The position numbers and the translations under genes were made by a program. From Gordius sp. MW1 (taxonomy: Eukaryota > Nematomorpha > Gordioida > Gordea > Gordiidae), in the NCBI GenBank assembly GCA_964036665.1, contig OZ038526.1, positions 26,784,001-26,848,000 on the forward strand: a DNA stretch of 64,000 nucleotides. Direction: 5' to 3'. Below are positions 1-64,000 of the stretch, one piece after another. The notes beneath the pieces were generated by a model that saw nothing but the letters and a program-made list of their open reading frames with translations, made no database searches and was not told the DNA's origin. Numbering within the stretch: the stretch's first letter is position 1; each line of letters starts with the position of its first letter.

Positions 1-3000
1 CGGTTGATGCTGGTGTTGAACCTGATGGACCGGTTGATGCTGGTGTTGAACCAGATGGACCGGTTGATGCTGGAGTTGGACCCGATGGATAAGTAGATGC
101 TGGTGTTGGACCTGATGGGCCTGTTGATGCTGGTGTTGGACCTGATGGACCGGTTGATGCTGGTGTTGGACCTGATGGACCAGTTGATGCTGGTGTTGGA
201 CCTGATGGACCTGTTGACGATGGAGTTAGCCCTGGAGGACAAGTTGTTGTCGGAGTGGCTGATTGACCTGTACTGGACTGTGTAGTGTCAGTGGAAGGTA
301 CAGTTGGACCTGATGGGCCGGTTGATGCTGGTGTTGGACCTGACGGACCGGTTGATGCTGGTGTTGGACCTGATGGACCGGTTGATGCTGGTGTTGGACC
401 TGATGGACCTGTTGATGCTGGGGTTGGACCAGATGGACCGGTTGATGCTGGAGTTGGACCTGATGGATAAGTAGATGCTGGTGTTGGACCTGATGGACCG
501 GTTGATGCTGGTGTTGGACCTGATGGACCGGTTGATGCTGGAGTTGGACCTGATGGACCTGTTGATGCTGGTGTTGGACCTGATGGGCCTGTTGATGCTG
601 GTGTTGGACCTGATGGACCGGTTGATGCTGGTGTTGGACCTGATGGACCGGTTGATGCTGGTGTTGGACCTGATGGACCTGTTGATGCTGGTGTTGGACC
701 AGATGGACCGGTTGATGCTGGAGTTGGACCTGATGGATAAGTAGATGCTGGTGTTGGACCTGATGGGCCGGTTGATGCTGGAGTTGGACCTGATGGATAA
801 GTAGATGCTGGTGTTGGACCTGATGGACCGGTTGATGCTGGTGTTGGACCTGATGGACCGGTTGATGCTGGAGTTGGACCTGATGGACCTGTTGATGCTG
901 GTGTTGGACCTGATGGGCCTGTTGATGCTGGTGTTGGACCTGATGGACCGGTTGATGCTGGTGTTGGACCTGATGGGCCTGTTGATGCTGGTGTTGGACC
1001 TGATGGACCGGTTGATGCTGGTGTTGGACCTGATGGACCGGTTGATGCTGGTGTTGGACCTGATGGACCGCTTGATGCTGGTGTTGGACCTGATGGGCCG
1101 GTTGATGCTGGTGTTGGACCTGTTGACGATGGAGTTAGCCCTGGAGGACAAGTTGTTGTCGGAGTGGCTGATTGACCTGTAATGGACTGTGTAGTGTCAG
1201 TGGAAGGTACAGTTGGACCTGATGGGCCAGTTGATGCTGGTGTTGGACCTGATGGACCGCTTGATGCTGGTGTTGGACCTGATGGGCCGGTTGATGCTGG
1301 TGTTGGACCTGATGGACCTGTTGACGATGGAGTTAGCCCTGGAGGACAAGTTGTTGTCGGAGTGGCTGATTGACCTGTACTGGACTGTGTAGTGTCAGTG
1401 GAAGGTACAGTTGGACCTGATGGGCCGGTTGATGCTGGTGTTGGACCTGATGGACCTGTTGACGATGGAGTTAGCCCTGGAGGACAAGTTGTTGTCGGAG
1501 TGGCTGATTGACCTGTACTGGACTGTGTAGTGTCAGTGGAAGGTACAGTTGGACCTGATGGGCCGGTTGATGCTGGTGTTGGACCTGACGGACCGGTTGA
1601 TGCTGGTGTTGGACCTGATGGACCGGTTGATGCTGGTGTAGGACCTGACGGACCGGTTGATGCTGGTGTTGGACCAGATGGACCGGTTGATGCTGGAGTT
1701 GGACCTGATGGATAAGTAGATGCTGGTGTTGGACCTGATGGCCCTGTTGATGCTGGTGTTGGACCTGATGGACCGGTTGATGCTGGTGTTGGACCTGATG
1801 GACCTGTTGATGCTGGTGTTGGACCTGACGGACCGGTTGATGCTGGTGTTGGACCTGATGGACCGGTTGATGCTGGTGTTGGACCTGATGGACCTGTTGA
1901 TGCTGGTGTTGGACCTGATGGGCCTGTTGATGCTGGTGTTGGACCAGATGGACCGGTTGATGCTGGTGTTGGACCTGATGGATAAGTAGATGCTGGTGTT
2001 GGACCTGACGGACTTGTTGATGCTGGTGTTGAACCTGATGGATAAGTAGATGCTGGTGTTGGACCTGATGGACCGGTTGATGCTGGTGTTGGACCTGATG
2101 GACCGGTTGATGCTGGTGTTGGACCTGATGGACCTGTTGATGCTGGTGTTGGACCTGACGGACCGGTTGATGCTGGTGTTGGACCTGATGGACCGGTTGA
2201 TGCTGGTGTTGGACCTGACGGACCGGTTGATGCTGGTGTTGGACCTGATGGACCTGTTGATGCTGGTGTTGGACCTGACGGACCGGTTGATGCTGGTGTT
2301 GGACCTGATGGACCGGTTGATGCTGGTGTTGGACCTGATGGACCTGTTGATGCTGGTGTTGGACCTGATGGGCCTGTTGATGCTGGTGTTGGACCTGATG
2401 GACCGGTTGATGCTGGTGTTGGACCAGATGGACCGGTTGATGCTGGTGTTGGACCTGATGGATAAGTAGATGCTGGTCTTGGACCTGACGGACTTGTTGA
2501 TGCTGGTGTTGAACCTGATGGATAAGTAGATGCTGGTGTTGGACCTGGTGGACCGGTTGATGCTGGTGTTGGACCTGATGGACCGGTTGATGCTGGTGTT
2601 GAACCTGATGGATAAGTAGATGCTGGTGTTGGACCTGATGGACCGGTTGATGCTGGTGTTGGACCTGATGGACCGGTTGATGCTGGTGTTGGACCTGATG
2701 GACCCGTTGATGCTGGTGTTGGACCTGACGGACCGGTTGATGCTGGTGTTGGACCTGATGGACCGGTTGATGCTGGTGTTGGACCTGATGGACCGGTTGA
2801 TGCTGGTGTTGAACCAGATGGACCGGTTGATGCTGGAGTTGGACCCGATGGATAAGTAGATGCTGGTGTTGGACCTGATGGGCCTGTTGATGCTGGTGTT
2901 GGACCTGATGGACCGGTTGATGCTGGTGTTGGACCTGATGGACCGGTTGATGCTGGAGTTGGACCTGATGGACCTGTTGATGCTGGTGTTGGACCTGATG

Positions 3001-6000
3001 GGCCTGTTGATGCTGGTGTTGGACCTGATGGACCGGTTGATGCTGGTGTTGGACCTGATGGGCCTGTTGATGCTGGTGTTGGACCTGATGGACCGGTTGA
3101 TGCTGGTGTTGGACCTGATGGACCGGTTGATGCTGGTGTTGGACCTGATGGGCCTGTTGATGCTGATGTTGGACCTGATGGACCGGTTGATGCTGGTGTT
3201 GGACCTGATGGACCTGTTGATGCTGGTGTTGGACCTGATGGGCCTGTTGATGCTGGTGTTGGACCTGATGGACCGGTTGATGCTGGTGTTGGACCTGATG
3301 GACCGGTTGATGCTGGTGTTGAACCTGATGGACCGGTTGATGCTGGTGTTGAACCAGATGGACCGGTTGATGCTGGAGTTGGACCCGATGGATAAGTAGA
3401 TGCTGGTGTTGGACCTGATGGGCCTGTTGATGCTGGTGTTGGACCTGATGGACCGGTTGATGCTGGTGTTGGACCTGATGGACCAGTTGATGCTGGTGTT
3501 GGACCTGATGGACCTGTTGACGATGGAGTTAGCCCTGGAGGACAAGTTGTTGTCGGAGTGGCTGATTGACCTGTACTGGACTGTGTAGTGTCAGTGGAAG
3601 GTACAGTTGGACCTGATGGGCCGGTTGATGCTGGTGTTGGACCTGACGGACCGGTTGATGCTGGTGTTGGACCTGATGGACCGGTTGATGCTGGTGTTGG
3701 ACCTGATGGACCTGTTGATGCTGGGGTTGGACCAGATGGACCGGTTGATGCTGGAGTTGGACCTGATGGATAAGTAGATGCTGGTGTTGGACCTGATGGA
3801 CCGGTTGATGCTGGTGTTGGACCTGATGGACCGGTTGATGCTGGAGTTGGACCTGATGGACCTGTTGATGCTGGTGTTGGACCTGATGGGCCTGTTGATG
3901 CTGGTGTTGGACCTGATGGACCGGTTGATGCTGGTGTTGGACCTGATGGACCGGTTGATGCTGGTGTTGGACCTGATGGACCTGTTGATGCTGGTGTTGG
4001 ACCAGATGGACCGGTTGATGCTGGAGTTGGACCTGATGGATAAGTAGATGCTGGTGTTGGACCTGATGGGCCGGTTGATGCTGGAGTTGGACCTGATGGA
4101 TAAGTAGATGCTGGTGTTGGACCTGATGGATCGGTTGATGCTGGTGTTGGACCTGATGGACCTGTTGATGCTGGTGTTGGACCTGATGGGCCTGTTGATG
4201 CTGGTGTTGGACCTGATGGACCGGTTGATGCTGGTGTTGGACCTGATGGGCCTGTTGATGCTGGTGTTGGACCTGATGGACCGGTTGATGCTGGTGTTGG
4301 ACCTGATGGACCGGTTGATGCTGGTGTTGGACCTGATGGACCGCTTGATGCTGGTGTTGGACCTGATGGGCCGGTTGATGCTGGTGTTGGACCTGATGGA
4401 CCTGTTGACGATGGAGTTAGCCCTGGAGGACAAGTTGTTGTCGGAGTGGCTGATTGACCTGTAATGGACTGTGTAGTGTCAGTGGAAGGTACAGTTGGAC
4501 CTGATGGGCCAGTTGATGCTGGTGTTGGACCTGATGGACCGCTTGATGCTGGTGTTGGACCTGATGGGCCGGTTGATGCTGGTGTTGGACCTGATGGACC
4601 TGTTGACGATGGAGTTAGCCCTGGAGGACAAGTTGTTGTCGGAGTGGCTGATTGACCTGTACTGGACTGTGTAGTGTCAGTGGAAGGTACAGTTGGACCT
4701 GATGGGCCGGTTGATGCTGGTGTTGGACCTGATGGACCTGTTGACGATGGAGTTAGCCCTGGAGGACAAGTTGTTGTCGGAGTGGCTGATTGACCTGTAC
4801 TGGACTGTGTAGTGTCAGTGGAAGGTACAGTTGGACCTGATGGGCCGGTTGATGCTGGTGTTGGACCTGACGGACCGGTTGATGCTGGTGTTGGACCTGA
4901 TGGACCGGTTGATGCTGGTGTAGGACCTGACGGACCGGTTGATGCTGGTGTTGGACCAGATGGACCGGTTGATGCTGGAGTTGGACCTGATGGATAAGTA
5001 GATGCTGGTGTTGGACCTGATGGCCCTGTTGATGCTGGTGTTGGACCTGATGGACCGGTTGATGCTGGTGTTGGACCTGATGGACCTGTTGATGCTGGTG
5101 TTGGACCTGACGGACCGGTTGATGCTGGTGTTGGACCTGATGGACCGGTTGATGCTGGTGTTGGACCTGATGGACCTGTTGATGCTGGTGTTGGACCTGA
5201 TGGGCCTGTTGATGCTGGTGTTGGACCAGATGGACCGGTTGATGCTGGTGTTGGACCTGATGGATAAGTAGATGCTGGTGTTGGACCTGACGGACTTGTT
5301 GATGCTGGTGTTGAACCTGATGGATAAGTAGATGCTGGTGTTGGACCTGATGGACCGGTTGATGCTGGTGTTGGACCTGATGGACCGGTTGATGCTGGTG
5401 TTGGACCTGATGGACCTGTTGACGATGGAGTTAGCCCTGGAGGACAAGTTGTTGTCGGAGTGGCTGATTGACCTGTACTGGACTGTGTAGTGTCAGTGGA
5501 AGGTACAGTTGGACCTGATGGGCCGGTTGATGCTGGTGTTGGACCTGATGGACCTGTTGACGATGGAGTTAGCCCTGGAGGACAAGTTGTTGTCGGAGTG
5601 GCTGATTGACCTGTACTGGACTGTGTAGTGTCAGTGGAAGGTACAGTTGGACCTGATGGGCCGGTTGATGCTGGTGTTGGACCTGACGGACCGGTTGATG
5701 CTGGTGTTGGACCTGATGGACCGGTTGATGCTGGTGTAGGACCTGACGGACCGGTTGATGCTGGTGTTGGACCAGATGGACCGGTTGATGCTGGAGTTGG
5801 ACCTGATGGATAAGTAGATGCTGGTGTTGGACCTGATGGCCCTGTTGATGCTGGTGTTGGACCTGATGGACCGGTTGATGCTGGTGTTGGACCTGATGGA
5901 CCTGTTGATGCTGGTGTTGGACCTGACGGACCGGTTGATGCTGGTGTTGGACCTGATGGACCGGTTGATGCTGGTGTTGGACCTGATGGACCTGTTGATG

Positions 6001-9000
6001 CTGGTGTTGGACCTGATGGGCCTGTTGATGCTGGTGTTGGACCAGATGGACCGGTTGATGCTGGTGTTGGACCTGATGGATAAGTAGATGCTGGTGTTGG
6101 ACCTGACGGACTTGTTGATGCTGGTGTTGAACCTGATGGATAAGTAGATGCTGGTGTTGGACCTGATGGACCGGTTGATGCTGGTGTTGGACCTGATGGA
6201 CCGGTTGATGCTGGTGTTGGACCTGATGGACCTGTTGATGCTGGTGTTGGACCTGACGGACCGGTTGATGCTGGTGTTGGACCTGATGGACCGGTTGATG
6301 CTGGTGTTGGACCTGACGGACCGGTTGATGCTGGTGTTGGACCTGATGGACCTGTTGATGCTGGTGTTGGACCTGACGGACCGGTTGATGCTGGTGTTGG
6401 ACCTGATGGACCGGTTGATGCTGGTGTTGGACCTGATGGACCTGTTGATGCTGGTGTTGGACCTGATGGGCCTGTTGATGCTGGTGTTGGACCTGATGGA
6501 CCGGTTGATGCTGGTGTTGGACCAGATGGACCGGTTGATGCTGGTGTTGGACCTGATGGATAAGTAGATGCTGGTGTTGGACCTGACGGACTTGTTGATG
6601 CTGGTGTTGAACCTGATGGATAAGTAGATGCTGGTGTTGGACCTGATGGACCGGTTGATGCTGGTGTTGGACCTGATGGACCGGTTGATGCTGGTGTTGG
6701 ACCTGATGGACCCGTTGATGCTGGTGTTGGACCTGACGGACCGGTTGATGCTGGTGTTGGACCTGATGGACCGGTTGATGCTGGTGTTGGACCTGATGGA
6801 CCTGTTGATGCTGGTGTTGGACCTGATGGGCCTGTTGATGCTGGTGTTGGACCTGATGGACCGGTTGATGCTGGTGTTGGACCTGATGGACCTGTTGATG
6901 CTGGTGTTGGACCTGATGGGCCTGTTGATGCTGGTGTTGGACCTGATGGACCGGTTGATGCTGGTGTTGAACCTGATGGACCGGTTGATGCTGGTGTTGG
7001 ACCAGATGGACCGGTTGATGCTGGTGTTGGACCTGATGGATAAGTAGATGCTGGTGTTGGACCTGACGGACTTGTTGATGCTGGTGTTGAACCTGATGGA
7101 TAAGTAGATGCTGGTGTTGGACCTGATGGACCGGTTGATGCTGGTGTTGGACCTGATGGACCGGTTGATGCTGGTGTTGGACCTGATGGACCAGTTGATG
7201 CTGGTGTTGGACCTGTTGACGATGGAGTTAGCCCTGGAGGACAAGTTGTTGTCGGAGTGGCTGATTGACCTGTACTGGACTGTGTAGTGTCAGTGGAAGG
7301 TACAGTTGGACCTGATGGGCCGGTTGATGCTGGTGTTGGACCTGACGGACCGGTTGATGCTGGTGTTGGACCTGATGGACCGGTTGATGCTGGTGTTGGA
7401 CCTGATGGACCTGTTGATGCTGGGGTTGGACCAGATGGACCAGTTGATGCTGGAGTTGGACCTGATGGATAAGTAGATGCTGGTGTTGGACCTGATGGAC
7501 CGGTTGATGCTGGTGTTGGACCTGATGGACCGGTTGATGCTGGAGTTGGACCTGATGGACCTGTTGATGCTGGTGTTGGACCTGATGGGCCTGTTGATGC
7601 TGGTGTTGGACCTGATGGACCGGTTGATGCTGGTGTTGGACCTGATGGACCGGTTGATGCTGGTGTTGGACCTGATGGACCTGTTGATGCTGGTGTTGGA
7701 CCAGATGGACCGGTTGATGCTGGAGTTGGACCTGATGGATAAGTAGATGCTGGTGTTGGACCTGATGGGCCGGTTGATGCTGGTGTTGGACCTGATGGAC
7801 CGGTTGATGCTGGTGTTGGACCTGATGGACCTGTTGATGCTGGTGTTGGACCTGATGGGCCTGTTGATGCTGGTGTTGGACCTGATGGACCGGTTGATGC
7901 TGGTGTTGAACCTGATGGACCGGTTGATGCTGGTGTTGGACCAGATGGACCGGTTGATGCTGGTGTTGGACCTGATGGATAAGTAGATGCTGGTGTTGGA
8001 CCTGACGGACTTGTTGATGCTGGTGTTGAACCTGATGGATAAGTAGATGCTGGTGTTGGACCTGATGGACCGGTTGATGCTGGTGTTGGACCTGATGGAC
8101 CGGTTGATGCTGGTGTTGAACCTGATGGACCAGTTGATGCTGGTGTTGGACCTGTTGACGATGGAGTTAGCCCTGGAGGACAAGTTGTTGTCGGAGTGGC
8201 TGATTGACCTGTACTGGACTGTGTAGTGTCAGTGGAAGGTACAGTTGGACCTGATGGGCCGGTTGATGCTGGTGTTGGACCTGACGGACCGGTTGATGCT
8301 GGTGTTGGACCTGATGGACCGGTTGATGCTGGTGTTGGACCTGATGGACCTGTTGATGCTGGGGTTGGACCAGATGGACCAGTTGATGCTGGAGTTGGAC
8401 CTGATGGATAAGTAGATGCTGGTGTTGGACCTGATGGACCGGTTGATGCTGGTGTTGGACCTGATGGACCGGTTGATGCTGGTGTTGGACCTGATGGACC
8501 TGTTGATGCTGGTGTTGGACCTGACGGACCGGTTGATGCTGGTGTTGGACCTGATGGACCGGTTGATGCTGGTGTTGGACCTGACGGACCGGTTGATGCT
8601 GGTGTTGGACCTGATGGACCTGTTGATGCTGGTGTTGGACCTGACGGACCGGTTGATGCTGGTGTTGGACCTGATGGACCGGTTGATGCTGGTGTTGGAC
8701 CTGATGGACCTGTTGATGCTGGTGTTGGACCTGATGGGCCTGTTGATGCTGGTGTTGGACCTGATGGACCGGTTGATGCTGGTGTTGGACCAGATGGACC
8801 GGTTGATGCTGGTGTTGGACCTGATGGATAAGTAGATGCTGGTGTTGGACCTGACGGACTTGTTGATGCTGGTGTTGAACCTGATGGATAAGTAGATGCT
8901 GGTGTTGGACCTGATGGACCGGTTGATGCTGGTGTTGGACCTGATGGACCGGTTGATGCTGGTGTTGGACCTGATGGACCCGTTGATGCTGGTGTTGGAC

Positions 9001-12000
9001 CTGACGGACCGGTTGATGCTGGTGTTGGACCTGATGGACCGGTTGATGCTGGTGTTGGACCTGATGGACCTGTTGATGCTGGTGTTGGACCTGATGGGCC
9101 TGTTGATGCTGGTGTTGGACCTGATGGACCGGTTGATGCTGGTGTTGGACCTGATGGACCTGTTGATGCTGGTGTTGGACCTGATGGGCCTGTTGATGCT
9201 GGTGTTGGACCTGATGGACCGGTTGATGCTGGTGTTGAACCTGATGGACCGGTTGATGCTGGTGTTGGACCAGATGGACCGGTTGATGCTGGTGTTGGAC
9301 CTGATGGATAAGTAGATGCTGGTGTTGGACCTGACGGACTTGTTGATGCTGGTGTTGAACCTGATGGATAAGTAGATGCTGGTGTTGAACCTGATGGACC
9401 GGTTGATGCTGGTGTTGGACCTGATGGACCGGTTGATGCTGGTGTTGGACCTGATGGACCAGTTGATGCTGGTGTTGGACCTGTTGACGATGGAGTTAGC
9501 CCTGGAGGACAAGTTGTTGTCGGAGTGGCTGATTGACCTGTACTGGACTGTGTAGTGTCAGTGGAAGGTACAGTTGGACCTGATGGGCCGGTTGATGCTG
9601 GTGTTGGACCTGACGGACCGGTTGATGCTGGTGTTGGACCTGATGGACCGGTTGATGCTGGTGTTGGACCTGATGGACCTGTTGATGCTGGGGTTGGACC
9701 AGATGGACCAGTTGATGCTGGAGTTGGACCTGATGGATAAGTAGATGCTGGTGTTGGACCTGATGGACCGGTTGATGCTGGTGTTGGACCTGATGGACCG
9801 GTTGATGCTGGAGTTGGACCTGATGGACCTGTTGATGCTGGTGTTGGACCTGATGGGCCTGTTGATGCTGGTGTTGGACCTGATGGACCGGTTGATGCTG
9901 GTGTTGGACCTGATGGACCGGTTGATGCTGGTGTTGGACCTGATGGACCTGTTGATGCTGGTGTTGGACCAGATGGACCGGTTGATGCTGGAGTTGGACC
10001 TGATGGATAAGTAGATGCTGGTGTTGGACCTGATGGGCCGGTTGATGCTGGTGTTGGACCTGATGGACCGGTTGATGCTGGTGTTGGACCTGATGGACCT
10101 GTTGATGCTGGTGTTGGACCTGATGGGCCTGTTGATGCTCGTGTTGGACCTGATGGACCGGTTGATGCTGGTGTTGAACCTGATGGACCGGTTGATGCTG
10201 GTGTTGGACCAGATGGACCGGTTGATGCTGGTGTTGGACCTGATGGATAAGTAGATGCTGGTGTTGGACCTGACGGACTTGTTGATGCTGGTGTTGAACC
10301 TGATGGATAAGTAGATGCTGGTGTTGGACCTGATGGACCGGTTGATGCTGGTGTTGGACCTGATGGACCGGTTGATGCTGGTGTTGGACCTGATGGACCA
10401 GTTGATGCTGGTGTTGGACCTGTTGACGATGGAGTTAGCCCTGGAGGACAAGTTGTTGTCGGAGTGGCTGATTGACCTGTACTGGACTGTGTAGTGTCAG
10501 TGGAAGGTACAGTTGGACCTGATGGGCCGGTTGATGCTGGTGTTGGACCTGACGGACCGGTTGATGCTGGTGTTGGACCTGATGGACCGGTTGATGCTGG
10601 TGTTGGACCTGATGGACCTGTTGATGCTGGGGTTGGACCAGATGGACCAGTTGATGCTGGAGTTGGACCTGATGGATAAGTAGATGCTGGTGTTGGACCT
10701 GATGGACCGGTTGATGCTGGTGTTGGACCTGATGGACCGGTTGATGCTGGTGTTGGACCTGATGGACCTGTTGATGCTGGTGTTGGACCTGACGGACCGG
10801 TTGATGCTGGTGTTGGACCTGATGGACCGGTTGATGCTGGTGTTGGACCTGACGGACCGGTTGATGCTGGTGTTGGACCTGATGGACCTGTTGATGCTGG
10901 TGTTGGACCTGACGGACCGGTTGATGCTGGTGTTGGACCTGATGGACCGGTTGATGCTGGTGTTGGACCTGATGGACCTGTTGATGCTGGTGTTGGACCT
11001 GATGGGCCTGTTGATGCTGGTGTTGGACCTGATGGACCGGTTGATGCTGGTGTTGGACCTGATGGACCTGTTGATGCTGGTGTTGGACCTGATGGGCCTG
11101 TTGATGCTGGTGTTGGACCTGATGGACCGGTTGATGCTGGTGTTGGACCTGATGGACCGGTTGATGCTGGTGTTGGACCTGATGGACCTGTTGATGCTGG
11201 TGTTGGACCTGACGGACCGGTTGGTGCTGGTGTTGGACCTGATGGACCGGTTGATGCTGGTGTTGGAGACGGACCGGTTGATGCTGGTGTTGGACCTGAT
11301 GGACCTGTTGATGCTGGTGTTGGACCTGATGGGCCTGTTGATGCTGGTGTTGGACCTGATGGACCGGTTGATGCTGGTGTTGGACCAGATGGACCGGTTG
11401 ATGCTGGTGTTGGACCTGATGGATAAGTAGATGCTGGTGTTGGACCTGACGGACTTGTTGATGCTGGTGTTGAACCTGATGGATAAGTAGATGCTGGTGT
11501 TGGACCTGATGGACCGGTTGATGCTGGTGTTGGACCTGATGGACCGGTTGATGCTGGTGTTGGACCTGATGGACCTGTTGATGCTGGTGTTGGACCTGAC
11601 GGACCGGTTGATGCTGGTGTTGGACCTGATGGACCGGTTGATGCTGGTGTTGGACCTGATGGACCTGTTGATGCTGGTGTTGGACCTGATGGGCCTGTTG
11701 ATGCTGGTGTTGGACCTGATGGACCTGTTGATGCTGGTGTTGGACCTGATGGGCCTGTTGATGCTGGTGTTGGACCTGATGGACCGGTTGATGCTGGTGT
11801 TGGACCAGATGGACCGGTTGATGCTGGAGTTGGACCTGATGGATAAGTAGATGCTGGTGTTGGACCTGATGGACCGGTTGATGCTGGTGTTGGACCTGAT
11901 GGACCGGTTGATGCTGGAGTTGGACCTGATGGACCTGTTGATGCTGGTGTTGGACCTGATGGGCCTGTTGATGCTGGTGTTGGACCTGATGGACCGGTTG

Positions 12001-15000
12001 ATGCTGGTGTTGGACCAGATGGACCGGTTGATGCTGGTGTTGGACCTGATGGATAAGTAGATGCTGGTGTTGGACCTGACGGACTTGTTGATGCTGGTGT
12101 TGAACCTGATGGATAAGTAGATGCTGGTGTTGGACCTGATGGACCGGTTGATGCTGGTGTTGGACCTGATGGACCTGTTGATGCTGGTGTTGGACCTGAT
12201 GGGCCTGTTGATGCTGGTGTTGGACCTGATGGACCGGTTGATGCTGGTGTTGGACCTGATGGACCTGTTGATGCTGGTGTTGGACCTGATGGGCCTGTTG
12301 ATGCTGGTGTTGGACCTGATGGACCGGTTGATGCTGGTGTTGGACCTGATGGACCGGTTGATGCTGGTGTTGGACCTGATGGACCTGTTGATGCTGGTGT
12401 TGGACCTGACGGACCGGTTGGTGCTGGTGTTGGACCTGATGGACCGGTTGATGCTGGTGTTGGAGACGGACCGGTTGATGCTGGTGTTGGACCTGATGGA
12501 CCTGTTGATGCTGGTGTTGGACCTGACGGACCGGTTGATGCTGGTGTTGGACCTGATGGACCGGTTGATGCTGGTGTTGGACCTGATGGACCTGTTGATG
12601 CTGGTGTTGGACCTGATGGGCCTGTTGATGCTGGTGTTGGACCTGATGGACCGGTTGATGCTGGTGTTGGACCAGATGGACCGGTTGATGCTGGTGTTGG
12701 ACCTGATGGATAAGTAGATGCTGGTGTTGGACCTGACGGACTTGTTGATGCTGGTGTTGAACCTGATGGATAAGTAGATGCTGGTGTTGGACCTGATGGA
12801 CCGGTTGATGCTGGTGTTGGACCTGATGGACCGGTTGATGCTGGTGTTGGACCTGATGGACCTGTTGATGCTGGTGTTGGACCTGACGGACCGGTTGATG
12901 CTGGTGTTGGACCTGATGGACCGGTTGATGCTGGTGTTGGACCTGATGGACCTGTTGATGCTGGTGTTGGACCTGATGGGCCTGTTGATGCTGGTGTTGG
13001 ACCTGATGGACCTGTTGATGCTGGTGTTGGACCTGATGGGCCTGTTGATGCTGGTGTTGGACCTGATGGACCGGTTGATGCTGGTGTTGGACCAGATGGA
13101 CCGGTTGATGCTGGAGTTGGACCTGATGGATAAGTAGATGCTGGTGTTGGACCTGATGGGCCTGTTGATGCTGGTGTTGGACCTGATGGACCGGTTGATG
13201 CTGGTGTTGGACCTGATGGACCGGTTGATGCTGGTGTTGAACCTGATGGACCGGTTGATGCTGGTGTTGGACCAGATGGACCGGTTGATGCTGGTGTTGG
13301 ACCTGATGGATAAGTAGATGCTGGTGTTGGACCTGACGGACTTGTTGATGCTGGTGTTGAACCTGATGGATAAGTAGATGCTGGTGTTGGACCTGATGGA
13401 CCGGTTGATGCTGGTGTTGGACCTGATGGACCGGTTGATGCTGGTGTTGGACCTGATGGACCAGTTGATGCTGGTGTTGGACCTGTTGACGATGGAGTTA
13501 GCCCTGGAGGACAAGTTGTTGTCGGAGTGGCTGATTGACCTGTACTGGACTGTGTAGTGTCAGTGGAAGGTACAGTTGGACCTGATGGGCCGGTTGATGC
13601 TGGTGTTGGACCTGACGGACCGGTTGATGCTGGTGTTGGACCTGATGGACCGGTTGATGCTGGTGTAGGACCTGACGGACCGGTTGATGCTGGTGTTGGA
13701 CCAGATGGACCGGTTGATGCTGGAGTTGGACCTGATGGATAAGTAGATGCTGGTGTTGGACCTGATGGCCCTGTTGATGCTGGTGTTGGACCTGATGGAC
13801 CGGTTGATGCTGGTGTTGGACCTGATGGACCTGTTGATGCTGGTGTTGGACCTGACGGACCGGTTGATGCTGGTGTTGGACCTGATGGACCGGTTGATGC
13901 TGGTGTTGGACCTGATGGACCTGTTGATGCTGGTGTTGGACCTGATGGGCCTGTTGATGCTGGTGTTGGACCAGATGGACCGGTTGATGCTGGTGTTGGA
14001 CCTGATGGATAAGTAGATGCTGGTGTTGGACCTGACGGACTTGTTGATGCTGGTGTTGAACCTGATGGATAAGTAGATGCTGGTGTTGGACCTGATGGAC
14101 CGGTTGATGCTGGTGTTGGACCTGATGGACCGGTTGATGCTGGTGTTGGACCTGATGGACCTGTTGATGCTGGTGTTGGACCAGATGGACCGGTTGATGC
14201 TGGAGTTGGACCTGATGGATAAGTAGATGCTGGTGTTGGACCTGATGGACCGCTTGATGCTGGTGTTGGACCTGACGGACCGGTTGATGCTGGTGTTGGA
14301 CCAGATGGACCGGTTGATGCCGGTGTTGGACCTGATGGGCCGGTTGATGCTGGTGTTGGACCTGATGGACCGGTTGATGCTGGTGTTGGACCTGATGGAC
14401 CGGTTGATGCTAGTGTTGGACTTGATGGACCTGTTGATGCTGGTGTTGGACCAGATGGACCGGTTGATGCTGGAGTTGGACCTGATGGATAAGTAGATGC
14501 TGGTGTTGGACCTGACGGACCTGTTGATGTTGGTGTTGGACCTGATGGACCGGTTGATGCTGGAGTTGGACCTGATGGGCCGGTTGATGCCGGTGTTGGA
14601 CCTGATGGGCCGGTTGATGCTGGTGTTGGACCTGTTGATGCTGGTGTTGGACCAGATGGACCGGTTGATGCTGGAGTTGGACCTGATGGATAAGTAGATG
14701 CTGGTGTTGGACCTGTTGGACAGGTTGATGCTGGAGTTGGACCTGATGGATAAGTAGATGCTGGTGTTGGACCTGATGGACCTGTTGACGATGGAGTTAG
14801 CCCTGGAGGACAAGTTGTTGTCGGAGTGGCTGATTGACCTGTACTGGACTGTGTAGTGTCAGTGGAAGGTACAGTTGGACCTGATGGGCCGGTTGATGCT
14901 GGTGTTGGACCTGATGGACCGCTTGATGCTGGTGTTGGACCTGATGGGCCGGTTGATGCTGGTGTTGGACCTGATGGACCTGTTGACGATGGAGTTAGCC

Positions 15001-18000
15001 CTGGAGGACAAGTTGTTGTCGGAGTGGCTGATTGACCTGTACTGGACTGTGTAGTGTCAGTGGAAGGTACAGTTGGACCTGATGGGCCGGTTGATGCTGG
15101 TGTTGGACCTGACGGACCGGTTGATGCTGGTGTTGGACCTGATGGACCGGTTGATGCTGGTGTTGGACCTGACGGACCGGTTGATGCTGGTGTTGGACCA
15201 GATGGACCGGTTGATGCTGGAGTTGGACCTGATGGATAAGTAGATGCTGGTGTTGGACCTGATGGGACTGTTGATGCTGGTGTTGGACCTGATGGACCGG
15301 TTGATGCTGGTGTTGGACCTGATGGACCTGTTGATGCTGGTGTTGGACCTGACGGACCGGTTGATGCTGGTGTTGGACCTGATGGACCGGTTGATGCTGG
15401 TGTTGGACCTGATGGACCTGTTGATGCTGGTGTTGGACCTGATGGGCCTGTTGATGCTGGTGTTGGACCTGATGGACCGGTTGATGCTGGTGTTGGACCT
15501 GATGGACCGGTTGATGCTGGTGTTGGACCTGATGGACCTGTTGATGCTGATGTTGGACCAGATGGACCGGTTGATGCTGGAGTTGGACCTGATGGATAAG
15601 AAGATGCTGGTGTTGGACCTGATGGGCCGGTTGATGCTGGTGTTGGACCTGACGGACCGCTTGATGCTGGTGTTGGACCAGATGGACCGGTTGATGCTGG
15701 AGTTGGACCTGATGGATAAGTAGATGCTGGTGTTGGACCTGATGGACCTGTTGATGCTGGTGTTGGACCAGATGGACCGGTTGATGCTGGAGTTGGACCT
15801 GATGGATAAGTAGATGCTGGTGTTGGACCTGATGGACCGCTTGATGCTGGTGTTGGACCTGACGGACCGGTTGATGCTGGTGTTGGACCTGATGGACCGG
15901 TTGATGCTGGTGTTGGACCTGTTGATGCTGGTGTTGGACCTGATGGACCTGTTGATGCTGGTGTTGGACCAGATGGAGCGGTTGATTCTGGAGTTGGACC
16001 TGATGGACCTGTTGATGCTGGTGTTGGACCTGACGGACCGGTTGATGCTGGTGTTGGACCTGATGGACCGGTTGATGCTGGTGTTGGACCTGATGGACCG
16101 CTTGATGCTGGTGTTGGACCTGATGGGCCGGTTGATGCTGGTGTTGGACCTGATGGACCGGTTGATGCTGGTGTTGGACCTGATGGACCGGTTGATGCTG
16201 GTGTTGGACCTGATGGACCTGTTGATGCTGGTGTTGGACCAGATGGACCGGTTGATGCTGGAGTTGGACCTGATGGATAAGTAGATGCTGGTGTTGGACC
16301 TGACGGACCTGTAGATGCTGGTGTTGGACCTGATGGACCTGTTGATGCTGGAGTTGGACCTGATGGACCGCTTGATGCTGGTGTTGGACCTGATGGGCCG
16401 GTTGATGCTGGTGTTGGACCTGATGGACCGGTTGATGCTGGTGTTGGACCTGATGGACCGGTTGATGCTGGTGTTGGACCAGATGGACCGGTTGATGCTG
16501 GAGTTGGACCCGATGGATAAGTAGATGCTGGTGTTGGACCTGATGGGCCTGTTGATGCTGGTGTTGGACCTGATGGACCGGTTGATGCTGGTGTTGCACC
16601 TGATGGACCAGTTGATGCTGGTGTTGGACCTGATGGACCTGTTGACGATGGAGTTAACCCTGGAGGACAAGTTGTTGTCGGAGTGGCTGATTGACCTGTA
16701 ATGGACTGTGTAGTGTCAGTGGAAGGTACAGTTGGACCTGATGGGCCGGTTGATGCTGGTGTTGAACCTGACGGACCGGTTGAAGCTGGTGTTGGACCTG
16801 ATGGACCGGTTGATGCTGGTGTTGGACCTGATGGACCTGTTGATGCTGGGGTTGGACCAGATGGACCGGTTGATGCTGGAGTTGGACCTGATGGATAAGT
16901 AGATGCTGGTGTTGGGCCTGATGGACCGGTTGATGCTGGTGTTGGACCTGATGGACCGATTGATGCTGGAGTTGGACCTGATGGACCAGTTGATGCTGGT
17001 GTTGGACCAGATGGACCGGTTGATGCTGGAGTTGGACCTGATGGATAAGTAGATGCTGGTGTTGGACCTGATGGGCCTGTTGATGCTGGTGTTGGACCTG
17101 ATGGACCGGTTGATGCTGGTGTTGGACCTGATGGACCGGTTGATGCTGGTGTTGAACCTGATGGACCGGTTGATGCTGGTGTTTGACCAGATGGACCGGT
17201 TGATGCTGGAGTTGGACCCGATGGATAAGTAGATGCTGGTGTTGGACCTGATGGGCCTGTTGATGCTGGTGTTGGACCTGATGGACCGGTTGATGCTGGT
17301 GTTGGACCTGATGGACCAGTTGATGCTGGTGTTGGACCTGATGGACCTGTTGACGATGGAGTTAGCCCTGGAGGACAAGTTGTTGTCGGAGTGGCTGATT
17401 GACCTGTAATGGACTGTGTAGTGTCAGTGGAAGGTACAGTTGGACCTGATGGGCCGGTTGATGCTGGTGTTGGACCTGACGGACCGGTTGATGCTGGTGT
17501 TGGACCTGATGGACCGGTTGATGCTGGTGTTGGACCTGATGGACCTGTTGATGCTGGGGTTGGACCAGATGGACCGGTTGATGCTGGTGTTGGACCTGAT
17601 GGACCGGTTGATGCTGGTGTTAGACCTGATGGACCGGTTGATGCTGGTGTTGGACCTGATGGACCTGTTGATGCTGGTGTTGGACCAGATGGACCGGTTG
17701 ATGCTGGAGTTGGACCTGATGGATAAGTAGATGCTGGTGTTGGACCTGACGGACCTGTAGATGCTGGTGTTGGACCTGATGGACCTGTTGATGCTGGAGT
17801 TGGACCTGATGGACCGCTTGATGCTGGTGTTGGACCTGATGGGCCGGTTGATGCTGGTGTTGGACCTGATGGACCGGTTGATGCTGGTGTTGGACCTGAT
17901 GGACCGGTTGATGCTGGTGTTGAACCTGATGGATAAGTAGATGCTGGTGTTGGACCTGATGGGCCTGTTGATGCTGGTGTTGGACCTGATGGACCGGTTG

Positions 18001-19668
18001 ATGCTGGTGTTGGACCTGATGGACCGGTTGATGCTGGAGTTGGACCTGATGGACCAGTTGATGCTGGTGTTGGACCAGATGGACCGGTTGATGCTGGAGT
18101 TGGACCTGATGGATAAGTAGATGCTGGTGTTGGACCTGATGGGCCTGTTGATGCTGGTGTTGGACCTGATGGACCGGTTGATGCTGGTGTTGGACCTGAT
18201 GGACCGGTTGATGCTGGTGTTGGACCTGATGGACCTGTTGATGATGGAGTTAGCCCTGGAGGACAAGTTGTTGTCGGAGTAGCTGATTGACCTGTAATGG
18301 ACTGTGTAGTGTCAGTGGAAGGTACAGTTGGACCTGATGGGCCGGTTGATGCTGGTGTTGGACCTGACGGACCGGTTGATGCTGGTGTTGGACCTGATGG
18401 ACCGGTTGATGCTGGTGTTGGACCTGATGGACCTGTTGATGCTGGGGTTGGACCAGATGGACCGGTTGATGCTGGAGTTGGACCAGATGGATAAGTAGAT
18501 GCTGGTGTTGGACCTGATGGACCGGTTGATGCTGGTGTTGGACCTGATGGACCGGTTGATGCTGGAGTTGGACCTGATGGACCAGTTGATGCTGGTGTTG
18601 GACCAGATGGACCGGTTGATGCTGGAGTTGGACCTGATGGATAAGTAGATGCTGGTGTTGGACCTGATGGGCCTGTTGATGCTGGTGTTGGACCTGATGG
18701 ACCGGTTGATGCTGGTGTTGGACCTGATGGACCGGTTGATGCTGGTGTTGGACCTGATGGACCTGTTGATGCTGGTGTTGGACCTGATGGGCCGGTTGAT
18801 GCTGGTGTTGGACCTGATGGACCTGTTGATGCTGGTGTTGGACCTGAAGGATAAGTTGATGCTGGTGTTGGACCTGATGGACCTGTTGATGCTGGTGTTG
18901 GACCTGATGGATAAGTTGATGCTGGTGTTGGACCTGATGGACCGGTTGATGCTGGTGTTGGACCTGATGGACCGGTTGATGCTGGTGTTGGACCTGATGG
19001 ACCGGTTGATGCTGCTGTTGGACCTGATGGTCCTGTTGATGCTGGTGTTGGACCTGATGGGCCGGTTGATGCTGGTGTTGGACCTGTTGATGCTGGTGTT
19101 GGACCTGTTGATGCTGGTGTTGGACCTGATGGACCGGTTGATGCTGGTGTTGGACCTGATGGGCCGGTTGATGCTGGTGTTGGACCTGATGGACCGGTTG
19201 ATGCTGGTGTTGGACCTGATGGATAAGTAGATGCTGGTGTTGGACCTGATGGACCGGTTGATGCTGGCGTTGGACCAGATGGACCGGTTGATGCTGGTGT
19301 TGGACCTGATGGACCGGTTGATGCTGGTGTTGGACCTGATGGATAAGTAGATGCTGGTGTTGGACCTGATGGACCTGTTGATGATGCTGGTATTGAACCA
19401 GATGGACCGGTTGATGCTGGTGTTGGACCTGATGGGCCTGTTGATGCAGGTGTTGGACCTGATGGGCCTGTTGATGCTGGTGTTGGACCTGATGGATAAG
19501 TAGATGCTGGTGTTGGTCCTGATGGAAAAGTAGATGCTGGTGATGGACCGGTTGATGCTGGTGTTGGACCTGATGGGCCGGTTGACGCTGGTGTTGGACC
19601 TGATGGATAGGTTGATGCTGGTGTTGGACCTGATGGATAAATTGATGCTGGTGTTGCACTAGAGGAAC
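1..19668 (-). repeat. Giant coding tandem array, 30-bp unit encoding [10 protein letters not shown]
   Basis: About 650 units of a 30-bp repeat (minus strand GGTCCATCAGGTCCAACACC then AGCATCAACC) fill 19.7 kb without an intron. Only minus frame A ([10 protein letters not shown]) stays open throughout. The other minus frames ([10 protein letters not shown] and [10 protein letters not shown]) are closed by stops inside each spacer. The plus frames are closed wherever the variant GGATAAGTAGATG occurs, which reads simply as ThrTyrPro on the minus strand. Every length variant I found is a multiple of three: 3-nt losses near 11268 and 12464, 9-nt losses near 1110, 7210, 14632 and 19535, and a 3-nt gain near 19381. 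Substitutions are mostly conservative (Pro to Ser or Leu; Thr-Tyr-Pro variants). Together these argue that frame A is translated and under constraint. The array continues past position 1. Confidence 0.88.
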
Positions 19669-22600
19669 CTGATCATTATTCAAAAAAATATATAAATACG
19701 CTTTTAACCGTTTATATATAAAAGAACATTCACTATTTAGAATTAAAAATAATATTGCTTACTGGAGATTTCACTGTGAGGTTGGCATATCATTTTATCC
19801 AAATCTTTATATTATTAAATACAATGTTATGAAAAAGATTAAATCCAATATATGTACAAAAAATGATCTTATAATTAAAAACTAGTTTTAAATGAGCACT
19901 AGAAATAATAGGTTATTTAATGTTGTGACTCTTTATGAATATATTTTTTTCGAATCAATTTTTCTACCTTTTGGTTCTTCAATAATCTTTACGATGGATC
20001 GCATAAAGAGACCTGTCAAAGCAAAGGTCATATAATTATACTAATAAATGATGTCAAGGCTCGGAGAATAAAAATATCTTTATTATGGTGCATTAGGGAA
20101 TAATTCAAGACATACAAATGTTGTATTTCAAACTTACAATGAACTCTGTCGCCTCTGATATCGCAAGTGAAAACTGTAATATATAAAAAAAATAATTGTA
20201 CCATCATATCCCTTTTATACTAAAAAAATATGCTTTTTAATAAAACAAACCTAGGAAATCTTTCATTTTATTTGTTGATAGCCATATATTTTGTCCAACT
20301 TTTTTCCCATATATTTTTTCCCCTTAATTGTTTAAAATCTTTAAAAGTTATAAGTTCTTAATAAACTTGTCAACTGCAACTCCAATTGCCATATTTTTTT
20401 GAAATTTAGTATTTTGGTTTTTATAATAAGACAAAAAGGAAGATTAAGATATAAAATCGACTCAAACTCATACTCATTATCTTAGACATTATTCTTAATT
20501 CAATTTTCACCTCTTAATCATATGTACCGTTCTACAATTAATTTGCCATAATTTTTTCACTTGAAAACGGTACTATAAAAATAAAATTGATCAAAAACTG
20601 GACCCTTACAGTAGGTCCAATCGGGGTAAGTCATAATCCAGGCGTCGTAGAGACAAGGAGGAACAAAACTTTTCAGGGCGACCATAAAACATGGACACAT
20701 GCTCTTGTACACGGAGAAAACAACTACTTTAATATCTTGGTTATCGCACTGATAATTGGATTTCACATTTTTGCAACGGTAGGTGAAGATGTATATGGGT
20801 ATGTTGTTTAGCGTTTTTTGGTAAAACACCGATATTTTTCCTATGCCGAAGTTTAGATAAAAATTAATTTGGTTAATTAGCAAAAACTTGTGGAAATTAA
20901 AGCCAGGGTAAATTTATCAAGTAAATGTACCATTTCTATCAGTTGGGTCGTTGTTTGAAGTTAGCGGACTGAGTAAGCTTCCGTCAGCTGAGTACTTCAA
21001 GAGAGAGAGGGAAAAACGTCCGAAATATCCTTGGCTTAAAGTGTTCATAAGAGATTAGATTTTAAAAATATGGACAAAAGAAAATATCAAAAGTATTGAT
21101 AAAAACTAAAATATTCATAATTACTTATGCGCGATTGATGTATACACCATGGATTTGTTGTCAAAAATTTCCAAATTTTCGTATATATCTGTGCTATTCG
21201 AAGTTGCGCCATCGAATATACCGACAGAATGCCAGGACTTGTATAGCAACTAATTAATTGGTCCCAATAGTAATTTGATTATTTAAAAAACCTAAACTCT
21301 ATTTATATGATGTTAATTATATTAAATATAAATATTTTGTTGTTGCTTTTATTTTTATTTATTATTATTGAATAATTATATTTAAGTGGCATAAACGAAA
21401 ACTGAAATTGTAAATTAAATCAATTATTTTACTTTGTTTAAGTTCCCTGCCATTTTGGTTTTATTTTTATATTTTTAAATAACAAAATTTGCTGTAGGAT
21501 CTAATAACAAATTATTCATCCAGTGGCTCAATTAAAAAGTGATATGGTTTTACATTATCCCAGTCGACGGGAACGCTAGGTAAATTTTTTGGGTAGCATT
21601 GTCTAACGCTTGTTACAGTCAAATCTAATTAAGAATAATATAGTTATATTATTCAACAGCTTATTTACCATAAACTGTTATCTTGACTTTAATCGTCGCC
21701 GTGATTTGTTTTGCTGTATAAATTGATACATTTAAAATAAACATCATTCCCACTATTTATTCTTCGAATCGATTGAATTAATTGAATTATAGATGACTAT
21801 AGCATTTATTAAATGGTTTAATTAAATAATTTTTAATAATTTTATACTAATAAAATATTACCGTTAAGTAAATTTTTGGCAGTTATAAGTCCCATTAATG
21901 CATCGCCTATAAATTTTTGCAATGATTAGGTAATCGTATATAAAATTATTTGTGTTAAAATAAAGCTACTATTTATCACTTGGGAAAGTAGTTGGAATAT
22001 TCAGACTTTTCAGCAAGGTGTTCACTAAAATTCAAAAAAATACATAGAAGATTATTTTATTAAGCAAATCGCAAATAAATCACGGTATTACTTATGTTGG
22101 CAACTCTTTCACTCAAAAAGCGATTCACATCTAAATTTTTAAAAATAATTTCAAGTTTTTTTCATTGTTAGTTGTTAACAAAAAATAGCTTTTGTCACTG
22201 AATAATTTTTACCATTTACGGCATTAGGTCCGTTCACTCTGGTTTTCAGTTGATCAGCTAAAAAAAGGGTTTGTATTATTTTTAGTGTTTCTCAATAATG
22301 TTTTAAATATTAAATATCTTTAAAATGTTACTGTATTGCCCCATTTTGACGATTGTAGCTTTTTCTGTAACTATGACAAAATCAAACAAATAAATTGTAC
22401 AACAGCTAAAAATACATAAGTTTAATTATTTTTTAACATCAAAATCAAATTATGTTATTTTTTAAGTACACGCCAAACACAATATATATTCATTATAAAC
22501 TAGACTTACCTATTCCGGTTGGAGTCTTTAAACCGTTTAGACCTGTAAAGTAAAAAATTATGATATACTCAGAGACGACCACGTTAAATATATAAAGTAA

Positions 22601-23156
22601 TAATATGTGATAACACACATCGGCAAATATAGCATCCAGAGCTATCCGCCATAAACCCATTGGCACAATTCAATTTGCATTTCGGAGGGCACGGAACTAA
22701 TAAAAATAAAAAGTAATTTATGTTGTGATTAACAATAAAAAGTCTAGAAATAAAAATAAATAGTTAAAATTACAACTACTTTTTACATTTCCTTACATCG
22801 TTATAGCCGAGAAAGGGCAGACCCACTCCATTTATTTAAAAAAAAATTTAGAGGAATTACCGTAAAAATTTTAAATTTCTACCCATAATTGAACCTCGCC
22901 CCCCTTCCCTAAATCAAATCATATCTAGCCCCATGTCGCCTTAAAACATTAGGCGTCTGGTATATACTATTTAATAAATCATTGACTTACTATCTTCGCT
23001 TTGTGCCATAGCAAAACCTGTATAAAATATATATTTTAAACATGTCATATAAATGATTTTATTAAATTTTTGATATAAATACTTACTTAAAAAGGAGACA
23101 CTTATGCATACGAGCAAAATGGGATGCGATTTAAGCAAGTTAAATGGTCCCGTCAT
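1..23156 (-). CDS. Secreted giant mucin-like protein with antistasin-like N-terminal domain (partial, 3' end outside window)
   Basis: The gene model is mine, from splice signals and reading frame. Exons: 23156-23087, 23017-22991, 22696-22619, 22542-22510, 22257-22213, 22130-22092, 22024-21980, 21906-21862, 21713-21669, 21624-21554, 21249-21222, 20987-20931, 20173-20138, 20012-19968 and 19668-1 (open at the edge). All junctions are GT-AG and the 14 leading exons (664 nt) deliver frame +1 into the giant exon. Exon 1 starts with ATG and encodes a basic/hydrophobic signal peptide ([10 protein letters not shown], then [11 protein letters not shown]), with probable cleavage near FAMA-QSED in exon 2. 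Exon 3 is an antistasin-like cysteine module. Exons 4-14 give short segments of about 9-24 residues with few cysteines. The last exon is Pro/Thr/Ser-rich decapeptide repeats, expected to be densely O-glycosylated outside the cell. I infer a secreted mucin, for example in mucus, cuticle or glue. No transmembrane segment is visible in the window. No named orthologue is recognised, and the middle exons 10-13 are the least certain. Confidence 0.72.
222..18333 (-). repeat. Twenty cysteine-bearing spacers (about 92 nt each) inside the mucin array
   Basis: Twenty near-identical spacers interrupt the decamer array. On plus coordinates they lie near 222-305, 1124-1214, 1321-1412, 1459-1551, 3516-3608, 4402-4497, 4601-4693, 4741-4833, 5416-5509, 5556-5648, 7213-7309, 8154-8250, 9482-9578, 10424-10516, 13486-13578, 14785-14876, 14981-15073, 16642-16735, 17349-17444 and 18236-18333. 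In frame A each encodes [17 protein letters not shown] followed by [12 protein letters not shown]. Each carries one cysteine in an otherwise cysteine-free array and keeps the frame. Spacing ranges from about 100 bp to 3 kb. The single cysteine could support intermolecular disulfides or marks a diverged older repeat type. That function is inferred. Confidence 0.85.
19968..22542 (-). other. Series of phase 1-1 mini-exons between the antistasin exon and the giant mucin exon
   Basis: Ordered along the minus strand, lengths are 33, 45, 39, 45, 45, 45, 71, 28, 57, 36 and 45 nt. All are phase 1-1 except the 71/28 pair, which together are also phase 1-1. Donors are good (GTAAGT, GTAAAA, GTAATA and similar) and acceptors are typical. 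Products include [56 protein letters not shown] and [14 protein letters not shown]. Any subset could be spliced out in frame. I do not recognise a folded domain in these segments; several look amphipathic. A C-x8-C pair is made by the 36-nt exon with the first residue of the next. Confidence 0.66.
20610..20786 (-). other. SUEL/Gal_Lectin-like open segment, not fitted into the gene model
   Basis: Read on the minus strand, this segment gives [19 protein letters not shown] and later [15 protein letters not shown] then TYC. The C-x8-C, then an Ile/Val strand and Tyr, then C-x3-DA-x-IM, resemble the rhamnose-binding (SUEL) lectin domain found in latrophilins and egg lectins. It ends at a strong donor (T|GTAAGG, phase 1) that would join the 36-nt exon in frame. 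No acceptor in phase 1 is visible upstream; ATAG at about 20841 gives phase 2. It may be an alternative exon with an unseen micro-exon, a relic, or a chance resemblance. Confidence 0.3.
22619..22696 (-). other. Antistasin-like domain exon (exon 3 of the mucin gene)
   Basis: This exon has a clean acceptor (TTTTATTAG) and a donor splitting a Cys codon (T|GT). It encodes [14 protein letters not shown], then [11 protein letters not shown] with a final Cys completed by the next exon. The spacing C-x3-C-x3-C-x3-F-x6-GC-x2-C-x-C matches the antistasin family of small cysteine-rich serine-protease-inhibitor modules. Only one module is seen. Inhibitory activity depends on the reactive loop and cannot be claimed. 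Both flanking splice phases are 1, so the exon can be skipped without a frame change. Confidence 0.75.
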
Positions 23157-26150
23157 TTGCAACCCGATAATGGTCACTATTATATTAGTCGCTCAAAAAG
23201 ATTGGAACGGATCTGAAAGATGTTTTGTGAATAATACACGATCTAACTTAATCTTTCTTCTTTTAACTTGGATGATAGATTAAAACGCAAGTTTTTTTGA
23301 AGGGAATGTTTTTGTAGTAGAAGAAGCTTTGAAATAAAGTGGAAAAAAGGCAATGGTGATTTTATTAAATGGCGGTGGCTTTTATAGTAGAGAACCCAAG
23401 GTCAATCAGAAACATTATTTAGGTTGTGTCCTCAATTTAATAAATTTTGTTTTCGGTTTTAGTTCCAAATCATGAAAAATAGTTAGTTTAAACCTGCAAG
23501 ACCTTGTCCTTATTAATTATTTAATATTAAATAACAAACCAATTTACTGATGTTAAATTCACAATATAACCTCATTTAACTATAACTTTGGCACATCAAA
23601 TTTATGATGTGCTATTTATCCATGGTTGCAGCAACCTAAATTAATTTAAACAAGAAAAAACAAACTATACATTTAACCATGAATATAATATGAGGCCTGC
23701 TAATTTGCATTTAAACCGAATAACCTAGAGTCCTAATATTAAAAGATTTAAAAATACTAATCACACTGGACTTAATTGAAATTCATTTTATAATCCCTAA
23801 CTTGCCTAAAATCTACATTTCACCCAAAACACAGCCGAAACAAATTTTAACGTTTTAACACTAAAACTGATAAGTAGTTATATGTCAAGTCTAATCATAC
23901 AGACAGAGCTCGATGTAAAATGTTTGATAACAAAATTAATTATACCAAATAATTCAGCTTTTTATTAAAACGAGGCACTTAACTTTTAGATTATCAAATT
24001 ATCTAATAACGGCAAGTTTTTGACCAATCATTTATACTGTGACGAATATTCAAAAAATTGCAATAAAATTTTTGAGGATTTAAACAGCTCATCTTACTTT
24101 ATGAGTCGTTTCAAAATTCAGGAATTGTATCTCTATTACTTGGGCGTCAACAAACAATTTAAATTATATAAAATGCCCTTAAAACTCTAGAGTGAGGAAA
24201 ACATTGAAATGTTATTTAATAACTCAACTCTTTACTGCAATTTATCAACTTTCGGGCTCTATATAAATCAGAGACCAGAAAAGCCCGGCCAGGCCCGCCC
24301 GGTGAACGGGCCGGGCCAGGCAACTATCGTATATTAAGATATTGGGCAGGCCCAGGAGGTATTATAAGGAGATTCTGGTAATTCAAGCTCAATGAGATTT
24401 TTTATATAGTGTATTATTTTGTTTTAGAAAATCATTTTGTTTTGCCTTTGTGTATAATTTTGCCTTTTACGTTGATTATATAATACTCATTAATCGTCGT
24501 TGTTATTAAAAAACGAGAATAAAATATAAAATTGATGGAAATTTTAGCAAAATTACTGCTAAAAATTTAAAAAATCATCTTATCGAAGATCGGGCAGCTC
24601 TAATCCTTCAGGAATGGGCGGGCAGACACTTAGAAGAATTCGGGCGGGCAATATAATTATAAAATCGGACTGGGTCGGGTTTGGGATAGTGATGTGAAGG
24701 ACGCAACGAAAGGCGAGCCCTGGGATCAGCTAGAGTGATTTTATGGTGCGCATTAAATAGCCACACCTACATTGACACTCCCTTTTTCTTTTAAAGACAT
24801 TCAATATAGGTATGTTGCAAACACCAGTAGTATATTCTTTTTTTAATAGAAACTCTTATGTAACATTAGATATATGCTTAGGGGGTGTTAGTTAGTTGTT
24901 ATTGAGCCGACAGGTACCAATGCAACCTATAGGCGAGGCAACTTTAAAACCACTTTTCTCAAAAACTACATGAGATAAAAACATTTTTTAAATTAAATTT
25001 AAAATATTGGTTTGGGATAAATCATCTGATACAATTTTATTACTTCTTCTTCATTGGTTCTTGAATTACACTAGTCAAAAATCGTTAAAATCGCGATTCC
25101 GACTTGCCTTCTTTTATTCAATATTAGTATACACTAAACAAGTTTTTGCATCTTAATTTACATATTTAAAATCTGTGTAATTTTTCCAACAATTTTATAG
25201 TATCTCAAATTAATATGATTACTTTAAAGACTTTAAAATTTGCATTTATTGAACGTCAGCTACCGGTTACACTAGGCAGAGCTTATATGCCTAGCGTAAC
25301 CTTTTTAATGTTCATTATAAAGCTATGAATCTAATAATGCCTTTTTCCTTATTTTTCTTTGCAAAAGTTGATAGTATAAAGGGTGTGGGGGTCGAATATC
25401 AAAAATGTTGCGCTTTTGATATATTCGATTTTCTCTGATTTTTTGTAAGAAAATATGGCGGATACATGATATTTGTAAATATAATTGTACCTCCTTTTCG
25501 GACGTCCGTATTACGGCCAAAATTGGTTTCATTGATAATTTTAATGCGTCCTAAGATAGAGGTCTACATTTCTAAAATTCTTTCTGATTTTATGATATTT
25601 TTATAATACCCCATAATTTTAATAGTAAATGGCGGATTTTTAAAACTTGGTCCCATTTTCAAGTTTGTAGCAATAAGTCAGCCGTTATAAAAAAGTTAAA
25701 AGAGATCAAATATATAGAGTCGTTACTCTTCTTCAAATAATATAAAAGTTTTATAATTTTGCTTTAGATCCTTAATATACGCAAAAAAAACACACCCTAA
25801 TTTAAAATTAACGATCAACGAAATTGAAATTTATACTACAATTTTTTTAAATGGAAATTAGTCTTCCACAAATGTCAAAATCTTCAACAAAAAAATATCC
25901 AATTGTGTGCTTAGAAATTGGTTTCAAGACATATTCAAACAACTTTGAACAGTCCAAACACACACATTTTCCAATGTTTGTGGTTTTCTGGATAATTATG
26001 CGATGGGTTTAAAATCAATTAAAAATAGTGCAATCCATATTTTAATGAATATATCTAAAGCGCCTTTTATGGACACCCCACAGTAAAGCAATTTATAAGA
26101 GGCAAGCCCTTTTAGATTTCATTTTAAGATGTAGTGTGAGGCCCCTAAAA
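23157..26150. other. Non-coding interval upstream of the mucin gene
   Basis: AT-rich DNA with no long ORF that looks coding. It should hold the mucin gene promoter and any 5' untranslated exon, but no TATA or initiator element can be chosen with confidence. A GC-rich inverted-repeat-like patch lies at 24.27-24.70 kb and is described separately. Nothing else is recognised. Confidence 0.5.
24271..24710. mobile_element. GC-rich short interspersed element, also present near 51.09-51.58 kb
   Basis: This copy opens with CAGAGACCAGAAAAGCCCGG and has GGGCC-rich palindromes. It closes with a CGGGCGGGCA-ATATAATTATAAAATCGG segment. The same opening (CAGAGACCAGAAAAACCC) and the same closing motif occur at 51.09-51.58 kb in HEATR5 intron 4. 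The pattern fits a non-autonomous DNA transposon, probably hAT-related given the similar GGGCC-rich ends of the 29604-30815 element. I did not find a target duplication. Confidence 0.4.
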
Positions 26151-26162
26151 CCGGCTATCTAG

Positions 26163-26275
26163 TTACCTTGGAACAATATCAAGAGGCCGCGTTCTCGTTG
26201 TTCAAACAAAATGAATTAGGATTAGAAGGAGCTGTCCAAAATGACTTAGCTACCTTCCAATTTTGTATCTTTTAA
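26163..26275 (+). other. Candidate terminal exon or gene relic
   Basis: After an acceptor-like CTATCTAG, a 113-nt stretch reads with amino-acid-like composition: LEQYQEAAFSLFKQNEL, then GLEGAVQNDLATFQFCIF, ending in TAA. The peptide looks much more protein-like than surrounding AT-rich translations. I do not recognise its family and see no upstream exon in a matching phase, so it may be a retro-copied or orphaned gene fragment. Confidence 0.25.
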
Positions 26276-26398
26276 TGTATATTTAAATAATATATCGCTT
26301 ATTATTACATTGTCTTTCAAAAGTGAATATCGGAGCTATAAAAACAGTGCGTTTTAATCGTCTCTGTCTATTGATCCATATAAATCCGTAAAAAAAGA

Positions 26399-28167
26399 AA
26401 AACTTGGGCCTTCGGCCCTCGTGGGAAGGGGGAGAAGGGAAGGGAAGAGGGGAAGGGAAGAGGGGAAGGGAAGGGGGGACGACTCATCTGGACATCGTAT
26501 AAATTTATCATATTTGCTATGCAATTTATGGGCGAGAAAGGTGGGAAGGGGCGAGAATGCCTATAGGGGGGTATTAAATGCCTAATGATTAATTAATTAT
26601 TTATACAAATTTTCCATTATAGGCAAAATGTAATATAGGCAAGGGTTAGATTTAGTGTTTGCATCTAGTTGCGTATTACATTAGTTTTTATGGCCTTTAG
26701 TGATTATGGGTCTAACAAGCATTATATTATGAAACAACACAATGTTAAGAATTTGCAGAATTGGTGGGAGAAATTTTTTGTTGAATTTGAACAATTTTTA
26801 ATTAAAAAAATCAAAAATTTGGCCAATGGTCATTTTTTCTCTATTGGTCAGTACCAACAGATACTCTATAAGTCAATGATGGCCAAAAAAAACGGAAAAA
26901 AAAATTTTGATGCTCACTTTGGCCAATGGTCATTTTTTTCCATTGGTCAGCAGCCAGCACACGGTAAAAGTGGATATAAATTCATAAGAGTAAAAAAAAC
27001 GAAAAAAAATTTTCGAATCACATTTTGGCCTATGGTCATTTTTTTCCATTGGTCAGCAGCCAGGACACGGTAAAAGTGGATATAAATTCATAATAGTCAA
27101 AAAAAAACGAAAAAAAAGTTTTCGAATCACATTTTGGCCAATGTTATTCCATTGGTCAGCAGCCAGCGGACGGCCAAAAAGTCATAATAGCAATGGTAGG
27201 AACATGAACAATCATAATAGTCAAAAAAAACGAAAAAAATAATTTCGATTCACATTTTGGCCAATGGTCATTTTTTTCATCGGTCAGGAGCCAGCGGACG
27301 ACCAAAAAGTCATAATAGCAATGGTAGTAACAGGAACAATCATAATAGTCAAAAAAAAACGAAAAAATAAACTCGAATTCACATTTTGGCCAATGGTCAT
27401 TTTTTTCATTGGTCAGCAGCCAACGGACGGCCAAAAAGTCTTATTATCAATGATAGTAACAAGAACAATCATAAGAGTCAAAAAAAACTCCGGGATTCTA
27501 ACCCAAAAACTAGTTAAATTGCATAGCAATTAAAAGTAAACAACTTTTATTTATGTTTATTATATAACATTGGTCAGCAGCCAGCGGACGGCCAAAAAGT
27601 CATAATAGCAATGGTAGGAACAGGAACAATCATAATAGTAAAAAAAAACGAAAAAAATAATTTCGATTCACATTTTGGCCAATGGTCATTTTTTCCATCG
27701 GTCAGGAGCCAGCGGACGGCTAAAAATTCTTATTATCAATGTTAGTAACAAGAACAATCATAGGAGTCAAAAAAAACTCCGGGATTCTAACTAAAAAACT
27801 AGTTAAATTGCATAGCAATTAAAAGTAAACAACTTTTATTTATGTTTATTATATAACTAGTTAAATTGCATAGCATTAAAAGTAAACAACTTTTATTTAT
27901 GTTTATTATATAATAGATAATTTAACAAATCTTATATATAACACACCGAGGGAGATAGAGATGAGGGGTGGGGCACCTCTTATGCATTAATTTAAAAAAT
28001 AACACAGCGAGGGAGATAGAGATGAGGGGTGGGGCACCTCTTTCTCAGCATTAATTTAAAAAATCGATAACCTAATATACCCAATGCAAATAGATAGGGA
28101 TGGACGGACGGACAGACGGACGGACGGACAACAAAAAACGAGCCCATAAATTGCATAGCAATTAAAA
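26399..28167. repeat. Composite tandem-structured repeat family, copy A
   Basis: It opens with TTGGGCCTTCGGCCCTCGTG followed by a GGGAA/GGGGA purine tract and GACGACTCATCT. It then has about seven diverged 100-130-bp units containing TTGGCCAATGGTCATTTTTT, CATTGGTCAGCAGCCAGCGG and ACGGCCAAAAAGTCATAATA. It ends with GGAC tetranucleotides and ACGAGCCCATAAATTGC-ATAGCAATT. The terminal AATTGC-ATA-GCAATT can form a small hairpin. Copies B (41892-43832), C (60648 onward) and D (62780 to the window end) share these parts. ORFs here are repeat artefacts. The central tandem units and terminal hairpin loosely recall Helitron-like non-autonomous elements, but no diagnostic ends were found. Confidence 0.6.
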
Positions 28168-28423
28168 GGATTTATTTCGCAAAGAAGTATTTTGAATTTC
28201 ATGGCACTACGTTGGCACGATAATCATAACGAGGCTTTTTAATTGTTAAACCTATTACATATTGTAAAATCACACATCTTTAAAATTCTAGGAAAATTTA
28301 GTTCAATGCCCAAAATTATGTAATAAATTTATGGGCGGCCTCGAATGCTCTGATTAAATTTGATGCCGTTTTGGGGCAGAAATTTGTGCTTCCCATTATT
28401 AAGATTGGATGTCGCTTACCGCA

Positions 28424-28470
28424 ATGCCTGTCAGCTCTATTGCCTCAACAAAGAAATCATCAAACTCTGC
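28424..28470 (-). other. Candidate isolated exon
   Basis: A pyrimidine-rich acceptor (TTTTTTTAATCTGCAG) and a donor (GCG|GTAAGC) bracket 47 nt encoding, in phase 1, FDDFFVEAIELTGIA. Neighbouring minus-strand sequence at 28.49-28.62 kb is also briefly open (YRLSDLEKYENLSSFRKSA). No consistent splice phase joins them. No family is recognised. Confidence 0.22.
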
Positions 28471-28899
28471 AGATTAAAAAAATGAATTGTCCTAAATTAT
28501 TGTTAAAAATACGGCCGACTTCCTAAATGAACTCAAATTCTCATATTTTTCCAGGTCAGAGAGGCGATAGACGGTCATCAGCGAAAAAAGTGAACTCAAC
28601 GGCGCTGCCCTGTAGGCAACCATAATTTCATGCCCATACTGCAGTCAGACCTCACATTCATTGTTAATCATCGTTTCAATAAAATTAACTAATTTTTTGA
28701 CTTATTTCAATCAATTAATAAAATTTTAAAACTAGTTCATTTTTATGTCTCCTAGTGTAGATGACACCCCTTTATTTCAGTTAATAGGCATATTTTCCAG
28801 AATTTATTTAATTGCTTAATCATCTAGAATATGTTGAGATGGCGCAAATTTTTTTTATAAGAATTGGCTCGTCCGAACCGTTAGTGATACCTGTCGGGT

Positions 28900-29600
28900 T
28901 AATGTTATTCTCCCCCTCACCCATGCCTTATTTATTCATCAATGTGGTGGTTTAGTGTAGCTAGAAAATAGGACACATGTGGCGGTGCTATTATTATCAG
29001 CGCTAGCCTATAGTAGTTTTATCTAAGAGTTAGGACCATAAGGGAAGGAATCAAAGAATCAGTAAAAAACGAACCTTACACTAGGGTAGTGGTGTTGTTA
29101 ATGTGCTTTGCTACAGCCATAACCTATGGTAGTAGCATACATCTTGCCCGGGGGGGGGCGGCAAATCACCTCCACCCCCCGGTTAAGAAAGAGGGTAAAA
29201 AATAAGGGGGTGGGGCGCAAACCAACGGGACAAAAGATGGGAGGGGGGGGGGGGGGTAAAGTTCTTAATTAATATATTTTTTTTATCACCATTTTGGGAT
29301 TTATATACGAGAAAATATATTGATTAGCTCATATGGATAAATTATTAAAAATCAGTATAATTGATTGGCATTATATGCGAGCTGCCAACTATACTAGTAC
29401 GCTATATTTGAATTTGCTAAAAACCATGTTTAGTTTCAAACAACCCTGCTCGATACCACGGTTTATCGAGCAACTCTGCTAACCGGTTGGATAGTATCTC
29501 ACTCAACCAGCAGCCATGGAACTTTAATCTGCCAGTGCTAGTAACCTGGTTATTAAGCAGCATGTGCTCGTTATGCTGATGGTAATGGTAAAGATATGTG
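28900..29600. other. Interval with G-run low complexity, no gene seen
   Basis: Contains three G-rich runs near 29150-29160, 29174-29183 (C-rich) and 29240-29257, separated by short linkers. The rest is AT-rich. No coding signal, RNA gene or terminal repeats are recognised. Confidence 0.4.
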
Positions 29601-29603
29601 CCT

Positions 29604-30815
29604 TAGAGGTCTGCATGGGCCGGGCCAGCCCCCGACCCGCGGGCTGGGTCTAAAATAGAGGAATAAAAAAAGTGCGGGTCGGGCTTGGGCTTGTAAAAAA
29701 ATTTGAATTTATTTAACTTTATACTCTAATTATTATAGAAACAAAAAATGCACATATTAGCTTAATGATAAAAAATTTATTTTTCCAATCAATAATCTGG
29801 TGGAAATCAAAAATCATTATGTTAAAAAGTTTGCATCATTTTTTTATCTGGCAAAGATTTAATGGAAAAACTTGGAGGCATTTCCATAAAATATATCATG
29901 ATACTAATTAACATGCTTTCACCTTATGAAAAAGCAAGCATCGAGTTAGAAACGGCTAAGACACCAACGCTCTAAAATATTACCCTATTATACATCAACA
30001 GCCCAAATTTGTTTCCATCTCCTACGTGTAATGATGATCCTGTTGACTTAAAGATCTACAAATTGAAGTCAAGAGCTCAAACTATGCTAATTGTAAAGTT
30101 CATAATTGATATTTTTCATAAAATATCAAACTTTAATGTTTCTTAGTTTTGCACGTTAAAAATGCTACCCGAATATGAAAGAAGCTTCTTAAAAACTACA
30201 ATAACATAATTTTGAAAGAAATTTATCGAAGAAGAATATAATTATGTAATACCAATCCTTTGAATTTTAAAGAATTTATTTCCAATAATGTTCTTTCATA
30301 TATCCTCTTGCATAAGTCGTCCAGCTATGAGTAATCCAGCTCAGGTGTGCAATACTAAGCAATTATCTATTTTCTATTTGGGACGATGATGAAACGGATA
30401 AGATTGATATATCTTAAATTAAATCTAAACCTGAAGATGCTCAGTCAGATGTTATTTTATGATAGAAAGAACAAAATTAGCTAGTCAGTTTTTGTCAATT
30501 CCAGCCAACAATGCTACGAGTGAAAACACATTCAGTAAGGCAAGTCGCCATATAGAACAGATTGCCCGATAGAATAGATAGTCTTTTAGTTTTAAGTAAA
30601 ATCGATTTTATATGCTATAGCAAAATATATCATGAACACTACAAAATAGTTTATGTACAAATAAATAATTTTGAAACAACTTTAGACTTGTTTTTACTCG
30701 TGCAGGCCTGATGCGGCGCAATTTTTGGGATTTTTTTGCGGGCCGGGTGCGGGCCAAAAAATAATATTTGTGCGGGTATGGGCCGGGCCTGAATTTCGGC
30801 CCATGCAGACATCTA
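29604..30815. mobile_element. Degraded hAT transposon with 8-bp target duplication
   Basis: The ends are TAGAGGTCTGCATGGGCCGG at the left and, reverse-complemented, TAGATGTCTGCATGGGCCGA at the right. Both are flanked by the identical 8-bp direct repeat ATGTGCCT (29596-29603 and 30816-30823), which is diagnostic of hAT insertion. At about 30485-30560 the plus strand reads SQFLSIPANNATSENTFSKA, a degraded version of the conserved C-terminal hAT dimerisation motif. Stops and the 1.2-kb length show it is a decayed or internally deleted copy. GGGCC-rich subterminal sequence occurs at both ends. Confidence 0.82.
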
Positions 30816-31617
30816 ATGTGCCTATTACCAGGTTTAGCACAATACAAGCACAACCATCTCGAGCGTTTTAACATCACTACATTAGGGAAGCGCATCTCAC
30901 GCTAAATTCTTATAACGATGATGTTACTAATTCTGTTTACCCCGTTTAACGGCGCAGGTCTTAAATGACGCGCTTTACAACCCTAGTTCAGGCAAAAAAT
31001 GTAAACAAATCTGACCTCGGATCTAAAAACTAAAACTCATGCCCTTGAAACATTAAAACTCTTCAGCCCACAAGACTTTGGACCAATTTCACAACGACCA
31101 AGCATTGAAAATAAAATAAAATGACTAAATTTTTAGGGAACCTAAAAAAGAGAATAATTTTCCCCCACAGATATAGTCATTATAAAGCGCTACTGATATT
31201 TTGATGTTCATTTAGGAATTTAGTTTTGAACTGGAAGAATTTAATTTCGAGCAACTACCCGTGGGGCCATATACATAGAATGTCGTCAGCGCACGTTACA
31301 CAAAATTACGTGTTGCATGCTTCAAACGGGATGGTTATATAAAAACTCATTGATGATAATACACGAAAATTGTCGATAAATGAATGCCCTTTTAATAAAC
31401 TATTTGTCTTTTCCGCTTTCTTGTTGTTTGGCATCCCCATAATAGTTTTTATATATGTTCTTGTAAAATCAAATGAGAATTAAAATAAAAACTGTTTTGA
31501 GGCAAGGTTTCATATATTATATCACACATCGAGAATGTTTATAAATGATAATCATTTCATGCTAATAGGTAATAAATAACGATAAAAGCAACGTAGTTTA
31601 AGTCCACTGTCGTCGCA

Positions 31618-34600
31618 TCAATCTTTGCAAAATTGGGTAAAGTTGATCTTTAATTTGATCGAAGTATTATTGTAGGCATTGTTTTTTAAATATTCACCTT
31701 TTTCTGAAATATTAAAGGTATTCGCATTGACAGTATTTTGAAAATCTTCATCTTCAAAATTTTTTCCCTGGGCATGTGGCAAAGTTCCAGGAGCGGATAT
31801 GCTTAATCCTTCAAGGGTTTCCAATAATTTTGTGTTAGATGCCATTATGCCACGCACTTTTTCGGGATAACATAAGGCTAGAGCATTCAAATGGGTAAGC
31901 AAAATATTTTCGAAACCTTTCAACCTTTTGCTCACGTATATTCGACTGATCGTTACCAGAAGTAAGTTTATGTAGCCGTCGTCTAATGTGGAAATATCAG
32001 TAAATTATTACAAAATTGGGGTTAATTTTGAACACCAAATCCAAAAGTGGCAAATCTTAGCTCATAAATAATCAAAAAACATCTGGACAAATCACTGGAC
32101 TAAAATGGTAAAGCAATAAAATCGCTTTATTCGGTTCAATGATGCAACTTATTTTAAAAATCATCCTTAATAAGCCCGTCCTAAAAAATAAGCTTTTTAG
32201 CCATTTAACCAAGAAAATTTTAAAAACTATCCGAATCACGCGAAAGCCGTTGGTGAAAATTTATATGCAAGTTTATATCTGTCTAAAAAGTTTGATATTT
32301 TATCGTTTTTAAAGTAGCCTTAAGTTAGGGCAAAGATTTTATTAAAAAACGTATTATCAACTAACTTTGCTCGGGATCGCTATAACCCATCGGTGAGAAA
32401 ATTACGGATAAAATTAATTCCAAAATTTGGCAATCCGCAACCTTTTGCTCTCTGTTCAAAATATCTTCCAAATTATTAAATATCATAGGGAGAAACTCTC
32501 GCATAAAAACTAGGGATAGGCTCCCGCCCTCGGCAAACACATTTTTCAGGGTGCTGTAAAACAACTTTCCTGCCTTTAAATTAAATATTTACATCTAAAT
32601 TATCCTTTTTAAAATAAGTACCTCTTCCTTATCATTGTGGGACATAATTTCCTTCGAGATATCTGCTACCTCCTTCAAAAATGGAATTGGTAAGGGGCTA
32701 TCACACTTTGAAATGGCAACCAGGGTGATACATAAAACTGAGGCCCAATCCAGCAAGGACAGAGCTATAATTTCATTTTGTCCATCTTCTAAGTCAAAAA
32801 TATTGTTAAATAGCAATTTATATAAAAAACCTGTTATGGATGACTTGAAGCCATTCCTTGAGGATGCAATAGTTTTTATCAGGGAACATAGGACATATTC
32901 AAAGCTATTCGCGTCATTTAGATCAAAATCCTGGACAGATCCCGTTTTTATGGTTGAATTTTGTTCTGCAAACTTATTTGATGATTTAGCCGTTGCGTCA
33001 AAATCCAATTTTTTCAAAGCTATTAATTTCGTTGAATGGGCGATGAGGGCTGATAAGCTTTCTAAACTCCGTCTCTTTAGTATGGAATTCGGTGATTTCA
33101 AAGGTGGTGACAAATTATTATGGGTGCAGGCGATGGTATAAATGTTAAATATTAGCCAAAAGCATATGGGGGTATTTCGAGCGATGAACAGACCTGGCAA
33201 TTAATCAATTTAAATTCTCGGTAACATGGTAAAATAAAGTTTTAGATCGCAAAGCGAAAAATTATTTAAAATTTATATAATACAATACAAATAGAGTTAA
33301 GCTTTTTTACTAAAATTATCCCGTTCCATAAAGTTTTTGGCGATAAAAGGCAAATTGGATAATATGTTGAGAGCAATGAGAAATAGCTCTAAAGCCCGTT
33401 CGGTTGTTATGTGGGATGTTTCCCTCTGGTTTTGAGAAACAGTTCTATTACCAAACACGTAAACATTTCTACTTAGTATTAAGGTCATAAATCGCAGAAT
33501 GGATTTGACAAAGATATTTATTCCACCAATTGACATCTTAAAGTTGCGCGTTGGTAAATCGACATTTCCAATGTTATCTATGACAAATAATGAAATTAAA
33601 AATTATAAAATGCAAAAGGCTCCTAACCAAATTTATCGTCGAGTTCCTCCGTAAGATTTCCTATAATAGTGTTTACAATGCGTAATGACAGATTTTCAAT
33701 AGGTTCACGCGTTCTGGCAAGATTCAATCTAAAAAAAGGTTACGATCAGGGTAGCATAATTAAAAAATGAAAGTAAAATATGAAATAATTCCAAAATACA
33801 AAATAAAACTCGAGACAAATTCACAAATATCCACTTTTATTAACTAAAATGGCTCTTTGCTCAATTGTTTCATAATGCGAGAATCTAGGGAGTTGATGGA
33901 TTTATTTGACTTGGTAATAGACTTATTCTTTGGGTACTTTATAATAATATATCCTATGTGATGTGGATAATGATTTCAATTGCCATTTAATCTTATATTT
34001 AACCAAAATCATGGTAGGCTAAAGGCTAAGTAGAGCTCTGCACAGGGTTAGGGCCAAAAAATAAAATTAAATCGGGCCTTGGGCTCGAGTCGGGCTTGAT
34101 GGATCAACCCAACCTGAGGCCCGAGGCAAAATTTAGCTAAAGTAGTTTTTAAATTTTTTACTAATTTATTTTATTGAGTAGGCTATTCAAAGGAGACAAA
34201 ATAAATTTACAATTAGAAGGTGCAAGTGGGTATTCTGAATAAATTTTTTTTATAAATTTACATTTCAAAAAAGTCGGACCAGCGGGCCGGGCCTGAGTAA
34301 AAAAAAATTCGGGCTCGGTCAAAATTGAATAGAAAGTGTCGGGCTCGGGCCGAAATTCCATTTTGCAGGGAAGGCTAAGCCATTTTTGCCACATGTTACA
34401 AATACATGTTAAACTTATTGACATCAGCATAAAAGCTTTATAAATAGAACTAATGCAAATTTTCGTAATGCAAAGAGGTGCACTTGTTTAAGATCTGGAC
34501 AATTTCGATCGCCAATTGTATGTTATGCATAAAGATGTAATTGATGATCAATTTCGAAGAAGTCAATATAGAAACGATGGAGAGGCAGGTCTTTAGCTGT

Positions 34601-36654
34601 GCCAAAGGCAGGTCACAGCAAGAAACGCACAGAGCTTCTAAGGTAACCCCTGTTATAAAATTAAACACACCGTAGAGTAAAATACTATTTATACAAACCA
34701 TAACATTTAGCATGCAGTTTACATAATAAATATCAAATGTTTTATAAAACTAAAAAAGGCAATTACCTAATATTAAATAGATGGTATCAATTGAAAATTC
34801 TTTGGAGTGAGGAATTTCGGAAAGTCCCTCTAACTCTTCGACTAAATAATAAGCTAAAGCTTGTGCATACGAAGGCCAAGCCTCTTTGTACAAAGGCAAG
34901 ATGGAATCGAAATTTTTATGAGTATAAAAATTTCCGACGTGAGTCGATCCCATATTTTGGAAATCTGAATTAAATTTAATATTAAAATTTACAACTAAAA
35001 GTAAATATATTAAATCAAGATATGAGTTAAAAATCAATATAGCTTTTGCAATACGAACAAGTGTGCTTTTTGATATAAATTTAAAATCAAAATGGCTTTT
35101 GCAATATGAACACATTTGTTTTTTTGTGAGGGGACTTTACCTTTAGAGATTGTTCAAAATAACATAATCAATCCAAGCCCCAAGCAATTTTTACATCCTA
35201 TAAATAGAAAAAGTGCGATTTCTATGGAATAGCACATGAATTTTCAAACTTTACTAAATTTAAAAGTAAGTACAGGTTTATAGGATGTTAATAAAATACC
35301 ATAAAAACGTTATTATATTCCCAGGAAAAAACGTTATTTACTATAAAAATCGTATTATGCAAATCTTAACCCCTAATGTTTAGAAATAAATAGTTTACCA
35401 TTGGGTAATGATAGAGTGGCATAGTCCTTTAAAGCCATAGTCCAGTAAAGACCGAGTAATTTTTGATCGTATTCTATGACTGGATCATAAGGTTTGCCCT
35501 GATTTTTACTGTCTTTTTTACGTTCCACGGAGTAAATCTAAAAATAATCAATGCAGTAAAATGTAAATTTTAAAACAAACCTCGGCCCATGCCTGTAACA
35601 CAGCTAATTTTTCGACCAGAGAAAAGGAGCCCAAAACATCGTGAGGCGATTGATTTTGTGATGGATTTAATTTGGAGAGAGATGACAAAAGGAGTTGTTG
35701 GATTTTTTTGATATCGCTGGTATCACATTCGATCCCGCAAGATACCCAATAACTGCAAACCTAGAATGCAAACATTGTATTAATAAAAATTTTGAGTGGT
35801 GCTTTAAGGTTAATATCAAAGCAGGCGTCCAAAAAAAAGGTAAATAACTATATGTCCTAAAACTCCGTTGTAAATTTCAGGAGTCCATTCTCTCATTTTT
35901 TAATTTTCTATAACCATAAGTTAAACTCGCTAAAAACAATTTGCTGTGATTAAATCTACAAATTTTTAATCACTATTTTTCATACATATAACTTAAAACA
36001 ACTATTGCATCCTCACGATTAAATTACTAACTTAAAGCGACCCAATATTCTAATAAATGATAGAGTTTGAATATTTGTAGCTTTAAATTAAAAATTATAT
36101 TTCATTAAAAGTATAAATAAACCTGACAGGCTTTTGCTAAAGTGCGAGAATCTCGTCCCGAGACTGTTGAATCTTCAGGGGAAAAGACGGGCCTTAAACA
36201 AGCCCCAACCTGAGCTTGATACTGTTCCAGTAGGTAGTGGCCTAGGTAATCCGGGTCTGGGGAATCTTTAAAAGCCAATATGATGTCGAACAAAATTTGC
36301 AGACCAGCAGTTTTCAAGGGATCATATTCCGAGGTTATACAGATGAAAGACAATCTGACGAGCTCCGCCAAATGCAGGACCAAAACGTTATCTAATCATC
36401 ATCAATAAAATTAAATTGATATAAGTGGCGCGGATAAAAAAAGGTGAAATTTTTTAAATTAGCCTCGTATTTTCAAACTTATGATCACATTTTGAAATTA
36501 TTTTAAAGTTATGGCACATTTAAAACTTGAAAAGGCCTTAGTAGTAGTGTTGTAAAAACGGCTGGGTTTCGTTTGGTCGTCCTTTGGTTCATTTTGCCTT
36601 TTATATTTCATGTTTTTATATTATATTACTGTCAGCGGAATTTTAACAAATAAA

Positions 36655-36696
<42 letters not shown>

Positions 36697-39600
36697 TTAA
36701 TTCATAGGTCTCGAGGTAATTAACTTTGATAACTATAACTCTTGAAATTACCTCGACCCTCAATCATTAAATAATGATAAAATTTAATATTTAGTGTAAA
36801 GAAAATTCGAGAAACTCTGGGCTTTCTTACAAACCTATGTATTACCATTTCCCGTGGTCTTAAGCAAGTCTCTTGCAGCTTTTAGGTTAAAGTGACATTG
36901 GTTTGGAGCGTTTTTTTGGGCCGTTAATTGTTGAATCAGAGTACTCACGCATTCTGCCACGAAAACCTTGACAGACCAGTCAAAACTTTCCTTCAACCCG
37001 AAAGAGCCATCAATTTGACAAAGAGTAGTGTTGAAAAAATTTGAAGATTTAGAAGGATTTGAATCTAATTTTTCGGACCGAGACGTATTATCTTCCATGT
37101 CTTCGCTGTAGCTCGCCAGCCCAGCCTCAGGAACGATTTGGGTAGACTCGGAATCCCCTAAAAGTCAAATATATTATTGCCCCAAAAAATTATGACATAT
37201 ATGTAAAATTTAACATTGGGAGGAAAAATAGACTCATTCAAAACCATCTCCAATATATTTATGAATTTTTTTAAAATATTTAGCATGTACGTAAAAATTG
37301 TTTACCCATCATTTTTACGGTAATAGGTTCAAAAACAAATGTAATCACTAACAACATATCATTTAACGTATAATAAGGGTTGTTATCCTAGCAATATTTC
37401 AACATTGCTCGGTACAGTTATCAGCAAAAAAGTGTGATAAAAACTATCTTAAATAGTGGCAATATTAATGTGAAAGGCATTAAAAAATTAAACGTACGCG
37501 AAATTTTGTGGGCTAATATTTTAGCGAAGAGTTTGAGATAGATGGCTAAACACGAGGCACCCGTCGAACTTAGCAAATTGAGAATGGTATATTTAATTAG
37601 CTTATTCGTTTCCCGGTCTCCGTCTTGATTCAGAGTGTAAAACAAAAGGTAACCTGTGCGAATAATAATATAAAATGTGCGTCGCTTAAATCAATAGTAC
37701 TCAAAGGGTAGACAGAGGGTTGTTTAGCATCACTATTTAGATTTAAAAAAGCCAGCGTTGAAACTTTGCTCATAGAATCCTTTACTATGTGAGCGATGGT
37801 TTGAGGATCTTTTTGAATCAATTGTTTCATGAAAGATATCGAACAACGGCGCAAGGGATAATAAGTACTAAACAAGCAACCCAGATTCTGCAAAATTTTA
37901 AAATTAATTTTACATTATAATTTACCAAAAATGACGATTAAACCCTCCCTATGTGTTTAGTTAAAACTGCTAATGTCTTTAGAAGTTGATATAATATAGA
38001 TTATTTGAAAACGCTTTCAAACAAAGTTATGTAAAAGTTATAATATTTAAAAACTACCAAGACAAGCGTTATAAATAGCAACTTTTAAACGTCTCATCAG
38101 AATAAACAATGGCAAAAATTGTCAATTTTTAATGATCTTTGACTAACGATTAAAAATTGAATGGTTTCTGGTAAATTTATATGTTGTGGTATGAAGAGGT
38201 GCAGTTGTTGAAGACAAGAGACCGCCTCAGTTTGAATGTGTGGCAAGTGATTCAATTGTAAAATGGATATGGCGGTGAAAAGTAGCGATCTTATGGTTGA
38301 CATTTGCTGAGAATTTTCTTAAACATACAAAAAAATTATATCTTATGATCCATAGTTATTTTTGATGAAATTATCATAGTTATTTTTAGCAGTAAAACTG
38401 TCTTTTCGGACGATGTTAGATTTAAACTAATCTAAAAGTGAGGCAATAAAAGAAACTCCTTTGCAGATTCAACAATATAGTGTAGAAAAAAAGGCACTAA
38501 GATGTTTTAAAGGCCACAATCATTCAATCCCAGCGTGGGTTGGGTTGAATAAAAGCGACTTTTCTTAGGCCAGTGCTAAGTCCTACCAAATCGGGATTCT
38601 GTAATTAAAACTTGTTGCGATAAATAATACAATTCCATTAAAATTTGAGCCAGGAAATATTCCTAGCATCGCATTCAATAGACTCTGTAAGTAATAGTTT
38701 TGCAAAACTTATAAACCCACTATATATAATTTTTTGCAATAAATAGGGAAATAATTCTTCTTACCTTGTGTTTCAAGACCGAGTGAGGTGATGAGGGCAA
38801 ATATGCATTTGGCGATAGTTAATTTTACGTCAAACTGAACTTGAGGCAATTGAAGCAAACGGTTTACGAAATTGCTCATGAGCGACTCCGCAAATTCCTT
38901 AACATGCCTAGGGGAGTTCTCCACAACTAAATGCAAACCCGCGGTGCTCCACTCCTTTAATAACAATTATTTTAGAGTAAAGTGGAGAAAATGAGAAAAC
39001 TTTAAATTATCAGAAGAAAATATAAATTATCAATAAATGAATTTATAATTTTGAAGTTTTTAAATAGAATTACTTGAATATCGACAGATACTTTATCTTG
39101 TGATAGTGTAACCAGTATGTTGATGGCATTTTTAAAGTTGGTTACCCCGTCAAAAGCATTCCCATCGTATTTGTAAAGCAACCCTAGGGCTAAGGAATAA
39201 CTGGCCCGCGTGTTAACGTCCGTAATTGTTTTAAGTCTAACATCCATTAAATAACAAAGTTTCTTAGGCGAGCCAATTGAATTTTCACACTTACAATACA
39301 AATAAATGTAAGAAAAGTGCTGATAAAACAATTTATACGAGCAGTATATATTTCAATAAATACATATTTATTTAAAAAGTTATTTTAAAAAAATAGATTC
39401 TATACTATATTTAATTGTATGATGAAATAAAGGCTATTTAAACAAAATGTTATAGAAGATAACATGGGCGTAGCCAGCATTGAAGTTATAGAGGGGCAAA
39501 ATAAAAATTTTTGAAATTTTGGCAATATTTTGATAAATTTAAAAAAAAATTGTATTTAGAGGGGGGCAGCCGTCCCTCTCTGCCCCCCCCCCGCCCCTTG

Positions 39601-42600
39601 GCTACGCCCATGAAGATATTGGGTTCTTTCGCTCAATAAAGTTTTTTAATTAAAACAATTTCCATTCATATCTGTCAAAAATAAGATAGCTATGAGAACT
39701 ATTATGCGATTTCAACACATATATGCTCTATCCTTTCACGTTTAAAATATAGCTCCTTACCAATAAGCGCCTTACTTTTCGATACAATTTTTAAATAGTT
39801 CCTGGCATAATTTTCCATCCTTTTCCACTTGTGCCAAGCGACCCAAAAGATGAGCTCCCATGTAGCGGAGCATGGGGTCGGGGTTAGAGAATGTGTTGTA
39901 AGTGAAATCTTGCAAGCAAATTCTGATATCCGAATCGTGTTTGATGTTCGGTTTAATCGGCACGTCGCCACTGGCTTGAAACACTTCGGAAAGTTTCATT
40001 TTATGCTTCTCCTGGTTCTAAACATAATATTTTAATAAAAATACTTATTCTCAAAAGATTGTCTTAATATATTCGCTACTTCGTCTCTCTTACCCTAATA
40101 GTAACTCATTATTGGGTTATCAAAACACCCTAAAAAATGAAGCTAAATATTTTAAAAGGGAAACATTTCAAATCACTTTCATTCTTACATTTTTCTTGAC
40201 ATTGTTCCTATAATTTCAAAATAACACTCTTTTAGGGAGCTTTAACTTTAACGATACTTTTATTTTTCCCAAAACTGTCATAAACTGTTTCTAATCTAGC
40301 TAGCTTAGATGCATCCTTGTGCTATTTACCTTTTTAATTAAAATCGTTTAAAACTCATCTTCTTTGCCTTATCAAATGATCGATCTAACACGTTAAAACT
40401 AATATTCTTAATTAAGTCCTTATGAGCCCATTTAAAATTTGCCTAAAATCGCTTTAATTTTAAAAATTTAGACAATCAATGAGTGGGAGCATTCGTTATA
40501 TTGAAAACAATTGCCTGAAACAGAGCGAGAGTTTCAAATGCCAAAATTCACTTAAATCCAACATCGACCCCCTTGGCCCTCCCCATATAATTAACGAAAA
40601 TCAAACAGTCCTAAAATCACATATATTTTACCCATAAGAACGGCAACTACAATTAGATCTTTGCCCAAACAACATTGCTCGGGCTTAAATTTAGGAAAAA
40701 AAACAATAAAATTTAAAAAAATAACCTTTAAGGCACTCAGTAAGGCGGCGGATATATTGATTTGCAACGTATTGGTAATGGTTAAGCACGAATCTAGCGC
40801 AGAGTTAGAGGTAGGACCAGGGCCCAGGAGTTGAGCAACTTTATTGACCGTATCGTTGAGGTGGCTGAGAATTTGCAGTTTATGCTTGGTAGCTATGAAT
40901 GGAAATATGTGGCCAAACAGTAACACCGCTTCGTTCAACAACCGCGCGTATGGGTTCGGAGTAAGCTTCAAATTTTCTTGCTTAAGTGGTAACAATAATA
41001 TTTTACTTTACTTTCAAAGGGCTCTTTATAACCATAAGCGGGTTTCGTATTCGCATTATTTTTGAATAAATAAATAGGTTTTCGTATGTAATGCCTTTTT
41101 TGATAAAGTTATGAACAGATTTGTTTTTAAATAACAACTTATTGAAATTATAATGCCCATGTTATATTCTAAGCAGTTGATTAAAAACAGGAGCAATTGT
41201 GATAGCGATAAGGCTATAAGATAATTTAACTTCTTGTATGTTCTTCTCTAAATTATTTGCTGAGTTTACCGGGTCTTATAACAAGTTTCAGTCAATAGAA
41301 TATTAAAAAACTGCAAAAAAACTCTATCATTTTGGTGTATGAGTCACAACTTATAATTGCTCACGTATAAAGAAGAGCTCAGCGCTGGCAAATAATTCAG
41401 TTCACAGTAGGTGTGATGGGAGGATATTTGCGAATTCGGGTGAACCTATTGAAACCAACAATTTTTTATAATTTACACTAAATAAGTGAAATTTTTACCA
41501 GGCTTTCGAAGGCTGAATCGTTAGTTTTTGTAGGGTAAGTATTCAATAGAGTATCCAAAGTGTCGATTTTACAGCCTAGGTGGCCCATTATGAGTTCGTA
41601 TGTAACTGATGCCACTGGTATGCAAGTCGCGTCTTGATTGTTATAAGTAAATATCGCACTCGGTTCGTAATCCCATAAATTAACGTAATTTTGAGATGTT
41701 AAAGTTGGTTGATATTGACACGATTTTAGCATTGAATCCGGCGATTGTGTAATTTCTACCACCAATTCCCTCAACAACAAATTGTAATGGTCTGGAATAG
41801 AAATAAACATAAAAGGATTTAAATTTATACGAAACTAAATATTATGAGTTTAGATATTTATTAAAAATAAAATCAATAGATACTAATAAACTCGGGCCTT
41901 CGGCCCTCGTGGGAAGGGGGAGGGGAGGAGGGGAGGGGAGAAGGGAAGGGGGGAAGGGAAGGGGGGAAGGGAAGGGGGGACGACTCATCTTTACTTCGTA
42001 TAAATGTATCATATTTGCTATGCAATTTATGGGCGAGAAAGGTGGGAAGGGGCGAGAATGCCTATAGGGGGGTATTAAATGCCTAATGATTAATTAATTA
42101 TTAATACAAATTTTCCATTTATAGGCAGAATGTAATATAGGCAAAATGTAATACAGGCAAGGGTTAGGGTTAGATTTAGTGTTTGCATCTAGTTGCGTAT
42201 TACATTAGTTTTTAGGGCCTTTAGTGATTATGGGTCTAACAAACATTATATTATAAAACATCACAATGTTAAGAATTTGCAGAATTGTTGGGAGAAATTT
42301 TTGTTGAATTTGAACAATTTTTAATTAAAAAAATCAAAAATTTGGCGAATGGTCATTTTTTCTCCATTGGTCAGTACCAACAGATACTCTATAAGTCAAT
42401 GATAGCCAAAAAAACGGAAAAAAAAATTTGATGCTCACTTTGGCCAATGGTCATTTTTTTCCATTGGTCAGCAGCCAGCACACGGTAAAAATAAATATAA
42501 ATTCATAAGAGTAAAAAAAACGAAAAAAAAAATTTCGAATCACATTTTGGCCAATGGTTATTTTTTTCCATTGGTCAGCAGCCAGGACACGGTAAAAGTG

Positions 42601-45600
42601 GATATAAATTCATAATAGTCAAAAAAAACGAGAAAAAAAAAATTCGAATCACATTTTGGCCAATGGTCATTTTATTCGATTGGTCCGCAGCCAGCGGACG
42701 GCCAAAATGTCATAATAGCAATGGTAGGAACAGGAACAATCATAATAGTTAATAAAAAACGAAAAAAATAATTTCGATTCACATTTTTGCCAATGGTCAT
42801 TTTTTCCATCGGTCAGGAGCCAGCGGACGGCCAAAAAGTCATAATAGCAATGGTAGTAACAGGAACAATCATAATAGTCAAAAAAACGAAAAAATAAATC
42901 GGATTCACATTTTGGCCAATGGTCATTTTTTTCATTGGTCAGCAGCCAGCGGACGGCCAAAAAGTCTTATTATCAATGATATAACAAGAACAATCATAAG
43001 AGTAAAAAAAAAACGAAAAAAATAATTCCGATTCCCATTTTGGCCAATGGTCATTTTTTCCATCGGTCAGTAGCCAGCGGACGGCTAAAAAGTTATAATA
43101 GCATTGGTAGTAACAGGAACAATCATAATAGTCAAAAAAAAACCCAGGTTTCGAACCCAAAAACTGGTTAAATTAACCGGGATTTGAACCTAAAAACTAG
43201 TTAAATTAATAATAGCAATATCTATACTGTTAAAAAAAGCGTGACAAGACATTCGGTGCAAGACATTCGGCGCGTGACAAGACATTCGGAAAATGGAAAG
43301 TGAGCCCATAAATTGCATAGCAATTAAAACTTTTGTAGGAGCACAGGGACCCACACCAGTAGAGGCATAGGCCCTTGTAGTGGAGGGCATAGGGTAATTA
43401 TCAATGTTAACCTATTCGAAAACGAACAAAAAATTTCGATTTATTTGGCCAATGGTGATTTTTTTCAATGGTCAGTAGCCTGCGGACGGTCAAAAAGTCA
43501 TATTATCAATGGTATTAACAAGAACAAAATATTAATTTAATTAACAGGGACCCATATCAGTAGAGGCATAGGCCCTTGTAGTGGAGGGCATAGGGTAATT
43601 ATCAATGTTAACCTATTCAAAAACGAACAAAAAATTTCGATTTATTTGGCCAATGGTAATTTTTTTCAATGGTCAGTAGCCTGCGGACGGTCAAAAAGTC
43701 ATATTATCAATGGTATTAACAAGAACAATATATTAATTTAATTTAAAAAAGGCTGGCGCCAATAACTTGGTGGACGGACGACGGACGGACAACCAAAAAC
43801 GAGCCCATAAATTGCATAGCAATTAATATAAATATAGTACATTAAAAGATTTAATTTGGCAAACTATGGATGAAATCGTAATATCGTAGTAAAACAATTA
43901 ATTTCTAACACATTCAGCTAATTAAAAAGCCTTTAACGTAACGTATGAAAACCTTATTAAAGTGTTCAGTATTGAGTATATGTATGTAAAAGTGAGACAA
44001 AAAATGTATCTGCCCTATTAATCGGCATTTCAATGTTTTTATGACTATTTTCATACAACCAAAACAACAAATATACCTTCAAATGTTCGAGGTGGTAACA
44101 TTTTTAAAAGCGAAAACAATTTCATTTTAGCCATACACATGGATCTCTTGACGGCTGGAGGCATATCTCGAATTACACTAGCAGAGCTGGAAAAGATTAT
44201 GATAGAAACCAAATTATATAAAATTCAATAAATTGCCAAAATTTACAAATTTAAACTTAATCTTTTGAATATTATTCGATCATATCCTTTTAAAAAATAC
44301 TTAACATAACATATAACTATAAAGGTTTTAACCAAATGAAATATTTATGCAATTAATAAAATTATAGTAAAATGAAATATCAACTTTATAATATAATTTA
44401 AAAATCAATAATTTTTAATTTTAAAAACACACAAACAGATAAATGCAAAAATAAATCTATACTTATCATTCAATACTTGCTAATAAAAGTGAGGGTCGTA
44501 TACAAATATCTGATGAGTGAATTGATAAAATCTTGAAATTCCAACTGTGGGTGTTTATTAATAAATGTGCCAATACCTTGATATAAAGTTTATAAATAAA
44601 GCACAAAATAGCAAAAAATACTTGTTAGGCAACCGCTAACATGCTCCAAGTTGGTGTGAAATGATATCGCTTTATTCTCTCCGCCGTCTAATTTGAAATC
44701 TTTGAGCGAGCTGTATAGATACTTTTTCCAGAGAACCTTTAATTTATCCAACACGGAGATTACCCACCAGGATTCTGCAGCAACAAAGATTTTTATAGTA
44801 TATATCATTTATTTTAACTTAAGATGTCTTTAGGGGAAAATTGTAAACAAGAATTTTCTCTATTTTAAATTATGAGTCTTTATATTCGTGCCTATGGCCA
44901 TACAGCTTCGTCAACTCAATAGCATAACATTTTATTGATTCCATCAATAAGCAAACTATATGCATTTTTGGAGTTTTAACTATATTAAACAGGAATCCAT
45001 AGGCGTTACCAGGGGCTGGAAGATTGAGGCGGCTGCCCCCTTTAAATCCATAAAAAACTCTTCAAAATCTAATATTATTATGGCTAAAATTACTAAAAAA
45101 AAATTATCATTTAGCCCCTCCCTAAATCATTATTGCCTCCCCCTTTAAATCCAATCCTGGCTAGGCCCATGCATGAATCAATATCACAAAATAAACGCCT
45201 TCAAGTTAATTTCAAAAACTATACCCGATAAAACGAGACAATTAAGGGCAAACCAGGCGGCGGTAATGCTTTGGACTTGAGCATTTCCAGCTAAAGTCTC
45301 AGAATCTCCATCGCCCAAAAGATGAGAGCCTTGTTGCTGAAGCATAGGAAGTACGAGTTTGTAGAAGATGGTGTCGGGTGTGCAATTTATGCTTGGGGTA
45401 ATGCACGAAATTGATGAGTAGAGGGAGTAAAGACAGCCCAGAGCTACTATATTCCCCGCCCGAGAGGGTACCTGCTGATTGGTATTAATAGAAGGCACGT
45501 GATCTCTAGGCACGTTATCTCTAGTGGCCACGCTCCACAAATATGGTACGTAGCGAGCTAAGAGGTGAGGAAAGAGCTGACACAAGCCCCGCAAAAATGC

Positions 45601-48600
45601 GACTGCGTGGTGCTGAACGTAGGTATCGGGATGGTTAAGTAACCATATCCATGGTTGAGCTTGAACTATGATGTGTACATTTAATTTGTTTACGAATGTT
45701 TTAAAGATTTTGTAAGTGTTAATTTGTGAGATTTCTTTTAAAAACTTACTTGGGTATTCACCAAGAATTCCCTTAAACAAGGAGCCCATCCTTTGCATCA
45801 AAGCTGTAAGCTGGCGGAGCAGTGTGGTAAACAAAAGGGTACCTCTGATCGATTCCATCACATTCTTCTTACCACCTATAACACCCCATCGTATACAAAT
45901 ATAAAAATTAATACTTCTGCAAGGAGGGCGAGGGATTTTTTTGCTTTAAAGTCTTCAAATTGCATATTTATAGGACTATACCGATTTTTGTGTTATAACT
46001 TATAAGTCATTAAAAAACGAATTGGGAACTAAGTAGGGACCTGCACGGGTGACCCGAAAACCGACCCGACCTATTATGAAATATGCCCGGGTTTGGTCGG
46101 GTTTGACTTAATTTTTCAAACGCTTTCGGGTCGGGTTCAAGTTATAAATAGTCAAAATGCTTTCGGATCTGGTTCGGGTGAAAAAACAGGGTTTGCCGGT
46201 CTCTAGAACCAAGTAAAAAAACTTAAGGCGAGCAATTTACGCTATAAACTTTGAACATTTTTAACATCCTAAGGCTTGTCTTAATATCGGATTCAGATTC
46301 AAATGGCGCGAATGGATCTTTATCAAATAACCGATTTAATTTCATGTGTCAAACTCGGTTGTAATTATTAATATTTTGTTTTTTAATAATTAAAAACGTT
46401 TTTTTGTTTATTTCAACTCTTGAGATTAGTCGCTGCTATATTATGCGTCTTAAATGTAAATCTGCTGTGAATTAAGTTAAAACACGGCTATGTTATAACC
46501 CGTACAACGATTTTTGCTGAGCAGCAAAATCCGATATTAAGACAAGCCCTAATACATGCATAATGGCGAACCTTTAGTCAGATTTAGTAGAGAGCTGTAT
46601 TTATTTATAATGGTGAGAAGGGTTTTGGCACATAGTAAATTCTCATTTTCCGACAAATTATCGTTCAGCAAGCAATCGATGATTTGTCCGGCTATGGTAG
46701 AGGTAAAATGAAGTAAATACGTTTCTTCCACTTTGTCCCACCACCCATTTCCCATAATAAAATTGTTGATTAAATGATCTAACACACATTTTAAATTGTT
46801 TTCCAACCAATTCCCTCTTTGTTCAAGCATCGAATGAATCGTGCTAACATATGCCTATATAATAAATCAATAAATTAATTTTTTATGAGATAAAGTACCT
46901 AAACATAATATTGTACAATCATATAAATAATAATTTTAAAAACTTTATATGAGTAAAATGTCTTCATCTTACTCTTTTAGAGGAGGCCAGGAATTCAAAA
47001 AATATTTGAAATTAAATTTTGCGATTAGAATTGCTATTGATTATTTCAATAAAAATGCGGGGGGAGTATTTAGAGGGAGGGGATCGCCTGCCTATTTCTT
47101 TGAATAAAGCCAACGTCATTTATTTATCGGATCCTGGCGATACTACTTTTAGATATATAATTTTACTTAAAATCCCTTAATTTAAGATTACTTACAAACT
47201 TTTTAAAACAGTCATTTAAACTGTGCATATATGAAATATACAAAGATCCTAATTAGAGATGGCACAGGGGGGAATATTCCCGGGAATATTCCCATTAATT
47301 CCCGGGAATATTCCCGAGGGAAAATTGAATTTTCCCTATGATAAATTCCCTTAAAAAAATTAATGTTTTTGACACAAAATTTACGCAATATTTTATTTTT
47401 AAATTGATTTTAATTATTTAGAATTTTATATTTTCCTCGTGGAAATTTCTATTAGCATTTTTCCGCCTATTTAAAATTAATTGAAACCTTCTAGTCAATC
47501 ACCTAATTCAAGTAAAATATAAACATCAGAATTTAAATTTTTAGCTTTTATTTTGGAATTTGACTTGCTTATTGTATATTCAAAAAGTTTACCCTATTTG
47601 TTTGACTCATCTAAGTAAATAAAATACATATAAACAATTTTATTTAAAGTAGCTTTTAGCTTGTTTGAATTTGAAATATAAGTTGCAAATCAACTATTTA
47701 GGTATTATTACACCTACACCATTAAAATTTAAATTCTGTATTACCCTATATTTAATCTAGCACTATTTTTTGTTTCTACTTTACAAACAAACCTACAATT
47801 TTAATAATATAAACAACTTAATTTAAACCTCAGGTAAGATTATGTATAATTAAATTTGAAATTTTTTTAGCTAAATCTATTTGACATTCAATTTGATATC
47901 CTATTTAATATTTTAAAAAACACTTACACTTAAACTCAAGTAAAATTATACTAGCATTTTATTTTTAACTAGCTTTTAGCTGTATTGGATTGGCCTATAT
48001 TTTAAATCATTAAATAAATTTTAATCTGGTAAGATGCCTAGAAAACCATCTGATATCTGGAAACATTTTGGTAGACATACATCCTCCAATAAGAAAGGCT
48101 TTATTGCCATCTGCAACTATTGCAACCATAAATATGACTTCCCCAACCCAACAAAAATGTCTATCCATATACAAAAATGCCCAGAATATGCAAGTGAAAC
48201 AAAATGCTCAGAACTAGAAGTTTTTTCAATATCCTCAGAATCATCTAAAACTTTTTCTGCGTCAGAACACAAACACCCCACTGTAACAACACCTGAGTTA
48301 ACAACAAATTTTAACACTTCAAAACAATCCACATTAAATATTAATCAATATTTCGATAGCATGACTCCAGTGCAACAAGAAAGATTAAATGAAAAGCTTG
48401 CACTGGCTATCTATATGTCAAATTGTCCGTTTAACATAACAGAAAATTATTATTGGAAGGACTTTTTCAAATCTATAAAACCATCCTTCAGAATTCCACC
48501 AAGAAAGGCAATAGGAGGTTCTTTGCTAAATGACCAATTTGACAAGATCAAAGCAGTTATAAATGAAAAACTAGAATCAGGTTCTAATTTTACATTAATT

Positions 48601-51600
48601 AGTGATGGTTGGACAAACATTAGGGGGGAGTCCATAATCAATTTTATAATAATGACACTGAAACCCATATTTTTAAAATCTATAGATACAGGGACGAATG
48701 CCCATACTGGGGATTATATAGCTGATCAATTCCTAAAGGTGATGGAAGAAATTGGCACTCTAAAATTTGTTGCCATAGTTACTGACAACGCTGCCAATAT
48801 GAAGAAGGCTTGGGAAATAGTTAAGTCTAAACATCCTTCAATTGAGTGCTTTGGCTGTGCAGCTCATGGGCTTAATTTATTAATAAAAGATATCTCCAAC
48901 AAAATTCCTACCATCCAAAATATTACAGCTAAAGTTAAACAAATTATAAAATACATTAAATTTAATACAATATTATCATCAACTTTTAAAGAAAAACAAT
49001 GTAACAAAAATCGACTCACAACTTTGAAAATACCCTGTCCAACAAGGTGGGGTGGTATAGTTATAATGCTTAATAGTTTCCTAGTAAACAAAGATACTTT
49101 GCAGGAACTAGCTTTAACAGATACATTTGCTGATCGAAGCAAACGTTTAAATTTGCTTGATAATGATGTTTTTTGGGAGAAAATAAAAAAAATTACATTT
49201 TTTTTAGATGTAATTTTGACCAAAATAACTTGCTTAGAAAGTGACTCTGGATTATTGTCTGATGTACCGGAAGCATTTCATACTATTAAAGCCCATTTCA
49301 GCGAAATTTCTAGTAAGGAATTTAGCCTAATTGATGCAAGTGTTATTAAAAAATTCGTGAGCAAAAGGAAATCGTTTTGCTGTAAGGATTTTCATATGGC
49401 AGCTAACTTGCTTGATCCACGTTATTGTGGAGTCAACCTTACTACAAAAGAAATAGCTGAATCAATTAACGCTATCAAGATTATTTCTCAAGGCTATAAT
49501 TTCAATATAGGCCAAGTTATTGCCAATTTGGCAGAATTTCGTGCTAAAGACGGGTTGTTTGCTGAGCGGTCAATATGGGATAGCGCTAGTTACATTTCAC
49601 CCTTGACGTGGTGGAAAGGCTTGTGCACTAACCAACCCTTATCTGAAATTGCCGTGAAACTCTTTTCAATTCCAGCTACCAGTGCTGCCACAGAAAGAAT
49701 TTGGTCCACATTTGGTTATGTACATTCTAAATCAAGAAATCGAATGAAAAACGACAAGGTGAAAAAGCTAGTGTCCATAAGGCACAACATGCACTTGAAA
49801 AGTAGTATCAATTTTAATGCAAAAGCGCGCTCAATATCTTCATCTGATGAATCAATTTCATAGCTAAATGACGATAGTGACAGTTTAGATATTGACAATT
49901 TTTAATGTATATTTTTATGTAAATTTGTAATGAAATATTGTGTATTATTGGAGAAATAAACTTTATTAGCATTTCATTTTACACCCTAGCATCTTTTTTT
50001 CATCTAAGACTATATATTAACAATCAAAGTATTTATTTTCCCCATGAATTCCCCAAAATTCCCGTTATTTCCCAAAAATTCCCGTTATTTCCCCAAAATT
50101 CCCTATTTTCCCTGGGAATATTCCCTCGATGAAAATTCCCGGGAAATTACCCATCTCTAATCCTAATTTATTTTTATATAAATCAATCAAATCATGGGCG
50201 TAGCCAGCATTGGGAGGGGGGGGCAATAATGATATAGGCTCAGGCAAAATGATAATTTTTTAAATTTTAGCCATAATTTTAATAAATTTAAACAAATTTT
50301 TGGATTTATAAGGGCGCAGCCACCCCTTCTGCCCCCCCCCCGTTGGCTACGCCCATGAATCTAATATTTATAAAAGTCATTATATAAACTTTATATCTTA
50401 CGTATGCTAAACCCACGACGACGCATTTAGTGCTGTGCAGGGTGGCTCCTTGGTTAGCTTTAAATAAATTAGATATCCCAGTTTGGTGGAAGTTGGTAGA
50501 GGCATTTAATCTGCTTTGCAAAATTTTGGCTAGGATAGCTAGCCCCTCTTCCACGTTAACCAATTTCCACTTTACACCTAAAGCACAGGCAGGGGTGCGA
50601 ATATAGAATGTAGGAGAATGAATCAATGTTTTTATATTTTGCAACCTACGCCAGAAGATTCCATATTTAAAGCCAACGGCGTAGCGGGGGGGGGCAGAGA
50701 GGGACGGCTGACCCCCTCTAAATCCAAAAATTTGTTAAAAATTATTAAAATTATGGCAAAAATTTCAAAAAAGGAACATTTTGCCCCTTTCTAAGTCATT
50801 ATTGGCCCCTCTAATCCCAATGCTAACTATGATAATGTTTTATGGTTCCCAAACTATTTCAGCCATCGCCCCCCTCCTCTTAGAATATTAAAAGGCCTGT
50901 TCTCCACCCCCCCCCCCCTTTTAACTAAAAAAAAAGATTTTTAGAAGAACACAAGTGGATTTAATTTTTATGATGTTGCATAACTTAAAAATATAGTAGG
51001 AAATATTACCACATACAACAAATATATTATTGAAATATTAATAGTAAATGGGCGTGATAAATCAAAGCGAGTTTTTAATCAATTTCGATCAGAGACCAGA
51101 AAAACCCAGCCCTAACTGTCAAAAATTTGATTTTCTGGAGGACCCGGGGGGACATCATAACGCGATGCGGGCTAAATCAGATTTTTAATTGCTATGCAAT
51201 CCATGGGCTGATTAGATTGTCCTTCCCGTCCGTCCTGTCCAACTTGTAATTTTTTAATAATTGCTGTGGAAACTTATACGGGTTTCGAATGAATGTGGAC
51301 TTATGCTTCTGTAAAGAACTTTTATATTGCTCTCGCATATAGACTAGTTAATGGCCGCTGGTTCGCTAATTTTATTATATTTTGTTTTTGTGATTCATTA
51401 TCGTAGTTCTTATAAAAAATGGAAATTGAATTAAAATATTTAAACATATCATAAAATTTGGGCTATAAATTCTCGGCAGTTTTGGTAATTCGCATGGCCG
51501 AGCTGAAACTTAAAAGATTTCGGGCGGGCTCGGACGGGCAATTTAATTATAAAATCGGAGAGGGCAGGTTTAGGCAAAATATTTTAACAAATCTAATCTA

Positions 51601-53685
51601 ACCTCCAAGCTCAATATTAATTCGCCATAGTCTTCAATCGTATTCGTAGCGCAATGCATTGTTTTATATGATAAGGGTCAATTAAGTCAACTGCGCTGAA
51701 GCCTTTTTAACAAGGTATGAGCAGTGTTGTAAAAACCATTGGGTTTTGCTTGGTCGACCGGTTTACTCGGGTCTGATTTTTAAATTTCGACTAAGCCTAG
51801 AGTTCGACTAAGAAAAACAGACAAGGCGTGTTTATGTTAAGTCGGCTAAAATTTAAGGTCGACCAAACAAAACCCGGCCAACACTAGTATGAAGCAAGAA
51901 ACGCTATAACAAAAATGGGTTTAAGAGTCCACAAAAGGTGATTAAAGAGAGGGAATAAGCTTATTTTGATTACGCCACTTTATTTTATTTCTATCAACTC
52001 AATTGAGGTAATGCATTAATGTGTTTAACAACCAAGTCATTTATTTCAAGGGTATAAATGTCCTGAAACGTTTCACTACGGTTTTGTGCAAAGCACTCAA
52101 TTATCACAATTTAATACATTTTTTGGAATTTAACAAAATAATACCTAACTGTTCTTCCAAAAGCTTTTTGTCTGGATAAACAACGTGGAATATGACATGG
52201 GACATGAGGCTAGCTAATGTTCTTCTAGATAGATAGTCTGAAAATTCTAAAGATTTAACGCAGATAGCTAATAGATTTTCATAATCTGCCATAAAGACAT
52301 AACTGTAATGCTTGGACATTGCTAGGATGCACTACAACAAGTAAAATAAGATATTTTATTAATAGATCTGTAAAAAAGTTATAAGTATATTACATAATTA
52401 TTAGAAAAATTACATTTTTAACTTATTATTTGCCTAATTTTTGCAGTTGTCTATTATATAAACATAAGTTTTTCTATCAATATTAAATAATATTGGCAAA
52501 TTTGGAAATGAAAAGTTCAACAATTATAGAAATCTTGATAATATCATTAGTTGCAGATTTAAATTTAAAATAATGAGTGCGCTAAACAAAACATCATTGA
52601 TTATTAAATATCAAAGAAAAATTTAGCCTAATTTCTAGTGTCATTAATTACAAATAAAATAAAGGCTTATTACCTGAGATGAATTGACTTTAACTGCACC
52701 GTTAACAAAATATGATAGACCATTAAATTTGTAGTCCAGCAAATAATTTTGCTTTATAATTTTTTTATAAATATCTTTAGCAATTTGAGGTTGAATCTGT
52801 TTACCAACCCCAATAAATATTTGTCTAATGGTGAAAAGGATGGTGTATTTTAATTCTTCTTTTTGATATAACCCAAGCTTATTCTCATTTTCACCATCCT
52901 TTTGAGATATATCATTGAAATTATTTAGGTTTAAGATGTTAATTGTCTTGGACAATTTCATAAGATTTTCAATTGTTTCTTCATATGATCTTCCAGTTAT
53001 TTTACCCAAATCTTTGTATATGTATGACAGTAAATACATAGCAGACCTATAAATACACATTAAATTCAATCATTGATATTAGTTATCAACAATAAATAGA
53101 TAAATGTTAATAATTACAATTTAGCATTTATTTGTTTATGCTGATTTGTGAGCAACTTAATGGAAAGTTTGGATTTCAAGTCCATTTGCATGTTGTCAGA
53201 ATTTGATTTTAAAATGTCATTGCATTTATTAATAACTTCTAAAAGTAAAAAGGTATCCTCATTGAATGTCATGAATTTGGTCATTACATTCCCCATTAAA
53301 TCCATAGAAGATGGTCCAATGTAATTCCCAGTAATCATTGTGTTTACAATTTGATCACATATTAATTTTTGGTTGTGTTTTATATCATTCTTTGTAAACA
53401 GAATTTAAAAATAACAAAGTTATATGAATTTAAGGCTATAATATTTACATAACATATTTTAGCAATCTTAAATAATTTAATTTATTAAGAATTCTTGATG
53501 CTATTTTAAAATATGCATACATACAAGTAATTTGTTTTTAAAAAAACTTTCTTTGATACCTTTTGTGCTCCGTCAAAAATTTTATACAAAAATTTAAACC
53601 ATTCATAAATATATATTGGTTTTTTAGAATAGTCTAATATATTTAAAATGTTCTCGTTTAAAATTAAGCTCTGACAAAATTCCAT
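31618..53685 (-). CDS. HEATR5: HEAT repeat-containing protein 5 (HEATR5/Laa1 family), complete, 32 exons
   Basis: Large HEAT-repeat cofactor of AP-1/clathrin trafficking at the trans-Golgi and endosomes (known for the family). Exons: 53685-53560, 53389-53118, 53046-52674, 52331-52145, 50577-50402, 46854-46572, 45875-45750, 45665-45225, 44774-44622, 44576-44477, 44186-44077, 41791-41499, 41445-41365, 40980-40726, 40017-39776, 39236-39074, 38954-38765, 38662-38631, 38306-38148, 37887-37701, 37653-37498, 37157-36846, 36391-36123, 35760-35581, 35537-35399, 34964-34767, 34649-34484, 33728-33628, 33577-33311, 33193-32622, 32573-32366, 31982-31618. Every phase closes: 6882 nt, 2293 residues, somewhat longer than the roughly 2050-2070 of vertebrate proteins. 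The start MEFCQSLILNENILNI matches the family N-terminus (LLLNE, then a YEWFKFL block). Landmarks are STIRSLLFTA, AVSCLQQLHLFIPQHINLPE, DGDRETNKL, LEQYQAQVGACLRPVFS, WTMALKDYATLSLP and a C-terminal SIKLKINF. Exon 18 (32 nt) and intron 20 (47 nt) are the least secure. Confidence 0.9.
34031..34371. mobile_element. Short hAT-like non-autonomous element in HEATR5 intron 27
   Basis: A GGGCC/GGGCTCG-rich element of 341 bp is flanked by the identical 8-bp repeat AGGCTAAG (34023-34030 and 34372-34379). The left end is TAGAGCTCTGCACAGGG. The right end, reverse-complemented, is TCCCTGCAAAATGG, so the inverted repeats are imperfect. Internal GGGCCGGGCCTG and GGGCCGAAATTCC motifs resemble those of the 29604-30815 hAT copy, which suggests a deletion derivative of that family. 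Confidence 0.7.
36658..36690. repeat. A-tract of about 32 nt in HEATR5 intron 22
   Basis: An uninterrupted run of A on the plus strand. It may be the tail of a retro-inserted sequence or simple slippage. The adjacent 36.5-36.65 kb sequence is not recognised as a retroelement. Confidence 0.6.
39463..39612. mobile_element. MITE with CATGGGCGTAGCCA ends, HEATR5 intron 15
   Basis: A 150-bp element with a 14-bp terminal inverted repeat CATGGGCGTAGCCA / TGGCTACGCCCATG. The interior has a G-rich and a C-rich run and an AT-rich core. A near-identical copy lies at 50193-50357, with diverged relatives near 44998-45175, 50676-50835 and 60390. Flanking AAGATA occurs on both sides with a 1-nt offset, so the target duplication is uncertain. 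The transposase superfamily is not assigned. Confidence 0.7.
41892..43832. repeat. Composite tandem-structured repeat family, copy B, inside HEATR5 intron 11
   Basis: Starts with CTCGGGCCTTCGGCCCTCGT and a GGGAAGGG tract. It continues with about nine diverged units carrying TTGGCCAATGGTCATTTTTT and GCCAGCGGACGGCCAAAAAG, plus a stretch of GTGACAAGACATTCGG repeats near 43235-43300. It ends with GGAC repeats and GAGCCCATAAATTGC-ATAGCAATT. It accounts for most of the 2.3-kb intron and is colinear with copy A. Several pieces contain a sequence like a reversed tRNA T-arm (GGTTTCGAACCC near 43145). Confidence 0.6.
44998..45175. mobile_element. Diverged relative of the GGGCGTAGCCA MITE, HEATR5 intron 8
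   Basis: Opens with CATAGGCGTTACCAGGGGC and closes with CTGGCTAGGCCCATG. Its interior, GGCTGCCCCCTTTAAATCC and TTAGCCCCTCCCTAAATCAT, matches the flanks of the CATGGGCGTAGCCA copies with several substitutions. It is an older copy of that family. Confidence 0.5.
46034..46205. mobile_element. Short hAT-like MITE in HEATR5 intron 6
   Basis: 172-bp element. The left end is TAGGGACCTGCACGGGTGAC and the right end, reverse-complemented, is TAGAGACCGGCAAACCCTG. The flanks are GAACTAAG (46026-46033) and GAACCAAG (46206-46213), seven of eight identical, consistent with an aged hAT duplication. The interior has CGGGT-rich subterminal motifs. Confidence 0.65.
46273..46549. mobile_element. MITE with GGCTTGTCTTAATATCGGATT ends, possibly PIF/Harbinger
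   Basis: The left end (from 46273) and the reverse complement of the right end share CTTGTCTTAATATCGGATT. The flanking trinucleotide is TAA on both sides (46270-46272 and 46550-46552). A 3-bp TWA duplication is typical of PIF/Harbinger, but a TA duplication as in Tc1/mariner cannot be excluded because the two ends differ by one terminal base. It sits immediately 3' of the HEATR5 exon 6 donor. Confidence 0.6.
47254..50159 (+). mobile_element. Structurally intact hAT transposon in HEATR5 intron 5
   Basis: 2906-bp element with ends TAGAGATGG / CCATCTCTA and a perfect 8-bp target duplication ATCCTAAT (47246-47253 and 50160-50167). Both subterminal regions are packed with GGGAATATTCCC-type palindromes and TTCCCG repeats, typical transposase-binding clusters of hAT elements. 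It carries a single uninterrupted transposase gene and is inserted antisense to HEATR5. Intact ORF and TSD indicate a recent, possibly still active copy. Confidence 0.93.
48034..49863 (+). CDS. hAT-family transposase with BED zinc finger
   Basis: 609 residues, one exon, start in MPRKPSDIWKHF. The N-terminal BED-type finger has W9 and C27-x2-C30-x14-H45-x3-C49. The RNase H-like core shows the first acid in LISDGWTN (D191), the second in IVTDNAANM (D251), and the hAT-specific C-x2-H in FGCAAHGLNLL (C275, H278). The C-terminal dimerisation block SAATERIWSTFG supplies the third acid (E554) and continues with SKSRNRM and KLVSIRHNM. All expected catalytic residues are present and there is no stop or frameshift. 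It sits between subterminal repeats of the 47254-50159 element. It catalyses cut-and-paste transposition with 8-bp duplications. Confidence 0.95.
   Translation: MPRKPSDIWKHFGRHTSSNKKGFIAICNYCNHKYDFPNPTKMSIHIQKCPEYASETKCSELEVFSISSESSKTFSASEHKHPTVTTPELTTNFNTSKQSTLNINQYFDSMTPVQQERLNEKLALAIYMSNCPFNITENYYWKDFFKSIKPSFRIPPRKAIGGSLLNDQFDKIKAVINEKLESGSNFTLISDGWTNIRGESIINFIIMTLKPIFLKSIDTGTNAHTGDYIADQFLKVMEEIGTLKFVAIVTDNAANMKKAWEIVKSKHPSIECFGCAAHGLNLLIKDISNKIPTIQNITAKVKQIIKYIKFNTILSSTFKEKQCNKNRLTTLKIPCPTRWGGIVIMLNSFLVNKDTLQELALTDTFADRSKRLNLLDNDVFWEKIKKITFFLDVILTKITCLESDSGLLSDVPEAFHTIKAHFSEISSKEFSLIDASVIKKFVSKRKSFCCKDFHMAANLLDPRYCGVNLTTKEIAESINAIKIISQGYNFNIGQVIANLAEFRAKDGLFAERSIWDSASYISPLTWWKGLCTNQPLSEIAVKLFSIPATSAATERIWSTFGYVHSKSRNRMKNDKVKKLVSIRHNMHLKSSINFNAKARSISSSDESIS
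50193..50357. mobile_element. MITE with CATGGGCGTAGCCA ends, HEATR5 intron 5
   Basis: 165 bp, same 14-bp inverted ends as 39463-39612 and the same G-run/C-run flanks around an AT core. It lies between the right end of the intact hAT element and the HEATR5 exon 5 donor, about 45 bp from that donor. Confidence 0.7.
50676..50835. mobile_element. Reverse-oriented, diverged copy of the GGCGTAGC MITE, HEATR5 intron 4
   Basis: Starts AACGGCGTAGCGGGGGGGGC and contains GAGAGGGACGGCTGACCCCC and ATTTTGCCCCTTTCTAAGTC, ending near AATGCTAACTATG. These are the reverse of internal segments of 39463-39612. The right terminal repeat is eroded. Confidence 0.45.
51090..51600. mobile_element. Second copy of the CAGAGACCAGAAAA GC-rich element, HEATR5 intron 4
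   Basis: Opens with CAGAGACCAGAAAAACCC and closes with GGGCGGGCTCGGACGGGCA and ATTATAAAATCGGAGAGGG, matching 24271-24710. It appears interrupted near 51190-51270 by a piece of the AATTGC-TAT-GCAATC / CCGTCCTGTCCAACTTGTAA repeat. A related piece of that second repeat recurs at 53775-53830. Confidence 0.4.
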
Positions 53686-53699
53686 TTCAAATTTTAAAA

Positions 53700-54420
53700 A
53701 GTTCAGCTGACCTATTCAGATACGTATATATTTTAAAATATAGCGATTTAGGGAATACAGGTAGGTCAAATTTAAATTGCTATGCAATTTATCGTTTTTG
53801 GTTTTCCGTCCTGTCCAACTTGTAATTTTTCAATAATTTTTATTGAAACTTATAGTTTTTAATGGTTGCGGATTATGCATTGTGCTTTCGCAAAAAGAGG
53901 CAGGTTGGCATTAATTTTTTGACCTCGACCGAGCCCAAAGTCCATTATTGTTTTTGGCTCGAATAATTAATATCTTTATTAATTTTCTTTGGGCAACTTG
54001 TCTATGTTGTTGCTTTATATCGGATAACTGCGAAACTGTCTAAATAATTCCTTCCAAATTTATATGACCCGCCCATGGCCAATCTGGTTAAATGCTATTC
54101 ATTTTTGCTGCTTATTTTCTTTTATATGTTTTTTTTTGCAGATTGTCCAGACTGTTGCTTTATTTTGTGAAACTGGCTAAATAATTGCCAGCAAATTACT
54201 GATGACTGTTGCATACTTCTACTTTATCTGACCCCTGCCAAAAGCCAAAATCCATTTTTAATTTTGTACCTGTAGGTTTTGGGTTTATAGTATTGTCGTA
54301 TATGATAATACGCGAGGTTAATTTTTTATTGCTACACATTATATTAATCATACGTTTCGACTTTTATTCTCTTTTATTCGTTAGAAAGTAAATTTATTTA
54401 TGTCTACACAATCTCCCACC
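53700..54420. other. Upstream flank of HEATR5, no gene seen
   Basis: Should contain the HEATR5 promoter (transcription leftwards from about 53.7 kb). It includes a truncated repeat piece at 53775-53830 with GCTATGCAATTTATCG and CCGTCCTGTCCAACTTG, shared with 51.2 kb. No clear TATA box or further exon is visible. Confidence 0.4.
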
Positions 54421-54432
54421 TGCTATTTAATG

Positions 54433-55047
54433 TGTGGTATACCTCTTTTCCTTTACATTTAATTTCCTTTCGTGTGTGTTATTTCCCCCCCCCCAAGCGC
54501 TTGTACGTGTTTATATTATTATTAACACGCATCAGTGAATTTGATATACGCGTACTGTATCGATAACTTTTTATATTTCGATCATTCTAAAATTCTTTTT
54601 AATTTTCTTTGTCTGAGAATAAAATAAAATAACTAAGATGTAGAGAAAAGATCCTACTTCTGACACCATTTTAATATTTTAAAATTATGGTGAATTCATA
54701 TTTTTACAGGATGCGATTTAAGATATGAGGAACAGGGATATATTGGGAGAATTGTAAAGGATAGGGAAATGGCAGGGGGAACAAGGTAAAAAAACTCACG
54801 CGCGTACGCGGAAATATACTTTTATTGTTTTCTCTACATCTTAGTTATTTTATTTTATTCTAAGGCAAAGAAAAATTAAAAAGAATTTTAGAATGATCGA
54901 AATAAAAGTTATCGATACAGTACGCGTATACAAAATTCAATGATGCGTGTTGATAGAAATAACAAACACGTACAAGCGCGTGGGGGGGGGGAGGAATAGT
55001 AACACACACGAAGGGAATTAAATAAAAAGGAAAAGAGGTATACCACA
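54433..55047. mobile_element. Foldback element with long terminal inverted repeats of about 220 bp
   Basis: The left arm (about 54433-54650) and right arm (about 54830-55047) are imperfect reverse complements. Paired landmarks are TGTGGTATACCTCTTTTCC with GGAAAAGAGGTATACCACA, ATACGCGTACTGTATCGATA with its complement, and AACTAAGATGTAGAGAAAA with TTTTCTCTACATCTTAGTT. The central 180 bp is unrelated single-copy-looking sequence. A C-run in the left arm pairs with a G-run in the right arm. No ORF is seen, so it is a non-autonomous foldback-type or hAT-like element. No target duplication was identified. Confidence 0.75.
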
Positions 55048-55199
55048 AGTATCTTAGCTTCAAATATAGATTATCACTTCAAATAATAAATTTTTGGGTG
55101 AAAATTAATGATAATCGTTCCTCGGCCAAAGATCAACCATTTTGTCCCTTTTCCGGGCCTCACTTGATTCTAAATTTTTTGTGTGGGCGGCTAACTTTT

Positions 55200-55400
55200 A
55201 AGCCAAAAATGTATATATTTCTTGTCCCCTCTCCTCTTTGCTTCCTCCGCTTTTACCCCCTTGCCCCCCTTCAGCCCCCTTACACCCCATCTCCTTTACT
55301 CCTATTTACCTACCCCCTTCTTCTCCTCTTTGCCCCTCCCCCTTTGCCTCCCTCTTTGTCGCCTCTTTTGTCCCCCCTTGCTCACTCACCCCCTCACGCA
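55200..55400. repeat. Pyrimidine-rich (C/T) low-complexity tract
   Basis: About 190 nt of almost pure C and T on the plus strand (CCCCTCTCCTCTTTGC-type). It explains three overlapping proline/leucine-rich ORFs here, which are composition artefacts. Such tracts can adopt triplex DNA, but nothing shows that here. Confidence 0.7.
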
Positions 55401-56367
55401 AAATGAAATGTTTGTCAGCTATGATCTATTATTGAAAAATTGTTGCCATAAGATCCAATAAACTAATATGTTTTGCAAATATAAAATGACGAGAAAACAT
55501 ATAGACGTAATTAACATCAATGATTAATAATACTTATAGCATCAGCACACTCGTCCAGTCATTATGAATGAAATCTTTGCAATTAAGAATATTAAAGCTT
55601 CTGTAAATTTAATTAATTAAATTTTGGTAAATAAAATAAGGATACACAAAAAATTAAGGTGTACTTTACTTGCGGGGATGGGGGGGGGGCAAAAATACTG
55701 CAAAAAATAGAGTTATAAAATAAGAGATGAGCATGTGTTTTTACAAATTTAAATGTAACCTAAGGCTTATTATACACATAGTAAATCAAATAAATTATGT
55801 GTGGATATATGTCTACCTATTCTTTCACTACATTATAATATTATTTGTCAAACACAATTATTATATTTTATTATAAATAAAACCTGTGTTCCCCCCCCCC
55901 TTTTTATTTTTAGCTATTTTTCCTTTTCACACCTTTTTCCTAGCACCATCTGTGCTAATTTTATTTTTATAAAAACATCCATCCCTACAATCGCTAATGT
56001 TAATTTCTCGCTATATCCAGTTTTGTAATCTCTATCATTTTTATTCATCAACCTGTTTATGCTACCAACTTTACTTCATTTTTATTTTTTGTGACTTTAA
56101 CCTCATCTTTTTTACCCCTGATTAATGATGTAGAAAAACTTAGTCTATGAGAAAAACAGAGAAAAATCTCGGTCTCGTCTCGTCCCGAAAAACCAAGACG
56201 AGACGAGATTTTGAAAAACGGACTCGAGATCGAGACGAGAATTTCGACGTCGGACGAGACAATACGAGAGTTTTCGGTGAGATCTCGGCATTTTCTATTA
56301 ACAATAAATTTTATTTAATTTAATTTTTTTTAGTCGATAGAAGTTTATTTCCAATTAATTATGTATG

Positions 56368-56616
56368 TTATATGCTAAAATATATTAAAAATAATAAGCT
56401 GGCATTGAGCCATGTTTTGTTGAGTGTATTAGATTTTACAATTTCCATGGTGATTTTCTGCTTGATGTAGAAAAATTCTTTGGGATCGTGTGTGATGGAG
56501 GTTATAAATTTTGATGTTTGTTTAAGGAATTGGCTGCCCTCGGGACCTAGGTTACCGAGGGTCGTGGCTACTACTGGTACAAAAATAATATTGCTGAGGT
56601 ATTTGTATTTTTCCAC
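56368..56616 (-). pseudogene. C-terminal fragment of a non-LTR (LINE) reverse transcriptase
   Basis: The minus strand encodes KYKYLSNIIFVPVVATTLGN, then LGPEGSQFLKQTSKFI, then IKQKITMEIVKSNT. The order V/I-P-V-V-x2-T-x-G-x-x-GPE followed by Q(K/R)I(T/S)-x-x-(I/V)xxxN is characteristic of the extreme C-terminus of many LINE-type RT proteins. No RT catalytic core is present upstream. It is a 5'-truncated relic, as expected for LINE insertions. Confidence 0.65.
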
Positions 56617-56794
56617 TTTCTTTCTCTAAGTAGAAGAGATGAGGTCGGGAGAGGCGTTAGATTTGGCAGATATATCCACTGAAGTCCCAGCAGTCGTTTA
56701 GGCCACAGGCCCATGGAATGATTTTTACACCGTTGGGTCTTTTACCGTCAGTGGAGCTTAGGCCAGCGAACATTCTGGCGCGGTCGATAGGATT

Positions 56795-57982
56795 ATGATT
56801 GCCGATTCGGACAATGAAAAACTGGGGAGAACTACATTAGCCAATTTCGATTCAACGCAAGACGATATCGAATTATATATCAATGACGCAAAACTCGATA
56901 TTGCAGGTATATCTTCGAATTCGGCAAAGAAAAAGCTGATTAGAGCTTATTTTGAGTTGGCAAATTTAGAAAAATTATCCCAATTCCTATATCCGAAATT
57001 ATTCAAGGACTCGGAATGGGAAGAAATCCTGTGTGCCATAAGTAAAATTTTTAAGAAAAAGGTTACATCTTTTTCAGTCAGGATGGATCTCATGAGATCA
57101 AAACGAACATCTGGTGAGTCAATTTCCTGTAATTTCAAAACAGATGTTGAATCTCGTATAAGGGATCAACTCATTTTTGGAGCAGGCATTCCTCGATTAG
57201 AATTGGAAATAAAAACCAACTATCCACACTGCGACGAGAAGGACGGAACGCCCCTAGCATAGAGCAAGGTGCTAAATGGCCTTGACGTTTGAAAGGGCCG
57301 ATACGGAGATTCTAGAGGCGTAAGAGGTAGTACACAAGAATTCTGAATTCTACAATAATTCGAATGAAGAGTGTTATAAGATTACTATTAACGGAAACCT
57401 CAATTGTGGACGTTTTGGTCAACAGCATCTGCTTTGTAGGAATTGCCATAATAAAAGTCATTATGCGCGATGTTGTAGGGAAGACCCTAAGATTCAAAAG
57501 ATTGATTTCAACGGAGTCGACGGCGATAATGCTCCATTGATTCGATCAATCACATTAAACGCCGGGGGCGTCGAGCGGTCATTGAATTAAAACTTGATGG
57601 AATTCGTACTCTTATGGACTACGACACTGGAGCTCAAGTTTCTATAATTAATAGTAATTTGTGGAAGAAAATTGGGTCTCCAGAAATTAAATCGATCATA
57701 TCGCCCATGTTGTACGGTAATACTACCCTAGAGGTTTTAGGCGAGACAATTATGCAAGTGCAAGTTGGGTCACAAACTAAAACCTTAACGGCTCTAGTAA
57801 GCAAAAAATATGACGTACCGCTTTTTGGATTGCCATGGAGCATAGCTTTTAAGTTTGCCTTGCCACCAATAGTAAAGGTTCAGAAGTTAAATTTATTGGA
57901 CGAGAATTCATTTATCTCAAAAATTGGAGCAAAACGTTGGAGGCTTGATGGAGCAAGGACGAACGCGACAAAGGCATCTTAA
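56795..57982 (+). pseudogene. Degraded Ty3/gypsy-like gag-protease remnant
   Basis: Three consecutive open stretches in two frames. 56795-57262 is gag-like (about 155 residues, charged, no motif). 57324-57590 carries a zinc knuckle CRNCHNKSHYARCC (C-x2-C-x4-H-x4-C). 57596-57982 is a retropepsin with active site DTGAQVSII, a following LWKKIGSP segment and the flap/C-terminal VPLFGLPW. The knuckle and protease frames differ by one near 57585. No reverse transcriptase, RNase H or integrase follows and no LTR was found, so the element is broken. It is described only as a relic. Confidence 0.68.
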
Positions 57983-58413
57983 TAATATAGCAAAAGGGTT
58001 AAATAAAATTTCTACGTCCACGTAAAGTAACAATATATCATTGACTAATAAAGTCAGGGCCGCTAGTGGCAATCATCTGCGAAATTTTCCCTTAGGTAGC
58101 GGAGGGTATCAGCATTCATTTTCCGCTGGGCCCACACAACTAAATGAAGTTAGAAGACAACCTAAAAGGGACTCTAAAGGAGGAGGAGGAGGACCGGCCT
58201 CTTGTATGGACGTTAATAGAAGCCAATTGTGTATTTTTATTTTGTATGATTCACATTTAAGGTTAAATCAATATGATTTGAATATATTTGATATAAAAAA
58301 CGCACAGTGTAGTAAGTATGATATAATTTTGCAAAAAATCATTTTGTTAATTTCAGTTGGTTTAACTTTTGTGTTTAATGGAATTGTTTTACGCAATTTT
58401 TATTTGGGGGGAA

Positions 58414-58438
58414 AAATATATATATATATATATATATG
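58414..58438. repeat. (TA)n microsatellite
   Basis: About 12 TA dinucleotides directly after a GGGGGGAAAA stretch. It produces the isoleucine/tyrosine tail of a spurious downstream ORF. Confidence 0.8.
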
Positions 58439-58449
58439 GTAACTAACAT

Positions 58450-60640
58450 TTTTTCATTTCTAGCAGATTTTATTTCAATCTAAGTTTTAAAGATGAAGGG
58501 AGAAGTTTATTGATTATTGCGAATAAGATCAAAAGGGGTATGTGGTACATTGGCCGCTAATGCCTAGGTGATAAAACAATGAAAGATACGCGAAATAACA
58601 ATTTCTGTAAAGGGAGAGGGGGAGGGTCGGATAAGTATACATGAGATACGCGGTATCACAATTTCTGTGTATAGAAAGAGGGGGGGGGAATCCGTATATA
58701 CGACTACCTAAGTATGAGTAGCCCTTATGGTAAGTGACTACTTTGATATATATTTATCACATATTTGTATCCCTGGTATTATTGTTTATTACAATATCTT
58801 AGCCTTAGAATAAGTTTTGATGGAGTAGTAAATATAACTAACGCATTTTTTAATTTCATTATTTCTTATCCTGCATGATGTGATAATATCAAACTGGTGG
58901 TTAATTAATTTGTATAATTATCCAAGTCAATCTAAAGTGGCTCGAGATTTTTTAAAACCCCTTTGAGCTCTCCTGCCGAAAGATTATTTTTAAAAGTATA
59001 TTTTAGTATTCGATGACACCGTAATAAATTAAATCATTAATTTTCCAGAAGTTATTATGCCTTAACTCATATATTATAAAATAACTATTTCATGGCAAAT
59101 TTAGTTAAAAATGGAAGATAACTTTTGGGAATATAAGTGTAACCTTAAAATATATCATGATAGTTACTATTTAATTATATTGATTTTTTCTTATCAACAA
59201 TAATTTTAATTGTTCTTTACAACGTTTTAATAAGTGCAACTAGTTATTAAGTTTATGAATTATAATTATTGTTATTCTAACATGCAATAAACTTTATGGG
59301 CTATAATTGATGAAGGTAATATCAATTAATTAAAACGTTTGCCTTAAATTAGTTAAACAAATGCTCTACTTTAGCTCTAGCGTGTTAATAAAGGGTCTCA
59401 ATATGCCCAAATTCGAAACATAGTCAATAGGTAAGCATTTAAATTTATTAGTTCTCATTTGACAGACGCAGAATTTGAAGCAAATGTAATAATCTGCTAA
59501 AATTAATAAAGATTCTAATCTATACTTCAAGTTTAATGAATTTGCACTTGCTATAGAATATGTTATATTCATTTGGTTCATATTGTAAATGACACGTGGC
59601 ACTAAATCTCTATCATGTTTGTATATCAAAGTTATTCAAATAAAATAGTTTGCAATTTGACTTTTTAAAATATATCACTTTTTATTTTTAGTAATTTTCA
59701 TAAATCAGCAGAAATTTTTATTTTGGATATAAAGTTTTTAAAAAGTGAGACAAGTCGAGAATTCTCGTAGAGACGAGACCGAAATTTTTTCAGTCCGAGA
59801 GGAGATTGAGATCATCGTAATCGCACCCGAATCGAGATGAGATTTTGCTTTCGAGACCGAGACGAGATCAAAACACTACCGCTGATGATGGGCTATAATA
59901 GCTCGATCGAGTTCCATTTCCCTCTACCTATTTTATCAATCCAAACCCACCTATTTTATACAAAGAAATACACAACAACGGATTGAATATTCAATTTATA
60001 ATAAATTTTTCTTAATTTTTTTGAAATCAAAACTTATTTGCCCCTCCTCCCTAATCTAAATCCTGCCTTGTCCTGTCCTTGTTAATTAATTGAGAGTTTT
60101 TTACGGGTTTAAGCAAATTTCTGAATTGCCAAGCAAAAAAAAAAATAGTAAGATTTTTTACTTTCTCTAAAATTTTTTACTCTAATTCAAAACCTGGCTA
60201 TGCCCATATGAGCATTTATAAATAAAACATGTGAATTTTCGACTATCAAAATAAATATTATTTATGGTTATCTATTCTATCCTATTATATAAAATGTTTA
60301 TTCCAACTGATTAATAATCTTTGAATGATAACCTGTATTTGTTTAAAGATGTACATGAAAACGTCTCACCTAAACAATGATATAGATCAGTGGCGTAGCC
60401 AAGGCCCCCCCCCAGCAAATATTAAAAAACTGATTTAAATAAAATTTTAAATTAATTAAAAGTATTTATAGTCTTATAAAAGACTCGCTCATAAATACCT
60501 TAAAAGCTTATATATTTACTTTAATATTTAGGATGTTAAGACATCGATGGAATGAATTGGCAATATTAACAGATCATAATCCTCCTACTTCACGTGAAAT
60601 TTCTAAATGACCATCGCTTGGAAAAAAAATCAATTGAATA
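58450..60640. other. AT-rich interval without recognised gene
   Basis: Apart from the right CTCG cluster (59748-59872) and a partial GGCGTAGCCA MITE end near 60390, I see no coding exon, RNA gene or complete element. Open stretches are short and composition-driven. Confidence 0.45.
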
Positions 60641-60647
60641 TATATTA

Positions 60648-61040
60648 AACTCGGGCATTCGGCCCTCGTGGGAAGGGGGAGAAGGGAAGGGGAGTAGGGG
60701 AAGGGGAGTAGGGGGAGGGAAGGGGGGACGACTCATCTATACTCCGTATAAACGTAGCATATTTGCTATGCAATTTATGGGCGAGAAAGGTAGGAAGGGG
60801 CGAGAATGCTTATAGGGGGGTATTAAATGTAAAATAATTAGTTATAGACCCTTGTAGGGAAGGGCATAGGGTAATTATCAATGTTAACCAATTCAAAAAC
60901 AAAAAAAAATTTCGATTTATTTGGCCAATGGTCATTTTTTCCATTGGTCAGTAGCCTGCGGACGATCAAAAAGTCATATTATCAATGATATTAACAAGAA
61001 CAAAATATTAATTTAATTTAAAAAAAAATAAAAATTTTGC
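60648..61040. repeat. Composite tandem-structured repeat family, copy C (truncated)
   Basis: Opens like copies A and B (CTCGGGCATTCGGCCCTCGT, GGGAAGGGG tract, GACGACTCATCT, GCTATGCAATTTATGGGCGA). It keeps one unit with TTTGGCCAATGGTCATTTTT and CCTGCGGACGATCAAAAAGT. Downstream at 61035-61100 a reversed tRNA-T-arm-like block (CTCCCGAGCTTGAACCAAGG) follows. Confidence 0.55.
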
Positions 61041-61489
61041 CCTCTCCCGAGCTTGAACCAAGGATAGCTGTGCGCTATAACCCGTCACACCATGCTGGTA
61101 TTAAAATAGTAGAATTTATTATGTTATTTATATAGATAATGAATTAATAAAGTTCTGTTTTGTGTTTAGAAAATCAATATATTTCATCGGTCAGTGCCAG
61201 CGGACGGTCAAAAAGTCAAATTATCAATGGTATTAACAAGAACTTAATATTAATTTAATTTTAAAGAAAAAAAATTAAAATAAAAATTCCTTTTAGTTTT
61301 AAAAAAGGGCTAAATTCTGAAACTACCCGCCCGATTCGCTCGAAACTTTACCCGTAGGTGCCCAGGGCGGCCAGGGGTAAAATAGCCTTTTCAGATTCCT
61401 AAAATACCTTTTCGTTTTAAAAATATCGGACATTTCCCGGCCACACGTGCGGTGTAATATCTATGACACGTAGAAAAATTACTAATTAT

Positions 61490-61680
61490 ATAAGAGAACA
61501 AATTATTTTGCATAGTTTTTTATTCAAAGTGCAAAGTTTTTATTGCCATTTTCCAAGTTTTTTATTCAATTTGCCAAGTTTTGAATTAAATGTTAAGTTT
61601 TTTATTAAATGTTCAGATTTTTATTTATTTGCTCAGAGATTAATTATACTTGCCAAGTTTTTTTATGCAAAGTGGTTTTA
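61490..61680. repeat. Degenerate short tandem repeat, about 20-22 nt unit
   Basis: Repeated AAGTTTTTTATT and CAATTTGCCAAGTTTTT units, about nine degenerate copies. They are T-rich on the plus strand. No coding potential. Confidence 0.55.
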
Positions 61681-61700
61681 ATTTTTAATTAAAACGAGAT

Positions 61701-61780
61701 AGGTGCGGGTATCGAACCTGCGAGGTACGAGCTATTGAAGCTGCTAGTCAGACGTTCAATCCACTGAGCTATTACACCTC
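61701..61780 (-). tRNA. tRNA-like sequence (pseudogene or SINE head)
   Basis: The minus strand begins AGGTGTAATAGCTCAGTGG, with a perfect A-box (TAGCTCAGTGG). It later has GCAGGTTCGATACCCGC, with a perfect B-box (GGTTCGATACC) in a T-arm with one mismatch. The ends AGGTGT and GCACCT pair as an acceptor stem with one G-T pair. The anticodon arm does not fold convincingly (GTCTGACTAGCAGC region), so the amino acid is not assigned. The 80-nt length leaves a small extra hairpin (AGCT-TCAAT-AGCT). It lacks clear support as a functional tRNA. Confidence 0.5.
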
Positions 61781-62139
61781 AAAATATTTTTGGTTATATC
61801 ACTTATATATAGCAGCTATAACATTTTATTAGGTTTTTATATATATTATTTTAATAAATGATTATTAAAGGCATCATTTTGTTTGTTTTTAATATACTTT
61901 GATTTATGTACTTAATATAGACAATTTTTATTATACAAATAGAGTAATAACTTACAACGATTATAAAAGCTCTCTAAGGTTTCCACAGATAAAAATAATT
62001 TTTATAAATACGCGATTTAAATGAATAATTTATAACTATTATTAAAGCTCTCTAGCGTTTCCACAGCTCAATAACACTTCTGTGCAAAATGTAATATAGG
62101 CAAAATGTAATATAGGCAAGGGTTAGGGTTAGATTTAGT

Positions 62140-62420
62140 GATTTTAATAACAACTGAGCATATTTTGAAAAAAAAACGTAATATTTTTTTGAAAAAAAAC
62201 TGAACATTTTTTTGAAAAAAACTGAATATTTTTTGAAAAAAAAACTTAACATTTTTTGAAAAAAAACTGAATATTTTTTGAAAAATTACTGAACATTTGT
62301 TTACAAAAAAACTGAGCACTTTTTAATTAAAATCTGAGCATAAAAAAACTGAACATTTTTAATTAAAAATCTGAGCAAGTTGAATTAAAAACTGAGCACA
62401 AACAACTGAGCATTATGGAA
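62140..62420. repeat. A-rich tandem repeat, about 20-23 nt unit
   Basis: About 13 degenerate copies of AAAACTGAACATTTTTTGAA with TGAGCA variants towards the right. On the minus strand the same repeat yields phenylalanine/lysine-rich ORFs, which are artefacts. Nearby GGCAAGGGTTAGGGTTAG at 62100-62130 is shared with copy B at 42150-42175. Confidence 0.65.
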
Positions 62421-62779
62421 TTTTTCACTATGCATTTAAATAACACCCATTATATAAACTTACGCGCGCCATCTAATAATGTACAATTCGTGTTTTAATA
62501 GTTTATTCGTAGATTGAATTTAATTAGAAAGAACGGGCTATGATTATACCTTTGAAGGAGGTTTCGAATTTTGTGTTAGTTTCTATCAATATATTGTATC
62601 GTAAATTAGAATCTAATACCTATATTTTTTTAACTATTACTTTTTAGGTTTTTTATGAAATCACAATCTAATTAAATGAAATATATTAACCCAATAAAAA
62701 AATATATATGCATTTATAAGGTTAAAAATATATATTACATTGTTGGCTGTCTGTTAGACCATCTATAATAAATTTTTAG

Positions 62780-64000
62780 GTTATATATAAAATTTGGCCA
62801 ATGGTCATTTTTTTCATTGGTCAGTACCAACAGATACTCTATAAATCAATGATAGCCAAAAAAAACGGAAAAAAAATTTTTGATGCTCACTTTGGCCAAT
62901 GGTCATTTTTTTCCATTGGTCAGCAGCCAGCGGACGGCCAAAAAGTCATATTATCAATGGTATTAACAGGAACAATCTTTAGAGTCAAAAAAAAGGGAAA
63001 AAAATTTCGATTCACAATTTGGCCAATGGTCATTTTTTTCCAATGGTCAGCAGCCAGGACACGGTAAAAGTGGATATAATATAATAGGAGTCAAAAAAAC
63101 GAAAAAAAATTTTTGAATCACATTTTGGCCAATGGTCATTTTTTTCCATTGGTCAGCAGCCAGGACACGGTAAAAGTGGATATAAATTTATAATAGTCAA
63201 AAAAAAACGAAAAAAAATTTTCGAATCACATTTTGGCCAATGGTCATTTTTTTCCATTGGTCAGCAGCCAACGGACGGCCAAAAAGTCACAATAGCAATG
63301 GTAGTAACAGGAACAATCATAATAGTCAATAAAAAAAAATTAATTTCGATACACATTTTGGCCGATGGTCATTTTTTTCCATTGGTCAGCAGCCAGCGGA
63401 CGGCCAAAAAGTCTTATTATCAATGGTAGTAACAAGAACAATCATAAGAGTCAAAAAAACTCCGGGATTCGAACCCACAAACTAGTTAAATTAATTAAAA
63501 TTAAAAGTAAACAGCGTGAGAAGACATTCGGTGCGTGACAAGACATTCGGTGCAAGACACCGAAGAGCGTGACAATATATAGATTCGCTGCAAGACATTC
63601 GGTAGCGTTACAAGACATCGGAAAATGGAAAGTGAGCCCATAATGAAACATAGACCCTTGTAGGGGAGGGCATAGGGTAATTATCAATGTTAACCAATTC
63701 AAAAACGAAAAAAAAATTTCGATTTATACTTTGGCCAATGGTCATTTTTTTCATTGGTCAGTAGCCAGCGGACGGCCAAAAGGTCACATTATCAATGGTA
63801 TTAACAAGAACAATATATTAATTTAAATTAAAAAATAAATAAAAATTTTGCCCTCTCCGGGATTCGAACCCACATTAGTAAAGGCATAGGGTTTGGTAAG
63901 GGGCACAGGAACCCATATCAGTAAAGGCATGGGCTTTGGTAAGGGGCACAGGGACCCATATCAGTAGAGGCGTAGGCCCTTGTAGGAAAGGGCATAGGGT
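62780..64000. repeat. Composite tandem-structured repeat family, copy D (runs off the window)
   Basis: Eight or so units with TTTGGCCAATGGTCATTTTT, CATTGGTCAGCAGCCAGCGG and CGGCCAAAAAGTCATATTAT, followed by AAGACATTCGGTGCGTGAC repeats (63520-63620). It then has ACCCTTGTAGGGGAGGGCAT motifs. Reversed tRNA T-arm-like blocks CTCCGGGATTCGAACCC occur at 63460-63477 and 63855-63872. Unit order is as in copy B. The right end is outside the window. Confidence 0.6.

Follow-up and report, generated by a model that had tools for sequence, protein, structure and literature searches.

Does the 30-bp tandem repeat at the start of this window (the whole 64,000-nucleotide stretch of Gordius DNA that was analyzed) encode a protein, or is it an untranslated satellite? 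TRF analysis of the window returned a period of 30 with 660.6 copies at positions 1-19656, in agreement with the original prediction of a single coding exon of at least 19.7 kb made of about 650 units. On the minus strand, the frame beginning at 19666 had no stop among 6,555 codons in the window translation, whereas the other two minus frames contained 22 and 21 stops and the plus frames 106, 1138, and 98, confirming that just one of the six frames is open across the array (0 versus 21-1138 stops). This in-window part of the exon (exon 17; 1..19668, minus strand) is an array of copies of a decapeptide consensus and carries 20 of the 42 Cys-bearing spacers. In the genome sequence of the worm, the whole of exon 17 comprises 40,260 nt (C8:26803668-26763409, minus strand), about 20 kb of it outside the window, and none of its 13,419 codons is a stop. 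The Pro/Thr/Ser domain of more than 6500 residues that had been proposed for one intronless exon would, if translated, reach 13,419 residues, about twice the claim.

The acceptor AG of exon 17 is located at 19670-19669, and a Ser codon is split across the junction, with the last base of exon 16, which ends in phase 1, completed by bases 19668-19667. The phase of exon 16 and the split codon thus place the beginning of the open frame at 19666, as had been predicted from an acceptor at 19668. The donor of exon 17 (AGCAG/gtctac) is weak; if it were unused, a stop would follow six codons on, and the second end domain described below would then be part of something else. The GTRA donor core is absent from the array.

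Upstream, exons 1-16 were modeled on the minus strand. Their 15 acceptors are AG and their 16 donors GT, most are in phase 1-1, and the joined sequence is free of stops. The coding part of exon 1 (23087..23156, 70 nt) contains the start codon and a hydrophobic N terminus that, judged by eye, is a probable signal peptide. Exon 2 (22991..23017, 27 nt) is followed by exon 3 (22619..22696, 78 nt), which encodes an antistasin domain. The PF02822 match scored 27.9 bits against a cut-off of 21.2, covered positions 1-26 of the 26-position profile, and corresponded to aa 35-59 of the spliced product; this was the sole Pfam family above cut-off in the 384-aa N-terminal product, and at least 77 PF02822 matches were found in the genome. 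With one such domain above cut-off, the product resembles the antistasin family, but here the domain is a 26-residue module heading a giant mucin-like chain. After exon 4 (22510..22542, 33 nt), exons 5 (22213..22257, 45 nt), 6 (22092..22130, 39 nt), 7 (21980..22024, 45 nt), 8 (21862..21906, 45 nt), and 9 (21669..21713, 45 nt) encode linkers. The N-terminal end domain starts in exon 10 (21554..21624, 71 nt; phase 1 in, 0 out) and continues through exon 11 (21125..21249, 125 nt), which carries a W-H-S-V stretch, exon 12 (20931..21034, 104 nt), and exon 13 (20610..20840, 231 nt). The last of these is the best conserved part, with 53% identity to a paralogue (paralogue B) and 34% to the C-terminal copy. 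Exons 14 (20138..20173, 36 nt), 15 (19968..20012, 45 nt), and 16 (19763..19804, 42 nt; entered and left in phase 1, with donor gtaagc and acceptor aaag) connect this domain to the array.

The end domain recurs downstream of the array, in exons encoding a copy with 31% identity to the N-terminal one (E = 1e-22), and both copies have the identical splice phase order 1-0, 0-2, 2-1, 1-1. Five KAxTTTxAG micro-exon candidates (C8:26758361-26757788) were excluded, as an AG immediately 5' is missing from two of them. By its sequence, the Cys-bearing N-terminal end domain (exons 10-13) appears to be new. When the N-terminal 362 aa were searched against 5.8 billion proteins, limited to targets of 0.55-1.75 times the query length and hence without giant proteins, none of 3,653 candidates matched at E ≤ 10. 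When the end domain was searched against PDB profiles, a four-row profile yielded no match at E ≤ 10 and a later one yielded 13, the best with E 0.59 and none of them a lipocalin; no Pfam lipocalin match was found at E ≤ 10 in any of four end-domain sequences. In an alignment with the RBP4 profile over 135 columns, the score was 20.8 compared with shuffle means of approximately 13 (hhalign probability 2%, E 0.024); this score was matched by 1 of 200 and 2 of 200 column shuffles, and the reversed profile scored 13.75. The W-H-S-V stretch aligned with the G-x-W stretch of RBP4, and Y-x-C-x8-C with Y-x-C-x8-C, whereas a sequence-profile match to lipocalins is absent in Pfam and PDB profiles. By eye, the end domain looks lipocalin-like, a relationship that is unproven.

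Paralogue B lies approximately 2 Mb from the giant gene; its two ends match those of that gene, and its array is also rich in Pro, Thr, and Ser. This array consists of 38 open blocks separated mostly by near-identical 348-bp introns. All 34 resolved array exons were divisible by three and contained no stops in the phase set by splicing, although they are amplified copies and hence not independent of one another.

In composition, the giant array agrees with the long Pro/Thr/Ser-rich tandem repeats of mucins in the broad sense: Ser and Thr account for 5,611 of 13,419 residues (42%) and Pro for 3,773 (28%). Gly, at approximately 18%, is high relative to a classic mucin. Lys, Asn, His, Trp, and Met are absent, the only charged residues are 44 Asp, 1 Glu, and 3 Arg, and there are 143 Tyr. 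PSGP stretches recur regularly, and the 42 single-Cys spacers are similar to one another. No VWD, C8, CysD, or cystine-knot domain of the gel-forming (MUC2/5AC type) mucins passed its cut-off in the 384-aa N-terminal product or was among the five families listed for the four end-domain sequences. The vertebrate VNTR mucins MUC12, MUC4, and MUC16 likewise carry their Pro/Thr/Ser tandem repeats within one large exon, but the worm gene belongs to another phylum, repeats a different decapeptide unit with a Cys spacer, is without SEA, EGF, VWD, or CysD among its Pfam matches, and ends in antistasin and the new domain. The original statement that such a size is exceptional for any animal gene stood in part: the size is exceptional, but not unique. 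The longest predicted human MUC12 allele encodes 23,080 aa in what is called the largest human exon, and the longest MUC4 VNTR allele is 27,843 bp (PMC13345508, a preprint). The coding sequence of spider AgSp1 is 42,270 bp long, in two exons of similar size in contrast to the single exon of the worm; AgSp1 and AgSp2 are likewise giant repetitive secreted glue proteins that have been likened to mucins, but they are described in that report as having no Cys-rich regions between the glycosylated parts, where the worm array has its Cys spacers (PMC6553539).

Variation within the array was counted on seed spacings and Hamming-matched units in place of wraparound alignment, which was uninformative because the spacer disrupts the register. 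The seeds were the 88 twelve-mers and 96 fifteen-mers with 100 or more occurrences in the full exon. Their successive spacings (30,438 and 28,438, respectively) were all divisible by three; no frameshift was found, and the claim that all length variants are multiples of three was borne out. Zero stops is weak evidence alone, because only 4 of the 90 possible single-base changes of the unit create a stop, and the probability that none of 42 rare variant types would be a stop-maker is about 0.15. The sister sense frames of the full exon contained 50 and 43 stops, which represent few independent events because 43 of the 50 and 42 of the 43 lie in or adjoin the 42 copies of one spacer. Variant cells numbered 1,420 of 12,220 at third codon positions, 364 of 12,220 at first, and 234 of 12,220 at second positions. 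When only alleles carried by 1% or more of the units were counted, 12 of the 30 possible were seen at third positions and 8 of 60 at the other two (Fisher P = 0.007), and the ratio of amino-acid-changing to silent codon variants was 6:10 for those in at least 15 copies and 29:13 for rarer ones (Fisher P = 0.038). Both tests were performed on units unselected by amino acid; three common variants (two changing and one silent, 41 copies each) derive from spacer starts. The rare variants showed no depletion of amino acid changes relative to the neutral 56:30. The third-position excess, together with the in-frame coding exons at both ends, is stronger evidence than the zero stops. The rarity of stop-making changes, the sister-frame stops copied with one spacer, and the near-neutral rare variants would all fit an untranslated satellite, with an open frame due solely to amplification of a stop-free 30-bp unit. 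Such a satellite is nevertheless very improbable given the phase-matched coding exons on both sides of the array, a paralogue of the same plan with all resolved array exons divisible by three, and the third-position excess. The locus very probably codes for a giant mucin-like protein.

For a real gene, the assembled array could still be collapsed or expanded, as identical internal repeats reach 1,581 nt (the longest exact one found). Usual long reads exceed this length, the frame is unbroken across the array, and the assembled contig spans 37.4 Mb, all of which argue against such an error. Human mucin alleles vary several-fold in length (PMC13345508), so this allele may instead be one of many lengths; overall, we consider a misleading array length unlikely. 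The high Gly content, the regular PSGP stretches, the Tyr residues, and a size resembling that of spider aggregate spidroins would suit a sparsely glycosylated silk, glue, or cuticle protein with a structural or adhesive role. The abundance of Ser and Thr alongside Pro and the scarcity of charges do not favor this reading, and no spidroin N- or C-terminal domain was found by Pfam at E ≤ 1 in the N terminus or at E ≤ 10 in the end domains, making it rather unlikely. Horsehair worms are thread-like parasites of insects and other arthropods, and leech antistasin-type inhibitors act on clotting-type proteases. The product might accordingly be a host-directed coat or secretion that hides the parasitic juvenile from the arthropod immune system, but no feature of the sequence indicates the juvenile, and we regard this use as quite improbable.

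The host is a nematomorph, with a COX1 sequence 95% identical to that of Gordius sp.; a leech, suggested by the antistasin domain, was rejected on the COX1 result. We consider it likely that this gene, from Gordius or a closely related nematomorph, encodes a secreted mucin-like protein of about 14,000 residues. The modeled chain comprises a probable signal peptide, the antistasin domain, short linkers, an end domain, the 13,419-residue Pro/Thr/Ser/Gly array, the second end domain, and a tail. Once transcribed and translated, it would enter the secretory pathway, where O-glycans on many of the Ser and Thr residues would swell it into an extended, hydrated polymer. Disulphides through the Cys spacers and the Cys-bearing ends may join chains into a hydrated gel, and the antistasin domain may shield this gel from proteases or act as a further disulphide module. 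Unequal exchange or gene conversion in three-base steps could account for the growth and uniformity of the array, with selection on the protein restricting which array variants spread.

A viscous mucus-like body cover has been reported in Gordius chiashanus and Acutogordius taiwanensis (PMC7311483). It has been suggested that the mucus coat of Gordius aids survival of drying. Two papers in the open-licence literature mention both Nematomorpha and mucin, and neither, judged by its title and abstract, deals with mucins of worms. A mucus-like coat of the Gordius body surface is the foremost candidate for the product, although only tentatively so, and the matrix of the egg strings is the next most likely. 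More speculatively, nematomorphs may have giant secreted mucins that form a separate class, with an antistasin front, a lineage-specific and perhaps lipocalin-derived domain at both ends, and arrays of 13,000 to approximately 20,000 residues, as the polymer of the Gordius mucus coat. Its 40-75 kb arrays would embody two opposite splicing solutions, one a single 40-kb exon and the other 38 amplified exon-intron blocks. Paralogue B offers a natural experiment on the retention or loss of introns in giant coding arrays, and a 40-kb unbroken coding exon in an animal genome of 212 Mb probes how far exon recognition, transcription, and translation can be stretched. For the mucus coat of Gordius, a visible trait, the gene would provide a candidate at the molecular level.

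The original prediction that window 1-19668 is a single intronless coding exon on the minus strand was borne out by translation: the minus frame from 19666 contained 0 stops in 6,555 codons, whereas the remaining five frames held 21 to 1,138. The decapeptide tandem array, estimated at about 650 units, was recovered by TRF with a period of 30 and 660.6 copies, and the commonest decapeptide accounted for 427 exact copies among the 590 units split from the window part of the array. Across the full exon, every spacing between frequent 12-mers (30,438) and 15-mers (28,438) was a multiple of three, as had been claimed for the length variants. The window is carried by contig C8 (37,431,996 bases of an assembly of 211.8 Mb in 12 contigs), and in the four 10-kb stretches read to the left of it the stop-free frame ran on to C8:26763391. 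If ended at the donor AGCAG/gtctac, this giant exon (exon 17) comprises 40,260 nt and 13,419 codons with 0 stops. Stops numbered 50 and 43 in its two sister sense frames; because most of them (43 and 42, respectively) fell within or next to copies of a single spacer, the contrast of the open frame with these two is weaker than it appears. A 26-base piece of the unit occurred 425 times in the genome, on one strand only, and 425 times within the giant exon, indicating that in this exact form the unit is restricted to this exon.

The array was interrupted by 42 spacers of one form, each with one Cys, and recurring spacer-to-spacer distances of 46, 66, 296, 306, and 686 residues indicate higher-order structure. 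The longest exact internal repeat found was 1,581 nt. The 13,419 residues included 5,611 Ser/Thr, 3,773 Pro, 43 Cys, and 143 Tyr but no Lys or Asn, so that the array has no N-glycosylation site; the computed mass of the bare chain was 1.17 MDa. The donor core GTRA was absent from the giant exon, which counts as one property of the unit rather than many independent events, because the unit has GT only before CC.

Matching without regard to amino acids gave 1,222 units; they covered 91% of the giant exon in a single register throughout. Bases off the consensus totalled 364 at the first codon position, 234 at the second, and 1,420 at the third (each of 12,220). Of the 30 possible base alleles at third positions, 12 were present in at least 1% of units, compared with 8 of the 60 at first and second positions (Fisher P=0.007; the P values for the array are rough, since its copies are not independent). 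Codon variants in 15 or more copies were amino-acid-changing or silent in a ratio of 6:10, and those in fewer than 15 copies in a ratio of 29:13 (Fisher P=0.038), or 32:13 (P 0.033) when three rare variants that differ from every common codon by at least two bases, omitted from the former count, were included. The rare variants were thus near the neutral 56:30, and filtering seems to act as a variant spreads. None of the 42 rare types was a stop, which is not proof by itself because this would be expected with P about 0.15.

Upstream of the array, 16 exons of 27-231 nt (window 23156 to 19763) joined in frame, mostly phase 1 to phase 1, with 15 AG acceptors and 16 GT donors. Their product of 360 residues plus a junction Ser comprised a hydrophobic start, an antistasin domain over the Pfam cut-off, a run of short linkers, and a cysteine-bearing front domain for which no Pfam family scored above cut-off. 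A second copy of this end domain was encoded 3' of the array (exons at C8:26763307-26759000), with 31% identity to the front domain over 162 residues (E=1e-22) and the same order of splice phases. The join from the array to this back domain is the softest step of the model, because it relies on a weak donor, with a stop six codons further on. The model reached about 14,000 residues, its C-terminus not closed. A candidate tail micro-exon flanked by AG and GT was seen at positions 3488-3468 of L010, the stretch holding the downstream part of the gene (C8:26757488-26757468, CACCAGCTACATCAGTCCCAA), with a match, likewise flanked, in paralogue B described below (C8:28720600-28720583, CACCAATCACAACCCCAA).

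Paralogue B lies on the minus strand of the same chromosome (C8:28.72-28.81 Mb). Identity to the giant gene was 62% for its antistasin exon, 53% for its front domain over the main end-domain exon (exon 13), and 49% between the two back domains. Its array was split into 38 open Pro/Thr/Ser blocks spanning about 75 kb; their 21,853 codons include a certain amount of read-through into introns. Both splice sites were set for 34 of the 38 blocks; all 34 lengths were divisible by three, with 0 stops in the spliced phase, for a total of 53,862 nt (17,954 codons). Of the 33 intervals, 29 were introns of exactly 348 bp and two of 347, and the other two (2,913 and 1,978 bp) held blocks without set splice sites. 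The equal-length introns had a mean identity of 99.3% over 407 pairs (lowest 62%). Another antistasin exon lay at 28.825 Mb, and the stretch that was read there contained no array belonging to it.

The main end-domain exon gave seven genome-wide matches at E<=1, one on C3 and six on C8: two in the giant gene, two in paralogue B, and two at 28.674 and 28.678 Mb. Only 3.4 kb separates the last two (C8:28674302-28677926), which leaves no room for a giant array; they are perhaps a relative without the mucin part. Antistasin-domain matches numbered at least 77 genome-wide, many tightly clustered (e.g. C5:4181078-4190259 and C3:9201652-9235528), with open frames up to 505 residues. By eye, a similarity was noted between the end domain and the second half of retinol-binding protein 4. 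Comparing profiles gave an alignment of 135 columns in which both landmark stretches coincided, though at a probability of 2% and E 0.024, and column shuffles of either side matched the score in 1/200 and 2/200 trials. Pfam and PDB searches did not support the relation, and lipocalin kinship is only a possible lead.

Elsewhere in the window, an apparently uninterrupted hAT-type transposase lay on the plus strand at 48025-49863 (a 612-codon stop-to-stop frame; DUF659 and hAT dimerisation above cut-off, BED zinc finger just below), and plus-strand retroelement-like frames at 56762-57982 gave weak aspartyl-protease matches under the Pfam cut-off. Many exon-sized minus-strand frames at about 31600-53400 resembled one HEAT-repeat gene, presumably HEATR5-like, with no Pfam match in the three pieces scanned. 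Dispersed tandem units of 105-130 bp (GGCCAATGGTCATTTTT...CAGCAGCCAGC) occurred in at least four places (window 26885-27857, 42408-43741, and 62981-63977; L010 around 7000-8100), one of these lying within a large intron in the giant gene's C-terminal portion.

COX1 on the mitochondrial contig C12 (code 5) matched Gordius sp. VVA-2019 at 95%, Gordionus alpestris at 87%, two further nematomorphs at 80-81%, and other proteins among the 120 listed at no more than 67%; this sequence places the host in Nematomorpha (horsehair worms), in Gordius or close kin. A further 23 COX1 matches were found on C1, C3, C4, C5, and C8, including a full-length one of about 98% DNA identity (C8:2829490-2830827); these are either insertions of mitochondrial DNA in the nuclear genome or mitochondrial sequence that the assembly put in the wrong place.

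Mucins commonly have large repeat exons, according to passages of a preprint (PMC13345508). The predicted exceptional size for any animal gene held in part: the giant exon exceeds the longest MUC4 repeat allele given there (27,843 bp) and, by passages of PMC6553539, either of the two exons, similar in size, over which the 42,270-bp coding sequence of spider AgSp1 is divided. However, it is no record, because the longest predicted human MUC12, said to contain the largest human exon, has 23,080 aa (PMC13345508). As far as the searches reach (a protein search that excluded giants by length, and open-licence papers), the phylum and the architecture of the ends are what is new. Passages of PMC6892959 deal with egg strings from a Gordius, and neither mucus nor gel occurs as a word in that text. 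Passages of PMC7311483 describe a viscous mucus-like cover on live Gordius chiashanus, with dehydration tolerance suggested as a possible role; such a cover is noted there for Acutogordius taiwanensis as well, and not for Chordodes formosanus. The predicted giant glycosylated, Cys-linked polymer would be a natural candidate for this body cover and a less direct one for the egg strings.
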